A stretch of DNA of 64,000 nt from an uncultured Tateyamaria sp. (GTDB lineage: Bacteria > Pseudomonadota > Alphaproteobacteria > Rhodobacterales > Rhodobacteraceae): contig NZ_CANMBJ010000006.1 of NCBI RefSeq assembly GCF_947496075.1, forward strand, positions 62,001 through 126,000, given 5' to 3'. Positions 1 to 64,000 of the stretch are shown one piece after another. Both the position numbers and the translations under genes were made by a program. Below the pieces are notes generated by a model. That model worked only from the letters and a program-made list of their open reading frames with translations, ran no database searches and had not been told where the DNA came from. Position 1 is the stretch's first letter; each line of letters starts with the position of its first letter.

Positions 1-2
1 AC

Positions 3-3000
3 CTTCCATTGATTGCCAAAGCCACTGGACCTGCGCAGGTGGTGACCCGACCGGTTGTGGTGCCAACCGGGATGACGCCGAAAGAGGTGCGCGCCGCCTT
101 TGCCATCATGATGACTCGGATGACCGAAAATGCCTGCGTGGATTTGGCAGTGGCTATTTCGGGTCCTTCTCATGCGGCGGGATGGGTGCCAGTGTGGGTG
201 ACGTTGGACGACAGCATTGGCCGGATGACAGACAAGTTGGCCACGGATATCGAAGCGGCAAACGCGCGCGGTCCCTTTGCCGCTGACCTCGTTGCGCGCC
301 TTCCGGGCAGTGACCCGGCCTTGCCCGCATTGGCCCTGTCTGATGATGTTGAGGCCGGACTTGTTGGTCCTGCGGCACTGACACTTGCAACCACGTCTGA
401 AGGGGCCACTCTTCTGGCTGACGGAAATCGAGTTCAGGCCGCTGCAGTTGATCTGTATGCCGCGCGTCTGACCCATTTGTTGGAAAACCTAAGCGGCAGC
501 GACAATGCCCGCACTCTATCGATCCTGCCGCCTGCCGAACGCGAGCTGACGGTTGAGACGTGGAACGCAACGGCCACGGATTTTGACCGTACCCAATGCG
601 TACACCAGATTTTTGAGGCACAAGTTGTCCGTACGCCCACCGCAGAGGCACTCGCTTTTGAGGGCCACAGCCTCATCTATGAGGCGCTCAACACAGCAGC
701 CAACCAGCTGGCGCACAAGCTGATCGCCATGGGCGTCCAGCCCGGAGTGATCGTGGGGTTGCACCTGCCACGATCAGCCGAATTGGTGATCGCGGCCCTC
801 TCGATCATGAAGGCGGGAGGGGCGTATCTGCCCATGGACCCGGCCTTTCCTGCCGATCGCACAGCGCTTTATATCGAAGACAGTCAGGCCGGCGTGGTGA
901 TCACCAATGCCGAATTGGCGGCGGCGCTTCCAGACAGTGCCACTCAAGTCCTCGACATTGCCACGGACGTCGCAGATCAACCCGTAGCGAACCCTTCAAG
1001 CGGTGTCGCAAGTACCGACCTTGCCTACATGATCTACACTTCCGGTTCGACCGGTCGGCCCAAGGGCGTGATGGTCGAACATCGCAACGTGGCCAACTTC
1101 TTTGTTGGTATGGATGACCGGATCGACCACGCCACTGGGGGCGTGTGGCTGGCGGTTACGTCGTTGTCCTTTGACATCTCGGTGCTTGAGCTGTTCTGGA
1201 CGCTTGGGCGCGGTTTCAAACTTGTGCTGTCGGGTGATGAAAGCCGCGCGCTCGTGGCCGGGGACGAAGCTGGCCCAGGTGGCGTGCCCGGCGGTATGGA
1301 ATTCAGTCTGTATTATTGGGGCAACGACGACGGAAAGGGGCGCGACAAGTATCGATCGCTTCTGGAAGGCGCGAAGTTTGCTGATGAAAACGGTTTTGTA
1401 GCGGTCTGGACACCCGAGCGGCATTTCCATGCTTTTGGTGGGCCCTATCCCAACCCGTCGGTGACCGGCGCCGCAGTGGCCGGCATGACGCGCAATATCG
1501 GTGTGCGGGCGGGGTCTTGTGTCGCACCGTTGCATCATACCGCCCGGATTGCCGAGGAATGGGCGGTGATCGACAACCTAACCAACGGGCGTGCCGGACT
1601 GGCCATTGCCAGCGGCTGGCAACCGGATGACTTCGTGCTGCGTCCGGAAAATACGCCCCCTGAAAACAAGCCTGCCATGTTCCGCCAGATCGAGGACTTG
1701 CGCAAACTCTGGGCCGGCACGCCTGTGTCCTTCCCGCGCAAAGACGGCCAGATGCACGAAGTTGTCACCCAACCGCGCCCAATCTCGGATACGCCGGACC
1801 TGTGGGTTACGACTGCTGGCAATCCCGAGACATGGAAAGAAGCCGGGCGCAACGGGTGCCATGTGTTAACCCACCTCTTGGGGCAATCGGTGGACGAGGT
1901 TGGCGACAAGATCAAACTCTACCACGCGGCCTTGCGCGAGGCGGGTTATGATCCCGCGCAGTTCAAGGTGACGCTGATGCTACACAGCTTCCTTGCCGCC
2001 ACCCGGGATCAAGCCCGCGAGATCGCGCGCGAACCGATGAAGGACTACCTGCGTTCGGCTGCAGGGTTGATCAAGCAATATGCCTGGGCCTTTCCAGCGT
2101 TTAAGAAACCCGAAGGGGTCGACAGTGCATTCCAATTGGACCTCGGTTCGCTGACCGACGAAGAGTTGGAAGGTATTCTCGATTTCGCTTTTGAACGGTA
2201 TTTCAACGACAGCGGCCTGTTCGGCACTGTCGAAGATGCGCTTGCCCGGGTTGAACAGGTCAAAGGCATCGGTGTCACCGAAGTTGCTTGTCTTATTGAC
2301 TACGGGATCGAAGTGGACACGCTTCTGGACGGGCTGACGCCGCTGGCGGAGGTGGTGCGCCGGGCAAATGCGGAGACCGCGCCGGCTGCTGACGATTTTT
2401 CGATTGCCGCGCAGATTGCGCGCCACAAGGTTACCCATCTGCAATGCACACCTTCAATGGCGCGCATGCTGGTAATGAACGACGCGGCAAGTGCCGCATT
2501 GCGCCCGGTCAAACACCTCATGCTCGGCGGCGAAGCCTTGCCCGGGGCGTTGGTGCGCGATTTGAATGCGCTGACCGAAGCGCATATTGAAAACATGTAC
2601 GGGCCCACCGAAACCACGATCTGGTCGACCACGGGCCATGCATCCGCGGATGCAGGAGTAGCGGGCATCGGCACACCGATTGCCAACACGCAGGTCTATG
2701 TCCTTGATGACGCGATGGAACCACAGCCCATTGGCGTTGCCGGTGAGCTTTACATTGGTGGCGATGGCGTGACACGCGGCTACTGGCAACGTCCCGAACT
2801 CACGGCGGAACGCTTTGTCTCCGATCCGTTCCAAACCGATCCGGAAGCCCGGCTTTACCGTACCGGTGATCTCGCCCGTTGGCTGCCAGATGGAGAGCTA
2901 GATTTCCTGGGACGGGCCGATTTTCAGGTCAAACTACGCGGATACCGGATTGAGTTGGGCGAAATCGAGTCCGCTATCGACACATTGAATGGCGTGCGTC

Positions 3001-3668
3001 AGTCCGTTGCGCTGGTGCGCGAGGATATCCCTGGTGCGCAGCAGCTGGTGGCGTATCTGTTGGCTGATGGGTCGGTGAGCGAGGCGGGGCTTAAATCGGC
3101 GCTTTCAGACGTGCTGCCTGCCCACATGATCCCAAACCGTTTTGTTGTATTGGATGCTTTCCCACTCACACCCAACAAGAAGGTTGATCGAAAGGCGTTG
3201 CCTGTACCGGGTGCACCAGCGCGCCCCAAACCTGCTTCCGTTCCGCCCACTCAAACCAGCTCGCAAGCTGACGCACCTGCCGCGACCGCTGGATTTGATG
3301 GGGATATCACGATGGCGATCTCTGGAATCTGGAGCGCAATCCTTGGGGTTGGCGACATCACCGCGCGCGACAACTTCTTTGATCTTGGTGGTCACTCGAT
3401 TCTGGCAGTACAGGCGCATCGGGAAATCAAGGCACAACTGGGCGTGGCGAGACTGTCCATAACCGACATCTTCCGTTTCCCGGTTCTCGGAGACCTCGCT
3501 CAAGCGGTCGAAGCCAAGATGAGCGCCACGCCAACTGCCCGGGCTGCGACCGCTGCAGAAGTCAGCGCACCTGCTACGGCCCCTGAAGTGGAAGCTGTGC
3601 CATCTGGGCGCGCAGATGCCATGGCTCAACGTCGGGCCATGCGCGCCCGGCGGCGTCGGGCGAGATGA
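3..3668 (+). CDS. NRPS fragment: (C)-A-[luciferase-like monooxygenase]-A-T, 5' end outside window
   Basis: Nonribosomal peptide synthetase module that activates an amino acid and loads it on its own carrier domain. The frame is open to the window edge, so the N terminus is missing. Counting from the TTG at 9 as residue 1: residues 1-180 look like the C-terminal lobe of a condensation domain plus linker; A-domain motif A3 YTSGSTGRPKG is at 343-353 and A4 SFDISVLELF near 393. A bacterial-luciferase-like monooxygenase starts at MEFSLYYWG (430) and runs to about 785. The A domain resumes near 797 (A5 MYGPTETTIW, then YRTGDLARW, NKKVDRKALP). The T domain has LGGHS with the phosphopantetheine serine at 1130. 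No thioesterase or reductase follows, only a basic tail. By-eye pocket residues read D-I-L-Q-M-G-M-I-W-K, near the glycine code. It overlaps the next gene (ATGA). Domain calls are firm; substrate is inference. Confidence 0.93.
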   Translation, partial: LPLIAKATGPAQVVTRPVVVPTGMTPKEVRAAFAIMMTRMTENACVDLAVAISGPSHAAGWVPVWVTLDDSIGRMTDKLATDIEAANARGPFAADLVARLPGSDPALPALALSDDVEAGLVGPAALTLATTSEGATLLADGNRVQAAAVDLYAARLTHLLENLSGSDNARTLSILPPAERELTVETWNATATDFDRTQCVHQIFEAQVVRTPTAEALAFEGHSLIYEALNTAANQLAHKLIAMGVQPGVIVGLHLPRSAELVIAALSIMKAGGAYLPMDPAFPADRTALYIEDSQAGVVITNAELAAALPDSATQVLDIATDVADQPVANPSSGVASTDLAYMIYTSGSTGRPKGVMVEHRNVANFFVGMDDRIDHATGGVWLAVTSLSFDISVLELFWTLGRGFKLVLSGDESRALVAGDEAGPGGVPGGMEFSLYYWGNDDGKGRDKYRSLLEGAKFADENGFVAVWTPERHFHAFGGPYPNPSVTGAAVAGMTRNIGVRAGSCVAPLHHTARIAEEWAVIDNLTNGRAGLAIASGWQPDDFVLRPENTPPENKPAMFRQIEDLRKLWAGTPVSFPRKDGQMHEVVTQPRPISDTPDLWVTTAGNPETWKEAGRNGCHVLTHLLGQSVDEVGDKIKLYHAALREAGYDPAQFKVTLMLHSFLAATRDQAREIAREPMKDYLRSAAGLIKQYAWAFPAFKKPEGVDSAFQLDLGSLTDEELEGILDFAFERYFNDSGLFGTVEDALARVEQVKGIGVTEVACLIDYGIEVDTLLDGLTPLAEVVRRANAETAPAADDFSIAAQIARHKVTHLQCTPSMARMLVMNDAASAALRPVKHLMLGGEALPGALVRDLNALTEAHIENMYGPTETTIWSTTGHASADAGVAGIGTPIANTQVYVLDDAMEPQPIGVAGELYIGGDGVTRGYWQRPELTAERFVSDPFQTDPEARLYRTGDLARWLPDGELDFLGRADFQVKLRGYRIELGEIESAIDTLNGVRQSVALVREDIPGAQQLVAYLLADGSVSEAGLKSALSDVLPAHMIPNRFVVLDAFPLTPNKKVDRKALPVPGAPARPKPASVPPTQTSSQADAPAATAGFDGDITMAISGIWSAILGVGDITARDNFFDLGGHSILAVQAHREIKAQLGVARLSITDIFRFPVLGDLAQAVEAKMSATPTARAATAAEVSAPATAPEVEAVPSGRADAMAQRRAMRARRRRAR

Positions 3669-4306
3669 GTGCGCTTGATGCACTATGTCAGCAAGTACAG
3701 GGATATGTTGGCCCGAACGTCGGCGTAGGTGTGGCGGATCCCAAGGGGTTGCCAGTTGGTTTTGACCCCGTTGAAGCCGTCGCGACCACACGCATGATCG
3801 ACAAACGCCTGCGCGAGTTTTCAGCCGGGCGCTCAGCCGTGCGGCGCGCAATGCGGGCCATCGACTTGGCGCCCATGCCCGTACCCATGGCGCCGGACAG
3901 GTCACCTTGTTGGCCTGCGGGTGTTATTGGTTCCATCAGTCATTGCAGCAATGCCGCGATGGCCATGGTCGCAAGGAGTGGAAACATACGCGCGCTGGGC
4001 GTGGATATGGAAGAAGCCGAGCCGCTCGATACAGACCTGTGGGATACGGTCCTGACCCCGGCCGAACGGGACCGGACCGACAACGGGCTCACTGCCAAGC
4101 GCATCTTTTGCGCCAAGGAAGCTGTCTATAAGGCACAGTTTCCGATAACCAGGCAACTACTGGGCTTTGAGGACGTTGTTGTTACCCTGAAAGGCACTCA
4201 ATTCACCGCTCGCATCAAGAGTGGAGGCGACGACTGGTCCGGGATCATCGTTGGTTCCAAGCTCCTGCCCAAAGAGTTGATCATTGGCATTGTGACTTTG
4301 CACTAA
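3665..4306 (+). CDS. 4'-phosphopantetheinyl transferase, EntD/Sfp type
   Basis: Transfers the phosphopantetheine arm from CoA to carrier-protein serines, which would convert the T domain of the upstream NRPS to its holo form. The 213-residue length fits the EntD group. Visible motifs are WPAGVIGSISHC (central), LGVDMEE with the metal-binding D and E, and FCAKEAVYKAQFP with the catalytic E and K region. The ATG overlaps the NRPS stop as ATGA, so the two are translationally coupled. That close coupling argues for a dedicated partner rather than a general enzyme, although it may also serve other synthases. Confidence 0.93.
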   Translation: MSALDALCQQVQGYVGPNVGVGVADPKGLPVGFDPVEAVATTRMIDKRLREFSAGRSAVRRAMRAIDLAPMPVPMAPDRSPCWPAGVIGSISHCSNAAMAMVARSGNIRALGVDMEEAEPLDTDLWDTVLTPAERDRTDNGLTAKRIFCAKEAVYKAQFPITRQLLGFEDVVVTLKGTQFTARIKSGGDDWSGIIVGSKLLPKELIIGIVTLH

Positions 4307-4317
4307 GGATTTTTCTT

Positions 4318-5259
4318 ATGCTCAGAAGGATATTGCGCAAATCGACGGCCTCCTTGTTCCTGTTGCTGTCCGCCTGCGGGCTGGCTAGTCGCTGTGGCGC
4401 CCCCGATCCAGTGGATGAGGCGACGTTCAACGCGCTTTATGCCAGTCCGAACGATGTGCCCGATGCGCCGCTCAAGGTCTATCATCTGGGCCACAGTCTG
4501 GTTGGCCCTTACATGCCAGTTATGCTGCAGCAACTGGTAGGCACGGGCCATGACTATAACAGTCAATTGGGATGGGGATCTCCGCTGCAGCAGCACTGGG
4601 AGCCAGACGTTCCGATCAATGGCTTTGAAGAATCCAATGGCCCACCCGCCTATCGCGACGCGAAAGAGGCGATGGCATCAGGGGAGTATGACGCAGTTGT
4701 TCTGACGGAGGCGGTCGAAATTCGCGATACCATCAAGTACCATGACCCGCATGACTACCTGCGTAAGTGGGCGGTTGCGGCCTGGGACGGTAACCCTGAT
4801 ACCCGCGTGTATCTCTATGAAACCTGGCACACCCTTGATGACGCCGAAGGCTGGCTGGAGCGGCTTGACCTCGATCTTGAGCGCTATTGGGTAGGCAAAA
4901 TCCTACGACCTGCCTTGGCCTACGAGGAGGTTAATAACCCCATTTACATCATCCCAGCGGGGCAAGTGATGGCGTCCTTTGTACGCAAGGTCGAAGCCGC
5001 GGGTGGTATCGGGGCCATCCGGGACCGCACTGATCTCTTTGATGACGACATTCACTTCAGTCACTTCGGTGGGTATCTGGTGGCGCTGACCCACTATGCG
5101 GTGCTTTACGGGCGGTCGCCTGTGGGTTTGCCACACAAGATGCGATTGCCCGACGGCAGCACTGCGGATGACCCGGGGCCAGAGGCTGCGAGGGTCATGC
5201 AGGAAACGGTTTGGGAGGTTGTGACGTCCTACCCGCCCAGTGGTGTAAGGCAGAACTAA
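4318..5259 (+). CDS. SGNH-hydrolase-like secreted lipoprotein
   Basis: The ATG lies 11 bases after the transferase stop, so it belongs to the same operon. The N terminus has a basic stretch, a hydrophobic run and LLLSACG, a lipobox-like site, so a lipid-anchored periplasmic or surface protein is expected. HLGHSLVG resembles block I of SGNH/GDSL hydrolases, with the serine as nucleophile candidate. DDIHFSHFGGYLVA near the C terminus resembles the D-x-x-H block. The middle carries VVLTEAVE. Such proteins hydrolyse or transfer acyl or acetyl groups on glycans. It could release or modify the NRPS product or decorate the polysaccharide made downstream; neither is shown. Substrate unknown. Confidence 0.7.
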   Translation: MLRRILRKSTASLFLLLSACGLASRCGAPDPVDEATFNALYASPNDVPDAPLKVYHLGHSLVGPYMPVMLQQLVGTGHDYNSQLGWGSPLQQHWEPDVPINGFEESNGPPAYRDAKEAMASGEYDAVVLTEAVEIRDTIKYHDPHDYLRKWAVAAWDGNPDTRVYLYETWHTLDDAEGWLERLDLDLERYWVGKILRPALAYEEVNNPIYIIPAGQVMASFVRKVEAAGGIGAIRDRTDLFDDDIHFSHFGGYLVALTHYAVLYGRSPVGLPHKMRLPDGSTADDPGPEAARVMQETVWEVVTSYPPSGVRQN

Positions 5260-5260
5260 G

Positions 5261-7705
5261 TTAGTCGCTCAGCGCTGGCAGTTGTTCAAGGCGCGCTGCT
5301 TCGTCCCTGGCTATTTTGAACTGCGGGCGTGGATCATTGTCATCGGCAAGCTCAAGCATTTGTTGATATTGCGCGATGGCGTCGGCCCGTCGATCCAACG
5401 CGCCGTAGACTTGCCCCAAGTGAAACTGCACGATTGGGTCTGATGGCAGAGCGGACGCCGCCAACTCCAAATAGGGTAGGGATTCTTCGAAGTTTCCTCG
5501 TCTGAAGGCAACCCAACCGTAGGTGTCTTGCATTGCTGGCACGTTCGTGTCGCGGAAACGCCGCGCCACGATCCACGCACGTTCAAAGCTGTCTTCATCG
5601 GTCTTGTGGGTTGCCAGGAGGCTTGCCAGATTGTTGGCCGCGATCAGATCGCCAGAGTTCCGCTCATAGATCCGTTCGTAATTTGTAATAGCACGGTCAA
5701 TATCACCGGAAGCCTCAAACTCTGCCGCTTGAAACCAGAGAAGATCCCGATTGTCCGGATCAATCGCGAGCCCTTCCCGCAAGGTTTGGCTGGCTTCCGC
5801 ATCTTTTTGTTGAAGGCGCTGGAAACGGTAAAGCTGGCTCCAGACCCGCATGCGGTTGGGATCTTCTTGTACGAGCGTGTTAAGCAGTGTTTCGGCAACA
5901 TCCAGATTTCCGTTGGCTGCATGGGACGTTGCCAAGATGAACTGGAGTGACGGATTCTCGGGGTGTTTGGCGACCAGCTCCTTGGCTTGTTCCAACGCCT
6001 TTTCTGTCTGGTCCGAACTAAGCCGTGCTCGCAACAGAGTCATTTGAGTATTGAGAGCTGAATCCTCCCGGGTTGCCAACTCCTCCAAAAATCCAAGTGC
6101 TTGTTCCAGTCCTTCTCGGCTGCCCAAAAGCCGCGCCTGAAGCGCGTTGGCAACAACCAAAGTGCGTTCAGTTCCAATGCTGCGCAGTCGTTTGATCACT
6201 TGATCTGCGCGAGAGTAATCCTCGGACGCCAAATAGACTTCGCCCAAGAGGACCAGAAGATCTGCATTTGACCGATCGCGACGAAGAGCGGCGATCAACA
6301 CTTCTTCCGCGGCCAGATAGCGCTCATCTGCGGCAAGCACGCGCGCATAGCGCAAAGTTGGCGCCGGGGCATTTTTGGAGGCATCCACCGCCAGAGCCAG
6401 AAAATCCCATGACAAATCACGATTACCTGCGCGGGCATAGGCCTCCGACATCAAGGTAAGTGCGGCCACGTCGTTCGGAGCTTTGTCCAGGGCCAGACGA
6501 AGGTCGGCGATCGCGGCATCGGTTGCATCGTTACCGATCAGCCAGGTTGCGCGCATCTTGAGCCCTTCAACATGGCGGCTATCGGATTCCAACACTTCAT
6601 CGACCAAGCGTTTCGCATCCACCACATTACCCGTTTGGATCATCATTTGCGCTAGGGTGATCTTGATGTCGTTCGGTTGCGCGGATGGCGTGGCCTGATC
6701 AAGTAGAGCTTGCAGGTCGGCGATTGCCTTATCGTGCGCGCCCGCTTCAAAATCGAGCATTGCCAGTAGCATCTTTAATTTGCCGGGCTGGGGCGAAACT
6801 TCCAGCGCCGCGATCAGTTCCGCGTGGGCCGTTTCGGGGTCGCGCATGTCGCGCAAGAACCGCACAAGGCCAATAAACAGCGCTGGATCCTCTGCAGCAG
6901 GATCCGCAATTTCGCGAAAGAATGCCTCCGCCTTGTTGACCTGATTGCGCCTCACGTAGAAGCGGATCAGGTCTTTCTTGGGTCCATCATCATCGGCAAA
7001 GAGGGCTACCATGTTCCGCAGCTGGTCTTCTACCGCCGCATAGTCCTGTAGTTCGTTCAGCAGTCCAAGGCGTTGGGTGTAAAGTGTCCGGTTGTCCGGC
7101 TTACTCGCGATCATGCGATCCAACTGACCCAAGGCCCGATCCAGCTTCCTGTCGCGCATGTAGGCGTCAAAAAGGACCTGCTGTAGCACGTCGCTGTCAG
7201 GATTGTCTGCGGCAAGGCGTTCTGCTTTGTCTCGCAATGCATCCCGGGCCGGCCCATCGCGTGCCTGTAACGCCTCTTGGTAACTTAGGGCGAGGTCAAT
7301 GATCTGGCTACGTGGAGCATCGGGGGCAAGGGCCACTGCTTGTGCAGCATGGCGCACGAATTCTTGCCAGTTGCGCGCCTCAAAAGCGATTTCGGCCAGA
7401 ATGGTTCGCCCCTCGACATGGTCGGGCACCTGTTCGACCAGTCGCAGATAGTGGCCATAAGCAGCGCTCTTGTCGTTTTTGTCGAGCATGAGCTGCGCCA
7501 TGGTTTCGCGCGCTTCAACATGGTTGGCCATCAGTTCGAACACGTTGCGCAGTTCTATAGCGGCCCGATCCAAGTCGCCTTGGTCGATCAATTCAAGCGC
7601 AGAGGCCAGATACTTTTCTGCGCGCTCCTCAGCAGTGTCGCAGGCCGCGAGAGACAGACACAGGCTTATGGCCAGAACAAAGTTGCGCGCGAGCAGAGGC
7701 CACAT
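5261..7705 (-). CDS. TPR-repeat lipoprotein of exosortase/polysaccharide loci (PrsT-like)
   Basis: An 814-residue protein built almost entirely of tetratricopeptide repeats after a lipoprotein signal (hydrophobic stretch, then LSLAACD lipobox). Proteins of this build, PEP-CTERM-system TPR lipoproteins, accompany exosortase-linked polysaccharide genes and probably act as periplasmic scaffolds. I chose the ATG at 7705 (MWPLLARN) because a GGGA ribosome site lies 8-10 bases before it; a TTG six codons upstream is the alternative. It converges on the lipoprotein gene ending at 5259, with one base between the stops. A terminator of the upstream sugar transferase lies just before it, so it probably has its own promoter. 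The role is inferred from family and context. Confidence 0.75.
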   Translation of the reverse strand: MWPLLARNFVLAISLCLSLAACDTAEERAEKYLASALELIDQGDLDRAAIELRNVFELMANHVEARETMAQLMLDKNDKSAAYGHYLRLVEQVPDHVEGRTILAEIAFEARNWQEFVRHAAQAVALAPDAPRSQIIDLALSYQEALQARDGPARDALRDKAERLAADNPDSDVLQQVLFDAYMRDRKLDRALGQLDRMIASKPDNRTLYTQRLGLLNELQDYAAVEDQLRNMVALFADDDGPKKDLIRFYVRRNQVNKAEAFFREIADPAAEDPALFIGLVRFLRDMRDPETAHAELIAALEVSPQPGKLKMLLAMLDFEAGAHDKAIADLQALLDQATPSAQPNDIKITLAQMMIQTGNVVDAKRLVDEVLESDSRHVEGLKMRATWLIGNDATDAAIADLRLALDKAPNDVAALTLMSEAYARAGNRDLSWDFLALAVDASKNAPAPTLRYARVLAADERYLAAEEVLIAALRRDRSNADLLVLLGEVYLASEDYSRADQVIKRLRSIGTERTLVVANALQARLLGSREGLEQALGFLEELATREDSALNTQMTLLRARLSSDQTEKALEQAKELVAKHPENPSLQFILATSHAANGNLDVAETLLNTLVQEDPNRMRVWSQLYRFQRLQQKDAEASQTLREGLAIDPDNRDLLWFQAAEFEASGDIDRAITNYERIYERNSGDLIAANNLASLLATHKTDEDSFERAWIVARRFRDTNVPAMQDTYGWVAFRRGNFEESLPYLELAASALPSDPIVQFHLGQVYGALDRRADAIAQYQQMLELADDNDPRPQFKIARDEAARLEQLPALSD

Positions 7706-7725
7706 GGTGAAATCCCGAAACAACA

Positions 7726-7753
7726 GAAAAAAACTGGCCCGTCAGGCGGGCCA
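7726..7753 (-). terminator. Rho-independent terminator after the sugar transferase gene
   Basis: Perfect 7-bp stem TGGCCCG (7735-7741) and CGGGCCA (7747-7753) with a 5-base loop. On the minus strand it is followed by a run of seven or eight T. It lies downstream of the minus-strand sugar transferase stop at 7846 and just before the TPR gene start. Confidence 0.75.
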
Positions 7754-7786
7754 TACTTGAACCAAGTATCGTTCTAATCGTTCGAT

Positions 7787-7815
7787 CTGCCGTAGGCAAT
7801 TCACACCTACGGCAG
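7787..7815. repeat. Perfect 10-bp inverted repeat
   Basis: CTGCCGTAGG at 7787-7796 pairs exactly with CCTACGGCAG at 7806-7815 across a 9-base spacer. It lies between the sugar transferase stop and the T-tract terminator. There is no T run next to it. It may be an extra 3' stabilising hairpin of the sugar transferase mRNA or a binding site; function unknown. Confidence 0.6.
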
Positions 7816-7845
7816 CACTTCGACGCAAATCATAGTCTGATCAGA

Positions 7846-8526
7846 TCAATGGCCTGTTGCTTTGAGCACTACCGACACTGTCTTGGCCAGAACGTTCATA
7901 TCGGTGCCGAATGACACTGCTCGTGCATACTTGTCATCGTACAGGGCACGGTCTGCAAAGTCACAGTCGTTGCGATCCGAAATCTGCCAGAAACCAGTAA
8001 TGCCAGGCCGTAGCCAGTAGTAGGCAACACCAGGATACTGTGCCTTTTGGCATACCATCATTGGGCGGGGTCCAATGAGCGACATTGACCCGACGAAAAC
8101 GTTCAATAGCTGCGGCAGCTCATCAAGAGATGTCTTGCGCAGGATGCGCCCCACCTTGGTAATCCGGGGGTCTTCCTTCAGCTTTTGCGTGCTTTCCCAT
8201 TCTGCGCGAGCATCAGGGTTGGCAGCAAGATAGCTTTCCAGGCGTGCATCGGCGTCGATGGTCATGGTGCGGATCTTCCAGATGCGAAAGGTACGCCCAT
8301 TCCGCCCAATACGCAGCTGTGAATAGAATGGTTTGCCACCGTCCATAGCCACCAAAGCAGCCATAACCAAAATGATTGGGACAACGATAGGAGCTGTAAG
8401 GACAACAAGGAAAAGGTCCAGGGAGCGCTTCGCATAGGAGTGGTAGAAACCACCGAGGCGAGACTTGTAGCGCCCCCTGAAGAAAACAGAGATTTCGTTC
8501 TGAAAATCGTGTGATTGAATGGTCAT
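7846..8526 (-). CDS. Undecaprenyl-phosphate sugar phosphotransferase (initiating polyprenyl glycosyl-1-P transferase)
   Basis: Starts polysaccharide repeat-unit synthesis by placing a sugar-1-phosphate on undecaprenyl phosphate at the inner membrane. The 226-residue size fits the short ExoY/WcaJ catalytic-domain type. Seen: KRSLDLFLVVLTAPIV followed by a hydrophobic helix, FRIWKIRTM, LRKTSLDELPQLLNVFVGSM, SLIGPRPM and PGITGFWQ, all family hallmarks. I place the start at the ATG at 8526, with GGAAGG about 10 bases upstream. The open frame continues to 8631, but that extension has no ribosome site. It is a single transcription unit with its own terminator and an upstream CtrA-like site at 8640-8655. 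Confidence 0.92.
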   Translation of the reverse strand: MTIQSHDFQNEISVFFRGRYKSRLGGFYHSYAKRSLDLFLVVLTAPIVVPIILVMAALVAMDGGKPFYSQLRIGRNGRTFRIWKIRTMTIDADARLESYLAANPDARAEWESTQKLKEDPRITKVGRILRKTSLDELPQLLNVFVGSMSLIGPRPMMVCQKAQYPGVAYYWLRPGITGFWQISDRNDCDFADRALYDDKYARAVSFGTDMNVLAKTVSVVLKATGH

Positions 8527-8897
8527 AAACAAGAGCCTTCCGGCTTGGTTAAAAACAGTCAGCCCAGTAAAAAAAGTCAGGCCTTTTTGAAAATTCGATG
8601 TTGTTTGTGACGGGAGCAGATGTGCCGACACGTAATGTGTTTACCATTTGTTAACCTGCCGCCAAAGTGAAATTAGCGTGAATCCGCCCAATAACGTGGT
8701 AAACGCTGAAAAGGTTTGTTGCTCGATCAGAAACCCTCAACTGATGATAGAATGGCTTCATCTTTTCCGGGTGAATTTCATAAAAATTTCAGAAATTTCC
8801 AATGTGGCAAGAGAATCAGTAGCGAATCAGTCCGCAAAGCGACACAGGAAAATCCTATGTAAGCAGCCGTACCGAAGCGTGTCTGAGATGTTCGGAT
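8527..8897. other. Divergent intergenic region between sugar transferase and glycosyltransferase genes
   Basis: About 370 AT-richer bases with no credible gene. It must hold the promoters of the minus-strand sugar transferase and possibly of the plus-strand glycosyltransferase pair. The only motif I can name is the CtrA-like site at 8640-8655. Confidence 0.5.
8640..8655 (+). promoter_or_regulatory. CtrA-like site (TTTA-N7-TTAAC)
   Basis: TTTACCATTTGTTAAC matches the alphaproteobacterial CtrA consensus TTAA-N7-TTAAC at 8 of 9 fixed bases. It lies about 115 bases upstream of the sugar transferase start. A by-eye match only; such motifs also occur by chance. Confidence 0.35.
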
Positions 8898-10085
8898 ATG
8901 CACCACTCAGTGAAATTTTGGCGATCAAACCAACATGCCGGTTGTGACGGCGCTATCTTGCTTATAGGCCTACGGGCATATTTCGAACATGTATCAAGGT
9001 GGATACGCATCTTGCCTTTTGTAAGCCGTGTAATTGACAAGCTGCGCTACGTTTATGCGCAACAAGCGAAAAAAGCACGGATCAAGCGAGCCTCCAAACT
9101 CCTTTCGGGTCCGCCATCGATCGTCTTGGGCGAGGCTGACGTGGCGATGGTCTGCTTGATCAGGAACGGTATGTATTATCTGGACACGCTGTTGTCCCAC
9201 CATCGAAAGATAGGGGTTAAAAAGTTCCTGTTTATTGACAACGGTTCCGATGACGGCACCCGGGAAAGGTTAGCACAGGAACCTGGTGTTACCGTGATTT
9301 CAAACTTGCTACCGGTCGCGACATATGAATGTGACATGCGCGCCGAGATTGCACGAGAGGTCATCAGTGGCGGCTGGTTTCTTTTTCTGGACAGCGACGA
9401 ACTGTTGGACCTTTCGCACGGAGAGGGACGCGACATCACTGAGTATACGGCTTACTGCAATGCGCACGACACGACATGTGTTATCGCACAGCGGTTGGAC
9501 ATGTATGCACCGGACCCATTGGCGGAAACCGAGTCCTGGAGTTATGAGGACTCTGTACGTCGCTTTGATCAGTTCAGCGAGTACGGGATTACCGAGTTTG
9601 AATACCACGACCGTGAAAACGTCGATGTCTGGTGGTTCCTAAGTTCGAATGATGTGACCAACCCAGCCATCAAGCTCAAGTTCGGGGGCATTCGGGGTGA
9701 GATATTTGGCGAAGACTGTGGCTTGACCATTCATCCATTGGTCAAGAACCTGCCAGGGATTGATCTGCGTCCGCATCCACACTTTGCCAGTCGTGTAACC
9801 TGCGCGGACTTTGCCGTTCTTGTACGCCACTACAAGTTTGCTGGACCTTTCCTAAGTCGAGAACGGCAGCAGGTTGCGCTTGGCACGTGGCAACATGGCG
9901 AAGGTGAGAAGCGCTTGAATGTCATTCAAGATTCCGACTTTTCCATCCGAAGCGTGGAAGATCAGCAGTATTCTGGTACGACAGACTTGGTTGCGAGCGG
10001 GTTTCTTGCCTGCTCGAAACGTTTCTTGTCACAGTTTCCGGCACCGGAGCCCGAGGCGCGAGACAAAGGTCAGGAACATAATTGA
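8898..10085 (+). CDS. Family-2-like glycosyltransferase
   Basis: Probable GT-A-fold sugar transferase acting in the cytoplasm on the growing exopolysaccharide unit. The core begins near residue 78 with ADVAMVCLIRNG, followed by FLFIDNGSDDGTRE (nucleotide-binding strand) and FLFLDSDELLD, a DxD metal/sugar-nucleotide site. The N-terminal 70 residues are basic and not clearly conserved. The ATG at 8898 has no good ribosome site, so the true start may be later. The stop overlaps the next gene by 4 bases. The pair runs opposite to the neighbouring polysaccharide genes. Sugar specificity unknown. Confidence 0.75.
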   Translation: MHHSVKFWRSNQHAGCDGAILLIGLRAYFEHVSRWIRILPFVSRVIDKLRYVYAQQAKKARIKRASKLLSGPPSIVLGEADVAMVCLIRNGMYYLDTLLSHHRKIGVKKFLFIDNGSDDGTRERLAQEPGVTVISNLLPVATYECDMRAEIAREVISGGWFLFLDSDELLDLSHGEGRDITEYTAYCNAHDTTCVIAQRLDMYAPDPLAETESWSYEDSVRRFDQFSEYGITEFEYHDRENVDVWWFLSSNDVTNPAIKLKFGGIRGEIFGEDCGLTIHPLVKNLPGIDLRPHPHFASRVTCADFAVLVRHYKFAGPFLSRERQQVALGTWQHGEGEKRLNVIQDSDFSIRSVEDQQYSGTTDLVASGFLACSKRFLSQFPAPEPEARDKGQEHN

Positions 10086-11173
10086 AAGTTCTGCTTTTTC
10101 TGATTTACGGCGATCAACGCGTCTATCATCTGGAATTGACGTACAGCATTCTTTCAGCCTGGCAGTACCTCAAGGACGACCCTGAAGACATCCGCATTGT
10201 ATTGGCGGCAGATGAGGCGAACCAAAGGCCAGATCTACCGGTCGATGCCTTACTCTTGTCGCCTCAGATGATGGCGGACTGGAGTATGCGAGGCACCTAT
10301 CACCATGCGATCAAGCTTCATGTGATGCACCATGCCTTGCAAAAGTATGCTGCCCCCGTCGCAATGATTGATAGCGATACCGTGTTCATGGGGCATCCCA
10401 AGCATTTGTTTGAACGCTTTGGACCTGAACGGGCCCTTATGCATGCTTGCGAAGGGCCGCTTGAAAACAGTGCCGAGTGGCCAGAATGGAAAGCCCTGAT
10501 CCAAAACTGTGGGGGCTGCGTTACCGGACGACCCATATCGTCAAAAACGATAATGCATAACGCTGGGGTTTACGGACTGATGCCGGAACATGCCTCGTTG
10601 ATGCAAACTGCGGTCGCGATTCTTGAAGACCTGCGCAAACATGGGTCGGTCTTTACAGCGGAACAACTGGCGGGTTCCGTTGCCCTCCATGACGTGTTGG
10701 AGATTGCTGAATGCAGGGATTTGATTGAACATTATTGGCACGGCCCGCGTGCTTACTTTCACTACCAGATGGGCCAGATGTTTCACGGTGTAAGGGAAGG
10801 GGGCGGTGTTGCTGATATGAACATGCGGCTCCCAACCTTGCAGCGGCACATCCCGAGTAGGCCTGCACATCAAGTTGGCGCGCGCCTGAAGCGATTGCAG
10901 CGCCGCGCACCGTCAGAGTACGAGTTCGCCTATCGTGCCTATCTTGGCGCGCGTTCGACCCGGTTGTCGGATCCGGAATTAGCGAATGTCTGGGCTTTGA
11001 CCGCTTTGAACATGCTGACATGGGGCATGCCGGACGGGAAACTGTTGCTAAATACCATCGAAACGGACTTTGCCTTGTTCTCCCCGGCCCGACTACACGA
11101 ACAGAACTGGATGACTGTGCCCTTGCAGAAACGGTGGGCGGCCTTTTGGGTGGAAGCTGAAAAAGGCCTTTAG
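10082..11173 (+). CDS. Putative GT-A-type glycosyltransferase
   Basis: Starts with a TTG overlapping the stop of the gene before it (TTGA), so the two are coupled. It is 363 residues with no membrane segment or signal. VAMIDSDTVFMGH near residue 100 carries a DxD motif as in sugar-nucleotide-dependent transferases, and KVLLFLIYGD at the N terminus fits the first beta strand. The rest matches no family I can name. By position it should act in polysaccharide assembly. It converges on the flippase gene with a 4-base overlap of the ends. Confidence 0.55.
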   Translation: MKVLLFLIYGDQRVYHLELTYSILSAWQYLKDDPEDIRIVLAADEANQRPDLPVDALLLSPQMMADWSMRGTYHHAIKLHVMHHALQKYAAPVAMIDSDTVFMGHPKHLFERFGPERALMHACEGPLENSAEWPEWKALIQNCGGCVTGRPISSKTIMHNAGVYGLMPEHASLMQTAVAILEDLRKHGSVFTAEQLAGSVALHDVLEIAECRDLIEHYWHGPRAYFHYQMGQMFHGVREGGGVADMNMRLPTLQRHIPSRPAHQVGARLKRLQRRAPSEYEFAYRAYLGARSTRLSDPELANVWALTALNMLTWGMPDGKLLLNTIETDFALFSPARLHEQNWMTVPLQKRWAAFWVEAEKGL

Positions 11174-12522
11174 AAAGCCCAGAGCACCTCGAGCCCGTCG
11201 CGATGGAACCACAGCATGAAGCTGGTTAGCCCAGCAGCGACCAACGCAAAAAACAGATCGTGCCAAGGGTCCCAAGCGCCGTGTTTGTAGGCAAGGCGCA
11301 CCACCAGCGGATGCACAAGGATTTGGGACATCCACAAACCAATCAATGCACCTGGCAGTCCATAGTACTCCATCCCCAGGATGAACAACGCGACTTGGGT
11401 CGACGCCTTCGCCAACAGCAGAAAAAAGACACCGCGGGAGTCTCCGCGCCCCAGCGCGGCGAAGTCATAAGTCATCCCGATGAGGTAAGGCACGCCCATG
11501 CAAGCGATCGCAACCACTACACCACCTGCGGCCAAGAACCGATCATCATACAGGAAATCCACTACCCAGATGCCTAAGAATGCTGCCGTGAACTGCATTG
11601 AGAATACCGCTGCGGTCATCATGAAACGCATCTTGCGTACCTTGTTGAAGTTCTCGCGGGTCTCATGGGGCGGGCACTCACGATGGAGCGGGATCATCAC
11701 TCGACTCATCACCATTGCCGCAAGCGCTTGGGGGAAGCTGGCGAGGAAGTATCCGATGTTGTAGATACCGAGGCTTTCCAAGGTCATGTATTTGCCGAGG
11801 ATTGCCTTGTCTCCTTGCGTTAACAAGAAGCCGCAGAGCGTGCTTAGGAAAATCCACTTCCCGAAATGTATCAGGTCCCAAGCGGCTTCGGAATCCCAGC
11901 GCAACCGATTTGGTGCACCCGGTAGAAAGAGATGCATAATGCAAAGGCGAATGATCGCACCCGTGACACTGCCGATCACCAACGCCCAGATCGAACGCAG
12001 CGTCCACGCCAACAGTAGCATCACCAAGAGACTGAAAAACTGCGAGATGATGTCGAGAATCGTCATACGCCCGACCATCAGGTGGCGACTGGCGCTGTCG
12101 ATCCGTGTCGGATTGAACCCAGCGATCAACAGGCTCAACCCGGCCACAGGCAGCATCATTGATAATCGGTCGTCTTCGTAGAACCATGCAGCCAACGGCC
12201 CCAATCCACAGCACACCAGCCACAGGATCCCCCCCCGGATCGCCTGAACCGTCCATGCGGTGTTCAGGAAATCTGGGTCGTCACCCTTGGGACTTTGTTG
12301 AATGGATGGTGCGATTCCAATGTCTGACAACATTGTCAGACCCACCAGGAAAACGGTGATGATCGCCATGAGCCCAAAGGCTTCGGGAAATAGAAGTCTT
12401 GTCAGAACGAGGTTTGACGCCAAGCGCAGAATTTGCGCGGAGCTGAAACCGATGAACGTCCAGCCAGTGCTGCGCAACAGCCGAGCGCGCAACCCGTCGC
12501 CTCCTAACACACGTTGAAACAT
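11170..12522 (-). CDS. Oligosaccharide flippase, Wzx/MATE type
   Basis: Moves lipid-linked repeat units across the inner membrane. 450 residues with about 12-14 hydrophobic segments. The opening GWTFIGFSSAQILRLASNLV followed by LTRLLFPEAFG is typical of the polysaccharide-transport (PST) branch of the MOP superfamily. The ATG at 12522 is preceded by AGGTGGGG and is preferred; a GTG at 12537, directly after the amidotransferase stop, is the alternative. It is co-transcribed with the amidotransferase gene upstream. Confidence 0.88.
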   Translation of the reverse strand: MFQRVLGGDGLRARLLRSTGWTFIGFSSAQILRLASNLVLTRLLFPEAFGLMAIITVFLVGLTMLSDIGIAPSIQQSPKGDDPDFLNTAWTVQAIRGGILWLVCCGLGPLAAWFYEDDRLSMMLPVAGLSLLIAGFNPTRIDSASRHLMVGRMTILDIISQFFSLLVMLLLAWTLRSIWALVIGSVTGAIIRLCIMHLFLPGAPNRLRWDSEAAWDLIHFGKWIFLSTLCGFLLTQGDKAILGKYMTLESLGIYNIGYFLASFPQALAAMVMSRVMIPLHRECPPHETRENFNKVRKMRFMMTAAVFSMQFTAAFLGIWVVDFLYDDRFLAAGGVVVAIACMGVPYLIGMTYDFAALGRGDSRGVFFLLLAKASTQVALFILGMEYYGLPGALIGLWMSQILVHPLVVRLAYKHGAWDPWHDLFFALVAAGLTSFMLWFHRDGLEVLWAF

Positions 12523-12537
12523 TGCCCGCTGCCCCAC

Positions 12538-14490
12538 CTAGTTGCCTGAAAGGCTGAACTCTTCAAGCCACGCTTGAAACATAAGTACGTTCCATAGCTG
12601 CAGACCCCAATTGTGACTGCCCTTTTGATGCTGGTCCCACATCTGACGGATCAATGCCGGTTGCAGAAAACCCTCGCGTTTCAGTCGGTCAGGCGTGATC
12701 AACGCTTCGGCCCAGTCGCGCAAACCACCGCGAAGCCAGAGGCCGATTGGCACTTCGAACCCCATCTTGGGCCGTTCAATCAAATCTTTGGGCACATGGC
12801 GATAAAGCACCTGACGCAAAAGCCACTTGGATTTGCCGTCGCGGATTTTCATATTCAATGGCAGCGGCCAGATGAACTCGGCCACCCGGTGATCCAGAAG
12901 AGGAGCCCGGCTTTCCAACGCCACCGACATTGTCGCGCGATCCACCTTGGTCAGGATGTCGTCCGGCATGTAGGCCAGCATGTCCAGCTGCATCATGCGT
13001 TCGATGTCGGTAAGATCCCCCCGCGGCGGCAGGTGGTCAGCCAAGATCGACGGAGGGTTATTACCATTGATCACGGCAGCTTCAGGGAAGCGCCAGACCG
13101 ACACCATCTTGCGATGTAACTCATCGACATTCCGGCTGCGCGCATAGTTTGCAATGCGGTGCATGCGCTGGCCATTGGGTTCCTTGCCTTGCGGTGTAGG
13201 CCGGATCGGCTCCATCACTGTGTTCAGCAAACTGGCGGGCAGCGAACGGATGGTTGCAGCGCCGAGGCTGCGCAATGGCTGGGGCAGGGCTCGCAGAATT
13301 TTGAGAAATCCCGCGCCTTGGCGATAACGATCATAGCCGCCAAAAAGCTCATCCCCTCCATCCCCCGACAAAGCGACCGTTACATGTTCGCGGGCCAGTT
13401 TGGCCACCAAATGGGTGGGGATTTGTGAGCTGTCGGCGAAAGGTTCGTCATACATCGCAGGCAATGCCGGGATCACGTCGCGCAGATCGGTGTCGGCTAC
13501 GTAAAGCTCGGTGTGGTGAGTGCCAAGGTGCTGGGCAATTGCCTTGGCAAACTCTGCCTCATTGTAGCGCGCTTCATGAAATCCGATGGAAAAGGTGTGC
13601 ACGGGACGGTCTGATAAGTGCTGCATCAGGCCCACTATGGTCGAACTATCAATGCCACCCGACAGGAAGGCACCAAGCGGCACGTCAGACATCATCTGGT
13701 TGCCCACCGCGTCCAAGAGCAGGGCCTCAAGTTGGTCAATCGCCTCCTTGTCCGTCGGTACAGGCTCCTTGGGCATGGAGGCCGCTGAACCCCCGTCCCA
13801 ATAAAACCAGCGCCGCGGATCCGGTTGCGCATTTGACAATGTCGCCATCTCGCCCGGCCGCAGCTTCTGCACTCCAGAATAGATGGTGAGATCTTCGGGA
13901 ACATGGCCATGGCGCAGCATTGCCGTGAGTGCATCGCGGCGCACCTCGCCATGGAAAGCTGGATGGGCGCGCAGGGCCTTGAGTTCGGAGCCAAAGAGGA
14001 AAACACCCCCCTGCCAGCCGTAATACAGCGGTTTTTCCCCAAGCCGATCTCGGGCCAACGTCAAAGAGCGATCCTTGCGATCCCAAAGTGCGATGGCGAA
14101 CATGCCTTCGGCGCGGGCCAACGTATCTTCGAGGCCCCATGCCGTGATACCTGCAAGCAATACCTCGGTATCTGAAGTGCCGCGCCAAGACGGAGCATGG
14201 CCCGCCTGTTCCAAGTCTCGCCTCAGGGCCGCGTGGTTGTAGATTTCACCATTGTAAACAATTTGGTATCGGTCACATGCAGATGCCATGGGCTGGTGTC
14301 CCGCCGGCGAAAGATCGACGATGGCCAATCGCAAATGACCAAGGCCAACGCCGGCTTCGGGGTCGATCCAAAGCCCTTGACTGTCCGGACCACGGTGGGA
14401 GATAGCGTCCATCATCGCCCGCAGGTGCGGTTCAGATCGCGCTTTGACTTCTGCCTGTCCGGAGAACAAAAACCCGGTAATGCCACACAT
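12538..14490 (-). CDS. Asparagine-synthase-like glutamine amidotransferase
   Basis: Starts MCGITGFLFSG, so the N-terminal cysteine nucleophile of class II glutamine amidotransferases is present after Met removal. Residues 1-200 form the glutaminase domain (SHRGPDSQG, YNGEIYN). The synthase domain has FLSGGIDSST, the PP-loop that adenylates the acceptor. At 650 residues it matches the longer AsnB-like enzymes found in capsule and exosortase-linked loci, where they are thought to amidate a sugar acid rather than make free asparagine. It directly precedes the flippase. Acceptor not known. Confidence 0.88.
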   Translation of the reverse strand: MCGITGFLFSGQAEVKARSEPHLRAMMDAISHRGPDSQGLWIDPEAGVGLGHLRLAIVDLSPAGHQPMASACDRYQIVYNGEIYNHAALRRDLEQAGHAPSWRGTSDTEVLLAGITAWGLEDTLARAEGMFAIALWDRKDRSLTLARDRLGEKPLYYGWQGGVFLFGSELKALRAHPAFHGEVRRDALTAMLRHGHVPEDLTIYSGVQKLRPGEMATLSNAQPDPRRWFYWDGGSAASMPKEPVPTDKEAIDQLEALLLDAVGNQMMSDVPLGAFLSGGIDSSTIVGLMQHLSDRPVHTFSIGFHEARYNEAEFAKAIAQHLGTHHTELYVADTDLRDVIPALPAMYDEPFADSSQIPTHLVAKLAREHVTVALSGDGGDELFGGYDRYRQGAGFLKILRALPQPLRSLGAATIRSLPASLLNTVMEPIRPTPQGKEPNGQRMHRIANYARSRNVDELHRKMVSVWRFPEAAVINGNNPPSILADHLPPRGDLTDIERMMQLDMLAYMPDDILTKVDRATMSVALESRAPLLDHRVAEFIWPLPLNMKIRDGKSKWLLRQVLYRHVPKDLIERPKMGFEVPIGLWLRGGLRDWAEALITPDRLKREGFLQPALIRQMWDQHQKGSHNWGLQLWNVLMFQAWLEEFSLSGN

Positions 14491-14554
14491 AACGAATTTG
14501 AAACCTTAAAAATCTAAAAATGCTTGAGACCCGCGTAGACGGTCGCAGGACCCA

Positions 14555-15388
14555 TTAATTGATGTCATTGGCAGACAGAGCGCTGCGGCGGCAACCATTC
14601 AATGCAACACCTAGAACATTGGTGTTGGCGGCAACCTCCATTTCACAACGATCCAAGTTACGAAAGCGGGTTTGCTCGGCACGGGCGACGATCAAGGCGC
14701 AATCAACATGCTGCAAAAAGGCCAAAGCCTTGTCCGATGACAGAGCAGAAGGCAGGTCAAAGACCATGATGTCGGGGGCGTATTCGCGTTGCACCTCATC
14801 GAGAAGATCAACGGTTCGATCCATCATCAGAAAGCGTGTGGGGTCTCGTTCGGGATGAGGCGATACGGAAACCGCCACATTCTCGGTCACGCGGACAGCC
14901 TGTTTGGCAAAATCCACATTCCTAATAATCACCTCTGGCAGGCCATATCGCATCTTGAGATCAAAGAATGAATGAACCTCGGGCGATCCGAGGTCGAAGT
15001 CAAAGAGCATTGAGCGCATGCTTGATTGTCGTCCCAACCCGAGCGCCAGATTGCATGCCAAAGTCGTCTTGCCGCTGTTAGGTTCCGGCGATGTAATGGC
15101 CAGCCGGGTCCAACCGTTCTGTTCCATCTGTAGGACGATCTTAGTTCGTAGAATATCAAAAGGTGTGGCATCGGATGTTGCTTCACGCGAAACGATGCGA
15201 TGGCGACGCAGCACAGCGGGGGCCAAGTCCACGCGCTGCAGTTCCTCCCACGCCGGAGTGGGATCATCTGCGGAAGAGCCCTTGGGCACTTGCTGCCGCC
15301 GCGATGTGACGGGGGCTGCAGTGGCTGGGCCACCGGTCTTTTGACGGGCGGTGCGGGCCTTTGAGAGGGCTGCCTGAAGCTTTTCCAT
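14555..15388 (-). CDS. BY-kinase-like/CpsD-type ATPase of the polysaccharide locus
   Basis: Cytoplasmic P-loop ATPase that partners the chain-length protein encoded just upstream. Walker A SPEPNSGKTT with K107, Walker A' MLFDFDLGS (D130, D132) and Walker B IMVFDLPS (D211) are intact. The first 60 residues are a proline/alanine-rich tail. Only two tyrosines (Y148, Y203) occur, and the C terminus lacks the usual tyrosine cluster that bacterial tyrosine kinases autophosphorylate. It may therefore work as a plain ATPase switch or phosphorylate other proteins. Operon order: ATPase (16950-17849), Wzz, this gene. Confidence 0.82.
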   Translation of the reverse strand: MEKLQAALSKARTARQKTGGPATAAPVTSRRQQVPKGSSADDPTPAWEELQRVDLAPAVLRRHRIVSREATSDATPFDILRTKIVLQMEQNGWTRLAITSPEPNSGKTTLACNLALGLGRQSSMRSMLFDFDLGSPEVHSFFDLKMRYGLPEVIIRNVDFAKQAVRVTENVAVSVSPHPERDPTRFLMMDRTVDLLDEVQREYAPDIMVFDLPSALSSDKALAFLQHVDCALIVARAEQTRFRNLDRCEMEVAANTNVLGVALNGCRRSALSANDIN

Positions 15389-15414
15389 GTGATGCTACCC
15401 TCTACACTCTCTGC

Positions 15415-16953
15415 TCATGCCAGCCCCAACTGGGCCAGAACCCGGTTTGCAATGATTTCCAGAGGCACAAGTTCGGTATGCACGTAATACAGAGCGGCTG
15501 GTACGCCCACGATGACGGCCGCCAACACTGCCAACTGCACGCTGCGGCGACGCCAACGTTCCGCCCTGCTATCCAAATATGGAATGACTCCAATCGGCAT
15601 GATCTGAAACCGCGCCTGTAGTTCTGCCGGGTGGCGCACCTTTTGATTGAGAATTTCAAGGAGCACGAAATACGCCAGTGCCAGCCCCATGCCAATGGCG
15701 GCACCCATAGCTGCAATCCGCTTGCGCGGAGGTCCAGAGGGTTCCTGCGGCACGCTCGCGCCCTCAATCAGGCTGATCCGTTGACCTTGGGCGTTAATCT
15801 CGATCCGTTCTGCCATGCGCGCCTGGTTCAGGTTTTCAAGAACAGTGTTGTATCGGGCACGTGCGCTTTGCAGATCCCGGTCCAGCCGTTCCAGGGTTAT
15901 GGAATTGGTGGCAGTGGCCGCAATCGCGAGGGACAGCCGCTCAAGCTCGTCGTTGACCCGTGTGATTTCCAGGTCGATCTGTTCTATGCGCTGATCCATC
16001 TCGGCTAGGGTGATATCCAGAAAAGACAGCTCGGTGTCCTCAGCCTCTTCACCTTCTCGGGGCTGGGCCCCTGCGATGCTACGCTCAAGCTGTTCAATTT
16101 GCCCGCGCAGCTGGATAACTCTTGGGTTTGACTCTGAATAAATTGTCAGCGCCTCTGCCAACTGCACGTCCAATTCTTGCACGCGTAGTTCTTCGGGCGA
16201 AAGTGTTCGACGGGTATCATTGCCAAGCCGACCTGTAGCCTCGAATACAGCGATCATTTCGCTACGCTGTCCGACAATTGCAGCGCGGTCTTGCTCCAAT
16301 CGGCCCACACGCTCTTGCAACGTGGATTGACGATCCTGCCGATAGAGCAGGTCGTCCGGCAACGCATTCACGTTCTGGTTCTTGAATTCGATGATGCGGT
16401 TGGATTGCGTGTCTATCTCGGCCGCAAGCCGTTCCGACTCTTGTTCAAAGAAGGACAACGTGTTTTCCGCGCGCTCGCGCCGGAACGAGCTGTTGGCCTC
16501 GAGAACCAATGTCACGTAGTCGTTTACAACGTTGGCAGCAGTTTGCCCGTCTGAGGCCTCGAACGTCAGCGACATCAGCGTGGCCTGACCCCGCCCGCCG
16601 CTGCGAAAGATACGAGTGCTGTCCCGCATGCCTTGCACAACTCTGTCGGGGGTCAACGCGCTCATGTTGTCAAACACCTGATACTTTTGCGCGATCTCGA
16701 CTAGGTTGGCGCGGGTCATCAGCTGTTCTTGAATAAGCTGCAACTGTTCAGCTGCTTCGGTCTGAACCATCGAGACCACCATCTCATCCGGGATTTGCGG
16801 CGGATCAACTTGCAGGCGGGCGGTCGATTCAAAGGTAGGCGGCAACTGAAATGCCGTTACAACAGCAAGGCATGAGCAGACCAGAAACAGGGCCATCATA
16901 GCCGGCATCCGGCGCATCAACAGTGACCAATAAAAGCGCAGCGGAAGGTTCAT
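15415..16953 (-). CDS. Wzz/GNVR-type polysaccharide chain-length determinant
   Basis: Inner-membrane protein that sets polymer length together with the neighbouring ATPase. An N-terminal membrane helix (residues about 15-37) is followed by the Wzz-like ARLQVDPPQIPDEM region. Long coiled-coil segments cover about residues 150-330. A GNVR-like piece (QARMAERIEINAQG) is followed by PSGPPRKRIAAMGAAIG, the proline-rich motif before a second membrane helix. A third hydrophobic segment lies near the C terminus. 512 residues matches the exosortase-locus chain-length proteins. It overlaps the upstream ATPase gene by 4 bases. Confidence 0.88.
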   Translation of the reverse strand: MNLPLRFYWSLLMRRMPAMMALFLVCSCLAVVTAFQLPPTFESTARLQVDPPQIPDEMVVSMVQTEAAEQLQLIQEQLMTRANLVEIAQKYQVFDNMSALTPDRVVQGMRDSTRIFRSGGRGQATLMSLTFEASDGQTAANVVNDYVTLVLEANSSFRRERAENTLSFFEQESERLAAEIDTQSNRIIEFKNQNVNALPDDLLYRQDRQSTLQERVGRLEQDRAAIVGQRSEMIAVFEATGRLGNDTRRTLSPEELRVQELDVQLAEALTIYSESNPRVIQLRGQIEQLERSIAGAQPREGEEAEDTELSFLDITLAEMDQRIEQIDLEITRVNDELERLSLAIAATATNSITLERLDRDLQSARARYNTVLENLNQARMAERIEINAQGQRISLIEGASVPQEPSGPPRKRIAAMGAAIGMGLALAYFVLLEILNQKVRHPAELQARFQIMPIGVIPYLDSRAERWRRRSVQLAVLAAVIVGVPAALYYVHTELVPLEIIANRVLAQLGLA

Positions 16954-17849
16954 TCCGCGGCCTCCCCCGGGAGACCATCAGGCACCACGGCGTATCTACT
17001 GCTGGACAAAAAAAACGGACGTCCCGGCGCCGTAAGGATAACACCGTCTGCCAAAAGTTCGTCTACCAAGCGCTCATCCACGACAGTCGTTTCCGCGCTA
17101 ACGGCGTAAACAAGGGAAAGATCGCATATCTTGTTGATTTCTCTAGGTATTCCGCCGCTGACGCGATGTATCGCTGTCATAGCTGCGTCAGTAAACTCTT
17201 CGCCCGTGCCGCCGACATGCTGCAAACGCGAGCGTATGTAGCTGCAACTGGTGTCATGATCCATCGGCTCCAGATGATAGCTGACCGACACACGTTGTGC
17301 GAATTGACGCAACTCGGGCTGTGCAATGACCTCCCGCAACTCGGGTTGTCCCAGAAGAACTAGCTGTAAAAGCTCATCCTTGCCCGAGTTGATGTTTGTG
17401 AGCATTCGCAACTCTTCGAGTGTCTCTGGCGACAGGTTCTGAGCCTCATCAATGATGAGCAGAACCGATAATCCCGCCGCGTACTGAGCCAGCACAAAAT
17501 CCACAAATTGTTGGAACAGCGCGACATAGTCAGCTTGCGGTTCTGCAGGCTGATCGAACGCGTTCAGCACCCAACGCAGCAGCTCGCCTCTGCCCCCTTG
17601 GGCGTTGGAAATCAAACCAACAACTACATCGCTATGAACTTGCGAGATAAGCGCTTGTAACAAAGTGGTTTTTCCCGCGCCCACTTCTCCGGTCAACACG
17701 GTGATCGGCGCTTGGGTCATCAGCCCATATTCCAAGACGGAAAAGGCACGTGTATGCCCCCGCGACCAGAAAATAAAATCGGGGTCGGGCAACAGCGTGA
17801 ATGGACGCTCCCGAAACTGGAAATGTTTGAGGTACAAATCCGTTTTCAA
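16950..17849 (-). CDS. ExeA-like AAA ATPase, exosortase/polysaccharide locus type
   Basis: The opening YLKHFQFRERPFTLLPDPDF is the signature of ExeA/GspA-type ATPases. Walker A is GEVGAGKTT with K60 and Walker B is LLIIDEAQNL. At 299 residues it has the length of the ATPase that usually accompanies the Wzz and kinase genes in PEP-CTERM polysaccharide loci, which is its position here. It probably couples ATP hydrolysis to assembly of the export machinery. First gene of a three-gene minus-strand operon. Confidence 0.85.
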   Translation of the reverse strand: MKTDLYLKHFQFRERPFTLLPDPDFIFWSRGHTRAFSVLEYGLMTQAPITVLTGEVGAGKTTLLQALISQVHSDVVVGLISNAQGGRGELLRWVLNAFDQPAEPQADYVALFQQFVDFVLAQYAAGLSVLLIIDEAQNLSPETLEELRMLTNINSGKDELLQLVLLGQPELREVIAQPELRQFAQRVSVSYHLEPMDHDTSCSYIRSRLQHVGGTGEEFTDAAMTAIHRVSGGIPREINKICDLSLVYAVSAETTVVDERLVDELLADGVILTAPGRPFFLSSSRYAVVPDGLPGEAAE

Positions 17850-18008
17850 TGGTCTACCTAAATAAATCAGCCTTATGCGACCAGGAAATCATCTCGCGCA
17901 GGAGCGTCTTTGTATCACTTGGTCCGCTAGAATTACAGTGTCATGCGGTACATTTACGACAAGTGTGGCATAGAACTACGGCAAAACCGGGGCTTTGTCA
18001 TGCAGGCA

Positions 18009-19304
18009 TCACACGCTTTCCCGCGCGGCGAGTGGATCGGGCTTGTTTTTACGGTGGCCCAGTACCCAATCATAAACTTCGATGATCTGCTTGGCCTTGG
18101 CTGGCCAAGTAAAGTGCGTCAGGACCCGATCTTGCGCGGCTTGCCCCAATTTGGGCAGTACGGTCGGGTCAGCCGCAATGGCTTCAAGTTGATTTTGAAG
18201 CGCCGCAATCACAACGGGCCGGTCATCGATCGCCACCTTGAAACCTGTCCCCGTGATAACCAACTCGCCGGGCCCGCCATAGTCGATAACAACGGGAACA
18301 ACACCCAGTGCCATGGCTTCCAGCACGACGCCACCACCAAATTCACGGATACTTGGGAAGGTTAGAAGATGGGCCTTGGCCGCAATATCCTGAACCGTTT
18401 TGTGGTCAATCCAGCCATGAAAGGTAACTGCATCAGCAACACCCAATCGATCCACCAGTGCACGCACCTCTGGCATCATTGGTCCATCGCCAATCATATC
18501 GAGTGTCATGCGCCCATCTTTCAATAGCGGCGCGGCCGCTTCGACAAGCATGTCGGTCCCTTTGCAAGGGTCCATGCGGGCAATGAAACAGGCCCGCAAC
18601 GGCAGTGTTCCCGGTTGCTCTGCTGTCTGGTTGAAACGTGCCGGATCAATCGCATTTTCCGGCAGATGCACACATTTATGGTGATGGGTTGTCGGGATCT
18701 CCCTCAAGGTGGATTGAGAGCCGGTGATGATCGCCGAGGCACTCTTCAGCATTGCTCGGCGTCCTGGGACAAGCCGGTATGTCCAGCGAATATAAGACAA
18801 CCAGTCCCGTTCGCGCCGTCGTTCACGCTGAAATCCCTTTGGCCAAGGGACGCCACCATTCAACGGACCTACGACAAAGGGCACGCCCGCCTTTGCACAT
18901 TTTGGTGCCAGCGAACTGTTGGCTGATTGAGACAAGGGCGTGACACGGTGAACCACATCATACTTGCCCGCCATTATATCTTGCCCAAACTTCTGCCAAA
19001 CCAAACGCTCAAAGTAAGGATATGTCACCGCTGCGATCGCCGTCGTTCCAGACCAGCCCAGCTTAATTTTTTCGGACAAGGCATACATCGGGCGCGCCAA
19101 AGCTTCGGTATCAATCGCGGTGAAATCGATACCTTCTTCCCAACCTGCGCGCACAATTGCATCCCGGTTGCGCACCTGGGTCACAAGATGAGCATCAACG
19201 GCGTCACGCAAAGCCGATGCAAGCGACCAGCCAACCAAAGGCACACTCGTCCATTCTGGATTGGCCGCTTCGGCAATCACTAAAACTCTGTGTTTGCGTT
19301 CCAT
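18009..19304 (-). CDS. Glycosyltransferase, GT4/GT1 family
   Basis: GT-B-fold transferase using a nucleotide sugar. Seen: RVLVIAEAANPEW at the N terminus, RACFIARMDPCKGTDMLVEAA at the start of the C-terminal lobe, and REFGGGVVLEAMALGVVPVV, the E-x7-E sugar-nucleotide site. I use the ATG at 19304 (MERKHRVLV) because AAAAGGTGGG sits before it; the open frame to 19433 is not supported. It is a separate unit, 160 bases from the ATPase operon start at 17849. Confidence 0.85.
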   Translation of the reverse strand: MERKHRVLVIAEAANPEWTSVPLVGWSLASALRDAVDAHLVTQVRNRDAIVRAGWEEGIDFTAIDTEALARPMYALSEKIKLGWSGTTAIAAVTYPYFERLVWQKFGQDIMAGKYDVVHRVTPLSQSANSSLAPKCAKAGVPFVVGPLNGGVPWPKGFQRERRRERDWLSYIRWTYRLVPGRRAMLKSASAIITGSQSTLREIPTTHHHKCVHLPENAIDPARFNQTAEQPGTLPLRACFIARMDPCKGTDMLVEAAAPLLKDGRMTLDMIGDGPMMPEVRALVDRLGVADAVTFHGWIDHKTVQDIAAKAHLLTFPSIREFGGGVVLEAMALGVVPVVIDYGGPGELVITGTGFKVAIDDRPVVIAALQNQLEAIAADPTVLPKLGQAAQDRVLTHFTWPAKAKQIIEVYDWVLGHRKNKPDPLAARESV

Positions 19305-19819
19305 CTCATACCCACCTTTTGAATGCTTGGGGAACGCACGGGCAGTGCAAGTCAAAAAACTCAATCCAAATACTTGGTTTTGGTGGCACAAATCGGATTG
19401 TACGACAAGAGGGCTGCGCAGATAGGCGAGCACGGGGGGGCGGAGGTGCAGGGCATGTGTTCGTCAATCGTGCATATCCTTCCAACGGAAGACGGTCTCA
19501 ATCAGCGCATTTTCAGGGCTGCTCAGCTTCGTATCACCAACGGAGTAAACTGATTCGATTGGCCGAGGGCGTTCACAGAAGCTCTCAGAAACTCAATGCT
19601 TCGCTCACAACCGCGCGTAGCATTTAACAATCTCAGGTAGGAAATGCCGACGCTTCCCACACTTTTCGCCTCCGATGATTCAACCAAAAAGAGAAAAGTC
19701 ACGCTTAATCAGCTATTTGTAAGATTGCGCATTAGATGCAAAGCATGTTAAGCATCGGTTAATAAGTCGGTTTGGACGACGTTAGAAGCGTCCAGTTTTT
19801 ATGAAGTGGTACAGAAGTT
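19305..19819. other. 515-bp intergenic region ahead of the VPLPA-CTERM gene
   Basis: No convincing gene. The region separates the divergent glycosyltransferase (minus) and sorted surface protein (plus). A CtrA-like motif lies at 19748-19762. The 3' half is AT-richer than the surrounding genes, as expected for a promoter region. A 76-codon open frame at 19323-19553 has no recognisable features. Confidence 0.5.
19748..19762 (+). promoter_or_regulatory. CtrA-like site (TTAA-N7-TTAA)
   Basis: TTAAGCATCGGTTAA has two exact half sites with the 7-base spacing of CtrA boxes, 58-72 bases upstream of the VPLPA-CTERM start codon. It suggests cell-cycle/motility-linked control of this surface protein; not proven. 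Confidence 0.45.
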
Positions 19820-20530
19820 ATGATTTTTGACCTGAGTAACAGATTGAGCGCGTGTGTGTTTTCAGTCGCTTTGGCATTTGTTGGTTCCACCGCCGGTGCG
19901 ACGACAATTAATTTCGACGTTAATGAGTATTACACGAGCGGAACCAATACCTACACAAGCACAGACGGCTCGGTCGACGTGGCGGTTGACGGCGTTCGCG
20001 TGAACCGATTTGGCACGATCACGAATACCGAAAACTACTGGACGTCCAGCTGGGATGGTCCCGGCGATAATGGCGGTCTCGGTGTTTATGATTGCCGCTG
20101 GGCGAACTCGTGTCTGGACAACAGCCAAATCGATGGCGCGGGCCCCGACGAATTCGCACTCCTCGATTTTGGTGACCTGATAGTCCAGATCACGTCCATC
20201 ACGTTCTCGTTTTGGGACAACGACGATACGTTCGCTTACGGCGTATACGAAGACACGGCTGTCCCTTCGACACCTGTAGTGTACGAAGACAATCTGGGTG
20301 GAGGCGCTAACAACCCTTACACTTTCGCGTTCGGCGAAGGTGAGTTGGTAGGATCCATCATCGGCTTTGGCGTCGACAGCTGGAATGATAACTTCCGCCT
20401 GCAGAACATAACGTTTGATCTGGTATCGGCTGTGCCGTTGCCCGCTGGCGGTCTATTGATCCTGACCGGTTTGGGTGGTTTGGCACTTATGCGTCGGCGG
20501 CGCACCATCACGGCGATAGCCACGACCTGA
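19820..20530 (+). CDS. VPLPA-CTERM sorted surface protein
   Basis: A 236-residue secreted protein. N-terminal signal peptide (hydrophobic stretch ending STAGATT), then an acidic, Gly/Asn/Tyr-rich beta-type body. The C terminus is a three-part sorting signal: VPLPAGG, a hydrophobic helix, then MRRRR. This is the Rhodobacterales VPLPA-CTERM variant recognised by a dedicated exosortase, which cuts and anchors the protein. No exosortase gene is in this window. Placement within the polysaccharide locus fits an extracellular-matrix protein. The ribosome site is weak. Two cysteines (YDCRWANSC) could form a disulfide. A terminator follows directly. Confidence 0.85.
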   Translation: MIFDLSNRLSACVFSVALAFVGSTAGATTINFDVNEYYTSGTNTYTSTDGSVDVAVDGVRVNRFGTITNTENYWTSSWDGPGDNGGLGVYDCRWANSCLDNSQIDGAGPDEFALLDFGDLIVQITSITFSFWDNDDTFAYGVYEDTAVPSTPVVYEDNLGGGANNPYTFAFGEGELVGSIIGFGVDSWNDNFRLQNITFDLVSAVPLPAGGLLILTGLGGLALMRRRRTITAIATT

Positions 20531-20554
20531 ACTGGGTAAAATTCGAAAGACTTT

Positions 20555-20584
20555 GGGCCAGCCTCCACGCTGGCCCTTTTCTTT
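20555..20584 (+). terminator. Rho-independent terminator of the VPLPA-CTERM gene
   Basis: Perfect 8-bp stem GGGCCAGC (20555-20562) and GCTGGCCC (20569-20576) with a 6-base loop, followed by TTTTCTTTT, 24 bases after the stop codon. Confidence 0.85.
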
Positions 20585-20703
20585 TGTGTGCCAGTCTTTT
20601 TTGATGCTGTGACGCGCAGTGCCGACTCTGAGAATGCAAACTGTGTTTTCCTAGGTTTGCCACAATCTCTGCATTCGAGTGATGAACGCCTCTGTGAAGT
20701 TGG

Positions 20704-21915
20704 TCAGGATTTGGAAACGGTTTGCATCTCAGGTAAGGCGATTTGCATCAAGTGTCTGACGCGTTGAACTTCCGTTCTCTCAAAACAGTGTTCCAAAGCA
20801 AAATCACGAGAGAGCACTGCCATCTGCGCAACTTCATCCCGCGCTACGTGCAGCTCAGCAACCTTTTTGGCCAAGGCATCGCTGTCTTGCAGAGGAACGC
20901 TCCAACCTGCACCTGACTTGCGCAAAACACCTGCCCAGGCTTCATTGTCATAGCCGACGATGGGTGTGCCGCAGGACATGACCTCTGGGTAAGTGCTGGA
21001 TGGATCCCCTTGCGGGTGGCAGCAAATGAACAAATCTGCTTCCTCGCGCAGGAATGGAACCCAACCCGTCCTGAAATCCATGGCGGGCCGTAGTCGTATG
21101 CTCGGATCACCCATGGCGGAGACTTCGTTTTGCAATGACTCTTGCAAAGGCCCGCTACCCACAATGTCCAGCGTGAAGGGGATGTTCAATTCGCGTAACG
21201 CACGGGCCACCTTGGGAAGGTCCTGGACACCTTTCATCGCGACAAGGCGTCCGCCGAACACCAGGCGCAAGGGATTACCCTCTTTAACCCGCTTCGCTTT
21301 GGCGGCCAGATCGTCCTCTGATATGACGTGGGCATTGCGCACACGGTTATCAAAGAAAAGATGGGCGTCTGGAACCAATGCTTTGTAGTGATCATAGGTG
21401 GGCGTTCCACTGCATTGCAGTCCCGCAGCGTAGTTGCGAAGTATGTGAACGCGCGTTTTTTCAGCCTGCCGAATCCATAGCTTGCGTCGCACCCGCAACA
21501 CTGGGTTGGTTGTGGTTGCATCCACGATCTGCGCTTCTGTTTTGGGTGTGTATTCACTGGTGAAAACGATCGGCACCTGCATTTGGTGGCACAGTTCGGC
21601 GGTTTCAGCCTCCTGCGGCGCCAGGTGCGCCAACACAGCCGTTACGTTCTGTAGTCGGCGGACCAAATCCCCGGCCGCCGTCGGCCGTCGTTCCAGTGTT
21701 GGGGGCGAGACATTCAGATCAACTTCAACCAAATCCATCTCGGCATTCGGCGTTTTGTCCACGGTGATCAACGATGTTACTTTGCCGGGCCAGAGTTTTT
21801 CAAACTCTGCAACACCGTCCAGGTACTTTTGGGTGAGGAAGAGCGATCCATTCTCGTCCTCATGTGCGGCGAGGCTGGGCAGTAAGATCAATTCTGGTTG
21901 CGGGATCACGCGCAT
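20704..21915 (-). CDS. Glycosyltransferase, GT4-like
   Basis: 403 residues of GT-B type. The C-terminal lobe begins with LRLVFGGRLVAMKGVQDL, and TYPEVMSCGTPIVGYDNEAW corresponds to the nucleotide-sugar E-x7-E region. It is the last gene of a three-gene minus-strand operon (aminotransferase, GT61, this gene); its start overlaps the GT61 stop by 10 bases. Likely adds a sugar to the repeat unit; donor unknown. Confidence 0.8.
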   Translation of the reverse strand: MRVIPQPELILLPSLAAHEDENGSLFLTQKYLDGVAEFEKLWPGKVTSLITVDKTPNAEMDLVEVDLNVSPPTLERRPTAAGDLVRRLQNVTAVLAHLAPQEAETAELCHQMQVPIVFTSEYTPKTEAQIVDATTTNPVLRVRRKLWIRQAEKTRVHILRNYAAGLQCSGTPTYDHYKALVPDAHLFFDNRVRNAHVISEDDLAAKAKRVKEGNPLRLVFGGRLVAMKGVQDLPKVARALRELNIPFTLDIVGSGPLQESLQNEVSAMGDPSIRLRPAMDFRTGWVPFLREEADLFICCHPQGDPSSTYPEVMSCGTPIVGYDNEAWAGVLRKSGAGWSVPLQDSDALAKKVAELHVARDEVAQMAVLSRDFALEHCFERTEVQRVRHLMQIALPEMQTVSKS

Positions 21916-22970
21916 GGCACCAAGTCCAAAATGCGTTTCATCTCGTCAAGATTGACGGTGAATCCATCTTCTGCCGGATGTCCAACCACGAAGGCAAACC
22001 CAAGTTCCAGCCGGTCGGCAAACTCCTTGTAAGGCAGCGCAAATCGATCCGGTGGCTGGATAACCACAAGTGTTCCACTGTCTGCCAACGTATACATGGT
22101 ATGGGCCAGATGACTTCCTTCAACGCCGATGATGACAGGCGCATTAAGCAAACGCTGCGCAATCTCTTCAGCAGTCAGTTTTACTGGTTCGACAATGTCA
22201 AAGCCCAACTTAGTGAGGAGCTGTTCCAAGGCGGCCTCATTCGCCACCACGCGCTGCTCTCCAGTTGCCCCACGCTTGAGATAGACCCCTGTGGGTGTGC
22301 TTCGGTCTGATCCCTTGAAATAGTCCTGCACCCTTCGGCGCAGTTCCCTATAGCGCGCTTCCTTTGAACTGTTCTGGGAAAAGTCCGAATATACTGTCAG
22401 TTCGCTGATCCGAGCTGCAGCTGTAAGAGGTGGTCTGGGTAGAGATAAAATCTTGCGGTAACCGGCCTCATGCTCATACGCGTTGGTGTTAACTGTAATG
22501 CCTGACGCGCCTTCGGGTGGCAAAAGGCCCAGGGGCAGTTCATCGCGTATGTAGCTGCCAAAATAGTGACTGCCGGCCCATTGCGACATCATGTGGGCCG
22601 ACTTGAGTTTTTGGGCGTGACCAGCTTCGTTGGCAAACAGACGCTCTTCCCCAAACCCCGGTTGAGCCTTGGCTGCTCCGCAATAAAGAAAGGCACCGCG
22701 CAGGTCTACATCCTCGATCATGTATGCACGCGTTGCTGCATGTTCCGCTTGTCCGCCTTTGACGAGAAACCACTGTCTTTCCCAATCGCACCAGGGCGAG
22801 ATCCCTGTGACCCGGTCCATTGACCCGTCAAGGTAAATGGCAGGCGGAACTTCTGCCGTTTCTGCCGGGCAGATTTCCCAGCTACGACTGGCTTGTGACA
22901 GCAAATCTTTCGCTTGGCGCGCCATTAGTCGCCTGATGCCCCATTTCAGATAGGGCGTATTCAGCCGCAT
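21906..22970 (-). CDS. Glycosyltransferase 61 (DUF563) family protein
   Basis: The C-terminal half carries YLKRGATGEQRVVANE, FDIVEPVKLTAEEIAQ, VIIGVEGSHLAHTMYTLAD and GTLVVIQPP, the conserved core of GT61/DUF563 capsule glycosyltransferases. I choose the ATG at 22970, which overlaps the aminotransferase stop region; a TTG at 22979 is possible. No signal peptide. Works in sugar addition for the exopolysaccharide; specificity unknown. Confidence 0.8.
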   Translation of the reverse strand: MRLNTPYLKWGIRRLMARQAKDLLSQASRSWEICPAETAEVPPAIYLDGSMDRVTGISPWCDWERQWFLVKGGQAEHAATRAYMIEDVDLRGAFLYCGAAKAQPGFGEERLFANEAGHAQKLKSAHMMSQWAGSHYFGSYIRDELPLGLLPPEGASGITVNTNAYEHEAGYRKILSLPRPPLTAAARISELTVYSDFSQNSSKEARYRELRRRVQDYFKGSDRSTPTGVYLKRGATGEQRVVANEAALEQLLTKLGFDIVEPVKLTAEEIAQRLLNAPVIIGVEGSHLAHTMYTLADSGTLVVIQPPDRFALPYKEFADRLELGFAFVVGHPAEDGFTVNLDEMKRILDLVPCA

Positions 22971-24076
22971 GTGTTGCAAATGCAGGCAATGATCCTGTCC
23001 TGATCTGTCGGCGCCAAGTCAGGGTATAGCGGCAGGCACAGCACTTGTTCTGAAGCCTGTCGAGCGTTCTCCAACCCGTCGAGCGACACGTCAGAATACA
23101 TCGGTAGATCTGCCAGTAAGGGATAAAAGTAGCGCCGTGCTTGGACGCCGATGTCTTGCAGTTTCTGATACAGGATATCCCGCGACATCGGGTACTGCTG
23201 CCCCACAAGGATGGGAAAGGAGTAGTAGTTTAGGCCGGCGCGATTGGGCGGACAAACGCAGGTAACGCCCGGAATCCCTGACATCTGATCCCAATACCTC
23301 TGCGAAACTCCTGCTCTTTTCTCAATGTCACTGGCCACGTAGGGCAATTGCGCCAAGCCGAGAGCGGCATGGAGCTCGCTCATTTTGGCATTGAGCCCCA
23401 ATGCTTCAATTTGCGTTTCATCTACGATGCCATAGTTGCACAGTCGGTCGATCAACTGCTTGGTTTTGGCATCATGCGAGATGATGGCGCCACCTTCAAA
23501 GGTGCTGAAGACCTTGGTGGCATGAAAGCTGACGACTGAAAGATCGCCATGACGTAGCAAGCTACCGCCTTCGTCAACAGCGCCGAAGCAGTGCGCCCCG
23601 TCATACATCACGGGGATATTGTGGCGTGCCCCAATCTCGGCCAACGCTTCGACATCACAAGGGTTTGCATAGCAATGCACCGGGAAAATGGCGCGGGTGC
23701 GCGGGGTGATACGCCGTTCGACATCTTTGGGATCCAGATTCAGCGTTACAGGATCGATGTCGGCAAAGACCAGGTCGAAGCCGACCCAGCGGGCCGCATG
23801 TGCCGTTGCCACAAATGAAAAGGCCGGGGTAATAACCTCGCCTTGATCAATGCCCAAGCTACGCAGCGCAACCATGCAACCCAATGTGGCATTCGCCACA
23901 ATGGAGACATGCGGCACATCCAGATAACGTTCGAGTTCGGTTTCAAAACGCTGCAGTAGGGGGCCGCGATTGGTCAAAAAGCGGCTGTCCCAAATCTCCT
24001 TCAAAAGATCCTCAATATCATCGCGCGGCGGTAAGGTTGGACGCGTGACATACAACGGGTCGTGAGGCACAATCAT
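22961..24076 (-). CDS. DegT/DnrJ/EryC1-family sugar aminotransferase
   Basis: PLP enzyme that converts a nucleotide-linked keto-sugar to an amino sugar. Seen: N-terminal SRFLTNRGPLLQRFE, VITPAFSFVATAHA, VMYDGAHCFG (D159 contacts the cofactor) and SFHATKVFSTFEGG with the PLP lysine K188. At 371 residues it is a typical full-length enzyme, closest in look to 4-aminotransferases of the VioA/FdtB/WecE kind. First gene of the operon with the GT61 and GT4 genes, so the polymer probably contains an amino-deoxy sugar. The dehydratase that would make its substrate is not in the window. Confidence 0.88.
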   Translation of the reverse strand: MIVPHDPLYVTRPTLPPRDDIEDLLKEIWDSRFLTNRGPLLQRFETELERYLDVPHVSIVANATLGCMVALRSLGIDQGEVITPAFSFVATAHAARWVGFDLVFADIDPVTLNLDPKDVERRITPRTRAIFPVHCYANPCDVEALAEIGARHNIPVMYDGAHCFGAVDEGGSLLRHGDLSVVSFHATKVFSTFEGGAIISHDAKTKQLIDRLCNYGIVDETQIEALGLNAKMSELHAALGLAQLPYVASDIEKRAGVSQRYWDQMSGIPGVTCVCPPNRAGLNYYSFPILVGQQYPMSRDILYQKLQDIGVQARRYFYPLLADLPMYSDVSLDGLENARQASEQVLCLPLYPDLAPTDQDRIIACICNTCG

Positions 24077-24579
24077 TCCTAATCACTACAACTTTAATCA
24101 ATGCTCATAATAGTATAACTTTCCGAATTCGCGGGCGAGACAAATTTTTGTACCCGGACGGTTTGGGAGGTGCAGTTCATCAAATGTCATTCCGTGGCTC
24201 ATTTTATCTGACTAGATGTGGCGCCACGCTTGCCGAGAATTGATCGCATGACGCCGCGGACTGTTGTTTTCAGGTGTGCCGCAGCCCAATTGAAACCTTC
24301 ACATTCTGAGAAGCCTTCATTGTCGACGAAGCTCTACTGGACTTCCCGATGGTTTCCCACACTGAAGCCAAGGCCTTGAAACATATGTTGGGTGCTTGGT
24401 AGTGCGATTTATTGCACATCTACGCGCGTTCGTAGCCTACGACAGCCCCATTTATTGGATGTCGTACTGTACAAATAGCAAATTAGATTTGGCGCGGGAA
24501 GGTCCGCTTAGCTGAGCCTCGTAAGATTTGGATTATGCTATTCATGCGGCTTACGTCAGACGGCAAGCGCGTGGACGGC
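24077..24579. other. 500-bp region without a gene
   Basis: Lies between the ManC stop (24580) and the aminotransferase start (24076), both on the minus strand. I see no credible open frame and no terminator. A 13-base palindrome TCGTAGCCTACGA lies at 24430-24442. The 3' part of the region must carry the aminotransferase promoter. It could include the remains of a decayed gene, but no family is recognisable. Confidence 0.45.
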
Positions 24580-25995
24580 TCACCCACGCGCATAAACGTC
24601 TTCGTAACGGATGATATCGTCTTCCCCCAAGTAACTGCCTGTTTGCACCTCAATCAGCACCATAGGTACTTTGCCTGGGTTTTCCATACGGTGCTTGGCG
24701 CCAAGGGGAATGTAAACAGACTGGTTCTCGCTCACCAACTTGACGTCGTCATTGATTGTCACCTTGGCGGTTCCTTCGACGACAATCCAATGTTCGGACC
24801 GGTGATGGTGGCTTTGCAGGCTCAAGGCGGCGCCGGGATGGACATGGATGCGTTTGACTTGAAAGCGCTGGCCGATGACAAGGCTTTCGAACCAGCCCCA
24901 AGGGCGGTGGTCTTTTGGGAAAGTTGTCGCCTGTAAGGCTTGTTTCGCCTTCAAGGCAACCACGGCCTCCTTCACATCTTGGGCCCGGGATTTGTCGGCA
25001 ACAAGTACCGCATCCGGCATTGCCACCGCGACGATGTTGTCGAGGCCGATGCCCACAAGTTCGAGCGTTTCGACTTCGGAGCGCAAAAGCGTGTCGCGGC
25101 ATTCGATGGCGGTGGCGCCAGCCGATACGGCCACGCCGTCCGCATCAGGGCCGGTTTCGCGCCAGACAGCGTCCCAACCACCCAGGTCGGACCAACCAGC
25201 TTGAAACGGGACAACACTCAGATTGTCAGCGCGTTCCATGACGGCATAGTCGATCGAGATCTCCTCGGCCTTCGCCCAAGGCTCGGGTGCGAGGCGCAAA
25301 AAACCAAGATCAGGCAGCGCCATTTCACAGGCTGCGCGCACAGGCGCAATGAGCGAGGGTGCATGCGCTTCGAATGCGGCAATGATATCGGAGGCGCGAA
25401 ACAGAAAAATCCCGCTGTTCCAAAGGTGCCGGCCGTCCGCCACCATTGCAGTCGCACGTTCGGTGTCAGGCTTTTCGACAAATCGGGTGAGCGACACCGG
25501 CGCGTCCCCCTCTGGAATTGAGGCCAACTCCAGATACCCGTACCCGGTCTCTGGATGTGTCGGAGTAATGCCAAAGGTCACCAGTTGCCCATTTTGCGCA
25601 GGACCTGAACCGATTTCTACAGCCTTGCGAAATGCATCCGCATCCGGAACAACATGGTCCGAAGGCGCCACCAACATCAACGCAGCTGGATCGTTTGCCG
25701 CCACATGGAAGGCCGCAGCCAGAATGGCGGGCGCGGTGTTGCGACCCTCGGGCTCAATTAAGATCGCGCCGGGGTCAATACCGATTTCGTGCAACTGCTC
25801 GGTCACGATAAAGCGAAAATCCGAGGCCGTGACCGCGATGGGTGCTGCAAATTTCGGGCCAGAAAGACGCCGAGCAGAGGCCTGAAACAAGGTCTCCTCA
25901 CCCAGAATTGCAGCAAACTGCTTGGGATAAGACTTGCGGCTCAGCGGCCAAAGGCGCGTACCGGAGCCGCCGCAGAGTAATACAGGGGTAATCAT
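24580..25995 (-). CDS. manC: Mannose-1-phosphate guanylyltransferase / mannose-6-phosphate isomerase
   Basis: Bifunctional type II enzyme making GDP-mannose for the polymer. The N-terminal nucleotidyltransferase domain has LLCGGSGTRLWPLSRKSYPK and RFVEKPDTE. The C-terminal cupin isomerase domain has RPWGWFESL, IHVHPGAALSLQSHHHRSEH and VVEGTAKVTI. The 471-residue length is normal for ManC/AlgA/XanB. The ATG at 25995 has AGAGGA 6 bases before it; the longer frame to 26040 lacks support. Likely follows the methyltransferase-like gene in one minus-strand transcript. No phosphomannomutase gene is nearby. Confidence 0.92.
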   Translation of the reverse strand: MITPVLLCGGSGTRLWPLSRKSYPKQFAAILGEETLFQASARRLSGPKFAAPIAVTASDFRFIVTEQLHEIGIDPGAILIEPEGRNTAPAILAAAFHVAANDPAALMLVAPSDHVVPDADAFRKAVEIGSGPAQNGQLVTFGITPTHPETGYGYLELASIPEGDAPVSLTRFVEKPDTERATAMVADGRHLWNSGIFLFRASDIIAAFEAHAPSLIAPVRAACEMALPDLGFLRLAPEPWAKAEEISIDYAVMERADNLSVVPFQAGWSDLGGWDAVWRETGPDADGVAVSAGATAIECRDTLLRSEVETLELVGIGLDNIVAVAMPDAVLVADKSRAQDVKEAVVALKAKQALQATTFPKDHRPWGWFESLVIGQRFQVKRIHVHPGAALSLQSHHHRSEHWIVVEGTAKVTINDDVKLVSENQSVYIPLGAKHRMENPGKVPMVLIEVQTGSYLGEDDIIRYEDVYARG

Positions 25996-26065
25996 GCTCT
26001 GTCCTCTGGAGTTGAGTACACTGGAAAAGACATCATGCAATTCCTTTCGCCAAAGCAGCTTTCCC

Positions 26066-26938
26066 TTAACCCGCCGCTTTCAACTTGAGCAGATCCTGCA
26101 GGTGTTCCTGCCGCTCGCCACCCACATAAGTATTGTAAGCGGGATGCTCGAACAGGTGTGCGTAGTAAATCTGGAACCGATAGGCCAAGTGATCAAAGCT
26201 CAGCAGGTTCTGGTTCCGATGAATTTTCACCGCATCCTGTTGCGCGTTGAATTCGTTGATCGCAAGGATCTGACCGTTGTGGGGCCCATACATCTCGGTT
26301 TCGGAGCCAAGCACGTCGTCAAAATACATGAACTGGCGCGGCAAAAAGGCGTCAGGATGTGACTTGATCTTGTCATACAGGCGGAAGCTCTCCCGGGTCG
26401 ACGACCAGTAGTCGGTATCGTTGAAGATCGCACCGATCGGTGCTGGGTTATATTCCTCTATGAACCCGTCGATGCTGTCTCGGATGTTGCCCAACACCAG
26501 CTTTGCTTGCGGGACCCGCGCCTTGAGCGCTGGCACATCCATCCGGTACTGCGCGGCTGCGAACCAATAGGGCAAGTCGGCCTCGCCTTCGGGGTCTGGC
26601 ATGCCTTCGCCAGTATCAAACCCATAGCAGTCGACCGTAACCCCGGTCATTTTTTTCACTTCTTCGGCGAATGCGCACATGTAGACCAAGCCGTTGCCGC
26701 CCGCGACGCCAAATTCGATCGCCGAAATTCGGTCGTGTCCCAGTCGCACGGCCAGCTCCGCCGCCTTGAGCATGCAGTAAGAATAGTGCGGCCGCTCCAC
26801 GATCTGCATATCCATCTTGAACGCGGTCGAATACTTCATGAAACCGTCTGTTGCGCGCACCATGGCGCGGACCGGTAACGCCAGCAGGGAACGCTGGAAT
26901 TCCGGAGATACCAAAAAGCTGCCAATAAGTTTCTTCAT
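26066..26938 (-). CDS. Class I SAM-methyltransferase-like protein
   Basis: 290 residues. ISAIEFGVAGGNGLVYM near residue 70-90 is a glycine-rich strand-turn resembling SAM motif I, followed about 25 residues later by VTVDCYGFDTGEGMP, resembling the acidic end of motif II. IFNDTDYWSSTRESF resembles the metal/acid site of TylF-like sugar O-methyltransferases. No signal or membrane segment. It could methylate a sugar precursor or the polymer end. The assignment rests on motif appearance only; it might be a polysaccharide-locus protein of other function. Confidence 0.5.
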   Translation of the reverse strand: MKKLIGSFLVSPEFQRSLLALPVRAMVRATDGFMKYSTAFKMDMQIVERPHYSYCMLKAAELAVRLGHDRISAIEFGVAGGNGLVYMCAFAEEVKKMTGVTVDCYGFDTGEGMPDPEGEADLPYWFAAAQYRMDVPALKARVPQAKLVLGNIRDSIDGFIEEYNPAPIGAIFNDTDYWSSTRESFRLYDKIKSHPDAFLPRQFMYFDDVLGSETEMYGPHNGQILAINEFNAQQDAVKIHRNQNLLSFDHLAYRFQIYYAHLFEHPAYNTYVGGERQEHLQDLLKLKAAG

Positions 26939-26989
26939 TACACTGTCCCAATGCTTTTCTTTAATGTGATGTGACCGGGTCTGTCGCTT

Positions 26990-27790
26990 CTATGTATTCT
27001 TGAACGGATCCCGGTAGCGTCCCAGCTTTTGCTTCAGGACCGCCCACAAGAAGGGCGGCTCGTGCACCACGTAGCGGTGAAAGCGGGCGCGGGGTTCCTT
27101 TAACAAGCGGTATAGCCATTCAAACCCCCATTCCGTGATCCAGACGGGCGGGCGGGCGAATGTGCCGCTTTCATAATCGATCGTGCCGCCAAGCGGCAGC
27201 CACAGTTTCACGCCGGGCATGCGATCACGATACTTCATTATGAATTTCTCCTGCCGCGCCCCAGCCAGACCCACCAAGCACACCGTGGCACCGCTGTCAT
27301 TGATGGCGGCGATCATGCGGTCGATCTCTGCCGGATCCTCGTCAAAGGCAAAGGACGGGCTGTCAGTGCCCACGATCATCTCGCGTCCCACCTTTTCATT
27401 GACGTTCTTGGCGGCCAGCTCGGCAATGCCCGGTTTGCCGCCGCAGAGGAACACGGTCATCGACGGGTCATCGGCGTAGCGCGTGTAAAATTTCGGAAAA
27501 TAGTCCGAGCCAGACACCCGCTCGCCAACGGGTGTGCCCAGCCATTTCGTTGCAAAATACATGATCTGACTGTCGCACGTAATCACGTCGAACTGATCCA
27601 GCAGATCATAGAATTCACGATCTTGCTGTAGCTTCATGATCATGTCCACATGCAAGGTCAGCATGACCCCCTCGCGAAACTGCTTGACCAGATCGTCCAT
27701 GGAAACATCATGCACCCACGCATTCAGCATCGGTACGCGTTTCATCTGTCCAAGGCCCTGGTTTGTATCCATGCTGCGCCCGTCCGCCAT
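26990..27790 (-). CDS. WecG/TagA/CpsF-family glycosyltransferase (GT26)
   Basis: Transfers a sugar, in relatives ManNAc or ManNAcA, to a lipid-linked acceptor. Seen: HVDMIMKLQQDREFYDLLDQ, VITCDSQIMYFATKWLG, ERVSGSDYFPK, VFLCGGKPGIAELAA, LVGLAGARQEKFI and WLPLGGTIDYESG, the family core in order. The ATG at 27790 overlaps the preceding stop as TGATG. The C terminus (PRARFHRYVVHEPPFLW) matches the GT26 C-terminal appendage that binds the membrane. Operon with the two genes upstream. Confidence 0.9.
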   Translation of the reverse strand: MADGRSMDTNQGLGQMKRVPMLNAWVHDVSMDDLVKQFREGVMLTLHVDMIMKLQQDREFYDLLDQFDVITCDSQIMYFATKWLGTPVGERVSGSDYFPKFYTRYADDPSMTVFLCGGKPGIAELAAKNVNEKVGREMIVGTDSPSFAFDEDPAEIDRMIAAINDSGATVCLVGLAGARQEKFIMKYRDRMPGVKLWLPLGGTIDYESGTFARPPVWITEWGFEWLYRLLKEPRARFHRYVVHEPPFLWAVLKQKLGRYRDPFKNT

Positions 27791-28659
27791 CACACTGCCT
27801 CGCCCATGTACCGATCCACCAATTCTTTCGTGCCACGGATGTTACCAGCGGAAGATGCGCCAAAGACAATGCTTTCGACGCCAGGCAGTTCGGAAATCCA
27901 GTGGATCGCTTCATCTGCAGGGATTGCGCCAGACGCATAGACAGACATGGCCACCGCGCGCACCCGTCCCGATTTCAGAGCGTCGAGATAGGCGTCAAAT
28001 CCCCCCGACATGCGAAAACCGATCTTGTTGATGTTGGAACATATGATCGGTTGTTCGATCCCTTCCTTTTCCAACGCATCCAAAAGGGCGGGCATGTTCA
28101 TGGTGATGTAAGCCGGTTCCACCCCCCAGCTTTCCCGCACATGATCATCAAAAATCTTGAAGGCCCGGGTGAACCCCATTCCAAGCAGCAGATCGGTAAA
28201 AACGTTCTGGATAAAGACCACAGGAGCTTTCGTGCCCTCGAACATCTTCATTTCCATGTCGATCAGCACCTTCGAGATACCGTCAACCTCTTTCGTGGCG
28301 AGCGCCTTGCCACCTGCCAGTGCCGTGGACAGAAGACCGTCCTTGGGCATGAACTCTCGCAGGGCACCTACCATTCCATGCTCGGTCACTGCATTGGCGT
28401 ATTTATGAGCGTAAGGCATGCAGGGATAGAACTGGAACTTGTCGTACTTCACCGGGTCCGCTTTGACCCGTGCTGCAACTTCTGCAATGCGGTCGTGGGT
28501 CGTGCACATGAACGTGTGGATGCCGGATTCATAGGCAGTGTCCAGCACTTCCATGATCGCGTCGGTCTTTTGAAACCGCATGGCCTGGGCACGGGCCTTT
28601 TCTTCGGACATGTGGTTGATGCCGAAAAACTGGTTGTCGCCAAACAAAAGCTTATCCAT
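27790..28659 (-). CDS. Uncharacterised protein, possible aldo/keto-reductase-like barrel
   Basis: 289 residues with alternating strand/helix pattern. VESIVFGASSAGNIRGTKEL near the C terminus resembles the cofactor-binding end of aldo/keto reductases (strand, then SS-x-x-N). MDKLLFGDNQFFGINHMSEE at the N terminus is unusual, and I do not see the usual D-Y-K-H catalytic set clearly. It sits 4 bases after the Gfo/Idh/MocA oxidoreductase and overlaps WecG, so it probably acts on the same nucleotide-sugar pathway. Function unproven. Confidence 0.45.
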   Translation of the reverse strand: MDKLLFGDNQFFGINHMSEEKARAQAMRFQKTDAIMEVLDTAYESGIHTFMCTTHDRIAEVAARVKADPVKYDKFQFYPCMPYAHKYANAVTEHGMVGALREFMPKDGLLSTALAGGKALATKEVDGISKVLIDMEMKMFEGTKAPVVFIQNVFTDLLLGMGFTRAFKIFDDHVRESWGVEPAYITMNMPALLDALEKEGIEQPIICSNINKIGFRMSGGFDAYLDALKSGRVRAVAMSVYASGAIPADEAIHWISELPGVESIVFGASSAGNIRGTKELVDRYMGEAV

Positions 28660-28663
28660 TGCG

Positions 28664-29755
28664 CTACCTCCCGAACCAGCTGCGTTTCTTCACCGCCTGA
28701 GGCGCAGCTGCGCGCGCTTCGCCCACGGGCATGCCGGTCTCGGAGTTTTCAATGATCATCGCCATGGTTTTGTCTGTTTGTGTGGCCGAAGCAAAATCAT
28801 TTTCGCGCGCCACCGTTTCACCTGCCTGTATGGCGCCGACGAATTCATCAATCTGGGCAGAGTATTCTTCTCCGCGCAAATAGAACCAACGATCTTCAGT
28901 CAACTCGGTGGTGTATTTCACAGTCCAACCCGCGCCGTAGCCTTCCAGCCCATCTACGGGTTTACGCAGATAGGTCTGGCATTCCTGCCGATCCGCATAC
29001 AGGCGCCCATTCGTGCCGATCAGACTGATCTTGGTGGACATTTTGCGATGACTTTCATCGGACCAATTCACCGACAGCTGTGCCGTCGGTCCGTCGTTCC
29101 AGCGCAGAGTTGAAAAGACCTCGTCGTCCGTTCCTTCTGAAAAAACCTGCCCAAGATGGGATCCGATCACCTGATCCGGTGTGCCGAAAAACCAGTTCAA
29201 AAGGTTCAGTGGATGAGCAGCGTAATCATAAAGGCACCCGCCACCTTCCGCTTTCTCGGTCCGCCATGTTGCCTTCTTCGAACGCAGGACAACCGGGCCA
29301 TAGGCCTCTGCCAACACGTGGGTGATGCGACCGATGGCGCCCGCCTCGATCAAGCGCTTCATCTCGCCAAAGGCACCGACGTAGCGATAATGATAGCCCA
29401 CTTGGGCAACGCGCCCCTTGTCCCTTGCCAAGTCTGTCAGGCGCTGGCTGTCCGCCCAATTCAGACAAAATGGTTTTTCACAGAAAACATGCAGACCCGT
29501 GTCCAATGCTGCCTTGGCCATAGGCGCGTGCAGGCGCGACGGCGTAGCAATCACCACCGCGTCCAGCGGCTCTTGCGCCAGCATGGCGTCAAAGTCCTTG
29601 TAGATGGGTGTTTGGATGTTCTTGCCAAGCACATCAACCATGAAGCCCGCCCCATCACAGGCAACCGACTCCACGTCCGGGTGTGCATTGACCATGGAAA
29701 AATGGCTCAGACCCATCTTACCCAGTCCAACAACGGCAACCTTGAGTTTTTTCAA
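28664..29755 (-). CDS. Gfo/Idh/MocA-family oxidoreductase
   Basis: NAD(P)-dependent sugar dehydrogenase type. N-terminal Rossmann fold KVAVVGLGKMGLSHF (GxGxxG variant), DAVVIATPSRLHAPM, and HVFCEKPFCLN with the EKP lysine. GGCLYDYAAHPLNLLNWFFG corresponds to the catalytic D-x-x-x-H region. 363 residues, normal length. First gene of the operon oxidoreductase, barrel protein, WecG. Likely oxidises or reduces a nucleotide sugar for the WecG-transferred residue; substrate unknown. Confidence 0.88.
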   Translation of the reverse strand: MKKLKVAVVGLGKMGLSHFSMVNAHPDVESVACDGAGFMVDVLGKNIQTPIYKDFDAMLAQEPLDAVVIATPSRLHAPMAKAALDTGLHVFCEKPFCLNWADSQRLTDLARDKGRVAQVGYHYRYVGAFGEMKRLIEAGAIGRITHVLAEAYGPVVLRSKKATWRTEKAEGGGCLYDYAAHPLNLLNWFFGTPDQVIGSHLGQVFSEGTDDEVFSTLRWNDGPTAQLSVNWSDESHRKMSTKISLIGTNGRLYADRQECQTYLRKPVDGLEGYGAGWTVKYTTELTEDRWFYLRGEEYSAQIDEFVGAIQAGETVARENDFASATQTDKTMAMIIENSETGMPVGEARAAAPQAVKKRSWFGR

Positions 29756-30194
29756 AACCTTGCCTTATCTCTTTGTTCAAAATTCAAATAAAATATACGC
29801 ATAAAATGGAGCGCTGTTGACTTAGTATACGTATCTGCCATTCGCACGGCCATGCAACTGTTATTGGTCAGTTTTATGGCCACAACATGAGCTTTGCGGG
29901 GCACCGCGCCGCGAAACCAGTCACCTTGTACGTTAAGTTCTTCCCTGAGAAGGGCGCCCCAGACAAGAACGATCCAGCAAGAGAAACCCTCGGACATGCG
30001 ATATAGCATGTGTCGCGCGACTATCGCGTTGCAGCTTAAGACACCCGTTTCTGACCCCACAGCACTTTACAAAGCACCGGTTCAGGCCTGATCCAGCGTG
30101 TTAAATAGAGAACATATATCCAAGAAACTCCATTATTGAGAGCAAACATGCTTTTCAGAATGAGAATCTGGCCCTACGACATTGGGTAACGAGC
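29756..30194. other. Divergent promoter region between the sugar-dehydrogenase operon and the export operon
   Basis: 440 bases without a convincing gene. It contains an AT-rich stretch (29780-29835) with a direct repeat TATACGCAT (29795-29803) and TATACGTAT (29826-29834), 31 bases apart. No CtrA-like site was seen here. It must drive the operons at 29755 (minus) and 30195 (plus). Confidence 0.45.
29795..29834. promoter_or_regulatory. Direct repeat TATACGYAT, possible operator
   Basis: Two 9-base copies differing at one position, start to start 31 bases, close to three helical turns. The second copy contains the 8-base palindrome ATACGTAT. Position in the divergent promoter fits a repressor or activator site. 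Speculative. Confidence 0.25.
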
Positions 30195-30824
30195 ATGGTC
30201 CGAACCGGGAACCAACCTGTGACGCGCATCATTTTATTCATTTCGCTGGCGCTGGCCATCGTATTTAGCACTTTGTCCGCGGCCGACGCGCAAAGCAACT
30301 ATCGTGTGCGTACGGGCGATACGCTGGAAATTCAGGTGCTCGAGGATCCGAGCCTGGACAGATCAGTTCGGGTGCTGCCGGATGGCCGCTTCACATTCCC
30401 CTTTGCAGGAACCCTGCGCGCAGCGGGGCTGACCATCGCTCAGATTGAGCGCAATATTCGCATCGCTATCTCCAGTAACTTTGCGACCGAACCAAACGTT
30501 TTCGTATTTGTGGTACCGGAAGAGCGCGAGCCGCTCGAGCCACAGACGATCAACGTCTATCTACTGGGTGAGTTCAATACGCCGGGTTTGGCCGAAATGC
30601 CTCCCGGAACCACCATTTTGCAAGCGCTGTCCATGGGTGGCGGTATGACACGGTTCGCTGCTGTCAAACGCCTTCAATTGCGCCGCACAGATCATAAAAC
30701 GGGCATCCAAACGGTCCGGAAAATCAACTACAAGGCCCTGGCCGAAGGGGCTGCATTGAGCAACGATATCGTGCTGAAGGACGGGGATGTTATTCTTGTA
30801 CCAGAAAGGCGCTTGTTCGAATAA
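30195..30824 (+). CDS. Polysaccharide export protein, Wza/KpsD-like (short form)
   Basis: Periplasmic or outer-membrane export component. An N-terminal signal peptide ends ADAQS, so cleavage by signal peptidase I is likely and no lipobox is seen, unlike classical Wza. YRVRTGDTLEIQVLEDPSLD begins the Poly_export domain. An SLBB-like domain follows (INVYLLGEFNTPG, GTTILQALSMGGG, LKDGDVILVPERR). 209 residues, so it lacks the long C-terminal parts of Wza. Its 3' end overlaps the next frame by 38 bases. Confidence 0.85.
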   Translation: MVRTGNQPVTRIILFISLALAIVFSTLSAADAQSNYRVRTGDTLEIQVLEDPSLDRSVRVLPDGRFTFPFAGTLRAAGLTIAQIERNIRIAISSNFATEPNVFVFVVPEEREPLEPQTINVYLLGEFNTPGLAEMPPGTTILQALSMGGGMTRFAAVKRLQLRRTDHKTGIQTVRKINYKALAEGAALSNDIVLKDGDVILVPERRLFE

Positions 30825-32208
30825 CGCCCGCGAACAGGCTGACAGAGGCAAGGCACGATATTGGGCGCGCCTTGTAGGGACGGGTTCCATTGGTGTTTGT
30901 GCGCTGGCGTTTGCCGGCCAGGCCCAGGAGCTGCCTGAGAGCGCTCAACGTATTTTCCTCGATCTCCGCACTGGCTTGGAATGGTCCGACAATCCTGACC
31001 TGGGTGTCACCGGCGACAGCCGTCTGATCAACCGTACGCGTTTGGACTTCTCACTCGAGCGGCGCACATCAATCGATACGTTGACCTTGGGAGTCGGCGG
31101 CGATCTGGTTTTTGGCGACGACACGGACGAAACGTTGGAGAACTCGGACGCGCGGCTTCGTTGGGACCGGGATGTCGGACGGTCACGCATCGGGCTTGGC
31201 GTGACTTTGGAAAATGCGGAACTGGACAGCACAAGCTTTGCCACGGGCGAGAGCGCGGACAGCGTGGATTTTGACACTTTCGACGGCGGCAACCGCCGCA
31301 GTACCCGGTTCGACCTGGAAGGTGCATTTGGGATTGAGAGCCCGCTGGGCGCATCTTACCGTCTGTCGCAGACCAGCATAACCTATGAGGATACCGACGA
31401 CCCCTCTCTTTTGGATGCAGATGTGACCGACCTTAGTTTCTCGGTTACGGCCGCCGTGGATCAGACGACAACTGTCGGTCTCATTGGCAGCTTTTCTGAT
31501 TTTGATGAGAAAGGGGCAGGGGCCCTTGACACACAGTCTGTTCGATTGGGCGGTGAACTGCTCTCGGATATCACATCAACCCTTGCAGGACGCTTCGCGC
31601 TGGGATGGCAAGAGACTGAAGAATCCGGCACCACGACAACCCGTACTGACGGTGTCTTCGCCGAAGGGGAACTCACCTGGACCCGTCCCAATGGCACGGT
31701 CGGATTGGTTTTAGACAGCCCCATTGACGTCAATGGTCGACGCACGACTGTGCAATTTCAACGTACGCTCGAGCTGCCGCGCGGCGGCTTCGGCTATTCG
31801 ATTGGCCTGTCTCGTGCCGACGAACTTGGCACCCGGCCTCTTTTTGGTTTGAACTGGGAATACCAGATGCCGCGCGCCACATTCACGGCCGACCTCTCTC
31901 AGACACCTACAACGACGCGAGACAACGTGGAAACGATCAACTCGGTGCTCAGTCTCAACCTGAACCAGCAGCTCACATCCCGAAGCAGTCTGGATGTGTT
32001 GTTTTCCCTCCGCGATGCTGATGAAGAAGGTGTCGGGGCAAGCGACACGCGCCGCGTCGGGCTTGATCTGACTTATCGACACGACTTGGCTCAGGACTGG
32101 GATTTAGTGGGGCAGTTTTCTACCGTTCGCATCATTGAGACAGGCAGTGCCGATCGCGACGCCAATACGCTCTTCCTGGGATTGGAAAAGCGGTTTGGTT
32201 GGAACTAG
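30787..32208 (+). CDS. Predicted outer-membrane beta-barrel protein of the polysaccharide locus
   Basis: 473 residues. A signal-like hydrophobic segment (VGTGSIGVCALAFAGQAQ) near residues 30-47 is preceded by about 28 doubtful residues. The body is a run of alternating amphipathic strands separated by acidic turns (DLRTGLEWSDNPDLG at the start), ending FLGLEKRFGWN as barrels do. Proteins of this type follow Wza in exosortase-linked loci and may form the outer-membrane exit. The true start could be downstream of 30787, because that ATG lies inside the export gene. Confidence 0.6.
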   Translation: MLFLYQKGACSNNAREQADRGKARYWARLVGTGSIGVCALAFAGQAQELPESAQRIFLDLRTGLEWSDNPDLGVTGDSRLINRTRLDFSLERRTSIDTLTLGVGGDLVFGDDTDETLENSDARLRWDRDVGRSRIGLGVTLENAELDSTSFATGESADSVDFDTFDGGNRRSTRFDLEGAFGIESPLGASYRLSQTSITYEDTDDPSLLDADVTDLSFSVTAAVDQTTTVGLIGSFSDFDEKGAGALDTQSVRLGGELLSDITSTLAGRFALGWQETEESGTTTTRTDGVFAEGELTWTRPNGTVGLVLDSPIDVNGRRTTVQFQRTLELPRGGFGYSIGLSRADELGTRPLFGLNWEYQMPRATFTADLSQTPTTTRDNVETINSVLSLNLNQQLTSRSSLDVLFSLRDADEEGVGASDTRRVGLDLTYRHDLAQDWDLVGQFSTVRIIETGSADRDANTLFLGLEKRFGWN

Positions 32209-32241
32209 GCAGAGCGCATCGTGCCATTGAAGGATCACGCC

Positions 32242-33507
32242 ATGGCATCGAAGGCCCTTGTCCTGCCCCGTATTGCATATCTGACCGGGCTTTATCCGCT
32301 CGTTTCACTAACTTTCATCGAGCGGGAAATCGCAGCCTTGCGGGACTTGGGCGCTGAAATTCATACGGTGTCCGTGCGCGAAACCGCGGAAAGCCAGCAT
32401 AGCGGCGCAGAGGGGCGCGCAGCAGCAGCCTCGACTCACTACCTGCTGCGCGAGGCCAAGAACCCGTTGAAGCTTTTCCAAGCGCAACTGCGGCTCTTTA
32501 AAGAACCGGCGCGTTACTTTACTGCTTTGCGCACCGCGTGGCGCCTGCGCAATCCTGGCCTGAAGTCGATGCTCTACCAGGTGATCTATTTTCTGGAAGC
32601 AACGCTTATGGCTGATTTCGTTGACCGGAAGGGCATCGGCCATATCCACAGCCACTTTGCCACCAACGGCACCATGGTCGCCCTGCTGACCAAAGAGCTG
32701 ACCGGCGTGCCCTACTCGTTCACCCTGCATGGTCCTGTTGACCTCTTTGAACCCGAAGGACTTAAGTTGGGTGCAAAGGCCGAGAATGCTGCGTTTGTCG
32801 CCGTGATCAGTCACTTTGCACGTTCGCAACTGATGCTGTTTGTTGATCAGACCCACTGGGACCGGTTCCGCATCATCCATTGCGGTGTGGATCCCACCCT
32901 CTATGCCGATGCTCCTGCCTTGCCACAGAACGCAGATGGGTGTCGTCTGCTTTTTGTTGGACGCCTTGATCCCGAAAAAGGGGTCCACGTGCTGTTCGAG
33001 GCGTTGGACGATCTGATGCCTACCCATACGGGTGTAACACTGACAATGGTGGGTGACGGTCAGGATCGGGCCAAACTGGAAGTCGCCGCAGCACGGTTCG
33101 GTGATCGTGTTCGCTTTACCGGTTATCTGGATCAGGCTGGCGTCGCACAGGCGCTTGCAGATCATGATGTACTGGTCTTGCCCAGTTTCTCCGAAGGTCT
33201 GCCCGTGATCCTGATGGAGGCCCTTGCAAGCGCACGCCCGGTGGTGACCACTCAAGTGGCCGGAGTTGGCGAGCTGGTCCGGCACGGGGAAACTGGACTT
33301 ATCGCCCCTCCGGGAGACGTCCAGACCCTTCGCCGCCATTTAGAAACCATCATTGTCGACAGCGCTCTGCGCGCGCGTATGGGTGCAGCTGGCCCTTCCG
33401 TGATCGCTGCCGACTTCGACGTAGCACAAGAAGCAGCGCAGCTCGCCAACCTGATCGCAGGAAAGTTGGGCGAAAATCCGCGCCATACGGATACGGATTC
33501 GACCTGA
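32242..33507 (+). CDS. Glycosyltransferase, GT4 family
   Basis: 421 residues. N-terminal lobe RIAYLTGLYPLVSLTFIERE, middle IHSHFATNGTMVALLTKEL and GVPYSFTLHGPVDLFEPEG, and C-terminal lobe LLFVGRLDPEKGVHVLFEAL with PSFSEGLPVILMEALASARP, the E-x7-E donor site. The ATG at 32242 is preceded by AAGGA; a GTG at 32221 is the other option. It lies 33 bases after the barrel gene, so it is in the export operon. Confidence 0.88.
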   Translation: MASKALVLPRIAYLTGLYPLVSLTFIEREIAALRDLGAEIHTVSVRETAESQHSGAEGRAAAASTHYLLREAKNPLKLFQAQLRLFKEPARYFTALRTAWRLRNPGLKSMLYQVIYFLEATLMADFVDRKGIGHIHSHFATNGTMVALLTKELTGVPYSFTLHGPVDLFEPEGLKLGAKAENAAFVAVISHFARSQLMLFVDQTHWDRFRIIHCGVDPTLYADAPALPQNADGCRLLFVGRLDPEKGVHVLFEALDDLMPTHTGVTLTMVGDGQDRAKLEVAAARFGDRVRFTGYLDQAGVAQALADHDVLVLPSFSEGLPVILMEALASARPVVTTQVAGVGELVRHGETGLIAPPGDVQTLRRHLETIIVDSALRARMGAAGPSVIAADFDVAQEAAQLANLIAGKLGENPRHTDTDST

Positions 33508-33820
33508 ATTGCGGCAGAATTCGGCCTTGAGGCCCACTAACTAGCAAAACCTCGCCGAAACTGTGCGACTTCATCCGTCGTGAGGCAACGTCGACTTGCC
33601 CGGACCATTCAGTGCCGTATTACAGCCACAATCTCGAACTAAAAAAAGCACGTTTGAGTAGTAACGGTTAACGTAGGGTCAGAGCAGTATCTGACAGAAA
33701 ACAGCGCATCGCCGGCTGATGCCGACGCGGTGTGCAGGAAATCGGGGTTTGCCTTTGCAAGCCCCCGGGACACTTTTGCCGGTCGCTAAGGCACTGGCTT
33801 GGATACGAAAAGAGGCACCG
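33508..33820. other. Intergenic region before the beta-helix gene
   Basis: 310 bases, no gene called. The open frame of the next gene extends back to 33719, but the ATG at 33821 has the better ribosome site. It contains GGTTAAC at 33666-33672, a single CtrA-like half site without a good partner. No terminator with a T run was seen. Confidence 0.4.
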
Positions 33821-36754
33821 ATGCCGCTGACAGTTACAACGCAAACGACCGCTGAAATCTCTGGCGGCCGCACTACAACATTGCAACCAGAGAACTTCGA
33901 CACAGCACAGTCGATTTCAATCATTGATAGTCCCGACCACGGTCGGCTGACGGTCAATCCAGACAATTCTCTGGCGCTGGTGATGACCGAAACGGATTAC
34001 ACCGGTTCCCTCGACTTTACTATCGAGGTGACCGATGCAAGTGGTGCAACCTCGCAGCAGACGATTTCGATGAATGTTGTGCAGGGCAGTCAAGCCGCCG
34101 GTTGGGCAACCGGCGCCAACCACTACATGCTGGAAACCGATGATGACAGTGAATTGGTCATCGAAACAGGCGACAACCACCGCGAAGTTTATGTCACCGG
34201 GTCATCCGACGCTCTGAGTATTGCCGACATTGCTTCTGCAGAAGGGCTGCAGACATGGCAGATCAACGCACAATGGCTGGCAGACAACCCTCAATACGGG
34301 TCGAGCGCGGATACGGCGTTGGACATGGATGCCGCCATGATGCTTTGGGGGGAACTGGTCGGCACAGGGTCCGAGCCATCGTCCAACTGGCTGCGTTTCG
34401 AGGCCGGGTATACCTATCAATCGCGCGGTGAAGACATCTCTACCCGCGGCATGCAGGGCGAAAGCCCGCTGCACCCTATCGTTATCACTTCCTATGGCGA
34501 AGGCGCGCAGCCGGTCATAGAGGGCGACATTTACTTTATCGCCAATGATTTCAGCAACATAGTCGTCCACGATCTGCACTTCGTGGATACTGTTCTGGTG
34601 GCTGGTCCTGGCGATCAAAGCAACAACGTGATCTTCGATTCCGTCACCGGCACCGAGGAAGGCGCGCTTGTTGTGCAGAATGTTGACAGCTTTACTCTGC
34701 GCGACTCCAACTTCTATAACCTGAACCCTGACGAACCGGTGCACGGTGGTACCTGGCACGCATTCGATGACCGGGTTCAAGGCATCTATGCCCAAGGTGG
34801 CGTCGGCCTTTTGATCGAAGGCACGCGCTTTACCGAGATTGGCTGGGAAGACGGCTACGCATACGACCGCAGTGCGGACTCTCCGCAAGCGCCCGGCATG
34901 TTCAGCCACGCCGTGTACGTTCAGAATGACAACCTTGATGTGACGTTCCGTGACAACATCATGGGTCAGGCCGCATCCTTTGGCGCTCAAATTCGAACCG
35001 GTGGCTTCGTCGAAGACAACCTGTTCTTTGACAACAATGCTATGCTCAATGTGCTCGGTGGGGGCGACGGTGGACCAATCGGGCACTACTCGCTCGTCCA
35101 AGGCAACGTGGTGACGGATGCAGGGTATCGCGACGCGGTAACGGCGGGTGCCTTGTCATTGGGGATCGACAATCAAGGATATCAAACGGCCCTGATCGGA
35201 AACATCGTGGCCCATTTGACCGATCCTGAAGCCCCTTGGGAACTCGACAGTCACTTCTACAACAACGGTGGGCTGAACAATCAGCGGGCTGCGTTCTTTG
35301 ACGACACCGTCGTCTACAATTGGTTCAGTGGCGAAGACGTCCTGTATGACCGCGAAGAGTCTCATGAGCGAAACGTGGATGGCCTTGATCGAGATGTTCT
35401 GGATCAGACTACCATGAATAACTTGGCTCGCATGCTCCTCAACGACCCCAATGCGACCACCGATGACCTAGTACAATGGATCCAGGTCAACGAAGTCACC
35501 GCAGACGAACTCAATGCCTTTTTCCAGGCGGCCTTTGGTATTCTTCCGGACAACCGCGCCGACGCCCGCGAGGTGCGTTTTATCCCTGATGAACGAGGCG
35601 ATGGTGTGCGTTGGGACAACCGCCTTAATTGGGACAGCGGCGACATCGCGGGAAGCGTTGCGGGCGACAGTGTAGATCTTGGCGGTAATCTCGTGATCTA
35701 TGGCGGCACTCAAACCGTTTCTGCGCTCGACATGGGTGACAATGGTCGTCTTGAGGTTTCAAGCGGTCGGCTGACGGTCACCGGGCAGGCCACATCCGGT
35801 GCATCGGGTGCCGAGATTGACATTACCGCCGCCGGTCAAGTCTGGCTGGGAGGTTATTCAAGCCAAGGCGTCCTGAGCGTCACACAAGATGGCGGGCGAT
35901 TTGCCAATACGGGTTTGGTTAGCGGCAATGTCGACCTTGTTATCGAAAGTGGCCAGGCAATCCTGAGTGCTGACGGCGGAATTTACACGGTTGGCGGGAG
36001 CGGTGAACTTGTGATCGATGGTGCGGACGCGTTGGTCGGCTTTGACGACGACGATGGCGATCTGGGTGTGATCCGCTTTGATGCGGGGGCTGATTTGACG
36101 ATTGCCAGTGACGCATCGGGTCTGGGCCGTATCGCTGAATTCCGATCTGGCGCGTTTGGAGACAACCCAAATGTGACTTCCCGCATCGAATTGGGCGACC
36201 TGGACCTGACCGTGGATCTGACTCAAGCTTATATTGACAATGGCACGTACATGCTGATGAGCGCGGATGAGATTGTAGGCAGCTTGGGCAGCTTCGATGT
36301 GACAGGTCTGGGCGGACGCAGCGCCACTATCACGGTGGACTACAACACAGATGAAGTTTGGCTTGAGCTTGGTGCCGGGTCTGGCACGTCAATTAGAACA
36401 ATCGGGCAAGACGATGCCCCCAACATTGTGATTGGTCTGGACAGCGACGGAGCTGATGAGAGCAATGGTGGTCGAGGCCTCGACACACGAGGCGAGGATG
36501 GTGGAGCAGACAGGTTTGTCTTCTTGCAAGAAGCAGGTGAAAAGGTCTCTGACGTCGAGATCAGCGACGAAAGATCCGTTATGGATGCCACAGAGACTGG
36601 CCTTGCGCCCGCCGGGGAAATGATTTTCTCAAGCGACAATGCGCCTGACGCGATTTCAGGCTCCTACAAGCAGGCTGTTTTTTCCGACATGTCTATGATC
36701 GAGATGCAGAAACAAGCGGGTGCGACTTGGGAGTGTCACGACGATTGGCATTGA
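33821..36754 (+). CDS. Large secreted right-handed beta-helix protein with degenerate RTX-like end
   Basis: 977 residues, acidic, no N-terminal signal peptide. The start at 33821 (MPLTVTTQTT) follows AGAGG. Residues 1-90 look like a cadherin/Ig-like strand domain (DFTIEVTDASGATSQ). Residues about 170-480 have the repeating strand pattern of a parallel beta-helix with N/D-rich turns (NIVVHDLHF, FTLRDSNFYN, VTFRDNIMG), as in polysaccharide lyases and epimerases. Residues about 580-800 form a second strand-rich repeat region. Near the C terminus GRGLDTRGEDGGADRFVF looks like an eroded RTX nonapeptide block, suggesting type I secretion. May cut, modify or bind the local exopolysaccharide; no catalytic residues could be assigned. 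Confidence 0.6.
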   Translation: MPLTVTTQTTAEISGGRTTTLQPENFDTAQSISIIDSPDHGRLTVNPDNSLALVMTETDYTGSLDFTIEVTDASGATSQQTISMNVVQGSQAAGWATGANHYMLETDDDSELVIETGDNHREVYVTGSSDALSIADIASAEGLQTWQINAQWLADNPQYGSSADTALDMDAAMMLWGELVGTGSEPSSNWLRFEAGYTYQSRGEDISTRGMQGESPLHPIVITSYGEGAQPVIEGDIYFIANDFSNIVVHDLHFVDTVLVAGPGDQSNNVIFDSVTGTEEGALVVQNVDSFTLRDSNFYNLNPDEPVHGGTWHAFDDRVQGIYAQGGVGLLIEGTRFTEIGWEDGYAYDRSADSPQAPGMFSHAVYVQNDNLDVTFRDNIMGQAASFGAQIRTGGFVEDNLFFDNNAMLNVLGGGDGGPIGHYSLVQGNVVTDAGYRDAVTAGALSLGIDNQGYQTALIGNIVAHLTDPEAPWELDSHFYNNGGLNNQRAAFFDDTVVYNWFSGEDVLYDREESHERNVDGLDRDVLDQTTMNNLARMLLNDPNATTDDLVQWIQVNEVTADELNAFFQAAFGILPDNRADAREVRFIPDERGDGVRWDNRLNWDSGDIAGSVAGDSVDLGGNLVIYGGTQTVSALDMGDNGRLEVSSGRLTVTGQATSGASGAEIDITAAGQVWLGGYSSQGVLSVTQDGGRFANTGLVSGNVDLVIESGQAILSADGGIYTVGGSGELVIDGADALVGFDDDDGDLGVIRFDAGADLTIASDASGLGRIAEFRSGAFGDNPNVTSRIELGDLDLTVDLTQAYIDNGTYMLMSADEIVGSLGSFDVTGLGGRSATITVDYNTDEVWLELGAGSGTSIRTIGQDDAPNIVIGLDSDGADESNGGRGLDTRGEDGGADRFVFLQEAGEKVSDVEISDERSVMDATETGLAPAGEMIFSSDNAPDAISGSYKQAVFSDMSMIEMQKQAGATWECHDDWH

Positions 36755-36759
36755 ACCCA

Positions 36760-36778
36760 AAGACGCTCCAAGCGTCTT
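36760..36778. repeat. 8-bp perfect hairpin after the beta-helix gene
   Basis: AAGACGCT (36760-36767) and AGCGTCTT (36771-36778) with a 3-base loop, starting 6 bases after the stop codon. The sequence that follows is not T-rich, so this is a possible weak terminator or mRNA-end hairpin. Confidence 0.5.
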
Positions 36779-36791
36779 GATAAAAGCCATG

Positions 36792-36818
36792 GGGCCGCGA
36801 CACGAGAGTGTGCGGCCC
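36792..36818. repeat. GC-rich hairpin
   Basis: GGGCCGC-G-ACAC (36792-36803) pairs with GTGT-GCGGCCC (36808-36818) around a GAGA tetraloop with one bulged G. A very stable predicted structure just after the first hairpin. Probably a transcript-end structure; there is no T run. Confidence 0.5.
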
Positions 36819-37001
36819 GCCCCTTGCACTTGATACAGGCTACTTGGAGGCAGGCCGCCTTTCTTTGAAGTCCAACACACCCCCACGGCCCCTTGCAGTA
36901 TTTGGTGCGCCGGTTTGCTAGAAGAATATGACGTCAAGAGTCCAACGAGCTAACTCTTCCAAAACGCATCAGGCTTGCAAAAAACCCCTTAAATTCGGGC
37001 C

Positions 37002-37776
37002 TCACACCCAACGGATGATGGTAGCCGCGAGGGTGATTTTGGAGAGGAAGGCCTTGGGACAGTGGTTGTATCGAGTTGAAACCCGCCGCCAGTCTTTCAA
37101 TCGGCCAAACATGATCTCGATACGATTGCGTCGCTTATACCTTCGCTTGTCATATCGCGCAGTTTTGGCCCGAGAGTGTCGACCGGGGATGCAGGGACGT
37201 ATGCCTTTGTCGTGCAGGGCCTCACGGAACCAGTCGGTGTCGCGGCCACGATCCCCAAGTAGCCAGTCTCGCTCGGTAAGCTGCTCAGCAATGCTCACGC
37301 ACTGGTGTAGTCGCTGACCTGTCACGCCGTGACGAAGACGCTGATCCGGTGGCCATGACTGTCACAGACGGCATGGAGCTTCGTGTTCTTGCAGCCCTTG
37401 GTGCGCCCAATCAGGTGCCCACGCGCCCCTTTTGACGCCCATACTGGTCGCGGTGCGGTGTGTCGCAAGATAGGGTGCATCAATCATGATCGTTTTTTCC
37501 TCGCCGTGCTTGGCGGCCAAGCCTATCACGATCTGGGCAAAGACACCTTTCTCGCTCCAGCGCTTGTATAGGGTCTTGTGGCCCCACAGTCTTTAGGTGC
37601 ATAGCGCAAACGTAAGCCATTGCGATCGTAAAGGATAATGCCGTTCAAGACAGGCTTGCCATCTACACGTGGTCTGCCATGGGCTTCGGGAAATAGAGTT
37701 CCAAACGCGCCATCTGCTTATCGATCAGCCAGAAAAGGTTGCCCATATCACCGCCCGCTTTTGGCCGGTGGATCAT
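37002..37776 (-). pseudogene. Decayed IS5-family transposase
   Basis: Remains of a DDE transposase. The longest intact piece, 37002-37325, encodes WLLGDRGRDTDWFREALHDK, KRRYKRRNRIEIMFGRLKDW and TIIRWV, the C-terminal D and E part of IS5-family enzymes. Upstream pieces in other frames read FWLIDKQMARLELYFPKP, GRPRVDGKPVLNGIILYDRNG, YKRWSEKGVFAQIV and EKTIMIDAPYLATHRTATS, so the gene starts near 37776 and is broken by at least three frameshifts. Some IS5-type elements use one programmed frameshift, but this many breaks mean it is dead. I could not identify terminal inverted repeats. It lies exactly between the polysaccharide and flagellar genes. Confidence 0.85.
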
Positions 37777-37873
37777 GCCGTAATGCCAAAATCAATGAAG
37801 TCTGATCATATTATTCAGTCAGGCTGAATGCCTATTTCACGTAAATGTTTTGAAGCAGCAATGGGGTTGGAAA

Positions 37874-38599
37874 CTAGAAGTAGCTCCGGACTAGACTGCC
37901 AGCGATGAGCTCCCAACCATCTGCAATGACAAAAAACGCTAACTTGAAGGGCAAAGAGACAATCGCAGGAGGAACCATCATCATCCCCATACTCATCAGG
38001 ACAGCTGCAGCAACGAGATCAATAATCAAAAATGGCAGGAAGATCAAAAAACCAATCTGAAATGCACGGGATATCTCCGACAGCAAAAAGCTCGGGATCA
38101 ATACTGATAAAGGCGCGTCCGGTTCGAGGGCGACACCTTGCGTATCAGGTCGCAGATCGGACATTGCAGCAAACGTATCGGCATCAAGTCGAGCTGCCAT
38201 AAATGCACGAAATGGTTCAAGCGTGCGCACAAATGCGACGCCAGGATCAATTTGTTCGTTCACCAGCGGTCCCAAACCATTTGCCCACGCTTCGGAAAAG
38301 ACTGGCTCCATAATGAAATACGTCAGGAAGAGGGCCAGACTGACAATCAGCATATTTGGAGGGGATTGTTGCAGTCCAATCGCTTGGCGAAGGATGGATA
38401 AAACTGTCACCAGAAATGGAAAGCAGGTAACCATGATTGCGAGGCCCGGAGCAAGGCTCAAGACTGTGATCAAGGCAATCAGCTGCAGTGTCCTTGCACT
38501 CAGAGATGTATCGTCTCCAAGCGAGATGGAAACATCCTGCGCACCTGCAGCGACTGGAAAAAAAAGCAAAAGTAGGATGAGGAGGGCGCGCCCAACCAT
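37874..38599 (-). CDS. fliP: Flagellar export apparatus protein FliP
   Basis: Core membrane subunit of the flagellar type III export gate. 241 residues, cleavable signal (FFPVAAGAQ), then LAPGLAIMVTCFPFLVTVLSILRQAIG, the most conserved FliP segment (positions about 50-75), SPPNMLIVSLALFLTYFIM, and C-terminal MSMGMMMVPPAIVSLPFKL. I place the start at the ATG at 38599, just after the fliN stop; a TTG at 38626 would overlap fliN. Last gene of the fliF-fliH-fliN-fliP operon; IS remains lie immediately downstream. Confidence 0.95.
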   Translation of the reverse strand: MVGRALLILLLLFFPVAAGAQDVSISLGDDTSLSARTLQLIALITVLSLAPGLAIMVTCFPFLVTVLSILRQAIGLQQSPPNMLIVSLALFLTYFIMEPVFSEAWANGLGPLVNEQIDPGVAFVRTLEPFRAFMAARLDADTFAAMSDLRPDTQGVALEPDAPLSVLIPSFLLSEISRAFQIGFLIFLPFLIIDLVAAAVLMSMGMMMVPPAIVSLPFKLAFFVIADGWELIAGSLVRSYF

Positions 38600-38603
38600 T
38601 CGT

Positions 38604-38897
38604 CTACAGGCCCGCACCAAGATCAAGTATTTCCGTCAGCCGTACAACCAACTGGCCTTCGTCGTCGCCGTCTGCTTCCTCCAGCGTGCCTCTCGCGATT
38701 AACTTGCTCCCGACAAATAAATCGACGGGGTCATCAACGCGCTTGTCAAGTGTGAGAACAGCGTTGGAGCCAAGCATCACCAAGTCGCGAACCAATGGGC
38801 GAGCCTGCCCGACAGATACTGTTATTTCAATCGGGACCGCTGTGAAGGGATTGTGCGTATCGGATGCAAGAGCTTTCTTTGAAGGAGTTTCAGCCAT
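38604..38897 (-). CDS. fliN: Flagellar motor switch protein FliN
   Basis: 97 residues, a single SpoA/FliN C-terminal domain. Seen: FTAVPIEITVSVGQARPLVRDLVML, VLTLDKRVDDPVDLFVGSKLIARGTL and LVVRLTEIL, all canonical. It forms the lower C-ring with FliM and FliG, neither of which is encoded in this window. The start overlaps fliH by 8 bases. Confidence 0.93.
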   Translation of the reverse strand: MAETPSKKALASDTHNPFTAVPIEITVSVGQARPLVRDLVMLGSNAVLTLDKRVDDPVDLFVGSKLIARGTLEEADGDDEGQLVVRLTEILDLGAGL

Positions 38898-39489
38898 CTT
38901 TCACCTCGTTCGGATTGTTTTCAAAAAACGATGCAACTGCTGCAGAAATATCCGCGATGGCACGGTCCAAGTGCAGCTCTGCCTCGCTACGGTCCAGCCT
39001 CAAGATCACTTGGGTCGGTGCCAGCAACTTGTCCGTTGTCAGGACAAACGGCGTGGGAAGATCTTCCTGGAGTGCAGCACGGACAGCAGGCTCAGTTTCT
39101 GGCGCGACCGCAATCTCGATATTTCGATCCAAGCTTTTTCGTGCCAATGCCGACACTTCTTCGCGCACATGCGCGCCGAGGCTTGCATGTGCGATTTGAG
39201 GCAGCACAATGCCAACAACGCTACCCATAATTGCCTCAACTGACGCGTTAAACGTCGCGCGCAACTCGTGATATTCAAACGAAGCGTTCTGCAGGCTGTT
39301 AGCCAAACCGCTCGAAACGAATGAGCGTGTTTCAGTCTGGGCTGCTACTGCGTCCTCCCAACCCGCTTGGTAACCTTTTTCAAAGGCTTCAAGCTTTTGG
39401 TCCTCGATGTCTTCAATCGGGATGTCTTGCCGAGAATGCTGCGAGGACTGGATGTCCCCAAAGTCTTGGAACAGGTGCGACGCGGTCAT
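38890..39489 (-). CDS. fliH: FliH-like flagellar assembly protein
   Basis: 199 residues between fliF and fliN. FEKGYQAGWEDAV is the A/G-x-x-x-G type repeat typical of FliH N-terminal regions, followed by an alpha-helical stretch and a C-terminal SRLDRSEAELHLDRAI-like domain (here VILRLDRSEAELHLDRAIADI). It regulates the FliI ATPase at the export gate. The sequence is diverged, so the name rests on motif plus position. The ATG overlaps the fliF stop. Confidence 0.75.
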   Translation of the reverse strand: MTASHLFQDFGDIQSSQHSRQDIPIEDIEDQKLEAFEKGYQAGWEDAVAAQTETRSFVSSGLANSLQNASFEYHELRATFNASVEAIMGSVVGIVLPQIAHASLGAHVREEVSALARKSLDRNIEIAVAPETEPAVRAALQEDLPTPFVLTTDKLLAPTQVILRLDRSEAELHLDRAIADISAAVASFFENNPNEVKDG

Positions 39490-41120
39490 TATGCGCGCTC
39501 CTCTTCGAGCCAGCTTCTCAGTATTTCGACTGTTTCTTCTTGGCGTTCACCAATCATCGATCGAAGGCGATCAACCGGATCTGCCTGTACATGCTCCACT
39601 GTTGTAGCGGCCGGTGCATGATCAAGTGAAGACAGATCTGGCAACTTGTCCGAAGCGCGGTCGATGCTGATGTCCCCGATAGAAGAGGCATCCAAAGAAT
39701 TGGCGATCACCGGTGTATCCATGGTGTCTTCCGGCAAAGGTGCCGGCAAACTATCCGGCAGCGACGATGGCGCACGTGATAGAACGGGTCTGACGACAAA
39801 AAGCCCAAGTATTAGGGCTACAATGGCCAAGATTGTCATCTGAATTCCGGACATCACATCAATGTGGAAGTCGTCGAAAACTGATGTTTCCGCGACAGTA
39901 CCTTGGGGCACAACTGATTGTAGTTCCATTGCCTTAATTGTGATGACATCGCCGCGGTCCTCATTAAAACCGACGGCGGAAGCGACTAGTTCGCGCAGCG
40001 CATTCAATTCATCTGCCGATCGCTGAGTTGTTTGAGTGCCGCCCTCTGCATCAGCAACTGTCTCGTTGACGAGCACGGCGACCGTGACACGCCGAATTGC
40101 ACCGGCAGCTTTAACAATAGCTCGCTCGGTTTCGGAAACTTCGTAGTTGATGCGCTCGCGAGTTTCTGAGTTCTGTGATGACGCGCTGTCTCCTCCAGCG
40201 CCATCTCCATCCGGTAGATTGGAGGCAACAGTCACATCTCCTCCAGCGGCTTCGCTGGAGGTACTTGAACGTTCTTCAGTGTCCGTGCTGATCACCACAC
40301 GTTCCTGCGGATCAAACCGGCGTTCCCGAATCTCTTCCGTTTCTGTGACGGTTTCGACACTGACCTCAACCACCGCGTTTCCCGGGCCAACGCGCGCCTC
40401 TAGCAACCGCTCCACACGCTCGCGAAGCATTTTTTCCTTGTCTTCTGAACCTGCAGCAGGTGCGGAATCGTCGCTTGCGCCAATCAAAGCACCGTTTGCA
40501 TCAATCACGGCGACATCTTCCGCGGACAGCCCGGCCACGGCAGATGCAACCAGGAACCGAATTGCTTTGGCTTGCTGTGTCGTGAGCTGCCCACCGTTGG
40601 AGGTGATTGCGACGGAAGCTGTAGGCGTGACGCTGCGTTGAAACGGGTTGGATCCTGTTGAGGCGATATGAACACGCGCCATTCCCACGTGAGGGCTCGA
40701 GACAATTGTGCGCGCCAGCTCGCCTTCTTTCGCGCGCCAATATGCTGCATCAAACATTTGCGAGGTGGTGCCAAAGCCGGACAGATTATCCAGCAATTCA
40801 TATCCACGGCTGTTGTTTGCCGGTAATCCTTCACTTGCCAGAGTGAGCCGAAGTTGATCCCGATCTTGCGCATCAACAAAAATGGATCCGCCGCGCACTT
40901 CAAATGGAATACCGCGTTGTTCAAGCGATCTCACCACTTCACCAGCTGCCCCATTCTCCAATCCGGCATACAGCAGAGTCATTGTAGGCGCCGTCACGAT
41001 TCGTGACATCGCAAGTATTGCAAGGAACATTGCAACCGTCGCTGCGACGACAGTGATTTGGCGCTTGATATCCAGGCCCATCCAGACATTCAGTAACTGC
41101 TGCACGTTTGTCTCCGTCAT
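39489..41120 (-). CDS. fliF: Flagellar MS-ring protein FliF
   Basis: 543 residues. Membrane helix near 20-45, then the conserved TLLYAGLENGAAGEVVRSLE, PANNSRGYELLDN, YWRAKEGELARTI and HVGMARVHIA segments of the ring-building domains. An acidic Ser/Gly-rich spacer lies near 300-340, and a second membrane helix (IQMTILAIVALILGLFVV) precedes the C-terminal FliG-binding tail. First gene of the minus-strand operon. Divergent from fliL, with a CtrA-like site between them at 41166-41180. Confidence 0.95.
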   Translation of the reverse strand: MTETNVQQLLNVWMGLDIKRQITVVAATVAMFLAILAMSRIVTAPTMTLLYAGLENGAAGEVVRSLEQRGIPFEVRGGSIFVDAQDRDQLRLTLASEGLPANNSRGYELLDNLSGFGTTSQMFDAAYWRAKEGELARTIVSSPHVGMARVHIASTGSNPFQRSVTPTASVAITSNGGQLTTQQAKAIRFLVASAVAGLSAEDVAVIDANGALIGASDDSAPAAGSEDKEKMLRERVERLLEARVGPGNAVVEVSVETVTETEEIRERRFDPQERVVISTDTEERSSTSSEAAGGDVTVASNLPDGDGAGGDSASSQNSETRERINYEVSETERAIVKAAGAIRRVTVAVLVNETVADAEGGTQTTQRSADELNALRELVASAVGFNEDRGDVITIKAMELQSVVPQGTVAETSVFDDFHIDVMSGIQMTILAIVALILGLFVVRPVLSRAPSSLPDSLPAPLPEDTMDTPVIANSLDASSIGDISIDRASDKLPDLSSLDHAPAATTVEHVQADPVDRLRSMIGERQEETVEILRSWLEEERA

Positions 41121-41165
41121 GTCGCGCGTTCTGCTCGACTTTGAGACAGCAATGGCTGAACAGCC

Positions 41166-41180
41166 TTAACAATCGGTTAG
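41166..41180. promoter_or_regulatory. CtrA-like site in the fliF/fliL divergent region
   Basis: TTAACAATCGGTTAG: TTAA-N7-TTAG, 7 of 8 half-site bases. It lies 46 bases from the fliF start and 48 bases from the fliL start. CtrA control of flagellar operons is well established in Rhodobacterales, so this is the best placed of the motifs. Confidence 0.5.
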
Positions 41181-41227
41181 TTGATCTGTGGCAAATCTGT
41201 TTTCGATCATTTTTGAGTAGGATCCAG

Positions 41228-41716
41228 ATGACAGATGCAGCCGTCGATACTGATGAGGAAGTCAAGAAACCTTCGAAGATGCCTTTGATTATGGGTGTTG
41301 TTGCGCTGCTTCTCGGCGCTGGCGGCGGCTTCTTTGCAACATTCTCGGGTCTGATTTTAGCGCCCGAATCAAGTGTTCAGCCCGAATTGGACAAGTCATC
41401 GCCAGCAGATCTGCCTGACGTAGCGTTTGTCCCGGTTGAACCGATGGTAATATCACTGGCGCCCAACTCTCACAGCCGTCATCTGCGCTTCAGGGCGCAG
41501 TTGGAGGTACCATCACAATATGCGTCCGATGTCGAATCTCTGCTTCCGCGCGTTGTTGACGTTTTGAACGGCTATCTACGCGCGATTGAAACCGCGGACA
41601 TAGAAAGCCCTGCGGCGCTAACCAGATTGCGTGCTCAAATGTTGCGACGCGTGCAGATTGTCGCCGGACCAGGGCGGGTCAACGACCTGCTCATAATGGA
41701 ATTCGTATTAAGCTAA
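41228..41716 (+). CDS. fliL: Flagellar basal body-associated protein FliL
   Basis: 162 residues. One membrane helix (MGVVALLLGAGGGFFATFSG, about 20-40), then a periplasmic domain with FVPVEPMVISLAPNSHSRHLRFRAQLEV, VESLLPRVVDVLNGYLRAIE and LTRLRAQMLRRVQIVAG, the FliL pattern. Supports the motor stator. The ATG at 41228 with TAGGAT before it is preferred over the longer frame. First gene of a plus-strand operon that continues to motA. Confidence 0.9.
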   Translation: MTDAAVDTDEEVKKPSKMPLIMGVVALLLGAGGGFFATFSGLILAPESSVQPELDKSSPADLPDVAFVPVEPMVISLAPNSHSRHLRFRAQLEVPSQYASDVESLLPRVVDVLNGYLRAIETADIESPAALTRLRAQMLRRVQIVAGPGRVNDLLIMEFVLS

Positions 41717-41726
41717 TGGTGAATGA

Positions 41727-42098
41727 ATGGATCTCGTAGCTGATATCTTGCTAGTAGCGGGCGCATTGGGTGCCGGGTTTTATTGCTTCGTTCTGGGCCG
41801 CCGACTTAAGCGGTTCAACGATCTTGAAAAAGGAGTGGGCGGCGCTGTAGCCGTCCTTTCCGCGCAGGTCGACGATCTGACAAGGACACTTGAGGCCGCA
41901 CAAAAAACGGCCGCAGAATCCGCCGAAGCTCTGAGCGATACAACGCAGCGCGCTGCAGAAATAGCGCGGCGGCTCGAATTACAAATGGCTGCTCTGCACG
42001 ACGTTCCCGGAACACAAGAACCCGAAAAAGTATCCAGTGCCCCGGTCGAGCCAAGTGAGCCAATCTTTACCCGCCGAACCGTGGGAGGAGGAAAATGA
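41727..42098 (+). CDS. Small membrane protein of the flagellar operon, unknown function
   Basis: 123 residues. One N-terminal membrane helix (LLVAGALGAGFYCFVLGRRL), then a short predicted coiled coil (VAVLSAQVDDLTRTLEAAQK) and a Pro/Glu-rich tail. It starts 10 bases after fliL and overlaps the next gene by 4 bases. Small proteins of this look sit at the same place in other Rhodobacterales flagellar clusters. No function can be assigned from sequence. Confidence 0.6.
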   Translation: MDLVADILLVAGALGAGFYCFVLGRRLKRFNDLEKGVGGAVAVLSAQVDDLTRTLEAAQKTAAESAEALSDTTQRAAEIARRLELQMAALHDVPGTQEPEKVSSAPVEPSEPIFTRRTVGGGK

Positions 42099-42697
42099 AA
42101 ACCAAGAAAAAGTCTTACTTCTCCAACCGTGGTTCAATCACGCTGTTGGCTGCCTTGCTTGCAGGATCGGCCGTGATACGCATCGGCATAGGCGCCAATT
42201 CAGCGCTTGCCGAGGTAGACCCGGAAGATGGTTTCTCTCTTCCATTGGCCGCTCAACCCATGACCTCAGAACCGCTCGAAGGACGGGAAACGGACATCAA
42301 ATCCCTGCTGGATGCATTGCGCGCGCGCGAGGCCAGAGTGAATGAACTTGAAGGTGAACTTGCGGCGCGTTCTAAGGCGTTGGATGTCGCACAAGTTGAG
42401 ATCGAAAGGCGCCTTTTTGCATTGGAAAATGCGGAGCAACGGTTGCGTCAAACATTGTCTATCGCACAAACCGCCGCAGAAGATGATCTGTCAAAATTGA
42501 CTGTAGTTTATGAAAATATGAAACCAAAAGAGGCAGCCGCATTGTTTGGAGCAATGGAACCAGCGTTTGCAGCCGGGTTTCTTGGACGCATGCGACCAGA
42601 GATAGCGGCAAAAGTAATGGCTGGGCTAACGCCAGAGTCCGCTTATTCGATTAGCGCAATCCTGGCGGGGCGAAATGCGCGTGCACCCAAAAACTGA
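42095..42697 (+). CDS. MotE-like protein
   Basis: 200 residues. N-terminal membrane/signal segment (ITLLAALLAGSAVI), a long coiled coil (about 75-125) and a C-terminal YENMKPKEAAALF plus FLGRMRPEIAAKVMAGLTPE domain, the MgtE-N-like fold found in MotE. In alphaproteobacteria MotE acts as a periplasmic chaperone for MotC or in the motor. It directly precedes motA, which supports a motility role. The name is inferred. Confidence 0.65.
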   Translation: MKTKKKSYFSNRGSITLLAALLAGSAVIRIGIGANSALAEVDPEDGFSLPLAAQPMTSEPLEGRETDIKSLLDALRAREARVNELEGELAARSKALDVAQVEIERRLFALENAEQRLRQTLSIAQTAAEDDLSKLTVVYENMKPKEAAALFGAMEPAFAAGFLGRMRPEIAAKVMAGLTPESAYSISAILAGRNARAPKN

Positions 42698-42765
42698 CTC
42701 TGCGTGAAGCTTTATTAACCGCAGTCTGCAATCGTCATGATCAAACGCATTGAGGGAATCGTGAA

Positions 42766-43635
42766 GTGATCGGGATTATTGGCATTGTAACCATCTTTGT
42801 GATGGTATTCGGTGGCTACTTGGCTGCCGGTGGGAAGATGGGAATTATTCTCAAGTCATTGCCGTTCGAGATGACAATGATCATCGGCGCGGCAGTAGGG
42901 GCCTTCCTAATCAGCAATTCTATGTCCGAGATCAAACACACTGTCAAAGACTTGGGAAAAGTATTCAAAGGTCCGAAATGGGCGCACGAGGACTACAAGG
43001 AATTACTCTGCCTGTTGTTTGAGTTGATCAGATTGGCACGCCAAAATCCGGTCGCAATCGAAGAGCACATTGAAGATCCAGAGGGTTCGTCCATCTTCTC
43101 TCGCTATCCCAAGATAGTAGCGGATGGGGAAGCGACGGCACTCATATGCGATACAATGCGCTCGGCATCCATGAACTACGATGACCCTCATCAGGTGGAA
43201 GAGGTACTTGAAAAGCGAATGGAGACAAACATGCACCATGCGCTCCATTCAAGCCACGCGTTGCAAACAGTGGCGGATGGTTTGCCTGCTCTCGGGATTG
43301 TTGCGGCGGTTCTCGGTGTGATCAAGACGATGGCATCTATTGATCAACCACCGGAAATACTGGGCAAGCTGATCGGTGGGGCGCTTGTTGGTACCTTCCT
43401 TGGTGTTTTTCTAGCATACGGTCTCGTGGGGCCGTTTGCAGCAAAAGTAAAAGCTGTTGTTGAAGAGGACAGCCATTTCTATCAGCTTATCCGCGAAGTG
43501 CTTGTGGCGAATCTACACAATCACGCAACCAACATCTGTATTGAGGTTGGGCGTCAGAATACGCCGTCGCACTGCCGACCCTCGTTTTCGGATCTGGAAG
43601 ACGCATTGAAATCTGTAAAACAGAACGCGGCATGA
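42766..43635 (+). CDS. motA: Flagellar motor stator protein MotA
   Basis: 289 residues, GTG start. Four membrane segments, with MIGIIGIVTIFVMVFGGYLA at the N terminus, PFEMTMIIGAAVGAFLISN, VADGLPALGIVAAVLGVIKT and LGKLIGGALVGTFLGVFLAY. The proline pair in the third and fourth segments and the cytoplasmic loop are as in proton-driven stators. MotB is not in this window. The stop overlaps the next gene by 4 bases. Confidence 0.95.
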   Translation: MIGIIGIVTIFVMVFGGYLAAGGKMGIILKSLPFEMTMIIGAAVGAFLISNSMSEIKHTVKDLGKVFKGPKWAHEDYKELLCLLFELIRLARQNPVAIEEHIEDPEGSSIFSRYPKIVADGEATALICDTMRSASMNYDDPHQVEEVLEKRMETNMHHALHSSHALQTVADGLPALGIVAAVLGVIKTMASIDQPPEILGKLIGGALVGTFLGVFLAYGLVGPFAAKVKAVVEEDSHFYQLIREVLVANLHNHATNICIEVGRQNTPSHCRPSFSDLEDALKSVKQNAA

Positions 43636-45902
43636 CGTTGACCTTCAGACTGTTTGTCTTGTTCACCTTAGTGGCTGGGACTGCCTACAGCGCGGAAATT
43701 CCAGTTCGCTCAGGTGCGCATGATACATTTGCCAGGCTTGTTCTGGACGTTCCCAAAGAAAAGAAGTGGTCGCTTGAAAAGACGGCTACGGGCATCACTG
43801 TCACAATTACTGGCCATACCGACGGTTTTGATATCTCTCGCGTATTTGATCGCATCGATCAGACTTACGTCAGCGCCGTTGATGGAGATGCAACGTCGCT
43901 TGACATAAAGTACGGATGCGAGTGTCAGGCAGAAGTCTTCCGCTCTGGCTCAATGCTCGTGGTTGATGTCAGCGCGCTTACAACTGGATCAACTGACAAA
44001 AACCAGAACATTGGGTTGTCCTCGTTGCAGTTCGTAGGTTCAACACAACTGCGGTTTACACCAGATCAACCTGGAAATGAGTTACCTGTCAGCAATCCAC
44101 CTTCCGGTTTAGACGCACCCGTAGCTGAGGAAGCGCCAAACTTCCTGCTGAGTGAAGCACCTAGCACGATGGAGGTGAGCAGCCTCAAAAAAGCGCAGGA
44201 ACAGCTCGCTAACAGGATTGGTTTTGCCGCGACCACGGGCATTCTGCGACCGAGCGATCTGAGTGTAACCGTGCCCCAACGACAACAACGTCCGCAGATC
44301 GACACAAGTATATTCAATTCGTCAATACAGGCGTTTGAAGAAGAACAAACTGGGCCGCCAAGCGGTAATCTACGCATAACATCGAGCAGCGATGTGCCAA
44401 ATACAGAAGTCCGGGATACATCCACAACACTCGGCATGCAGTGCATCGACCCCGTAGAAGTGCGTGTTCAGGATTGGGGAGGCACGACTAGCTTTGCGAC
44501 ATCAATTTCCTTACTAAGAGGCGCCCTATTTTCCGAGTTTGACAAGATTGACAAGAAAGTTGCCGTTGAACTGGCGCGACTTTATCTTCATTTCGGTTTC
44601 GGTGCTGAGGCGAAGCAAGTGTTGTTAATGGACGCCGATTTGGCACCTGCAAACAGAGCACTCATCGATATTGCTGATGTCATGGAGTTTGGATCGGCGC
44701 AGGCGGAAAACTATCTTGGGAACTTCACCGATTGCGACTCGGACGTTGCACTATGGGCTATCCTGTCAGCCCAGAACTTGCGACCATCTTCATCCGTTGA
44801 CAGCAGTGCTGCGCTTCTGGCGTTGAGCAGTTTACCAATACATTTGCGCAACTTCCTCGCGCCTGCGCTAAGCAGGAAGCTGCTGAAGTATGGCGATGAA
44901 GTTGCAGCGGCTGCGGCATTGCGCGGACTGGAGCGCACCTTGGAACCATTGCCCAGTGCCGCTGAACTGGCCAAGGCAGACATAGAACTAACCAGGGGGG
45001 ACGTTGAAGCGGCACAAGGCAGGCTCGAAGCCATTGTTGCGTCTAATGATCAACAGTCCGCCGAAGCACTCATCCGATACGTGAACACTCAGCTAGACGC
45101 AGAAATTGAGATCAACGAAGACATCGCCACCTTGGTCGAAGCTTATGCAATCGAGATGCGCAATGACCCTCTCGGCGAGCAGTTACAAAGCACCCATGTA
45201 TTGGCATTGGCAAAGTCTAACCAGTTTGATTCAGCCTTCGATGTTTTTCAGCTTATGCGGCCAAGTGGAAGCGTTTCAGATGCTGAAACGCTTTACTCCA
45301 CACTACTTTTTCTTCTCGCCCAAAATGCCAACGATGCAACTTTTCTGAAGCACGCATTTCCCGCGATTGCCGAGCGAGGCAACGTCATGTCTACGAAAAC
45401 CACAGATGCACTGGCTCAACGGTTGGCAAATCTTGGGTTTTTTGCAGAAGCTAACAAATTTCTTTCAACACAGACCGGCACACCTGTGACACGACAAAGA
45501 AAAGTATTGCTCGCCCAAATATCCCTGGGCCTGTCTCAGCCGCGTGCGGCCCTCGCACACCTCGGTGGGGTAGCGGGCGATTCCGCCGACAGCTTAAGAG
45601 CACAGGCGAACATCAATGCGGGTTATCACGACGCTGCATACAAGCTGTTCTCAGGTTTGGGAGACGAAGACGGGCGCACACGCGCTGCATGGCTTTCTGA
45701 GAACTGGCAACAATTTCTTGGATCAGATGACCCAGTCCTCGGCCCAATGGCTGAAGCAACCTCATCAAGGCTGGACATCTCAAATACTTCGACTGGTATG
45801 TTGAATCGGATGCAGGGGGCGCTGGAGGAAAGCGCAACCGCACGCCGCGCAATAGAGCAGTTGTTGGAGGCACACCCTACTCACGGCAGGTTGCAAAACT
45901 AG
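43632..45902 (+). CDS. Large exported protein of the flagellar operon, unknown function
   Basis: 756 residues with a clear signal peptide (residues 1-21, cut after AYSA). Residues 25-115 (RLVLDVPKEKKWSLEKTATG, LDIKYGCECQAEVFRSGSML) resemble an AMIN-like beta domain as in cell-wall-associated motor or pilus proteins. Residues about 300-756 are helical and repeat-like (VEAAQGRLEAIVAS, FFAEANKFLSTQTG), similar to TPR/Sel1 solenoids. Translationally coupled to motA (ATGA). Its place next to motA suggests a periplasmic motor or disk component. Not a family I can name. Confidence 0.6.
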   Translation: MTLTFRLFVLFTLVAGTAYSAEIPVRSGAHDTFARLVLDVPKEKKWSLEKTATGITVTITGHTDGFDISRVFDRIDQTYVSAVDGDATSLDIKYGCECQAEVFRSGSMLVVDVSALTTGSTDKNQNIGLSSLQFVGSTQLRFTPDQPGNELPVSNPPSGLDAPVAEEAPNFLLSEAPSTMEVSSLKKAQEQLANRIGFAATTGILRPSDLSVTVPQRQQRPQIDTSIFNSSIQAFEEEQTGPPSGNLRITSSSDVPNTEVRDTSTTLGMQCIDPVEVRVQDWGGTTSFATSISLLRGALFSEFDKIDKKVAVELARLYLHFGFGAEAKQVLLMDADLAPANRALIDIADVMEFGSAQAENYLGNFTDCDSDVALWAILSAQNLRPSSSVDSSAALLALSSLPIHLRNFLAPALSRKLLKYGDEVAAAAALRGLERTLEPLPSAAELAKADIELTRGDVEAAQGRLEAIVASNDQQSAEALIRYVNTQLDAEIEINEDIATLVEAYAIEMRNDPLGEQLQSTHVLALAKSNQFDSAFDVFQLMRPSGSVSDAETLYSTLLFLLAQNANDATFLKHAFPAIAERGNVMSTKTTDALAQRLANLGFFAEANKFLSTQTGTPVTRQRKVLLAQISLGLSQPRAALAHLGGVAGDSADSLRAQANINAGYHDAAYKLFSGLGDEDGRTRAAWLSENWQQFLGSDDPVLGPMAEATSSRLDISNTSTGMLNRMQGALEESATARRAIEQLLEAHPTHGRLQN

Positions 45903-46188
45903 AAAACTTACAGAGTTTTTTAGTTACTAAATCTAAACGTGAATGGATTTAACTGAATCCGCTAGAGAATTGACAGAGGCGTATCACGGATGCAAGAAAC
46001 TGCCTGCCGCGTCGTATCCACTGGCGAGTGTTGAGGACAAACATTGGCGTTAGACGAAACACTTCACTCACTTTCCTTTTAGTGAAGCTTTTGAGCTCAT
46101 CTAGAGTAATAGCAATTCTTTTTCGTACCGTAATATCTTGGAAGCGAAATGATGACAAAAAATAGAAAAACAGAGAGTTTTTGATAGG
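45903..46188. other. Intergenic region before flhA
   Basis: 286 AT-richer bases without a gene. An inverted repeat CTTCACT (46062-46068) and AGTGAAG (46081-46087) is followed by CTTTT and could be a weak terminator. A second inverted repeat GGATT/AATCC lies near 45945-45960. A promoter for flhA is expected here, so flhA-fliR-flhB may be transcribed separately from motA. Confidence 0.4.
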
Positions 46189-48270
46189 ATGAAGACTTCA
46201 GTATCGTCTGCTTTCAACCCAACTGTTTTGCTAGCGGTTGCACTTATGGCAATCATTGTCATGATGATCTTACCCATGCCAGCTTGGGTTCTGGATATCG
46301 GTTTGGCCACCTCTTTCGCACTCGCAATTCTGATTTTTACGATCACGCTTTTTATTGAGCGCCCATTGGATTTCTCATCTTTTCCCACAATCCTTTTGGC
46401 GTCCCTTATGCTTCGGCTATCCCTGAATGTTTCATCAACCAAGTTGATAATCGGTCAAGGACACACAGGCACACATGCTGCAGGCGAAGTTATCGAAGGC
46501 TTTGCGCAATTCATTATGGGCGGAAGTGTTTTTCTTGGTCTGGTTGTTTTCTGCGTTTTGCTAATCGTCAACTTCATGGTGATAACCAAGGGCGCAACCC
46601 GCATGGCGGAAGTTGGAGCGCGTTTCGCACTGGATGGTATGCCCGGCAAGCAGCTTGCCATCGACAGCGATATGTCGGCGGGGGCCATCGACCACCAGGA
46701 AGCAAAAGCACGGCGCGAACTTGAACAGGCAGAGACCACCTTCTTTGGATCTCTAGATGGTGCCTCCAAATTTGTTAAAGGCGATGCCGTTGCAGGTTTG
46801 TTGATCACACTTCTGAACTTGGTCGCTGGACTTGTGATGGGTGTCGCGGTGCATGGAATGCCACTTGGCCATGCATTTGAGACCTATGCCATTCTGACTG
46901 TTGGGGATGGCCTTGTTTCCCAGATTCCTGCCGTCGTGATTTCGATTGCGTCCGCGCTACTATTGGCCAGAGGAGGAGCAAAAGGTGCAACCGACCTGGC
47001 CGTCTTTGGCCAGCTAGGCCGACATCCCGCCGCATTGACGACCGTCGCTGTGCTGATGGCTTTGCTCGGTCTTGTGCCCGGCTTGCCAATCCTGCCATTT
47101 GTTGCCGGGGCAGGAGCCCTCGCTGCCGCTGCATTCTTGATCAAACGCAAAACAAGAGCAGCCGAGCTAATCACACCGGAGCCGGAAGACTCCGCAAACC
47201 CAATTCCTGAAAGAACCCTGGGCGACGTATTGGAACTGGACGACATTCACGTCGAGTTTGCCCCGGATCTTGTCAACATGGTGCTTGATCCAGGCACGGG
47301 ATTGGATGCCCGAATTGCGAACATGCGCGTGCATGTTGCAACTGTATTTGGAGTCATTCTTCCCGAAATCCGGCTGACAGATAACGCGGGACTCCCGGCG
47401 GGCGGATATGTCCTCAGGATTCAGGGTGTCGAACAAGCGAGCGGCACAATTAAGCCAACAAAAGTCTTGGCGTTGGCTCTCGAAACATCCCACGATGTTC
47501 CGCAAGGGGAAGACACCACAGAACCAGTATATGGGGCTCCTGCCCGCTGGATCGCGACTGAGGACCAGGAAGTTGCTGCCATAGCTGGTGTTACTCTGGT
47601 CACACCGACCGAAATCCTGGCAACGCATCTTCTTGAGGTTATCAAACAAAACTTCAGCCGTTTGCTGACTCTGAAGTCCATACGGCGCTTGCTGGAAGAG
47701 ATGAAAGCTGTGTCGGACCCGGCCAGAGCAGAAGCCAATCGCAAGATGCTCGACGCTCTGATTCCAGACAAAGTGCCTATGGACATCTTGCACGCCGTAT
47801 TGCGACTTCTGCTGGACGAACAAGTATCGATCCGAAACCTGCCTTTGATCTTAGAAGCCGTTTCTGAAGCGCGCGCGCTCAATGCCCAGCCGGAGGCGAT
47901 TTGTGAGCACGTTCGCCAACGCCTGGGCTTTCAGATTGTATCGGGCATTCGGCGGGATGACGGAACCCTTCCACTTGTTCAACTAGCTCCAGAATGGGAG
48001 GATACATTCTCCAACTACCAAGTAGATGCAGATCGAGGGCTGGACATTGCGCTGCCGCCTGAACTTTTTAATCGACTGGCGGAAAACGTATCTGAAAAAC
48101 TGCAAGATGCCGGCGACCAAGGCATCTTCCCCGCGGTTGTGACAAACACCCGTCGGCGCCGGTTCTTGAAGACGATGATGCGCGCCAAGGGTATCAACAA
48201 CCCCGTTCTGTCGTTCGAAGAAATAGGATTGGATGCGCGCCCAGCACTTGTTGGTGTTGTTGCCGCATGA
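46189..48270 (+). CDS. flhA: Flagellar biosynthesis protein FlhA
   Basis: 693 residues. Eight N-terminal membrane helices, with the conserved SFPTILLASLMLRLSLNVSSTK, the FHIPEP-type signature region (MPGKQLAIDSDMSAGAIDHQ) and GAMKFVKGD-like GASKFVKGDAVAG. The C-terminal cytoplasmic domain binds export substrates and chaperones. Forms the nonameric export-gate ring. Its stop overlaps the fliR start by 4 bases. Confidence 0.96.
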   Translation: MKTSVSSAFNPTVLLAVALMAIIVMMILPMPAWVLDIGLATSFALAILIFTITLFIERPLDFSSFPTILLASLMLRLSLNVSSTKLIIGQGHTGTHAAGEVIEGFAQFIMGGSVFLGLVVFCVLLIVNFMVITKGATRMAEVGARFALDGMPGKQLAIDSDMSAGAIDHQEAKARRELEQAETTFFGSLDGASKFVKGDAVAGLLITLLNLVAGLVMGVAVHGMPLGHAFETYAILTVGDGLVSQIPAVVISIASALLLARGGAKGATDLAVFGQLGRHPAALTTVAVLMALLGLVPGLPILPFVAGAGALAAAAFLIKRKTRAAELITPEPEDSANPIPERTLGDVLELDDIHVEFAPDLVNMVLDPGTGLDARIANMRVHVATVFGVILPEIRLTDNAGLPAGGYVLRIQGVEQASGTIKPTKVLALALETSHDVPQGEDTTEPVYGAPARWIATEDQEVAAIAGVTLVTPTEILATHLLEVIKQNFSRLLTLKSIRRLLEEMKAVSDPARAEANRKMLDALIPDKVPMDILHAVLRLLLDEQVSIRNLPLILEAVSEARALNAQPEAICEHVRQRLGFQIVSGIRRDDGTLPLVQLAPEWEDTFSNYQVDADRGLDIALPPELFNRLAENVSEKLQDAGDQGIFPAVVTNTRRRRFLKTMMRAKGINNPVLSFEEIGLDARPALVGVVAA

Positions 48271-49037
48271 TCGCTGCAGCCGAAGCTATCTCACTGCTAC
48301 AGACTCAGCTTTGGGTCGGCTTTGTAGTGCTGCTAAGAGTGGGTGCTACAGTTGCTTTGCTGCCAGGGTTTGGCGAACAGTCGGTTCCTGCCCGCATTAA
48401 GCTAGTCCTCGTCGTTGCGTTCACGTTGATCATCGCACCCGCTGTTCCGCAAGAGCCGCCAGCGTTTACGATCGAGAACCTTATGCTTCTATCCATGACC
48501 GAGACATTGTCCGGGGGAATCATTGGGCTTGGTGTTCGCCTCTTCATACTGGCCCTGCAAACCGCTGGCGCAATCGCGGCCCAATCTACGTCCCTATCCC
48601 AAATCATGGGCGGCGCCGCGATTGAACCGCTGCCGGCCATGGGACACGTACTCACAATTGGAGCCGTCGCGCTTGCCGTGATGGCTGGCCTACACGTCAA
48701 GGCGGCGCAGTTGCTCATTCATTCTTACGTTTTCCTGCCGATGGGGCTGTTTCTATCGCCGAATGATGTTGCGGATTGGGGGCTGTCACAGATCGCATAC
48801 GCGTTCGAACTTGCCTTCTTGCTGGCAACGCCTTTCGTCATAATGTCTGTTTTGTATAACCTCGCGCTTGGCGTAATCAACAAGGCCATGCCGCAACTCA
48901 TGGTTGCTTTTGTCGGCGCACCGCTCATTACACTGGGTGGTCTGTTCCTGCTCTTTCTGGCAGCACCCATAATGCTGTCTGTTTGGCTATCGGCTCTTGA
49001 TCAATTCATGGCATCTCCGTTGGAGGTACGCAGATGA
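48267..49037 (+). CDS. fliR: Flagellar export protein FliR
   Basis: 256 residues with about six hydrophobic segments. FVVLLRVGATVALLPGFGEQ and PARIKLVLVVAFTLIIAPAV form the conserved FliR start, and ALQTAGAIAAQSTSLSQIMG the central motif. Export-gate subunit with FliP and FliQ. Overlaps flhB by 4 bases. Confidence 0.94.
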   Translation: MIAAAEAISLLQTQLWVGFVVLLRVGATVALLPGFGEQSVPARIKLVLVVAFTLIIAPAVPQEPPAFTIENLMLLSMTETLSGGIIGLGVRLFILALQTAGAIAAQSTSLSQIMGGAAIEPLPAMGHVLTIGAVALAVMAGLHVKAAQLLIHSYVFLPMGLFLSPNDVADWGLSQIAYAFELAFLLATPFVIMSVLYNLALGVINKAMPQLMVAFVGAPLITLGGLFLLFLAAPIMLSVWLSALDQFMASPLEVRR

Positions 49038-50119
49038 GCAATCAAGATGATGACAACGACAAGCCGTTCGACCCGACGCCGCAGAAATTGCTCGAAGCGC
49101 GAAAGAAAGGTGAGGTTGCGAAATCAACTGACTTGCAAACCGCGGCAGCATATGCCGGGCTCACATTGGCTCTTGTTGCGGTCGGCGCACAGAGTGTGAC
49201 GTCTTTCGGTAGCAGCATGCAGGTCATATTGGATCAATCCGAAGACTTCGCCACCGTTCTGTTCAGCGGTGGGCAATCTGCGGTGATCGGGGGCATTCTG
49301 TTAAGTGCATCCGTCGCGCTTATGCCTATCTTTGTTGTGCCGGGACTCGCGGTCTTGGGTGCAATACTTGCCCAACGTGCATTTGTTGTCGCACCAACGA
49401 AACTGCAACCAAAGCTGTCTCGGATATCATTGATACAGAACGCTAAACAAAAATTCGGTCGAAGCGGGTTCTTTGAATTTGGCAAGAGCTTTGTAAAGCT
49501 ACTCCTCTATTCAGGGTGCCTGGCCATGTTTCTCAACGCGCGGTTGCCAGACATGGTGAGTGCAATACAAACTTCGCCCGGCTTGGTCGTGTCTCTTCTA
49601 GCAGAAGTCTGCGTGGCTTTTTTGTTCCTGGTTGTTCTTATTTCAACGGCTTTGGGTGGGATTGATGCCGTTTGGCAGCACCATGAGCATATTCGCAAAA
49701 ATCGGATGTCGAGAAAGGAGATCATGGATGAAACCAAGAACTCTGAGGGCGATCCGCATTTGAAACAAGAGCGGCGCACACGTGCCCAAGCCATTGCAAC
49801 GCAGCAAATGATGGCAGATGTGCCACAGGCCGATGTGGTTATCGTCAACCCGACACACTACGCAGTCGTATTGAAGTGGTCGCGCGAAAGCGGAACGGCG
49901 CCCGTCTGTGTTGCAAAGGGTGTTGACGAGATTGCATTCCGCATTCGGGAAATTGCTCAAAGCAATGGCGTTCCAATACATAGTGACCCACCAACAGCGC
50001 GCACCTTGCATGCGGTTACATCTATTGGAGATGAAATTCATCCAGACCACTATGTAGCTGTCGCCGCAGCAATACGCTTCGCCGACAAGATGCGCCAGCA
50101 CGTGCGCGACGGTCTGTGA
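49034..50119 (+). CDS. flhB: Flagellar export switch protein FlhB
   Basis: 361 residues. It opens DDDNDKPFDPTPQKLLEARK, then GEVAKSTDL, followed by four membrane helices. The cytoplasmic domain carries the autocleavage site NPTH at residues 272-275 followed by YAVVLKW. It controls the switch from rod/hook to filament export together with FliK, which is encoded at 60001-61587. Confidence 0.96.
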   Translation: MSNQDDDNDKPFDPTPQKLLEARKKGEVAKSTDLQTAAAYAGLTLALVAVGAQSVTSFGSSMQVILDQSEDFATVLFSGGQSAVIGGILLSASVALMPIFVVPGLAVLGAILAQRAFVVAPTKLQPKLSRISLIQNAKQKFGRSGFFEFGKSFVKLLLYSGCLAMFLNARLPDMVSAIQTSPGLVVSLLAEVCVAFLFLVVLISTALGGIDAVWQHHEHIRKNRMSRKEIMDETKNSEGDPHLKQERRTRAQAIATQQMMADVPQADVVIVNPTHYAVVLKWSRESGTAPVCVAKGVDEIAFRIREIAQSNGVPIHSDPPTARTLHAVTSIGDEIHPDHYVAVAAAIRFADKMRQHVRDGL

Positions 50120-50121
50120 CA

Positions 50122-50559
50122 ATGAACTGGTTCCGCCTCAAACAGATATCAGATTTAAAGTTTCAGCACAGCGAGCAGGCTGTTTCAAAACTCAGGGCGC
50201 GGGAGGCATCTCTGCGGTCGGAACTGGCAAGACTTCAAGGTCTCGCACACGAGACCCACTGCCAGCCTGCTTCAGATTCAGAACTGCGTGCCATAGGTGC
50301 AGATATCATTTGGCTGAAATGGTTAGAAAACAGCCGGCGAAGGTTGAACATTGAACTGGCCCAGGTGCTCGCACAAAAGGAAGAGCTTGTCGCGCAACAC
50401 CGGAAGGCAAATGGGAAAAAGTTGGTCACTGACGCGCTGTCAGAGAAACAACAGCTCGATAGGCAGCGGCTGCGCAAAGCCCATGCATTGAACGAAGCCA
50501 TAGAGACATCGTTAACTAGGTCAGTTTTCAGTAATCCTGACGAGCAATCTCAACAATGA
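50122..50559 (+). CDS. FliJ-like coiled-coil protein
   Basis: 145 residues, almost wholly charged alpha-helical coiled coil, no membrane segment. It directly follows flhB. Size, helix pattern and position fit FliJ, the export-ATPase stalk and chaperone-escort protein, but sequence motifs of FliJ are weak. The start at 50122 is the ATG just after the flhB stop; a GTG at 50116 is the other reading. The 3' end overlaps the convergent FliL-like gene by 32 bases. Confidence 0.55.
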   Translation: MNWFRLKQISDLKFQHSEQAVSKLRAREASLRSELARLQGLAHETHCQPASDSELRAIGADIIWLKWLENSRRRLNIELAQVLAQKEELVAQHRKANGKKLVTDALSEKQQLDRQRLRKAHALNEAIETSLTRSVFSNPDEQSQQ

Positions 50560-51019
50560 GTACATCTGAGACCTGATCACCGATGTCTTTAATTGCGACT
50601 TCACGCAATGCACCGCGTATGACTGCCAAGTTGTTGGCGTCCGTGAAAGCGCCGTCAAATCCGCCAACATTCGCATGATCAAACAAAACTTGAAGGAAGG
50701 AATCTCTTAGCTTTGGCTCATGGGAATAGATTGCATCCTTTTGCCCGGCAGGTACTTCAAGACTAAGTGACATCACCACCAAAGCATGCACCGCGCCATC
50801 TCGCAGAACCGGCACAACAAATTGGTTGTTCATCTTGACGTATTCACGATCCGTCAAATCTCCGGCCTTATGAGCAGAATCTGACGACTTGGCAGGCTTT
50901 TCCATATCCACGGTTTCAGCAGGTTCAGGAACCGGTCTCAAAAAGACACCGGCACCCACACCGGCACCCGCTCCAACTGCAAGAAAAATCAATGGGAGTA
51001 GCTTTTTCACGCTGATCAC
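50528..51019 (-). CDS. Second FliL-like protein
   Basis: 163 residues. N-terminal membrane helix (LLPLIFLAVGAGAGVGAGVF), then a Pro/Glu/Lys spacer and YVKMNNQFVVPVLRDGAVHALVVMSLSLEVP, with ALREVAIKDIGDQVSDVLIVEI at the end, a FliL-type periplasmic domain. It differs from the fliL at 41228. Last gene of the flgB-to-flgH operon. May be a stator-associated paralogue; role unclear. Confidence 0.7.
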   Translation of the reverse strand: MISVKKLLPLIFLAVGAGAGVGAGVFLRPVPEPAETVDMEKPAKSSDSAHKAGDLTDREYVKMNNQFVVPVLRDGAVHALVVMSLSLEVPAGQKDAIYSHEPKLRDSFLQVLFDHANVGGFDGAFTDANNLAVIRGALREVAIKDIGDQVSDVLIVEIARQDY

Positions 51020-51021
51020 TC

Positions 51022-51774
51022 CTAAAATGGCAGAACTGCGTCGAGGACCTGCTGACCAATCCTGGGTTGCTGGACATCAGTGATCTGACCGCGGCCACCA
51101 TAGGACACACGTGCTTGCGCGATCTTGTCATAGGTGATTTCATTTTTGCGCGAGATGTCTTCCGGGCGAACGTAACCGGATACAAGAAGTTCACGCATCT
51201 CGAAATTGACACGCAATTCCTGGGAACCTGAAATTGACAAGACTCCGTTCGGCAGAACATCAACGACAGTCGCTGCCACGCGCAACGTCAACTTCTCCTT
51301 GCGTTTGACGGACCCATCACCGCTCGATCCGGACTTGGAGGTGATCGAGACAAGATCAGAAGACGACGCCCCTTCTGGCAACTTTTCGTCCAACCTCTGA
51401 GGCAGTCCGCCCAACTGCGGCACTTGCAGGCTTTCAGTACCGCTGCGAGACCGATCCGTCTCATTTGAGATTTCAGCTCGCTCGTCAATTTCAATCACAA
51501 CTGTCATGATGTCGCCCTGCTGAACAGCGCGTCGGTCACCCAACAACGAAGATCGTTGTCCGCTCCAAAGTGAAGCGCGATCCGTGGGGCCAACCTCATC
51601 CACCGTAAGCGGCAGGCTGGCCGATACCATTGCCGAGTGCTCTCGTGTTTCCAACGGGTTCGAGAAGCTTGGGGGCTTGCCAAGGTGGTCACCGCGGCCA
51701 CACGCAGACGCCAGACCACACAGAGCAACCATGGCGCATGTTTGTTTTATGTTTCTGATGGGTAACAAGTTCAT
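51022..51774 (-). CDS. flgH: Flagellar L-ring protein FlgH
   Basis: 250 residues. Lipoprotein signal with LASACG at the N terminus. SLWSGQRSSLLGDRRAVQQGDIMTVVIEI and LTLRVAATVVDVLPNGVLSISGSQEL are the core FlgH segments, ending VRPEDISRKNEITYDKIAQARVSYGGRG. Builds the outer-membrane ring. Overlaps flgA by 4 bases. flgI, encoding the P ring, is not in the window. Confidence 0.95.
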   Translation of the reverse strand: MNLLPIRNIKQTCAMVALCGLASACGRGDHLGKPPSFSNPLETREHSAMVSASLPLTVDEVGPTDRASLWSGQRSSLLGDRRAVQQGDIMTVVIEIDERAEISNETDRSRSGTESLQVPQLGGLPQRLDEKLPEGASSSDLVSITSKSGSSGDGSVKRKEKLTLRVAATVVDVLPNGVLSISGSQELRVNFEMRELLVSGYVRPEDISRKNEITYDKIAQARVSYGGRGQITDVQQPRIGQQVLDAVLPF

Positions 51775-52187
51775 CGAGTCACTTTCACTGAGCCGTCTTT
51801 TTGAACAAAACCGAACAACGTGGAACGGGAGGTCAAGTTCATAACGCGCACGCGATCACCGACGCCGCCACGCTCCAAAGCGCGTCCCTCGGTTGCAATC
51901 GACAAGCCGCCGGCATTGAAAAACAACGGCACAATTTGATTTCGGTCTACTACAGCCGGCGCACCGATTGCTTCGAACGGAATTGGTCGACCGGCATAGA
52001 GCGCTGTTCTTGCTTCTTGTCCGATGACATCAGCCATGTACTCGAACATCCCAGCTTGCACCTCGTCGCGAATTGTTAGATCCGCTGCGGTGATCAATGT
52101 TCCGGGCCGCAAGGTTCTGGTCGGTACAACTGTGTCGGCCGAAACTGAGGTAGCAATCAGGCAAGTTATGATCAGCGCTTGCTTCAT
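51771..52187 (-). CDS. flgA: P-ring assembly chaperone FlgA (short form)
   Basis: 138 residues, signal peptide cut near VSADT, then one SAF-type domain: LRPGTLITAADLTI, ALYAGRPIPFEAIGAP, FNAGGLSIATEGRALERGGVGDRVRVMN. Shorter than enteric FlgA (about 219), as usual in alphaproteobacteria. Helps FlgI form the P ring. Overlaps flgG by 4 bases. Confidence 0.9.
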   Translation of the reverse strand: MKQALIITCLIATSVSADTVVPTRTLRPGTLITAADLTIRDEVQAGMFEYMADVIGQEARTALYAGRPIPFEAIGAPAVVDRNQIVPLFFNAGGLSIATEGRALERGGVGDRVRVMNLTSRSTLFGFVQKDGSVKVTR

Positions 52188-52969
52188 CGGATTTGCGTCA
52201 TCGCACCCATCATTTGATCGGCGGCTGAGATTACTTTTGAGTTCATCTCGTATCCGCGTTGCGCAGCAATCAAATCTGTAATCTCGCGAACCGCATCCAC
52301 TGAGCTTTCTTCGAGATAGCCCTGGCGCAATGTCCCGAGACCATCAAGGCCCGGCGTCGTGACAACTGGCGGACCAGAGGCATCCGTTTCGGCAAACAGG
52401 TTGCTGCCAAGGGCCTCCAATCCTTTTGGATTGGAAAACCCAGTCAAATCAAATTGGCCAATTAGCTGCCCTGCGGCCGCATCCGCGAAATAGGCATAGA
52501 CTTCGCCATCACCGTTGATCGAGATGCTGCGCGCATCCTCAGGAACCACAATTTCAGGCGCTACGGCATAGCCATCAGACGTTACGATAAGTCCTTCGCC
52601 AGTTCGTTTGAGTGCGCCGTCGCGAGTGTACGCTGTTTGTCCGGAGGGCAATGTAACTTCGAAATAACCATTACCATCGATGGCCAAATCAAGATCACCG
52701 CCGGTTGCAGCAAGCGAACCCTGTGCCAAATGCACTGACACTGCAGCTGGGCGAACCCCCAATCCCAGCTGGACACCCGTTGGCAAGACCGTTCCATCTG
52801 ATGCGTTGATTGCACCCGGCCGTGTCATCTGTTGATAGTGCAAATCGGCAAATTCAGCGCGTCGCGCATTGTACCCCGTTGTGCTCATGTTCGCGAGGTT
52901 GTTGGATATTGTTTCCACCCGCATTTGCTGGGCCAACATACCCGTCGCAGCGATTTTGAGAGCGCGCAT
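52184..52969 (-). CDS. flgG: Flagellar distal rod protein FlgG
   Basis: 261 residues. It opens MRALKIAATGMLAQQMRVETISNNLANMSTTGYNARRAEF, the rod-protein N terminus, and ends VDAVREITDLIAAQRGYEMNSKVISAADQM, the conserved C-terminal helix. Full length for FlgG. Confidence 0.96.
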   Translation of the reverse strand: MRALKIAATGMLAQQMRVETISNNLANMSTTGYNARRAEFADLHYQQMTRPGAINASDGTVLPTGVQLGLGVRPAAVSVHLAQGSLAATGGDLDLAIDGNGYFEVTLPSGQTAYTRDGALKRTGEGLIVTSDGYAVAPEIVVPEDARSISINGDGEVYAYFADAAAGQLIGQFDLTGFSNPKGLEALGSNLFAETDASGPPVVTTPGLDGLGTLRQGYLEESSVDAVREITDLIAAQRGYEMNSKVISAADQMMGAMTQIR

Positions 52970-52979
52970 TGAAGTCTCC

Positions 52980-53699
52980 TTAGTTGGATTTCAACATGGC
53001 ATCCATCGCACGACGGACCCGTTCATCTTCAGAATTGAGAAAGTCTTGACCCATCTCATAAGCCCGCTGGATTTCGATCATCCTTGCAAGTTGACCTATC
53101 GGATCGACGTTGGATTCTTCGACAAAACCTTGCAAAATTCGCGCGGTATCTGATGGTTCGAACCCCGCGTCAGAGCTGAACATAACCCCCCCCTCGCGGA
53201 TGAGCGTTGTCCGATCTACGGGCTCAACAAGGCCGATCTGGCCCACGAATGCTCCATCTGCGCTGATCGATCCATCGGGAGACACCGAAAGCGCCCTTAC
53301 CCCCGGAGGAACAAATACTGGGGCGCCGCCAGCGTCCAGAACCGCGTGACCATCAGGCGTAACCAAATCGCCTTGTCCATTCGGAGAGAAACTACCAGCC
53401 CGCGTAACGCGCTCACCTTCGGGTGTCTGGATCAGAAAGAAACCATCGCCCTCAATCGCGAAATCGTAAGTTCCACCAGTTTGGGTCAATGTACCCTGAA
53501 CGAAAGATGTTTCTCGGACATTGCCGTGGCCCATCGATAGGGATGGTCCGCCTCGCATGCCTTGCACATACTCTGAAAAGACCAAACCTTCTTGGCGGTA
53601 TCCGGTGGTTGCACTGTTTGCGATGTTGTTTGCAACGATCTGCATTTCACGCATCAACCCGGACTGGCGTGTAAGCGTTATGTAACCGGTGTTGTCCAT
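52980..53699 (-). CDS. flgF: Flagellar proximal rod protein FlgF
   Basis: 239 residues. The ATG at 53699 has a strong GGAGG 5 bases before it, inside the fliQ stop. N terminus MDNTGYITLTRQSGLMREMQ then IVANNIANSATTGYRQEG; C terminus VDPIGQLARMIEIQRAYEMG. Rod protein between fliQ and flgG. Confidence 0.93.
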   Translation of the reverse strand: MDNTGYITLTRQSGLMREMQIVANNIANSATTGYRQEGLVFSEYVQGMRGGPSLSMGHGNVRETSFVQGTLTQTGGTYDFAIEGDGFFLIQTPEGERVTRAGSFSPNGQGDLVTPDGHAVLDAGGAPVFVPPGVRALSVSPDGSISADGAFVGQIGLVEPVDRTTLIREGGVMFSSDAGFEPSDTARILQGFVEESNVDPIGQLARMIEIQRAYEMGQDFLNSEDERVRRAMDAMLKSN

Positions 53700-53700
53700 A

Positions 53701-53970
53701 TCAACCTCCGACAATCAGCGGGATAATCCGACTTTGAAAAAAGGAAACTAGGGTGTGGGTCATGAAACCCATCGACAACCAAAAGACGACAACAATTGCT
53801 GCGAGCTTGGGTACAAATGTGAGTGTCATTTCCTGAATGGATGTGAGTGCCTGCACCAAACCAATGGATACCCCGGCCACCAACGCGACCGTTAGTATCG
53901 GCATAGAAACCAAAACGGCAATCCACAGACCCTGACGCAATGTGTCGAAGAAGATGACTTCATTCAACAT
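53701..53970 (-). CDS. fliQ: Flagellar export protein FliQ
   Basis: 89 residues with two membrane helices. LVSMPILTVALVAGVSIGLV and QALTSIQEMTLTFVPKLAAI are the FliQ consensus. The last codons contain the ribosome site of flgF, so the two are tightly coupled. Export-gate subunit with FliP and FliR. Confidence 0.95.
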   Translation of the reverse strand: MLNEVIFFDTLRQGLWIAVLVSMPILTVALVAGVSIGLVQALTSIQEMTLTFVPKLAAIVVVFWLSMGFMTHTLVSFFQSRIIPLIVGG

Positions 53971-53971
53971 G

Positions 53972-54256
53972 TCAGACAGGCATCCTCAGGATTTCTTGAT
54001 AGGCCTCGACAACCTTGTTTCGTACGGTGACAGCTGTTTCAACAGCAAGCTCGGTTTGGGCAAGGGCCTGCACCAGCGCATGTGGATCTGCCTGGCCGAT
54101 CATTGCGTTCTTTGCGACCTGCTCGCCTTGTGCAAGTGTCTGCGCAAAGTCCATGGCCACCTTGCCGAAAACACTGCCGCCGGTGCCTTGACCAGGCTGC
54201 GTCGCCGGTCGAAGTGCCGTATAGTTCTGAGCTGCCGATAGTGCTGCGATTTCCAT
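53972..54256 (-). CDS. fliE: Flagellar hook-basal body protein FliE
   Basis: 94 residues. FGKVAMDFAQTLAQGEQVAK then ADPHALVQALAQTELAVETAV and VVEAYQEILRMPV, the C-terminal FliE motif. Joins the MS ring to the rod. One base before fliQ. Confidence 0.93.
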   Translation of the reverse strand: MEIAALSAAQNYTALRPATQPGQGTGGSVFGKVAMDFAQTLAQGEQVAKNAMIGQADPHALVQALAQTELAVETAVTVRNKVVEAYQEILRMPV

Positions 54257-54283
54257 TCTGGATCTCCTTCAAGCTGCGCGCAT

Positions 54284-54676
54284 TCAGCGGCGCAGTAGTT
54301 GCATCAAGCTGGACGACATTTGCCGCGTTTGTTCGAATATCTTCAGATTTGCCTCGTAGCTGCGCTGTGCTTCGCGCGCGTCGGCCAACTCGATCAACAG
54401 GTCTACATTCGACCCTTCATAGTGGCCCGTTTCATCTGCCATCGGATGTCCCGGATCATAAATACGCGCAAGCGGACGATCATCGAGCGACATACGCCCT
54501 ACCTCGACATTGGCAACGCCTTGGTCGGCATCGAACTCTGTCCGAAACGGTATGGTCTTGCGCCTATAGCCTGGTGTGTCCGAGTTCGAGATATTTTCAG
54601 ACAAGTGACGCAAACGAGATGCCTGAGCCTTTAGACCGCTGGCGGACACCGAGAGAGATTTTGCAAATTCGCTCAT
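54284..54676 (-). CDS. flgC: Flagellar rod protein FlgC
   Basis: 130 residues, start at ATG 54676 with AAGGA before it. N terminus EFAKSLSVSASGLKAQASRL then SENISNSDTPGYRRKT; C terminus VDLLIELADAREAQRSYEAN. Typical full-length FlgC. Confidence 0.94.
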   Translation of the reverse strand: MSEFAKSLSVSASGLKAQASRLRHLSENISNSDTPGYRRKTIPFRTEFDADQGVANVEVGRMSLDDRPLARIYDPGHPMADETGHYEGSNVDLLIELADAREAQRSYEANLKIFEQTRQMSSSLMQLLRR

Positions 54677-54686
54677 TGGAAGTTCC

Positions 54687-55079
54687 TTATTGGCGTCCCA
54701 AGCTAGAACGCAGAATGTTGAGAGCCGATTTGTAGATAGCCAGAGATCTGTCATGTTGCCGCTTTGCTTCGGTCGCGCGCAGCATTTCAGTTTCTAGCGA
54801 AACGGTGTTTCCATCTGGTGAGGCGAACGACTTATCTTGTTCTGTCGTTGCTTCGGCAGTGTTTGATGGACTGCCGTTCATATGAGAATGCCGCGTGGCG
54901 CGCTGCGAAAAAGCAGAACCTTCGCCCGGTCCATAGATATCCGTGAAACTTGGAAGGTCACGTGCAACGTAGCCAGGCGTATCGGCGTTTGCGACATTTT
55001 GCGCAATCACCGCCTGCCTTTGACCGGCATGTATCGCCATCGCTTGTGCCGACTCAAAAACGGCCAGATTTTGAAACAT
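54687..55079 (-). CDS. flgB: Flagellar rod protein FlgB
   Basis: 130 residues, start at ATG 55079. AMAIHAGQRQAVIAQNVANA then DTPGYVARDLPSF is the FlgB N-terminal motif. First gene of the long minus-strand rod operon. A CtrA-like motif lies in the region shared with fliI (55103-55118). Confidence 0.92.
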   Translation of the reverse strand: MFQNLAVFESAQAMAIHAGQRQAVIAQNVANADTPGYVARDLPSFTDIYGPGEGSAFSQRATRHSHMNGSPSNTAEATTEQDKSFASPDGNTVSLETEMLRATEAKRQHDRSLAIYKSALNILRSSLGRQ

Positions 55080-55102
55080 CGGGGCTTCTCCCTCGTGCAA
55101 TT

Positions 55103-55118
55103 TCAATCAACGCTTAAC
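55103..55118 (+). promoter_or_regulatory. CtrA-like site in the flgB/fliI divergent region
   Basis: TCAATCAACGCTTAAC: TCAA-N7-TTAAC, 8 of 9 consensus bases, 24 bases from flgB and 44 bases before fliI. By-eye match. Confidence 0.4.
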
Positions 55119-55161
55119 TCTGATTCCCTAAGAAACTGTGTGCAAACATCAGGAGGATCCG

Positions 55162-56514
55162 ATGCGCCAAGCCGTGCGATTGCAAATGTTGAAAGCCCAA
55201 CTCGCAGACATTCAGGTCATGTATCCAATTGGCCGGATCAGTGCGGCACACGGAAGTGTCCTTACCGTGTCAGGCTTGAATGAACGTGCAAAGATTGGGG
55301 ATCGCGTGTTGGTCTCGCGTCAGTCGGATGAACCCCTTTCGGCGGAGGTCGTGCAACTATCACAAGCAGCTGTAACTGTTATGCCAGACGGTCCCTTTGA
55401 GGGCATCGCACTCGGCGACCGTGTGACTATCGATACCCAAAGCAAGATTGCACCAAATGAAAGTTGGCTCGGTCGCATTCTTGATCCGGACGGCAACCCG
55501 CTTGATGGAAAACCTGTTAGCCGAGGATTGGCACCGCGTGCGCTAAAGAATGAGCCCCCAGCTGCAGCATCTCGGCGTGCGCTTGGACCCCGATTGGAAA
55601 CGGGACATGTTGTATTCGACACAATGCTGCCGATTGTTCGCGGGCAGCGTATAGGTTTGTTTGCCGGTTCCGGTGTAGGAAAGTCGAGCCTGATGGGGCG
55701 ATTGGCCCAACGCATGTCGGCAGATGTTGTCGTAATCGCAATGATCGGTGAGAGGGGCCGCGAAGTACGCCAGTTTGTTGATGATGTCCTTGGGCCTGAG
55801 GGATTGGCGCGCTCAGTTGTAGTTGCAGCGACATCCGATCAGTCCCCTTTGCTCAGACGCCGATGCGCTTGGACTGCTATGGCTGTTGCGGAGCATTTCC
55901 GCGATGAGGGAAAATCCGTTCTATTGCTCGCTGATTCGGTCACTCGTTTTGCAGAGGCACATCGCGAGGTTGCGGTTGCTGCGGGTGAAGCGCCAGTGTT
56001 GCGCGGTTTCCCTGCCTCCACCTCGCATCTAATCATGTCACTGTGCGAACGTGCTGGCCCAGGCGGACCAGATCAGGGCGACATAACTGCGGTGTTCAGC
56101 GTACTGGTTGCTGGTTCTGATATGGATGAACCAATAGCTGATATTCTGCGCGGCGTACTGGATGGGCATGTGGTATTGGATCGAGGAATTGCAGAGCGGG
56201 GGCACTTTCCAGCTATCGACGTTCTGCAATCTGTTTCGCGAAGCCTACCAGCGGCAGCTTCAAGAGCGGAGAACGAGACAATCGCACAGGTCCGAAAGCT
56301 CATGAGCGTCTACACGCAAAACCAAATGATGATCAGCGCCGGGCTCTACACACAGGGAGCGGATGCCGAAATAGATGGAGCACTGCAGGCATGGCCCCAT
56401 CTAGACAAGGCGATGACATTGGTTCACAGCGAAGGATGTGCACATAGTTTCGATCAACTGAAGCTGGCGTTGCGCCGCGGCGGTAGCACCAACAACCGCA
56501 GTGCGTCCCGTTAA
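55162..56514 (+). CDS. fliI: Flagellum-specific ATPase FliI
   Basis: 450 residues. The ATG at 55162 has AGGAGG before it. Walker A GLFAGSGVGKSSL with K174, then AMIGERGREVRQFVDD, SVTRFAEAHREVAVAAGE and DEPIADILRGVLDGHVVLDR, the F1-beta-like core of FliI. It is divergent from flgB. It lies alone on the plus strand, away from fliH. Confidence 0.96.
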   Translation: MRQAVRLQMLKAQLADIQVMYPIGRISAAHGSVLTVSGLNERAKIGDRVLVSRQSDEPLSAEVVQLSQAAVTVMPDGPFEGIALGDRVTIDTQSKIAPNESWLGRILDPDGNPLDGKPVSRGLAPRALKNEPPAAASRRALGPRLETGHVVFDTMLPIVRGQRIGLFAGSGVGKSSLMGRLAQRMSADVVVIAMIGERGREVRQFVDDVLGPEGLARSVVVAATSDQSPLLRRRCAWTAMAVAEHFRDEGKSVLLLADSVTRFAEAHREVAVAAGEAPVLRGFPASTSHLIMSLCERAGPGGPDQGDITAVFSVLVAGSDMDEPIADILRGVLDGHVVLDRGIAERGHFPAIDVLQSVSRSLPAAASRAENETIAQVRKLMSVYTQNQMMISAGLYTQGADAEIDGALQAWPHLDKAMTLVHSEGCAHSFDQLKLALRRGGSTNNRSASR

Positions 56515-56614
56515 TTGCTGCGCTTGACCATTGTATGACTGACGACCTTCACAAGTTCGACTGCCGCATCAATAATTCCAAAAGTACGTGCACGCAGCGA
56601 ATGATCGAATCGGC

Positions 56615-57403
56615 TCAGGAGCTCAATAGAGTAAGGGCAATTGACGCGCCAGACGCTCCGCTTCCGATTTGGCCCAACTGCGAACGTGCTAGATATGTTG
56701 TGACCAAGCGATCGAGTGTTTCCGGGTCGGCAAAATCTGCAGGATCACTGACACCCAACACTCGTTCGGACCTGTCTTGAAACACAGATAATTGCTGGTC
56801 GATATCAATTTGCCCAAAAGCTTGGGGCAATCCTAAAGCGGTCTCAAAAAGAGTTCTTAGAGGCGGTTGTCCCATGATGCTGAACCACTTCGCTGCATCG
56901 GTTCCAGAGCCCTGAACTACGTCTGGAAGCGTCCGCTCAGCATAAAGCGCGATACGCATCGACTCATCTTGGTTGCCGGTTTCGACTTCGAAACTATTGG
57001 CCTGGAACTTCGCAATTATGTCATCAACAAAGCCTGGCTTTAACGCGCCCCTGATCTCTCCGGGGCCAAAGCCAAAAGCCTCCGAAAAGTCTCTGTAGCG
57101 ACTATCCGAAAAGCGATTTGCCAATGCGTCATCTGCAGTGGTGCCATCGCTCAACATTTTTTGAATAAAGAAAGTATTGTTTATGTCGTCTGACAAGCCA
57201 AAGGCACCCATTGCCACGGTCAACAACTGACGATCTGATACCAATTCTTCTGCCGTACCGACGGATGCGATTTTTTCCGCAAAGTGATCAGTATCTCGTT
57301 TCAGCTCCGTTGACTGGCTGAATACAGAAAGCTGCTGATCATACGTTCGTTGTAGAAACTGCCACCCGGCCAAACCGGAAGAAATCAAAACTGGCTGGTA
57401 CAT
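56615..57403 (-). CDS. DUF1217 flagellar-cluster protein
   Basis: 262 residues. It starts MYQPVLISSGLAGWQFLQRT and is mainly alpha-helical, with FGFGPGEIRGALKPGFVDDI; the AGW-x-FL and repeated helical units fit DUF1217. Found near flbT and flaF in many alphaproteobacterial flagellar clusters; function not known. Last gene of the flagellin-flaF-flbT set. Confidence 0.75.
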   Translation of the reverse strand: MYQPVLISSGLAGWQFLQRTYDQQLSVFSQSTELKRDTDHFAEKIASVGTAEELVSDRQLLTVAMGAFGLSDDINNTFFIQKMLSDGTTADDALANRFSDSRYRDFSEAFGFGPGEIRGALKPGFVDDIIAKFQANSFEVETGNQDESMRIALYAERTLPDVVQGSGTDAAKWFSIMGQPPLRTLFETALGLPQAFGQIDIDQQLSVFQDRSERVLGVSDPADFADPETLDRLVTTYLARSQLGQIGSGASGASIALTLLSS

Positions 57404-57405
57404 GG

Positions 57406-57807
57406 TTAGTGGTTCGCTGCCAACAGACGCTCTTCACGGGGTAGAAGGGCGCGCAGTGCCTTAAGGCACTTGTAGTGATCATCGTGTACAAGAGCGTGCG
57501 ACGCGATATCGAGATGTTTGCGGCTGTCAGAGTCGATAAATATCTGGCTCAACTCCTCGATGCTGCGCAACAACCATTGACGCGAGTCGGTCTTGTCACT
57601 GTCACCTGATAAAACGAGCTGAACAGCGTAGCACACACGCCGAACTGGAGTTGTCGCGTCTTGCGGGTGGATCGCGTCACGCAAACGCAAAATGTTCGCA
57701 TCAGAAGAAACAATTGCCAACCGGCTTCTACGATCGCCATTTTCAATGACCGCTCCATTGATCAGTATGCGCTCTTTCGGACCAAGCTTTAGAATGAGAC
57801 CACTCAT
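57406..57807 (-). CDS. flbT: Flagellin translation regulator FlbT
   Basis: 133 residues. MSGLILKLGPKERILINGAV then IENGDRRSRLAI is the FlbT start; HLDIASHALVHDDHYKCLKALRALLPREE the C-terminal region. In Caulobacter FlbT represses flagellin mRNA translation when the hook is incomplete. Overlaps flaF by 4 bases. Confidence 0.92.
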   Translation of the reverse strand: MSGLILKLGPKERILINGAVIENGDRRSRLAIVSSDANILRLRDAIHPQDATTPVRRVCYAVQLVLSGDSDKTDSRQWLLRSIEELSQIFIDSDSRKHLDIASHALVHDDHYKCLKALRALLPREERLLAANH

Positions 57808-58181
57808 TTTGAAGGTCCTTCCACTTTTAGACCACGCAAAACAGCCATATTTATTTCGAGTAAAGGCAACACTGATGCCTTTTTGCGCAATACTTTCTTG
57901 GTGTGATGGCGTGTAAATTCGGCCAAGTAGATGATCCGCGCTTTTAGATCTTCTGGCAGCGGATTTTCTTTATCCACAACATCAACGACAAGTGCCGTCC
58001 ACAGCCTTTGATTGTCGTGCAATGCATGCGCGTAACTGGGGAAGTCTGATTTGGCCTTAATGGCCGTGTCGCGCAAACCTTGGGTTACACGGGCTATGAT
58101 TTCATATTCCGCCCGTCGTCCGTTTTTGGTTGATACTGCATGTTCAGTATAGCCACGCATGGCCTGGAGGGTTGCATTCAC
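57804..58181 (-). CDS. flaF: Flagellin synthesis regulator FlaF
   Basis: 125 residues. MNATLQAMRGYTEHAVSTKN, EYEIIARVTQGLRDTA, LHDNQRLWTALVVDVVDKEN and LPEDLKARIIYLAEF are FlaF hallmarks. Acts opposite to FlbT to promote flagellin synthesis. Directly downstream of flagellin and its hairpin. Confidence 0.92.
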   Translation of the reverse strand: MNATLQAMRGYTEHAVSTKNGRRAEYEIIARVTQGLRDTAIKAKSDFPSYAHALHDNQRLWTALVVDVVDKENPLPEDLKARIIYLAEFTRHHTKKVLRKKASVLPLLEINMAVLRGLKVEGPSK

Positions 58182-58207
58182 ACCATCGCCTTTCAGAGGT
58201 TCATGTC

Positions 58208-58244
58208 AGAAGAATGCCGGGGCGATGAACGTCAACGCCCCGGC
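58208..58244 (-). terminator. Hairpin terminator after the flagellin gene
   Basis: 9-bp perfect stem GCCGGGGCG (58216-58224) and CGCCCCGGC (58236-58244) around an 11-base loop, 9 bases after the flagellin stop on the minus strand. It is followed by a partly T-rich ATTCTTCT. Probably a partial terminator that keeps flagellin mRNA in excess over flaF-flbT. Confidence 0.65.
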
Positions 58245-58252
58245 TTGCCTGA

Positions 58253-59095
58253 TTACCGGAACAACGACAGGATTGTCTGCGGTGCCTGGTTGGCGATCGA
58301 AAGCGATTGCACACCCAACTGCTGCTGAGTTTGCAGGGCTTGCAAACGCGCAGATGCTTCTTCCATATCCGCGTCGACAAGCGCGCCGATACCAGATTTC
58401 ATCGCGTCCGTAAGTTTGCTAACAAAAGTATTCTGATCTTCGACCCGTTTCGCAGAAGCGCCCAGTTGAGCAGCTCCGTTGATCGCGGTTTGAAGGAACG
58501 CTTCCATTTCACCCAACGCAGTAGCGGCTGATGCCTGGTCTGTCACAGCCGTACGTCCGGCGATGTCCAGGTTGGCTTCGAAATCAACAGTTGCAACGTC
58601 GATAGTCGAAGCTGTCGGCGCGCCAGATCCAACACGGTCCAAAGACGACAGAATGGTGAGCTGAGTTCCGCCATTACCATCGGTGTCCGTCGCCAACAGA
58701 TTTACGCCATTGAACTGTGACGCACCGATGATGGAAAGAATTTGCGCTTCTTTCTCCGCCATGTCGGCTTCGATTTTCGCGTAGTCAGCTGTTTCACTGT
58801 TGCCCGAAACAGTCAGTTCTTTCATCTCTTCAAGAACGTTTACAATTTGCTCAGCCCCAGCAGACGCAACTGCAACCGTTGACTCACCAACACTCAGAGA
58901 GTCCGAAATCGCGTTGAAACCAGCAACGTCCGATTCCATAACTTTGGAAATCGCCCAAATGGACGAGTTGTCTTTGGCAGACGCGACAGTTTTACCTGTC
59001 GAAATCTCGTTCTGCGTCATCGCCAGGTTTTTGTTGATACCCTTCAGGGTCTGCAGCGCAACCATTGCGCTGTTGTTCGTAAGAATGCTCGACAT
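58253..59095 (-). CDS. fliC: Flagellin
   Basis: 280 residues. N terminus SSILTNNSAMVALQTLKGIN then LAMTQNEISTGKTVASAKDN, C terminus LQALQTQQQLGVQSLSIANQ then APQTILSLFR, both conserved flagellin D0/D1 helices. The middle domain is short, as in many Rhodobacterales. The second ATG (59095) has AGGA at 8 bases and is preferred over 59101. No other flagellin gene is in the window. Confidence 0.96.
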   Translation of the reverse strand: MSSILTNNSAMVALQTLKGINKNLAMTQNEISTGKTVASAKDNSSIWAISKVMESDVAGFNAISDSLSVGESTVAVASAGAEQIVNVLEEMKELTVSGNSETADYAKIEADMAEKEAQILSIIGASQFNGVNLLATDTDGNGGTQLTILSSLDRVGSGAPTASTIDVATVDFEANLDIAGRTAVTDQASAATALGEMEAFLQTAINGAAQLGASAKRVEDQNTFVSKLTDAMKSGIGALVDADMEEASARLQALQTQQQLGVQSLSIANQAPQTILSLFR

Positions 59096-59248
59096 GTGCA
59101 TTTCCTTTTGTCACGGCGCTTTGCGCCCTGGTTTACGTCCCGCCCCCCGATGGGACGGCCAAACTGCCGTTCTGACAAATGCACACCCCTCCACGGGGGT
59201 AATGCGCCACTTGTTGCCAAGTGCGCGATCACCATGACGGTGATTTGC

Positions 59249-59263
59249 CTAACGGATTCCTAA
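59249..59263 (-). promoter_or_regulatory. Weak CtrA-like motif upstream of flagellin
   Basis: On the minus strand TTAG-GAATCCG-TTAG, 6 of 8 half-site bases, about 155 bases upstream of the flagellin start. Weaker than the others and possibly chance. Confidence 0.2.
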
Positions 59264-59303
59264 AGTCGGCAATCCGAAAAGGGCGGATTTGAACTAATCC
59301 TGC

Positions 59304-59663
59304 TCAAGCTCGTTTTTCCAATGCGCCGCAGGACTTTAGATTGACAGACGTGCGCTGCCCCCGCGCGTCATATGTGTCAAGCGACTCACGGACACGTCTG
59401 ACCGCAGACAATCGTCGTGCTACAGATCGCACCCCATCTGCAGCCGATTCCAAAAGGTTCTGGTTCCGCTCGAGCTTGATCCGCAACGCAGTCGATACTT
59501 CGGCATTGGTTGCATCCCAACCTCCAAGCTGTTCAAGCAAACGCGTTTTCTGATCAAACAATCGGCCAACGTCATCAATGTTCCCGTTCAGAACAGCGGT
59601 TCTCTCGGCATCAAGCAGATCCTCGAGTTCTTCTAGTGCGATTTGAAACTCATCCCGTCTCAT
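59304..59663 (-). CDS. FlgN-like chaperone candidate
   Basis: 119 residues, helical and charged: EFQIALEELEDLLDAERTAV then LNGNIDDVGRLFDQKTRLLE fits FlgN-type export chaperones of hook-associated proteins. The start at ATG 59663 has AAGGAG before it and overlaps the flgJ-like gene. Its expected clients FlgK and FlgL are not encoded here. Confidence 0.65.
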   Translation of the reverse strand: MRRDEFQIALEELEDLLDAERTAVLNGNIDDVGRLFDQKTRLLEQLGGWDATNAEVSTALRIKLERNQNLLESAADGVRSVARRLSAVRRVRESLDTYDARGQRTSVNLKSCGALEKRA

Positions 59664-59934
59664 GGCTGCGCTCCTTAAGCGATTCAAACAGTGCCTCAGC
59701 CAGCCCTATGCCACCTGCTTCGACCATTTTTTCAGCTTGGGCTTGCACGAGGAATGATGAAAACTGATCTTCGCCCGCGCCGCCTCCGAACGCGTCACGG
59801 CTTTCTCCAAGCCCTGCCGACTTCAGCATTTCCGCAAGGAATGCTGCCTCAAGTTTTGCGGCAGCCGCACGCAAGGATGTGTCGTGGTGATCAGCAGATG
59901 ACGGCAAACCAGTGTGTATAGAGGTTGTGATCAT
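59650..59934 (-). CDS. Rod-binding protein (FlgJ N-terminal type)
   Basis: 94 residues. AAAAKLEAAFLAEMLKSAGL then GEDQFSSFLVQAQAEKMVEAGGIGLAE matches the FlgJ rod-capping domain, without the muramidase domain. This short form is normal in alphaproteobacteria. Divergent from fliK. Confidence 0.82.
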   Translation of the reverse strand: MITTSIHTGLPSSADHHDTSLRAAAAKLEAAFLAEMLKSAGLGESRDAFGGGAGEDQFSSFLVQAQAEKMVEAGGIGLAEALFESLKERSHETG

Positions 59935-60000
59935 TGGCGTTCCTTAGAATTGGATGAATTTTCCCAACCCTTGCTGATCAGCGGTAAAGAACCAGTAACT

Positions 60001-61587
60001 ATGGCTGGTCCAATGTGTGCGAAACGTGGAAGAATCCCGGAGAAATGCGTGCAACTCATCCAGACCATCAGTACGAGCCCAAAGACTGATCCGGCAGCGC
60101 CGACCCAACCAACGTTAGAACATATGGCAGGCACCTCTTTCGCGCTCGCGATGGGAGAAGACGCAAACGAGACCACCGAGCCGACGATCCCCGACATGAT
60201 CGCTCAGGCCACTGATGAAGCCGCGCTGCAAGCTGAGAAACCTGATTTGGATGCGCTGCATTCCTCCGACTTTTCGAGCGAGGCAGATGGGCAACCAGTC
60301 AACCAGGACACCGAGGCGCAAGACACGCATAAGACATCCACCACGCTTCATGGCGAGCCAGGGCAAACACTTCATGCCGGCACAACACACGGTAATTCTG
60401 CACAACACACTGGGAATACGTCAGGGGAAGAACCCCATGCGCGTTCTAACCAACCCAAAAAGGCTTCACCTATATCGGCAATGATTCAGGGGTTGTCACA
60501 ACCCAACCTGGCATCTGATGCGGCGGCCGTGGACAATCCCAAGGACGCTGAAAGCGAGGCGCACAATAAATCGGGTCGGCCCAAATCCGTTGTTCCGGCG
60601 ACCGTAGCTGGGATGATCGGAACAGAACAACAAACAAAGCAAAACGCGATATCTCCGGAATCGACGCCGACAAATACGAGCATGCCGATTAACAGAATCT
60701 ATGGGGTTGAGCCTTTGAAATCGCACAAAAACAGTCTTCACACTGAGTTGTCGCATGTCCCAAAATTTGACGGTGCGTCCGACAGAATCAAGTCAGCAGA
60801 GAAAGTGAACTTCACGGCACAGGCTGTCGCAAGCAGTCAAACTGGCGCCTCGTCACTTGTAGCGGCAACGCGATCGACACAAATGCAGGCGCCGCACGGG
60901 CTTCCAGAAAAATCCAATGAACCGATCATCGCGACTGTAAGATTCTCAGACCAGCATACCGCAACTTCACATACATCAGGAACCGGCGCATATGGCAGCC
61001 CATTGGTTCCTCAGAGCGTCGCAACGGGAACTCAACGGACACAAGCCGTCAACACAATCGTTCAAAACCTGTCGGAGCTGTCTGCGATCGGGATCGAATC
61101 CACGGACAAAGCTGATGAGCTGTCTTGGGAAACGCGCCCAATGAACGCGCCGAACACTGCCAAGACCACACCGCCAGCCCTACGCGCAGAGTTGCCTCAG
61201 CATCTCTCTAATACCATCGCGGAAGCATTCAAAAGGGCGCCTGATAAACCCATTGAAATTGCGCTCAACCCGGCGGAACTCGGTCGTGTTCGAATGATAA
61301 TGTCAACGAGCGAAACCGGTATCACAGTGACCGTTGCAGCCGATCGTGGCGAAACGCTGGATCTGATGCGGCGCAATATCGACGATCTGGGCAAATCTCT
61401 GAACGATCTGGGTTTCGAGGATGTATCCTTTGCTTTTGATCAAGGGCAACAGAGTGCCGAACAGCAAGAACAGACAGGCAGCGATGACTCAGCTACGACT
61501 GACGAACCTCTTGCTGCACACCAAACGACAACTCCACTCGCACGTGTTTCGAACGCGGTGACAACTGGCATCGATATGAGGCTTTAA
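60001..61587 (+). CDS. fliK: Hook-length control protein FliK
   Basis: About 528 residues if the ATG at 60001 is right; the frame opens further to a GTG at 59914, which would overlap the divergent gene. The N-terminal 400 residues are low-complexity, rich in Ser, Thr, Gln and His, as expected for a molecular ruler. The C-terminal Flg_hook domain has KPIEIALNPAELGRVRMIMS, ITVTVAADRGETLDLMRRNI then DDLGKSLNDLGFEDVSF. Two bases from flgD. Confidence 0.88.
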   Translation: MAGPMCAKRGRIPEKCVQLIQTISTSPKTDPAAPTQPTLEHMAGTSFALAMGEDANETTEPTIPDMIAQATDEAALQAEKPDLDALHSSDFSSEADGQPVNQDTEAQDTHKTSTTLHGEPGQTLHAGTTHGNSAQHTGNTSGEEPHARSNQPKKASPISAMIQGLSQPNLASDAAAVDNPKDAESEAHNKSGRPKSVVPATVAGMIGTEQQTKQNAISPESTPTNTSMPINRIYGVEPLKSHKNSLHTELSHVPKFDGASDRIKSAEKVNFTAQAVASSQTGASSLVAATRSTQMQAPHGLPEKSNEPIIATVRFSDQHTATSHTSGTGAYGSPLVPQSVATGTQRTQAVNTIVQNLSELSAIGIESTDKADELSWETRPMNAPNTAKTTPPALRAELPQHLSNTIAEAFKRAPDKPIEIALNPAELGRVRMIMSTSETGITVTVAADRGETLDLMRRNIDDLGKSLNDLGFEDVSFAFDQGQQSAEQQEQTGSDDSATTDEPLAAHQTTTPLARVSNAVTTGIDMRL

Positions 61588-61589
61588 AA

Positions 61590-62255
61590 ATGGATATCAC
61601 ACAAACACCTGCTCCCACACAGGCCACCAACAGTGCAATCGGCAACGCTGCGACCTCCAGTGTACTAAGCTCGGATTTTGAAGTGTTTCTCAAAATGCTT
61701 ACCGCGCAAGCTGAGTACCAGGATCCGCTTGAACCCATCGATTCGTCCGAATACGCGGCACAGCTGGCGCAATTCTCAATGGTCGAACAGCAGGTCATGA
61801 CGAATGATCTAATGCAAGAAATGCTTGCTGCACTGGGTGCCAATGACATGTCTGGCGCAGCCAATTGGATCGGAATGGAAGCGTTGGTACAAGGGCCGGT
61901 CAAATTTGAAGGATCGTCGATCACCATTGCTCCCAACCCGCCTGTCGCTGCGGATGCTGTGACACTGTTAGTAACAAACGAACAGGGCACCGAGGTGACC
62001 CGCCTCAGCCTACCGGTCAGCGCCGAACCATATATCTGGGATGGCCTGGACTCGGATGGAACGGCTCTTCCACATGGCGAGTACTCCTTCCAGGTCGAAA
62101 GCGTCGCAAATGGAGAGGTTCTGTTGACAGAACCAGCACTGGCTTACAATCGCGTGACCGAGGCGCGCATCGAAAATGGATCAACCCTGTTGGTGCTTGA
62201 AAGTGGATACATGGTACATGCCAATAATGTGACGGGGCTGCGAGAAGCGTCCTAG
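61590..62255 (+). CDS. flgD: Hook-cap protein FlgD
   Basis: 221 residues. SSDFEVFLKMLTAQAEYQDP then LEPIDSSEYAAQLAQFSMVE is the FlgD N-terminal motif; WDGLDSDGTALPHGEYSFQV is the FLGD/Ig-like domain. Caps the growing hook; flgE, encoding the hook subunit, is not in the window. The stop overlaps the convergent oxidoreductase gene end by 4 bases. Confidence 0.95.
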   Translation: MDITQTPAPTQATNSAIGNAATSSVLSSDFEVFLKMLTAQAEYQDPLEPIDSSEYAAQLAQFSMVEQQVMTNDLMQEMLAALGANDMSGAANWIGMEALVQGPVKFEGSSITIAPNPPVAADAVTLLVTNEQGTEVTRLSLPVSAEPYIWDGLDSDGTALPHGEYSFQVESVANGEVLLTEPALAYNRVTEARIENGSTLLVLESGYMVHANNVTGLREAS

Positions 62256-63571
62256 GGCAACGCGTCGCTTATTCTGAACCCGGTATAGACACTCGGCATG
62301 ATGAGACGACGAAAGCGACCAAAGGGAAAGCGCGTGGCGGCAGTAGACATGACATCCGGGTAGTGATCTGGACGTTTGCCGCTTGCTAGAGCCGCCAGAA
62401 CATGGCCAGCATACGTGCCCATTGCTACGCCATTGCCGTGATATGCAAACCCGGCCAGCACGCCTGACATTCCAGGTACTGCCCCTACAAACGGCACGCG
62501 ATCTCGCGTCAAGCAGACAAGTCCCGACCATGCATGCGTGATGTCAACATCAGACCACGCCGGGAACATGGAATGAAAGTGACGCATCACGGAAGAACGC
62601 GCTGCTGTTTCTGCCTTGCGGCCCGAGAGCAACCCACCGCGCATTCCGAATAGAAACCGCCGATCCGGCATCAAACGGAAGTAATGGAGCAGGCTCCGCG
62701 TATCATACGCCATCTGATCGCTCGACCATCCCTGTCGCTGCAGGTCTTCATCGGTCAACGGGCGCGTTACGACAACAGTTGATTGAGCGGGCATGTAGCG
62801 TGCGGCCATCCAAGCTGGGACGTCTTCGCTCGAATAGCCATTGGTTGCGACGACTATCTGTTCAGCACAGACGGCACCGTTCGGAGTTTTGATTGCTCCG
62901 GACGTGATGCTCAGAGCCGGGCTGTTATCGTGGATCGCGACACCCAACTCGAGACACGCATCTATCAACCCATCAAGCAACTTCCGTGGGTTCAAGCCAA
63001 ACCCAATCGGGATTGTAAGCGCACCGTGAAAGGGGCCAGACAAACCAGCTGAGGCCAAATCTGAAGGAGGCAGAATGTCGGCTTCGACCCCATAGTTTTC
63101 GTAAGCGGCACGTGCTTCCCCTTCGAAATTTTCAAAGGCGCGGGGCCTGTGGGCAAGACATGTTTCGCCGTGCGAATGCCGATCCACATCTATCGACAGA
63201 TCGTCAATCAGCTGTTCAACCAGCTCAACAGCAACCCGCTCTGTGGTCCGCCACGCCCGCCTCGCTGAATAACCATATCGCTGATCCAATGTCGCATCCG
63301 AACGCATGCTGCCACCCAGGCAGCAAAATCCACCGTTGCGCCCTGACGCGCCCCAGCCGGCCGCGATTGCATCCAGAACAACAACCCGCGCACCGCGCCG
63401 TGCAAGATGCAACGCTGCAGAAAGGCCGGTGAAGCCAGCCCCGACAATGGCGACATCATATTTGGCATCACCCAACAACGCGGGTCGCGCCGTTGCTTGG
63501 GCCGTTTCATCCCACCAGCATCCATCCCTTGGTCCAGATGCGTAGGCATATTTTGAAAAAATGCGCCTCAT
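62252..63571 (-). CDS. DAO-type FAD-dependent oxidoreductase (PuuB-like)
   Basis: 439 residues. YDVAIVGAGFTGLSAALHLA is the FAD-binding GxGxxG, followed by RRGARVVVLDAIAAGWGASGRNGG, where ASGRNGG is the motif of gamma-glutamylputrescine and similar amine oxidases. The C-terminal RVPFVGAVPGMSGVLAGFAYHGNGV closes the FAD site. The start overlaps the permease stop, and the neighbour points to polyamine catabolism. Exact substrate unproven. Confidence 0.85.
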   Translation of the reverse strand: MRRIFSKYAYASGPRDGCWWDETAQATARPALLGDAKYDVAIVGAGFTGLSAALHLARRGARVVVLDAIAAGWGASGRNGGFCCLGGSMRSDATLDQRYGYSARRAWRTTERVAVELVEQLIDDLSIDVDRHSHGETCLAHRPRAFENFEGEARAAYENYGVEADILPPSDLASAGLSGPFHGALTIPIGFGLNPRKLLDGLIDACLELGVAIHDNSPALSITSGAIKTPNGAVCAEQIVVATNGYSSEDVPAWMAARYMPAQSTVVVTRPLTDEDLQRQGWSSDQMAYDTRSLLHYFRLMPDRRFLFGMRGGLLSGRKAETAARSSVMRHFHSMFPAWSDVDITHAWSGLVCLTRDRVPFVGAVPGMSGVLAGFAYHGNGVAMGTYAGHVLAALASGKRPDHYPDVMSTAATRFPFGRFRRLIMPSVYTGFRISDALP

Positions 63572-63999
63572 GCAGCGCGAGCAGCCGCCTGTTCGTCCCG
63601 CTTTGCCCGCACTGCCGCCTGTTTTGATGCCAACGATGCTGCGATTACGCCGACCGTGACCAATCCAATAAGAATGGTGCTAAGGGCGTTGATCTCAGGG
63701 CTGACACCAAGCCGTACGGACGACCATATCTTCATCGGGAGGGTCGTGGCTGAAGGTCCTGATGTGAAGGAAGCGATGACCAGATCGTCAAGGCTGAGCG
63801 TGAAGGCCAGAAGCCAGCCAGAAATGACGGCAGGCGCGATGATCGGCAATGTCACGAGGCGAAAGGCATCCCAAGGTGACGCCCCAAGATCAAGCGCTGC
63901 TTCCTCAAGCGATCTGTCAAAACTCACCAAGCGCGAAGACACCACGACTGATACAAAGCACATCGAAAACGTTGTATGCGCCAGAACGATGGTCAAAAC
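63568..63999 (-). CDS. ABC transporter inner-membrane permease, PotI type, 5' end outside window
   Basis: The C-terminal 142 residues of a binding-protein-dependent permease. EEAALDLGASPWDAFRLVTL is the EAA loop that contacts the ATPase, followed by PIIAPAVISGWLLAFTLSLD and DDLVIASFTSGPSATTLPMK, typical of spermidine/putrescine PotI. The 5' end and the rest of the transporter lie beyond 64000. The pairing with the FAD oxidoreductase suggests polyamine uptake and use. Confidence 0.88.
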   Translation of the reverse strand, partial: VLTIVLAHTTFSMCFVSVVVSSRLVSFDRSLEEAALDLGASPWDAFRLVTLPIIAPAVISGWLLAFTLSLDDLVIASFTSGPSATTLPMKIWSSVRLGVSPEINALSTILIGLVTVGVIAASLASKQAAVRAKRDEQAAARAA

Positions 64000-64000
64000 G

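Follow-up and report, generated by a model that had tools for sequence, protein, structure and literature searches.

The window (the whole stretch of 64,000 nucleotides of DNA analysed here) opens inside the gene for a non-ribosomal peptide synthetase (NRPS) protein of 1,553 aa. The gene starts 994 bases outside the window, which clips it, and both its formyltransferase (F) domain and the partner polyketide synthase (PKS) are located outside the window. Domains of the NRPS and the genes that follow it are given in Table 1, in which the A-domain motifs are labelled with the names A5 to A10 that we take to apply.

Table 1. Domains of the NRPS protein and neighbouring genes, in window positions.
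Feature	Position	Strand	Basis
Formyltransferase (F) domain	residues 1-297; -993 to -103, upstream of window		Pfam Formyl_trans_N and _C
Linker, modelled as condensation-domain C-lobe without the N-lobe that bears HHxxxDG	3..566; residues 333-520	+	AlphaFold2 models
A domain, N half, motifs up to A4 (SFDISVLELFW, 1167-1199)	612..1241	+	Pfam AMP-binding 536-745; motif coordinates
Inserted luciferase-like FMN monooxygenase (TIGR04020)	1302..2354; residues 766-1116	+	profile, phmmer, Foldseek
A domain, C half, A5 (NMYGPTETTIW, 2592-2624) to A10 (LTPNKKVDRKALP, 3165-3203)	2388..3212	+	
Carrier (T) domain	3318..3509	+	Pfam PP-binding
Conserved basic C-terminal tail	3594..3665	+	pattern [RK][RK]x[ML]R
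4'-phosphopantetheinyl transferase	3665..4306	+	Pfam 4PPT_N 1.3e-21, ACPS
Lipoprotein-like protein	4318..5259	+	SGNH-like GHS motif by eye only
TPR protein like PEP-CTERM PrsT, polysaccharide-locus context	5261..7723	-	TIGR02917 274.3 bits, below cut-off 312.2
Undecaprenyl-phosphate sugar transferase, WbaP-like	7846..8631	-	PF02397 188 bits; TIGR03022 264 bits, below cut-off 403
Wzx-type polysaccharide flippase	11170..12537	-	PF13440 166.9 bits
Wzz/Wzc-type chain-length protein	15415..16953	-	PF02706 25.5 bits, exactly the cut-off

The ATG of the 4'-phosphopantetheinyl transferase (PPTase) gene overlaps the NRPS stop codon, and a PPTase relative is present in 18 of 20 loci; the lipoprotein-like protein, for which searches of Pfam and NCBIfam gave no match, has relatives at 4 of 30. 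In the home family the NRPS has a polysaccharide locus as its setting in 19 of 20 cases (chosen non-randomly from the match list, mostly for high scores with some divergent members added) versus 0 of 19 control stretches. The controls come from the same genomes except G132, whose contig was too short, and one of them contained a PKS match. The polysaccharide context recurs in Deinococcus and is missing in part of the divergent relatives. The region also encodes the VPLPA exosortase XrtD. A role of the NRPS-PKS pair in exosortase sorting was considered and rejected: among 248 sampled home-family genomes, XrtD scores above its cut-off in 53 and the NRPS occurs in 75, with both in 8 versus 16 by chance.

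A PKS with the domain order KS-AT-KR-DH-ACP-TE lies within 2 kb of 74 of the 77 near-full-length NRPS relatives in the home family. For the other three (G098, G245, and a second NRPS copy, G132:C142) there is no PKS match within 15 kb; in G098 and G245 the match is on another contig, and for the G132 copy none is among the matches listed. Near-full-length relatives occur in at least 75 of the 248 genomes, which represent nearly one per genus and include the window's own; these presence counts are lower bounds, two candidates per genome having been scored in the protein searches. The pair is also found in other Alphaproteobacteria, Myxococcota, and Acidobacteriota, and in Deinococcota, where F is encoded by its own gene. 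The PKS is divergent in orientation, on the opposite strand, in Aminobacter, Shinella, Neorhizobium, and three further loci (L179, L180, and L182). A contig search with generic NRPS motifs gave at least 80 loci, which are no fair sample of this NRPS family. An apparent PKS-NRPS fusion in G144, tabulated as a 4,565-aa frame, was discarded when the re-read frame of 1,482 aa proved to stop before the PKS.

Relatives of the NRPS were compared in a 37-row alignment that includes two proteins without a fused F domain (L036 and L037) and a broken one (L056); identity figures leave out these three. In the F domain of the window's protein, Asn92, His94, and Asp130, which are presumably the catalytic residues, are kept, and the Asn and Asp are present in 35 of the 37 rows, the exceptions being the two proteins without fused F. 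The domain is closest in sequence to tRNA and sugar formyltransferases and matches LgrA more weakly (E 3.9e-8 at best), so homology does not fix the acceptor of the formyl group. One alternative is that F acts on the surrounding polysaccharide, placing its formyl group on an amino sugar, and is linked to the NRPS by fusion only. Formyltransferases filled the list of structural matches to the F model, ArnA and sugar N-formyltransferases among them (a search that barely tested the linker), and the polysaccharide context in the home family and Deinococcus would suit such a role. This reading is nevertheless given little credence, since the fusion is kept in two myxobacterial loci and in Acanthopleuribacter, where polysaccharide genes were not recognised, and since on a Rhizobium plasmid a large NRPS/PKS begins with F-A-T.

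Between F and the A domain, the AlphaFold2 models and the rows of a structural alignment suggest the C-lobe alone of a condensation (C) domain. In the VIA-align rows for the C-A structures 5t3d, 2vsq, and 6p1j the alignment begins at model residues 1, 2, and 6 (protein 300-305), paired with chain residues 173, 181, and 222, which we take to belong to the latter half of the C domain. Pfam Condensation gave no match on the NRPS protein; by sequence it matched only 2 of 27 members (best E 0.23), the window's own protein not among them. At the other end of the protein, the carrier Ser1464 is kept in 36 of the 37 rows, with its sole gap in the broken row. The last 24 residues contain [RK][RK]x[ML]R in 28 of 36 rows (broken row left out) versus 4 of 2,398 pieces of that length from the rest of these proteins, and this basic tail is a possible docking element. 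A formyltransferase domain with the Asn/His/Asp residues precedes A-T, and F plus a C-lobe lacking its N-lobe substitutes for a working C domain, which argues for a starting module. The protein looks like an initiation module, F-halfC-A(Gly, monooxygenase)-T, to which no peptide would come from upstream for cleavage.

The initial annotation had placed a flavin-type monooxygenase of about 355 residues inside an intact A domain, after motif A4 and before motif A5, and the domain search bears this out: an FMN-type monooxygenase of 351 residues scores 464.8 and 460.7 bits against TIGR04020 (the MupA/Atu3671 FMN-dependent luciferase-like monooxygenases, LLMs; curated cut-off 244.45 bits) over model positions 1-340/341, and the A domain is otherwise intact. 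Within residues 760-1119, 81 alignment columns do not vary across 36 rows. The inserted enzyme is intact and strongly conserved, and FMN binding and oxygenase activity are predicted for it. Among the scanned neighbours of the window's NRPS no gene was recognised as a flavin reductase, whereas one adjoins a Streptomyces relative. Atu3671 is not mentioned by name among the best 10 open-access literature matches.

The A-domain pocket is DILQMGMIWK, as first read by eye, and is nearly fixed across the 37 rows. It differs at 299 and 322 from DILQLGLIWK, which is taken here to be the glycine code. Because the pocket is nearly invariant, the A domain is predicted from its residues to load glycine. 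A pocket survey covered 46 loci, some of them the same gene fetched twice: 11 had no LLM ORF by pattern, 4 had an LLM alone, and 31 had the A-LLM-A arrangement. Of these 31, 27 gave a pocket and 4 none; 26 of the 27 read DIL..M(I/V)W, and the remaining one (L149, DEL..MIW) is perhaps a misparse.

The closest solved relative of the inserted enzyme is the OX domain of PuwE, 6ket (phmmer E 1.9e-93; Foldseek E 7.8e-34, 43% identity), for which a role in forming a 2-hydroxy acyl chain is predicted in the published description (PMC4219810). By analogy, the LLM could hydroxylate a PKS-bound acyl chain, its lodging in the A domain being incidental; this is considered improbable, given that A-inserted LLMs accompany the glycine-type pocket in nearly every pocket read, tying the oxygenase to glycine.

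A reading with a little better than an even chance of being correct is that the NRPS and the PKS form a hybrid assembly line of two proteins with the NRPS as its initiation module, in which a formylated, alpha-hydroxylated, carrier-bound glycine primes one polyketide extension. The PPTase would prime the carriers and the A domain would load glycine; the F domain would then formylate glycyl-S-T from formyl-tetrahydrofolate, and the inserted FMN monooxygenase would hydroxylate its alpha carbon to form the carbinolamide N-formyl-alpha-hydroxyglycyl-S-T. Formylation and hydroxylation may occur in either order. The KS of the adjacent PKS would accept this starter, one malonyl unit would be added, KR and DH would reduce and dehydrate the product, and the TE would release it as an acid or transfer it. 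Alpha-oxidation of carrier-bound glycine, suggested at the outset, is the most probable reaction. What computation establishes is the architecture, the intact domains, their conservation, the PKS pairing, and the polysaccharide context in the home family; the reactions, the product, and its destination are predicted. Against this reading, no flavin reductase was recognised among the scanned neighbours, and an alpha-hydroxy-N-acylglycine may collapse before uptake by the KS.

As the initial annotation stated, the NRPS protein has no release domain: a tail of 52 residues follows T, with no thioesterase match. Of the two release routes it had left open, the oxidation itself loses ground, as F and the C-lobe replace a working C domain, while release by another protein is retained, the TE of the neighbouring PKS being the probable release domain. 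Oxidative release would place the NRPS at the end of a longer peptide assembly line, leaving an amide, for which myxothiazol and melithiazol, as described, set the precedent. It is very hard to reconcile with a C domain lacking its N-lobe, an N-terminus occupied by F, and a conserved partner that is a PKS with a TE. Nor was another NRPS module recognised within the 36 kb upstream or in the window: the only ORFs of such size upstream are the NRPS and PKS themselves, a 949-aa ORF there encodes an RTX-repeat protein, and the longest remaining ORF in the window (1,011 aa) encodes an Ig/beta-helix protein.

The parallel with the myxobacterial MtaG and MelG drawn from the sequence agrees with the published descriptions, in which an FMN monooxygenase is inserted between A4 and A5 (PMC10204066) and lodged in glycine-recruiting A domains (PMC11342130). 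These matches of site and pocket, together with A4-A5 LLM modules followed by a same-frame TE in Streptomyces, Corallococcus, and Pyxidicoccus loci, lend some weight to an MtaG/MelG-like dealkylation acting on the starter, in which N-formyl-alpha-hydroxyglycyl-S-T would break down to formamide and glyoxylyl-S-T, the true PKS starter, with the formyl group a leaving-group handle. Such a course is unlikely on present evidence: no TE follows T here, the F-linked LLMs form a 46-row branch of the LLM tree (SH-aLRT only 89) with the TE-bearing rows, four of four, outside it (a TE being visible only where the fetched stretch reached), and solanimycin B and skyllamycin are described as keeping alpha-hydroxyglycine (PMC10204066).

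If the glycine-primed extension is correct, the product in the home family probably serves the surrounding polysaccharide pathway, perhaps as a polysaccharide substituent. A more specific proposal, put forward with considerable doubt, is that the pair builds an unusual C4 unit rich in carbonyls, made from N-formyl-alpha-hydroxyglycine and one malonate and possibly a 4-oxobutenoyl group once formamide is lost, which becomes a reactive or cross-linking group on an exopolysaccharide. A product of this kind would connect surface polysaccharides with the chemistry of assembly lines; NRPS-PKS chemistry would then decorate a polysaccharide instead of making a secreted small molecule.

In the open-access literature no report was found of a starter module that combines F and a half C domain with a glycine oxygenase at A4-A5, or of the two-protein NRPS-PKS pair. 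LgrA, of linear gramicidin, resembles the window's NRPS in having F ahead of A; its A domain starts by about residue 177, so its F domain is much shorter and leaves no room for a C-lobe. The LgrA A domain presumably has no LLM interruption. LgrA F is reported to formylate a carrier-bound amino acid in vitro, according to the description in PMC4504003. The same description gives the starters of CongA and oxazolomycin as F-A-T modules of predicted glycine specificity that feed a PKS, and its account of them mentions no monooxygenase domain; CongA feeds a multi-module PKS, whereas the partner here is a one-module PKS with a TE.

MtaG and MelG, of myxothiazol and melithiazol, share with the window's NRPS a glycine A domain that has an LLM inserted at the A4-A5 site, judging by their published descriptions. 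They are described as acting on a peptide that has been coupled to glycine, after which a TE frees glyoxylate; the window's NRPS instead has F and a half C domain, with neither a working C domain to join a peptide to glycine nor a terminal TE after T. As the module would receive no peptide that could be cleaved, amide release of the MtaG/MelG type is unlikely. Module 4 of SolF (solanimycin) is likewise a glycine module with an FMO, and its product keeps alpha-hydroxyglycine; it differs in being chain-elongating, with the FMO between A8 and A9, and formyl is unmentioned in its description (PMC10204066). The PuwE OX domain is placed between PKS and NRPS modules with an acyl chain as predicted substrate, as described in PMC4219810, while the LLM of the window lies inside an A domain. 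Every single part of the window's NRPS has a precedent; it is for their joining in one starter module that the open-access literature gave no report.

The inserted monooxygenase described for this NRPS by the initial annotation is a sound observation, though the gene is clipped at the window edge. On the same strand, 5' of the NRPS, lie a GT2 glycosyltransferase gene and the gene for a 2,190-aa PKS with domains KS-AT-KR-DH-ACP-TE; directly 3' is a PPTase gene whose start overlaps the NRPS stop. Near-full-length NRPS relatives occur at a minimum of 77 places in at least 75 of 248 Rhodobacteraceae genomes (own genome counted), which are lower bounds because just two candidates per genome were scored. 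At 74 of these 77 places a PKS relative lies within 2 kb, in every one on the same strand, and the PKS is on the upstream side in 72 of them. In 20 family loci of 19.5 kb each, GT2 is found in 19 and the PPTase in 18. The basic C-terminal tail of the NRPS (see table) is also conserved: [RK][RK]x[ML]R occurs in the tails of 28 of 36 aligned sequences versus 4 of 2,398 pieces taken from their other regions, and this tail may dock the NRPS module to the PKS. Relatives of a lipoprotein-like protein encoded nearby, possibly an esterase or acyltransferase of the SGNH type, adjoin the NRPS in 4 of 30 loci (L029, L044, L051, and L057).

The best-conserved part of the NRPS is the luciferase-like monooxygenase domain (LLM), with a mean identity to the window protein of 74%; the values are 57% and 61% for the two adenylation halves, 58% for the T domain, 48% for the formyltransferase domain F, and 29% for the linker. 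A quick phylogeny of 74 LLM domains gathers 46 of them on a single branch (SH-aLRT 89, under the 95 mark), namely 43 from proteins with fused F, that of Deinococcus, where F lies alongside, and those of loci L151 and L152, whose upstream part is beyond the fetched stretch; all four TE-bearing proteins fall outside it. The pocket DIL..M(I/V)W is present in 26 of 27 A-LLM-A modules with a printed pocket, linking the insertion to glycine in general.

The F-A(LLM)-T module with a PKS extends beyond the family to loci of the same class (L178-L181), to Myxococcota (Pyxidicoccus and Myxococcus; L187, L188), and to Acidobacteriota (Acanthopleuribacter; L062/L189). The NRPS adjoins a type I PKS on annotated plasmids of Ruegeria, Parasedimentitalea, Aminobacter, Shinella, and Paracoccus, surrounded by glycosyltransferase and other polysaccharide genes; the PKS is divergent relative to the NRPS in Aminobacter and Shinella. 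Variants include Deinococcus, which encodes F separately, immediately 5' of the NRPS gene, and has a PKS with a C-terminal C domain; Aliiroseovarius, in which the PKS continues into C-A-T-TE; and the NRPS variant of locus L182 (see table), whose neighboring divergent PKS is of the same kind as in the other pairs. Among 398 genomes sampled across the phylum, 19 match TIGR04020 at E 1e-60 or better, all passing the model's cut-off. Four myxobacterial genomes (G633-G636) have 7 to 12 TIGR04020 matches apiece (loci L158-L161, L164-L167, L169-L172, and L174-L177), and many of these lie within A domains whose pocket reads DIL..MIW.

Of five markers for polysaccharide assembly, one or more turned up in 19 of the 20 family loci and at least two in 16, in a sample that is not random, as loci were chosen mostly among top matches with some divergent ones added; the identical search found none in 19 control stretches elsewhere on the same contigs, one of which had a PKS match. 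The link is seen in the home family, the named plasmid loci, L180 (a sugar transferase and a GT2), and Deinococcus, and is not seen in divergent relatives L033, L035, and L054, in L065, L178 (domain scan of part of the neighbors), and L181, or in the loci of Pyxidicoccus, Myxococcus, and Acanthopleuribacter. It is thus a property of one branch of the NRPS-PKS pair plus Deinococcus, not of the pair as such. An XrtD exosortase also occurs in the region; no co-inheritance with the NRPS was found among the family genomes compared.

Features located in the window and in fetched loci (L-numbers)
Feature	Location	Details
Arginine-rich NRPS tail	window 3594-3665	DAMxRRxMRARR-like
Lipoprotein-like protein	window 4318-5259	GHS motif (by eye); no Pfam match
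Asparagine-synthase-like amidotransferase, PEP-CTERM/polysaccharide type	window 12538-14490	TIGR03108, 569.7 bits, under cut-off 816.9
VPLPA-CTERM protein relative	window 19820-20530	60% identical to annotated protein of L028
Bacterial Ig domain protein	window 33719-36754	1,011 aa; near polysaccharide genes; weak right-handed beta-helix match (under cut-off)
2OG-Fe(II) oxygenase of cyclophane peptides, weak match	L005:459-1295	upstream in locus; 34.7 bits, cut-off 150
XrtD exosortase	L007:16699-18306	TIGR04152, 630 bits
Rhizobium plasmid NRPS/PKS	L058:12061-27519	>5,000 residues; starts F-A-T; oxygenase absent; non-glycine pocket
NRPS variant	L182:7006-12618	C-A(LLM plus methyltransferase)-T; C domain full

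No description of the architecture or the NRPS-PKS pair was found in the open-access literature, which is weak evidence as subscription papers were mostly outside its scope. A roseobacter genome report mentions a type I PKS and NRPS-like cluster dissimilar to known clusters (PMC11225332), which may be the same locus. NCBI names the plasmid relatives as MupA/Atu3671 family, a sign of an annotated protein type and not of characterization. The pair unites known parts in a new arrangement whose wide distribution is unexplained.

Glycine would probably be loaded on the carrier and there formylated and alpha-hydroxylated; the modified glycyl starter would then probably be handed to the KS for a single extension, processed by KR and DH, and released by the TE. 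Glycine oxidation, as initially guessed, is plausible for this NRPS, but oxidation as the release step is unlikely because the full-length protein and its PKS partner speak against it. The N-formyl group may shield the amine and thereby let hydroxylated glycine persist as a carbinolamide; the hydroxylated formyl-glycine could survive to the KS step or collapse to glyoxylyl and formamide.

The F-A-T at the head of the Rhizobium NRPS differs in lacking the LLM and in its pocket, which starts D-A-W (as read from its A4 motif); further matches, among those listed, lie on many Rhizobium, Sinorhizobium, and Bradyrhizobium plasmids. Precedents for the proposed course exist: formyl-glycine is the proposed starter of conglobatin (PMC4504003), alpha-hydroxyglycine is kept in solanimycin B (PMC10204066), and myxothiazol and melithiazol undergo cleavage to the amide (PMC10204066, PMC11342130).
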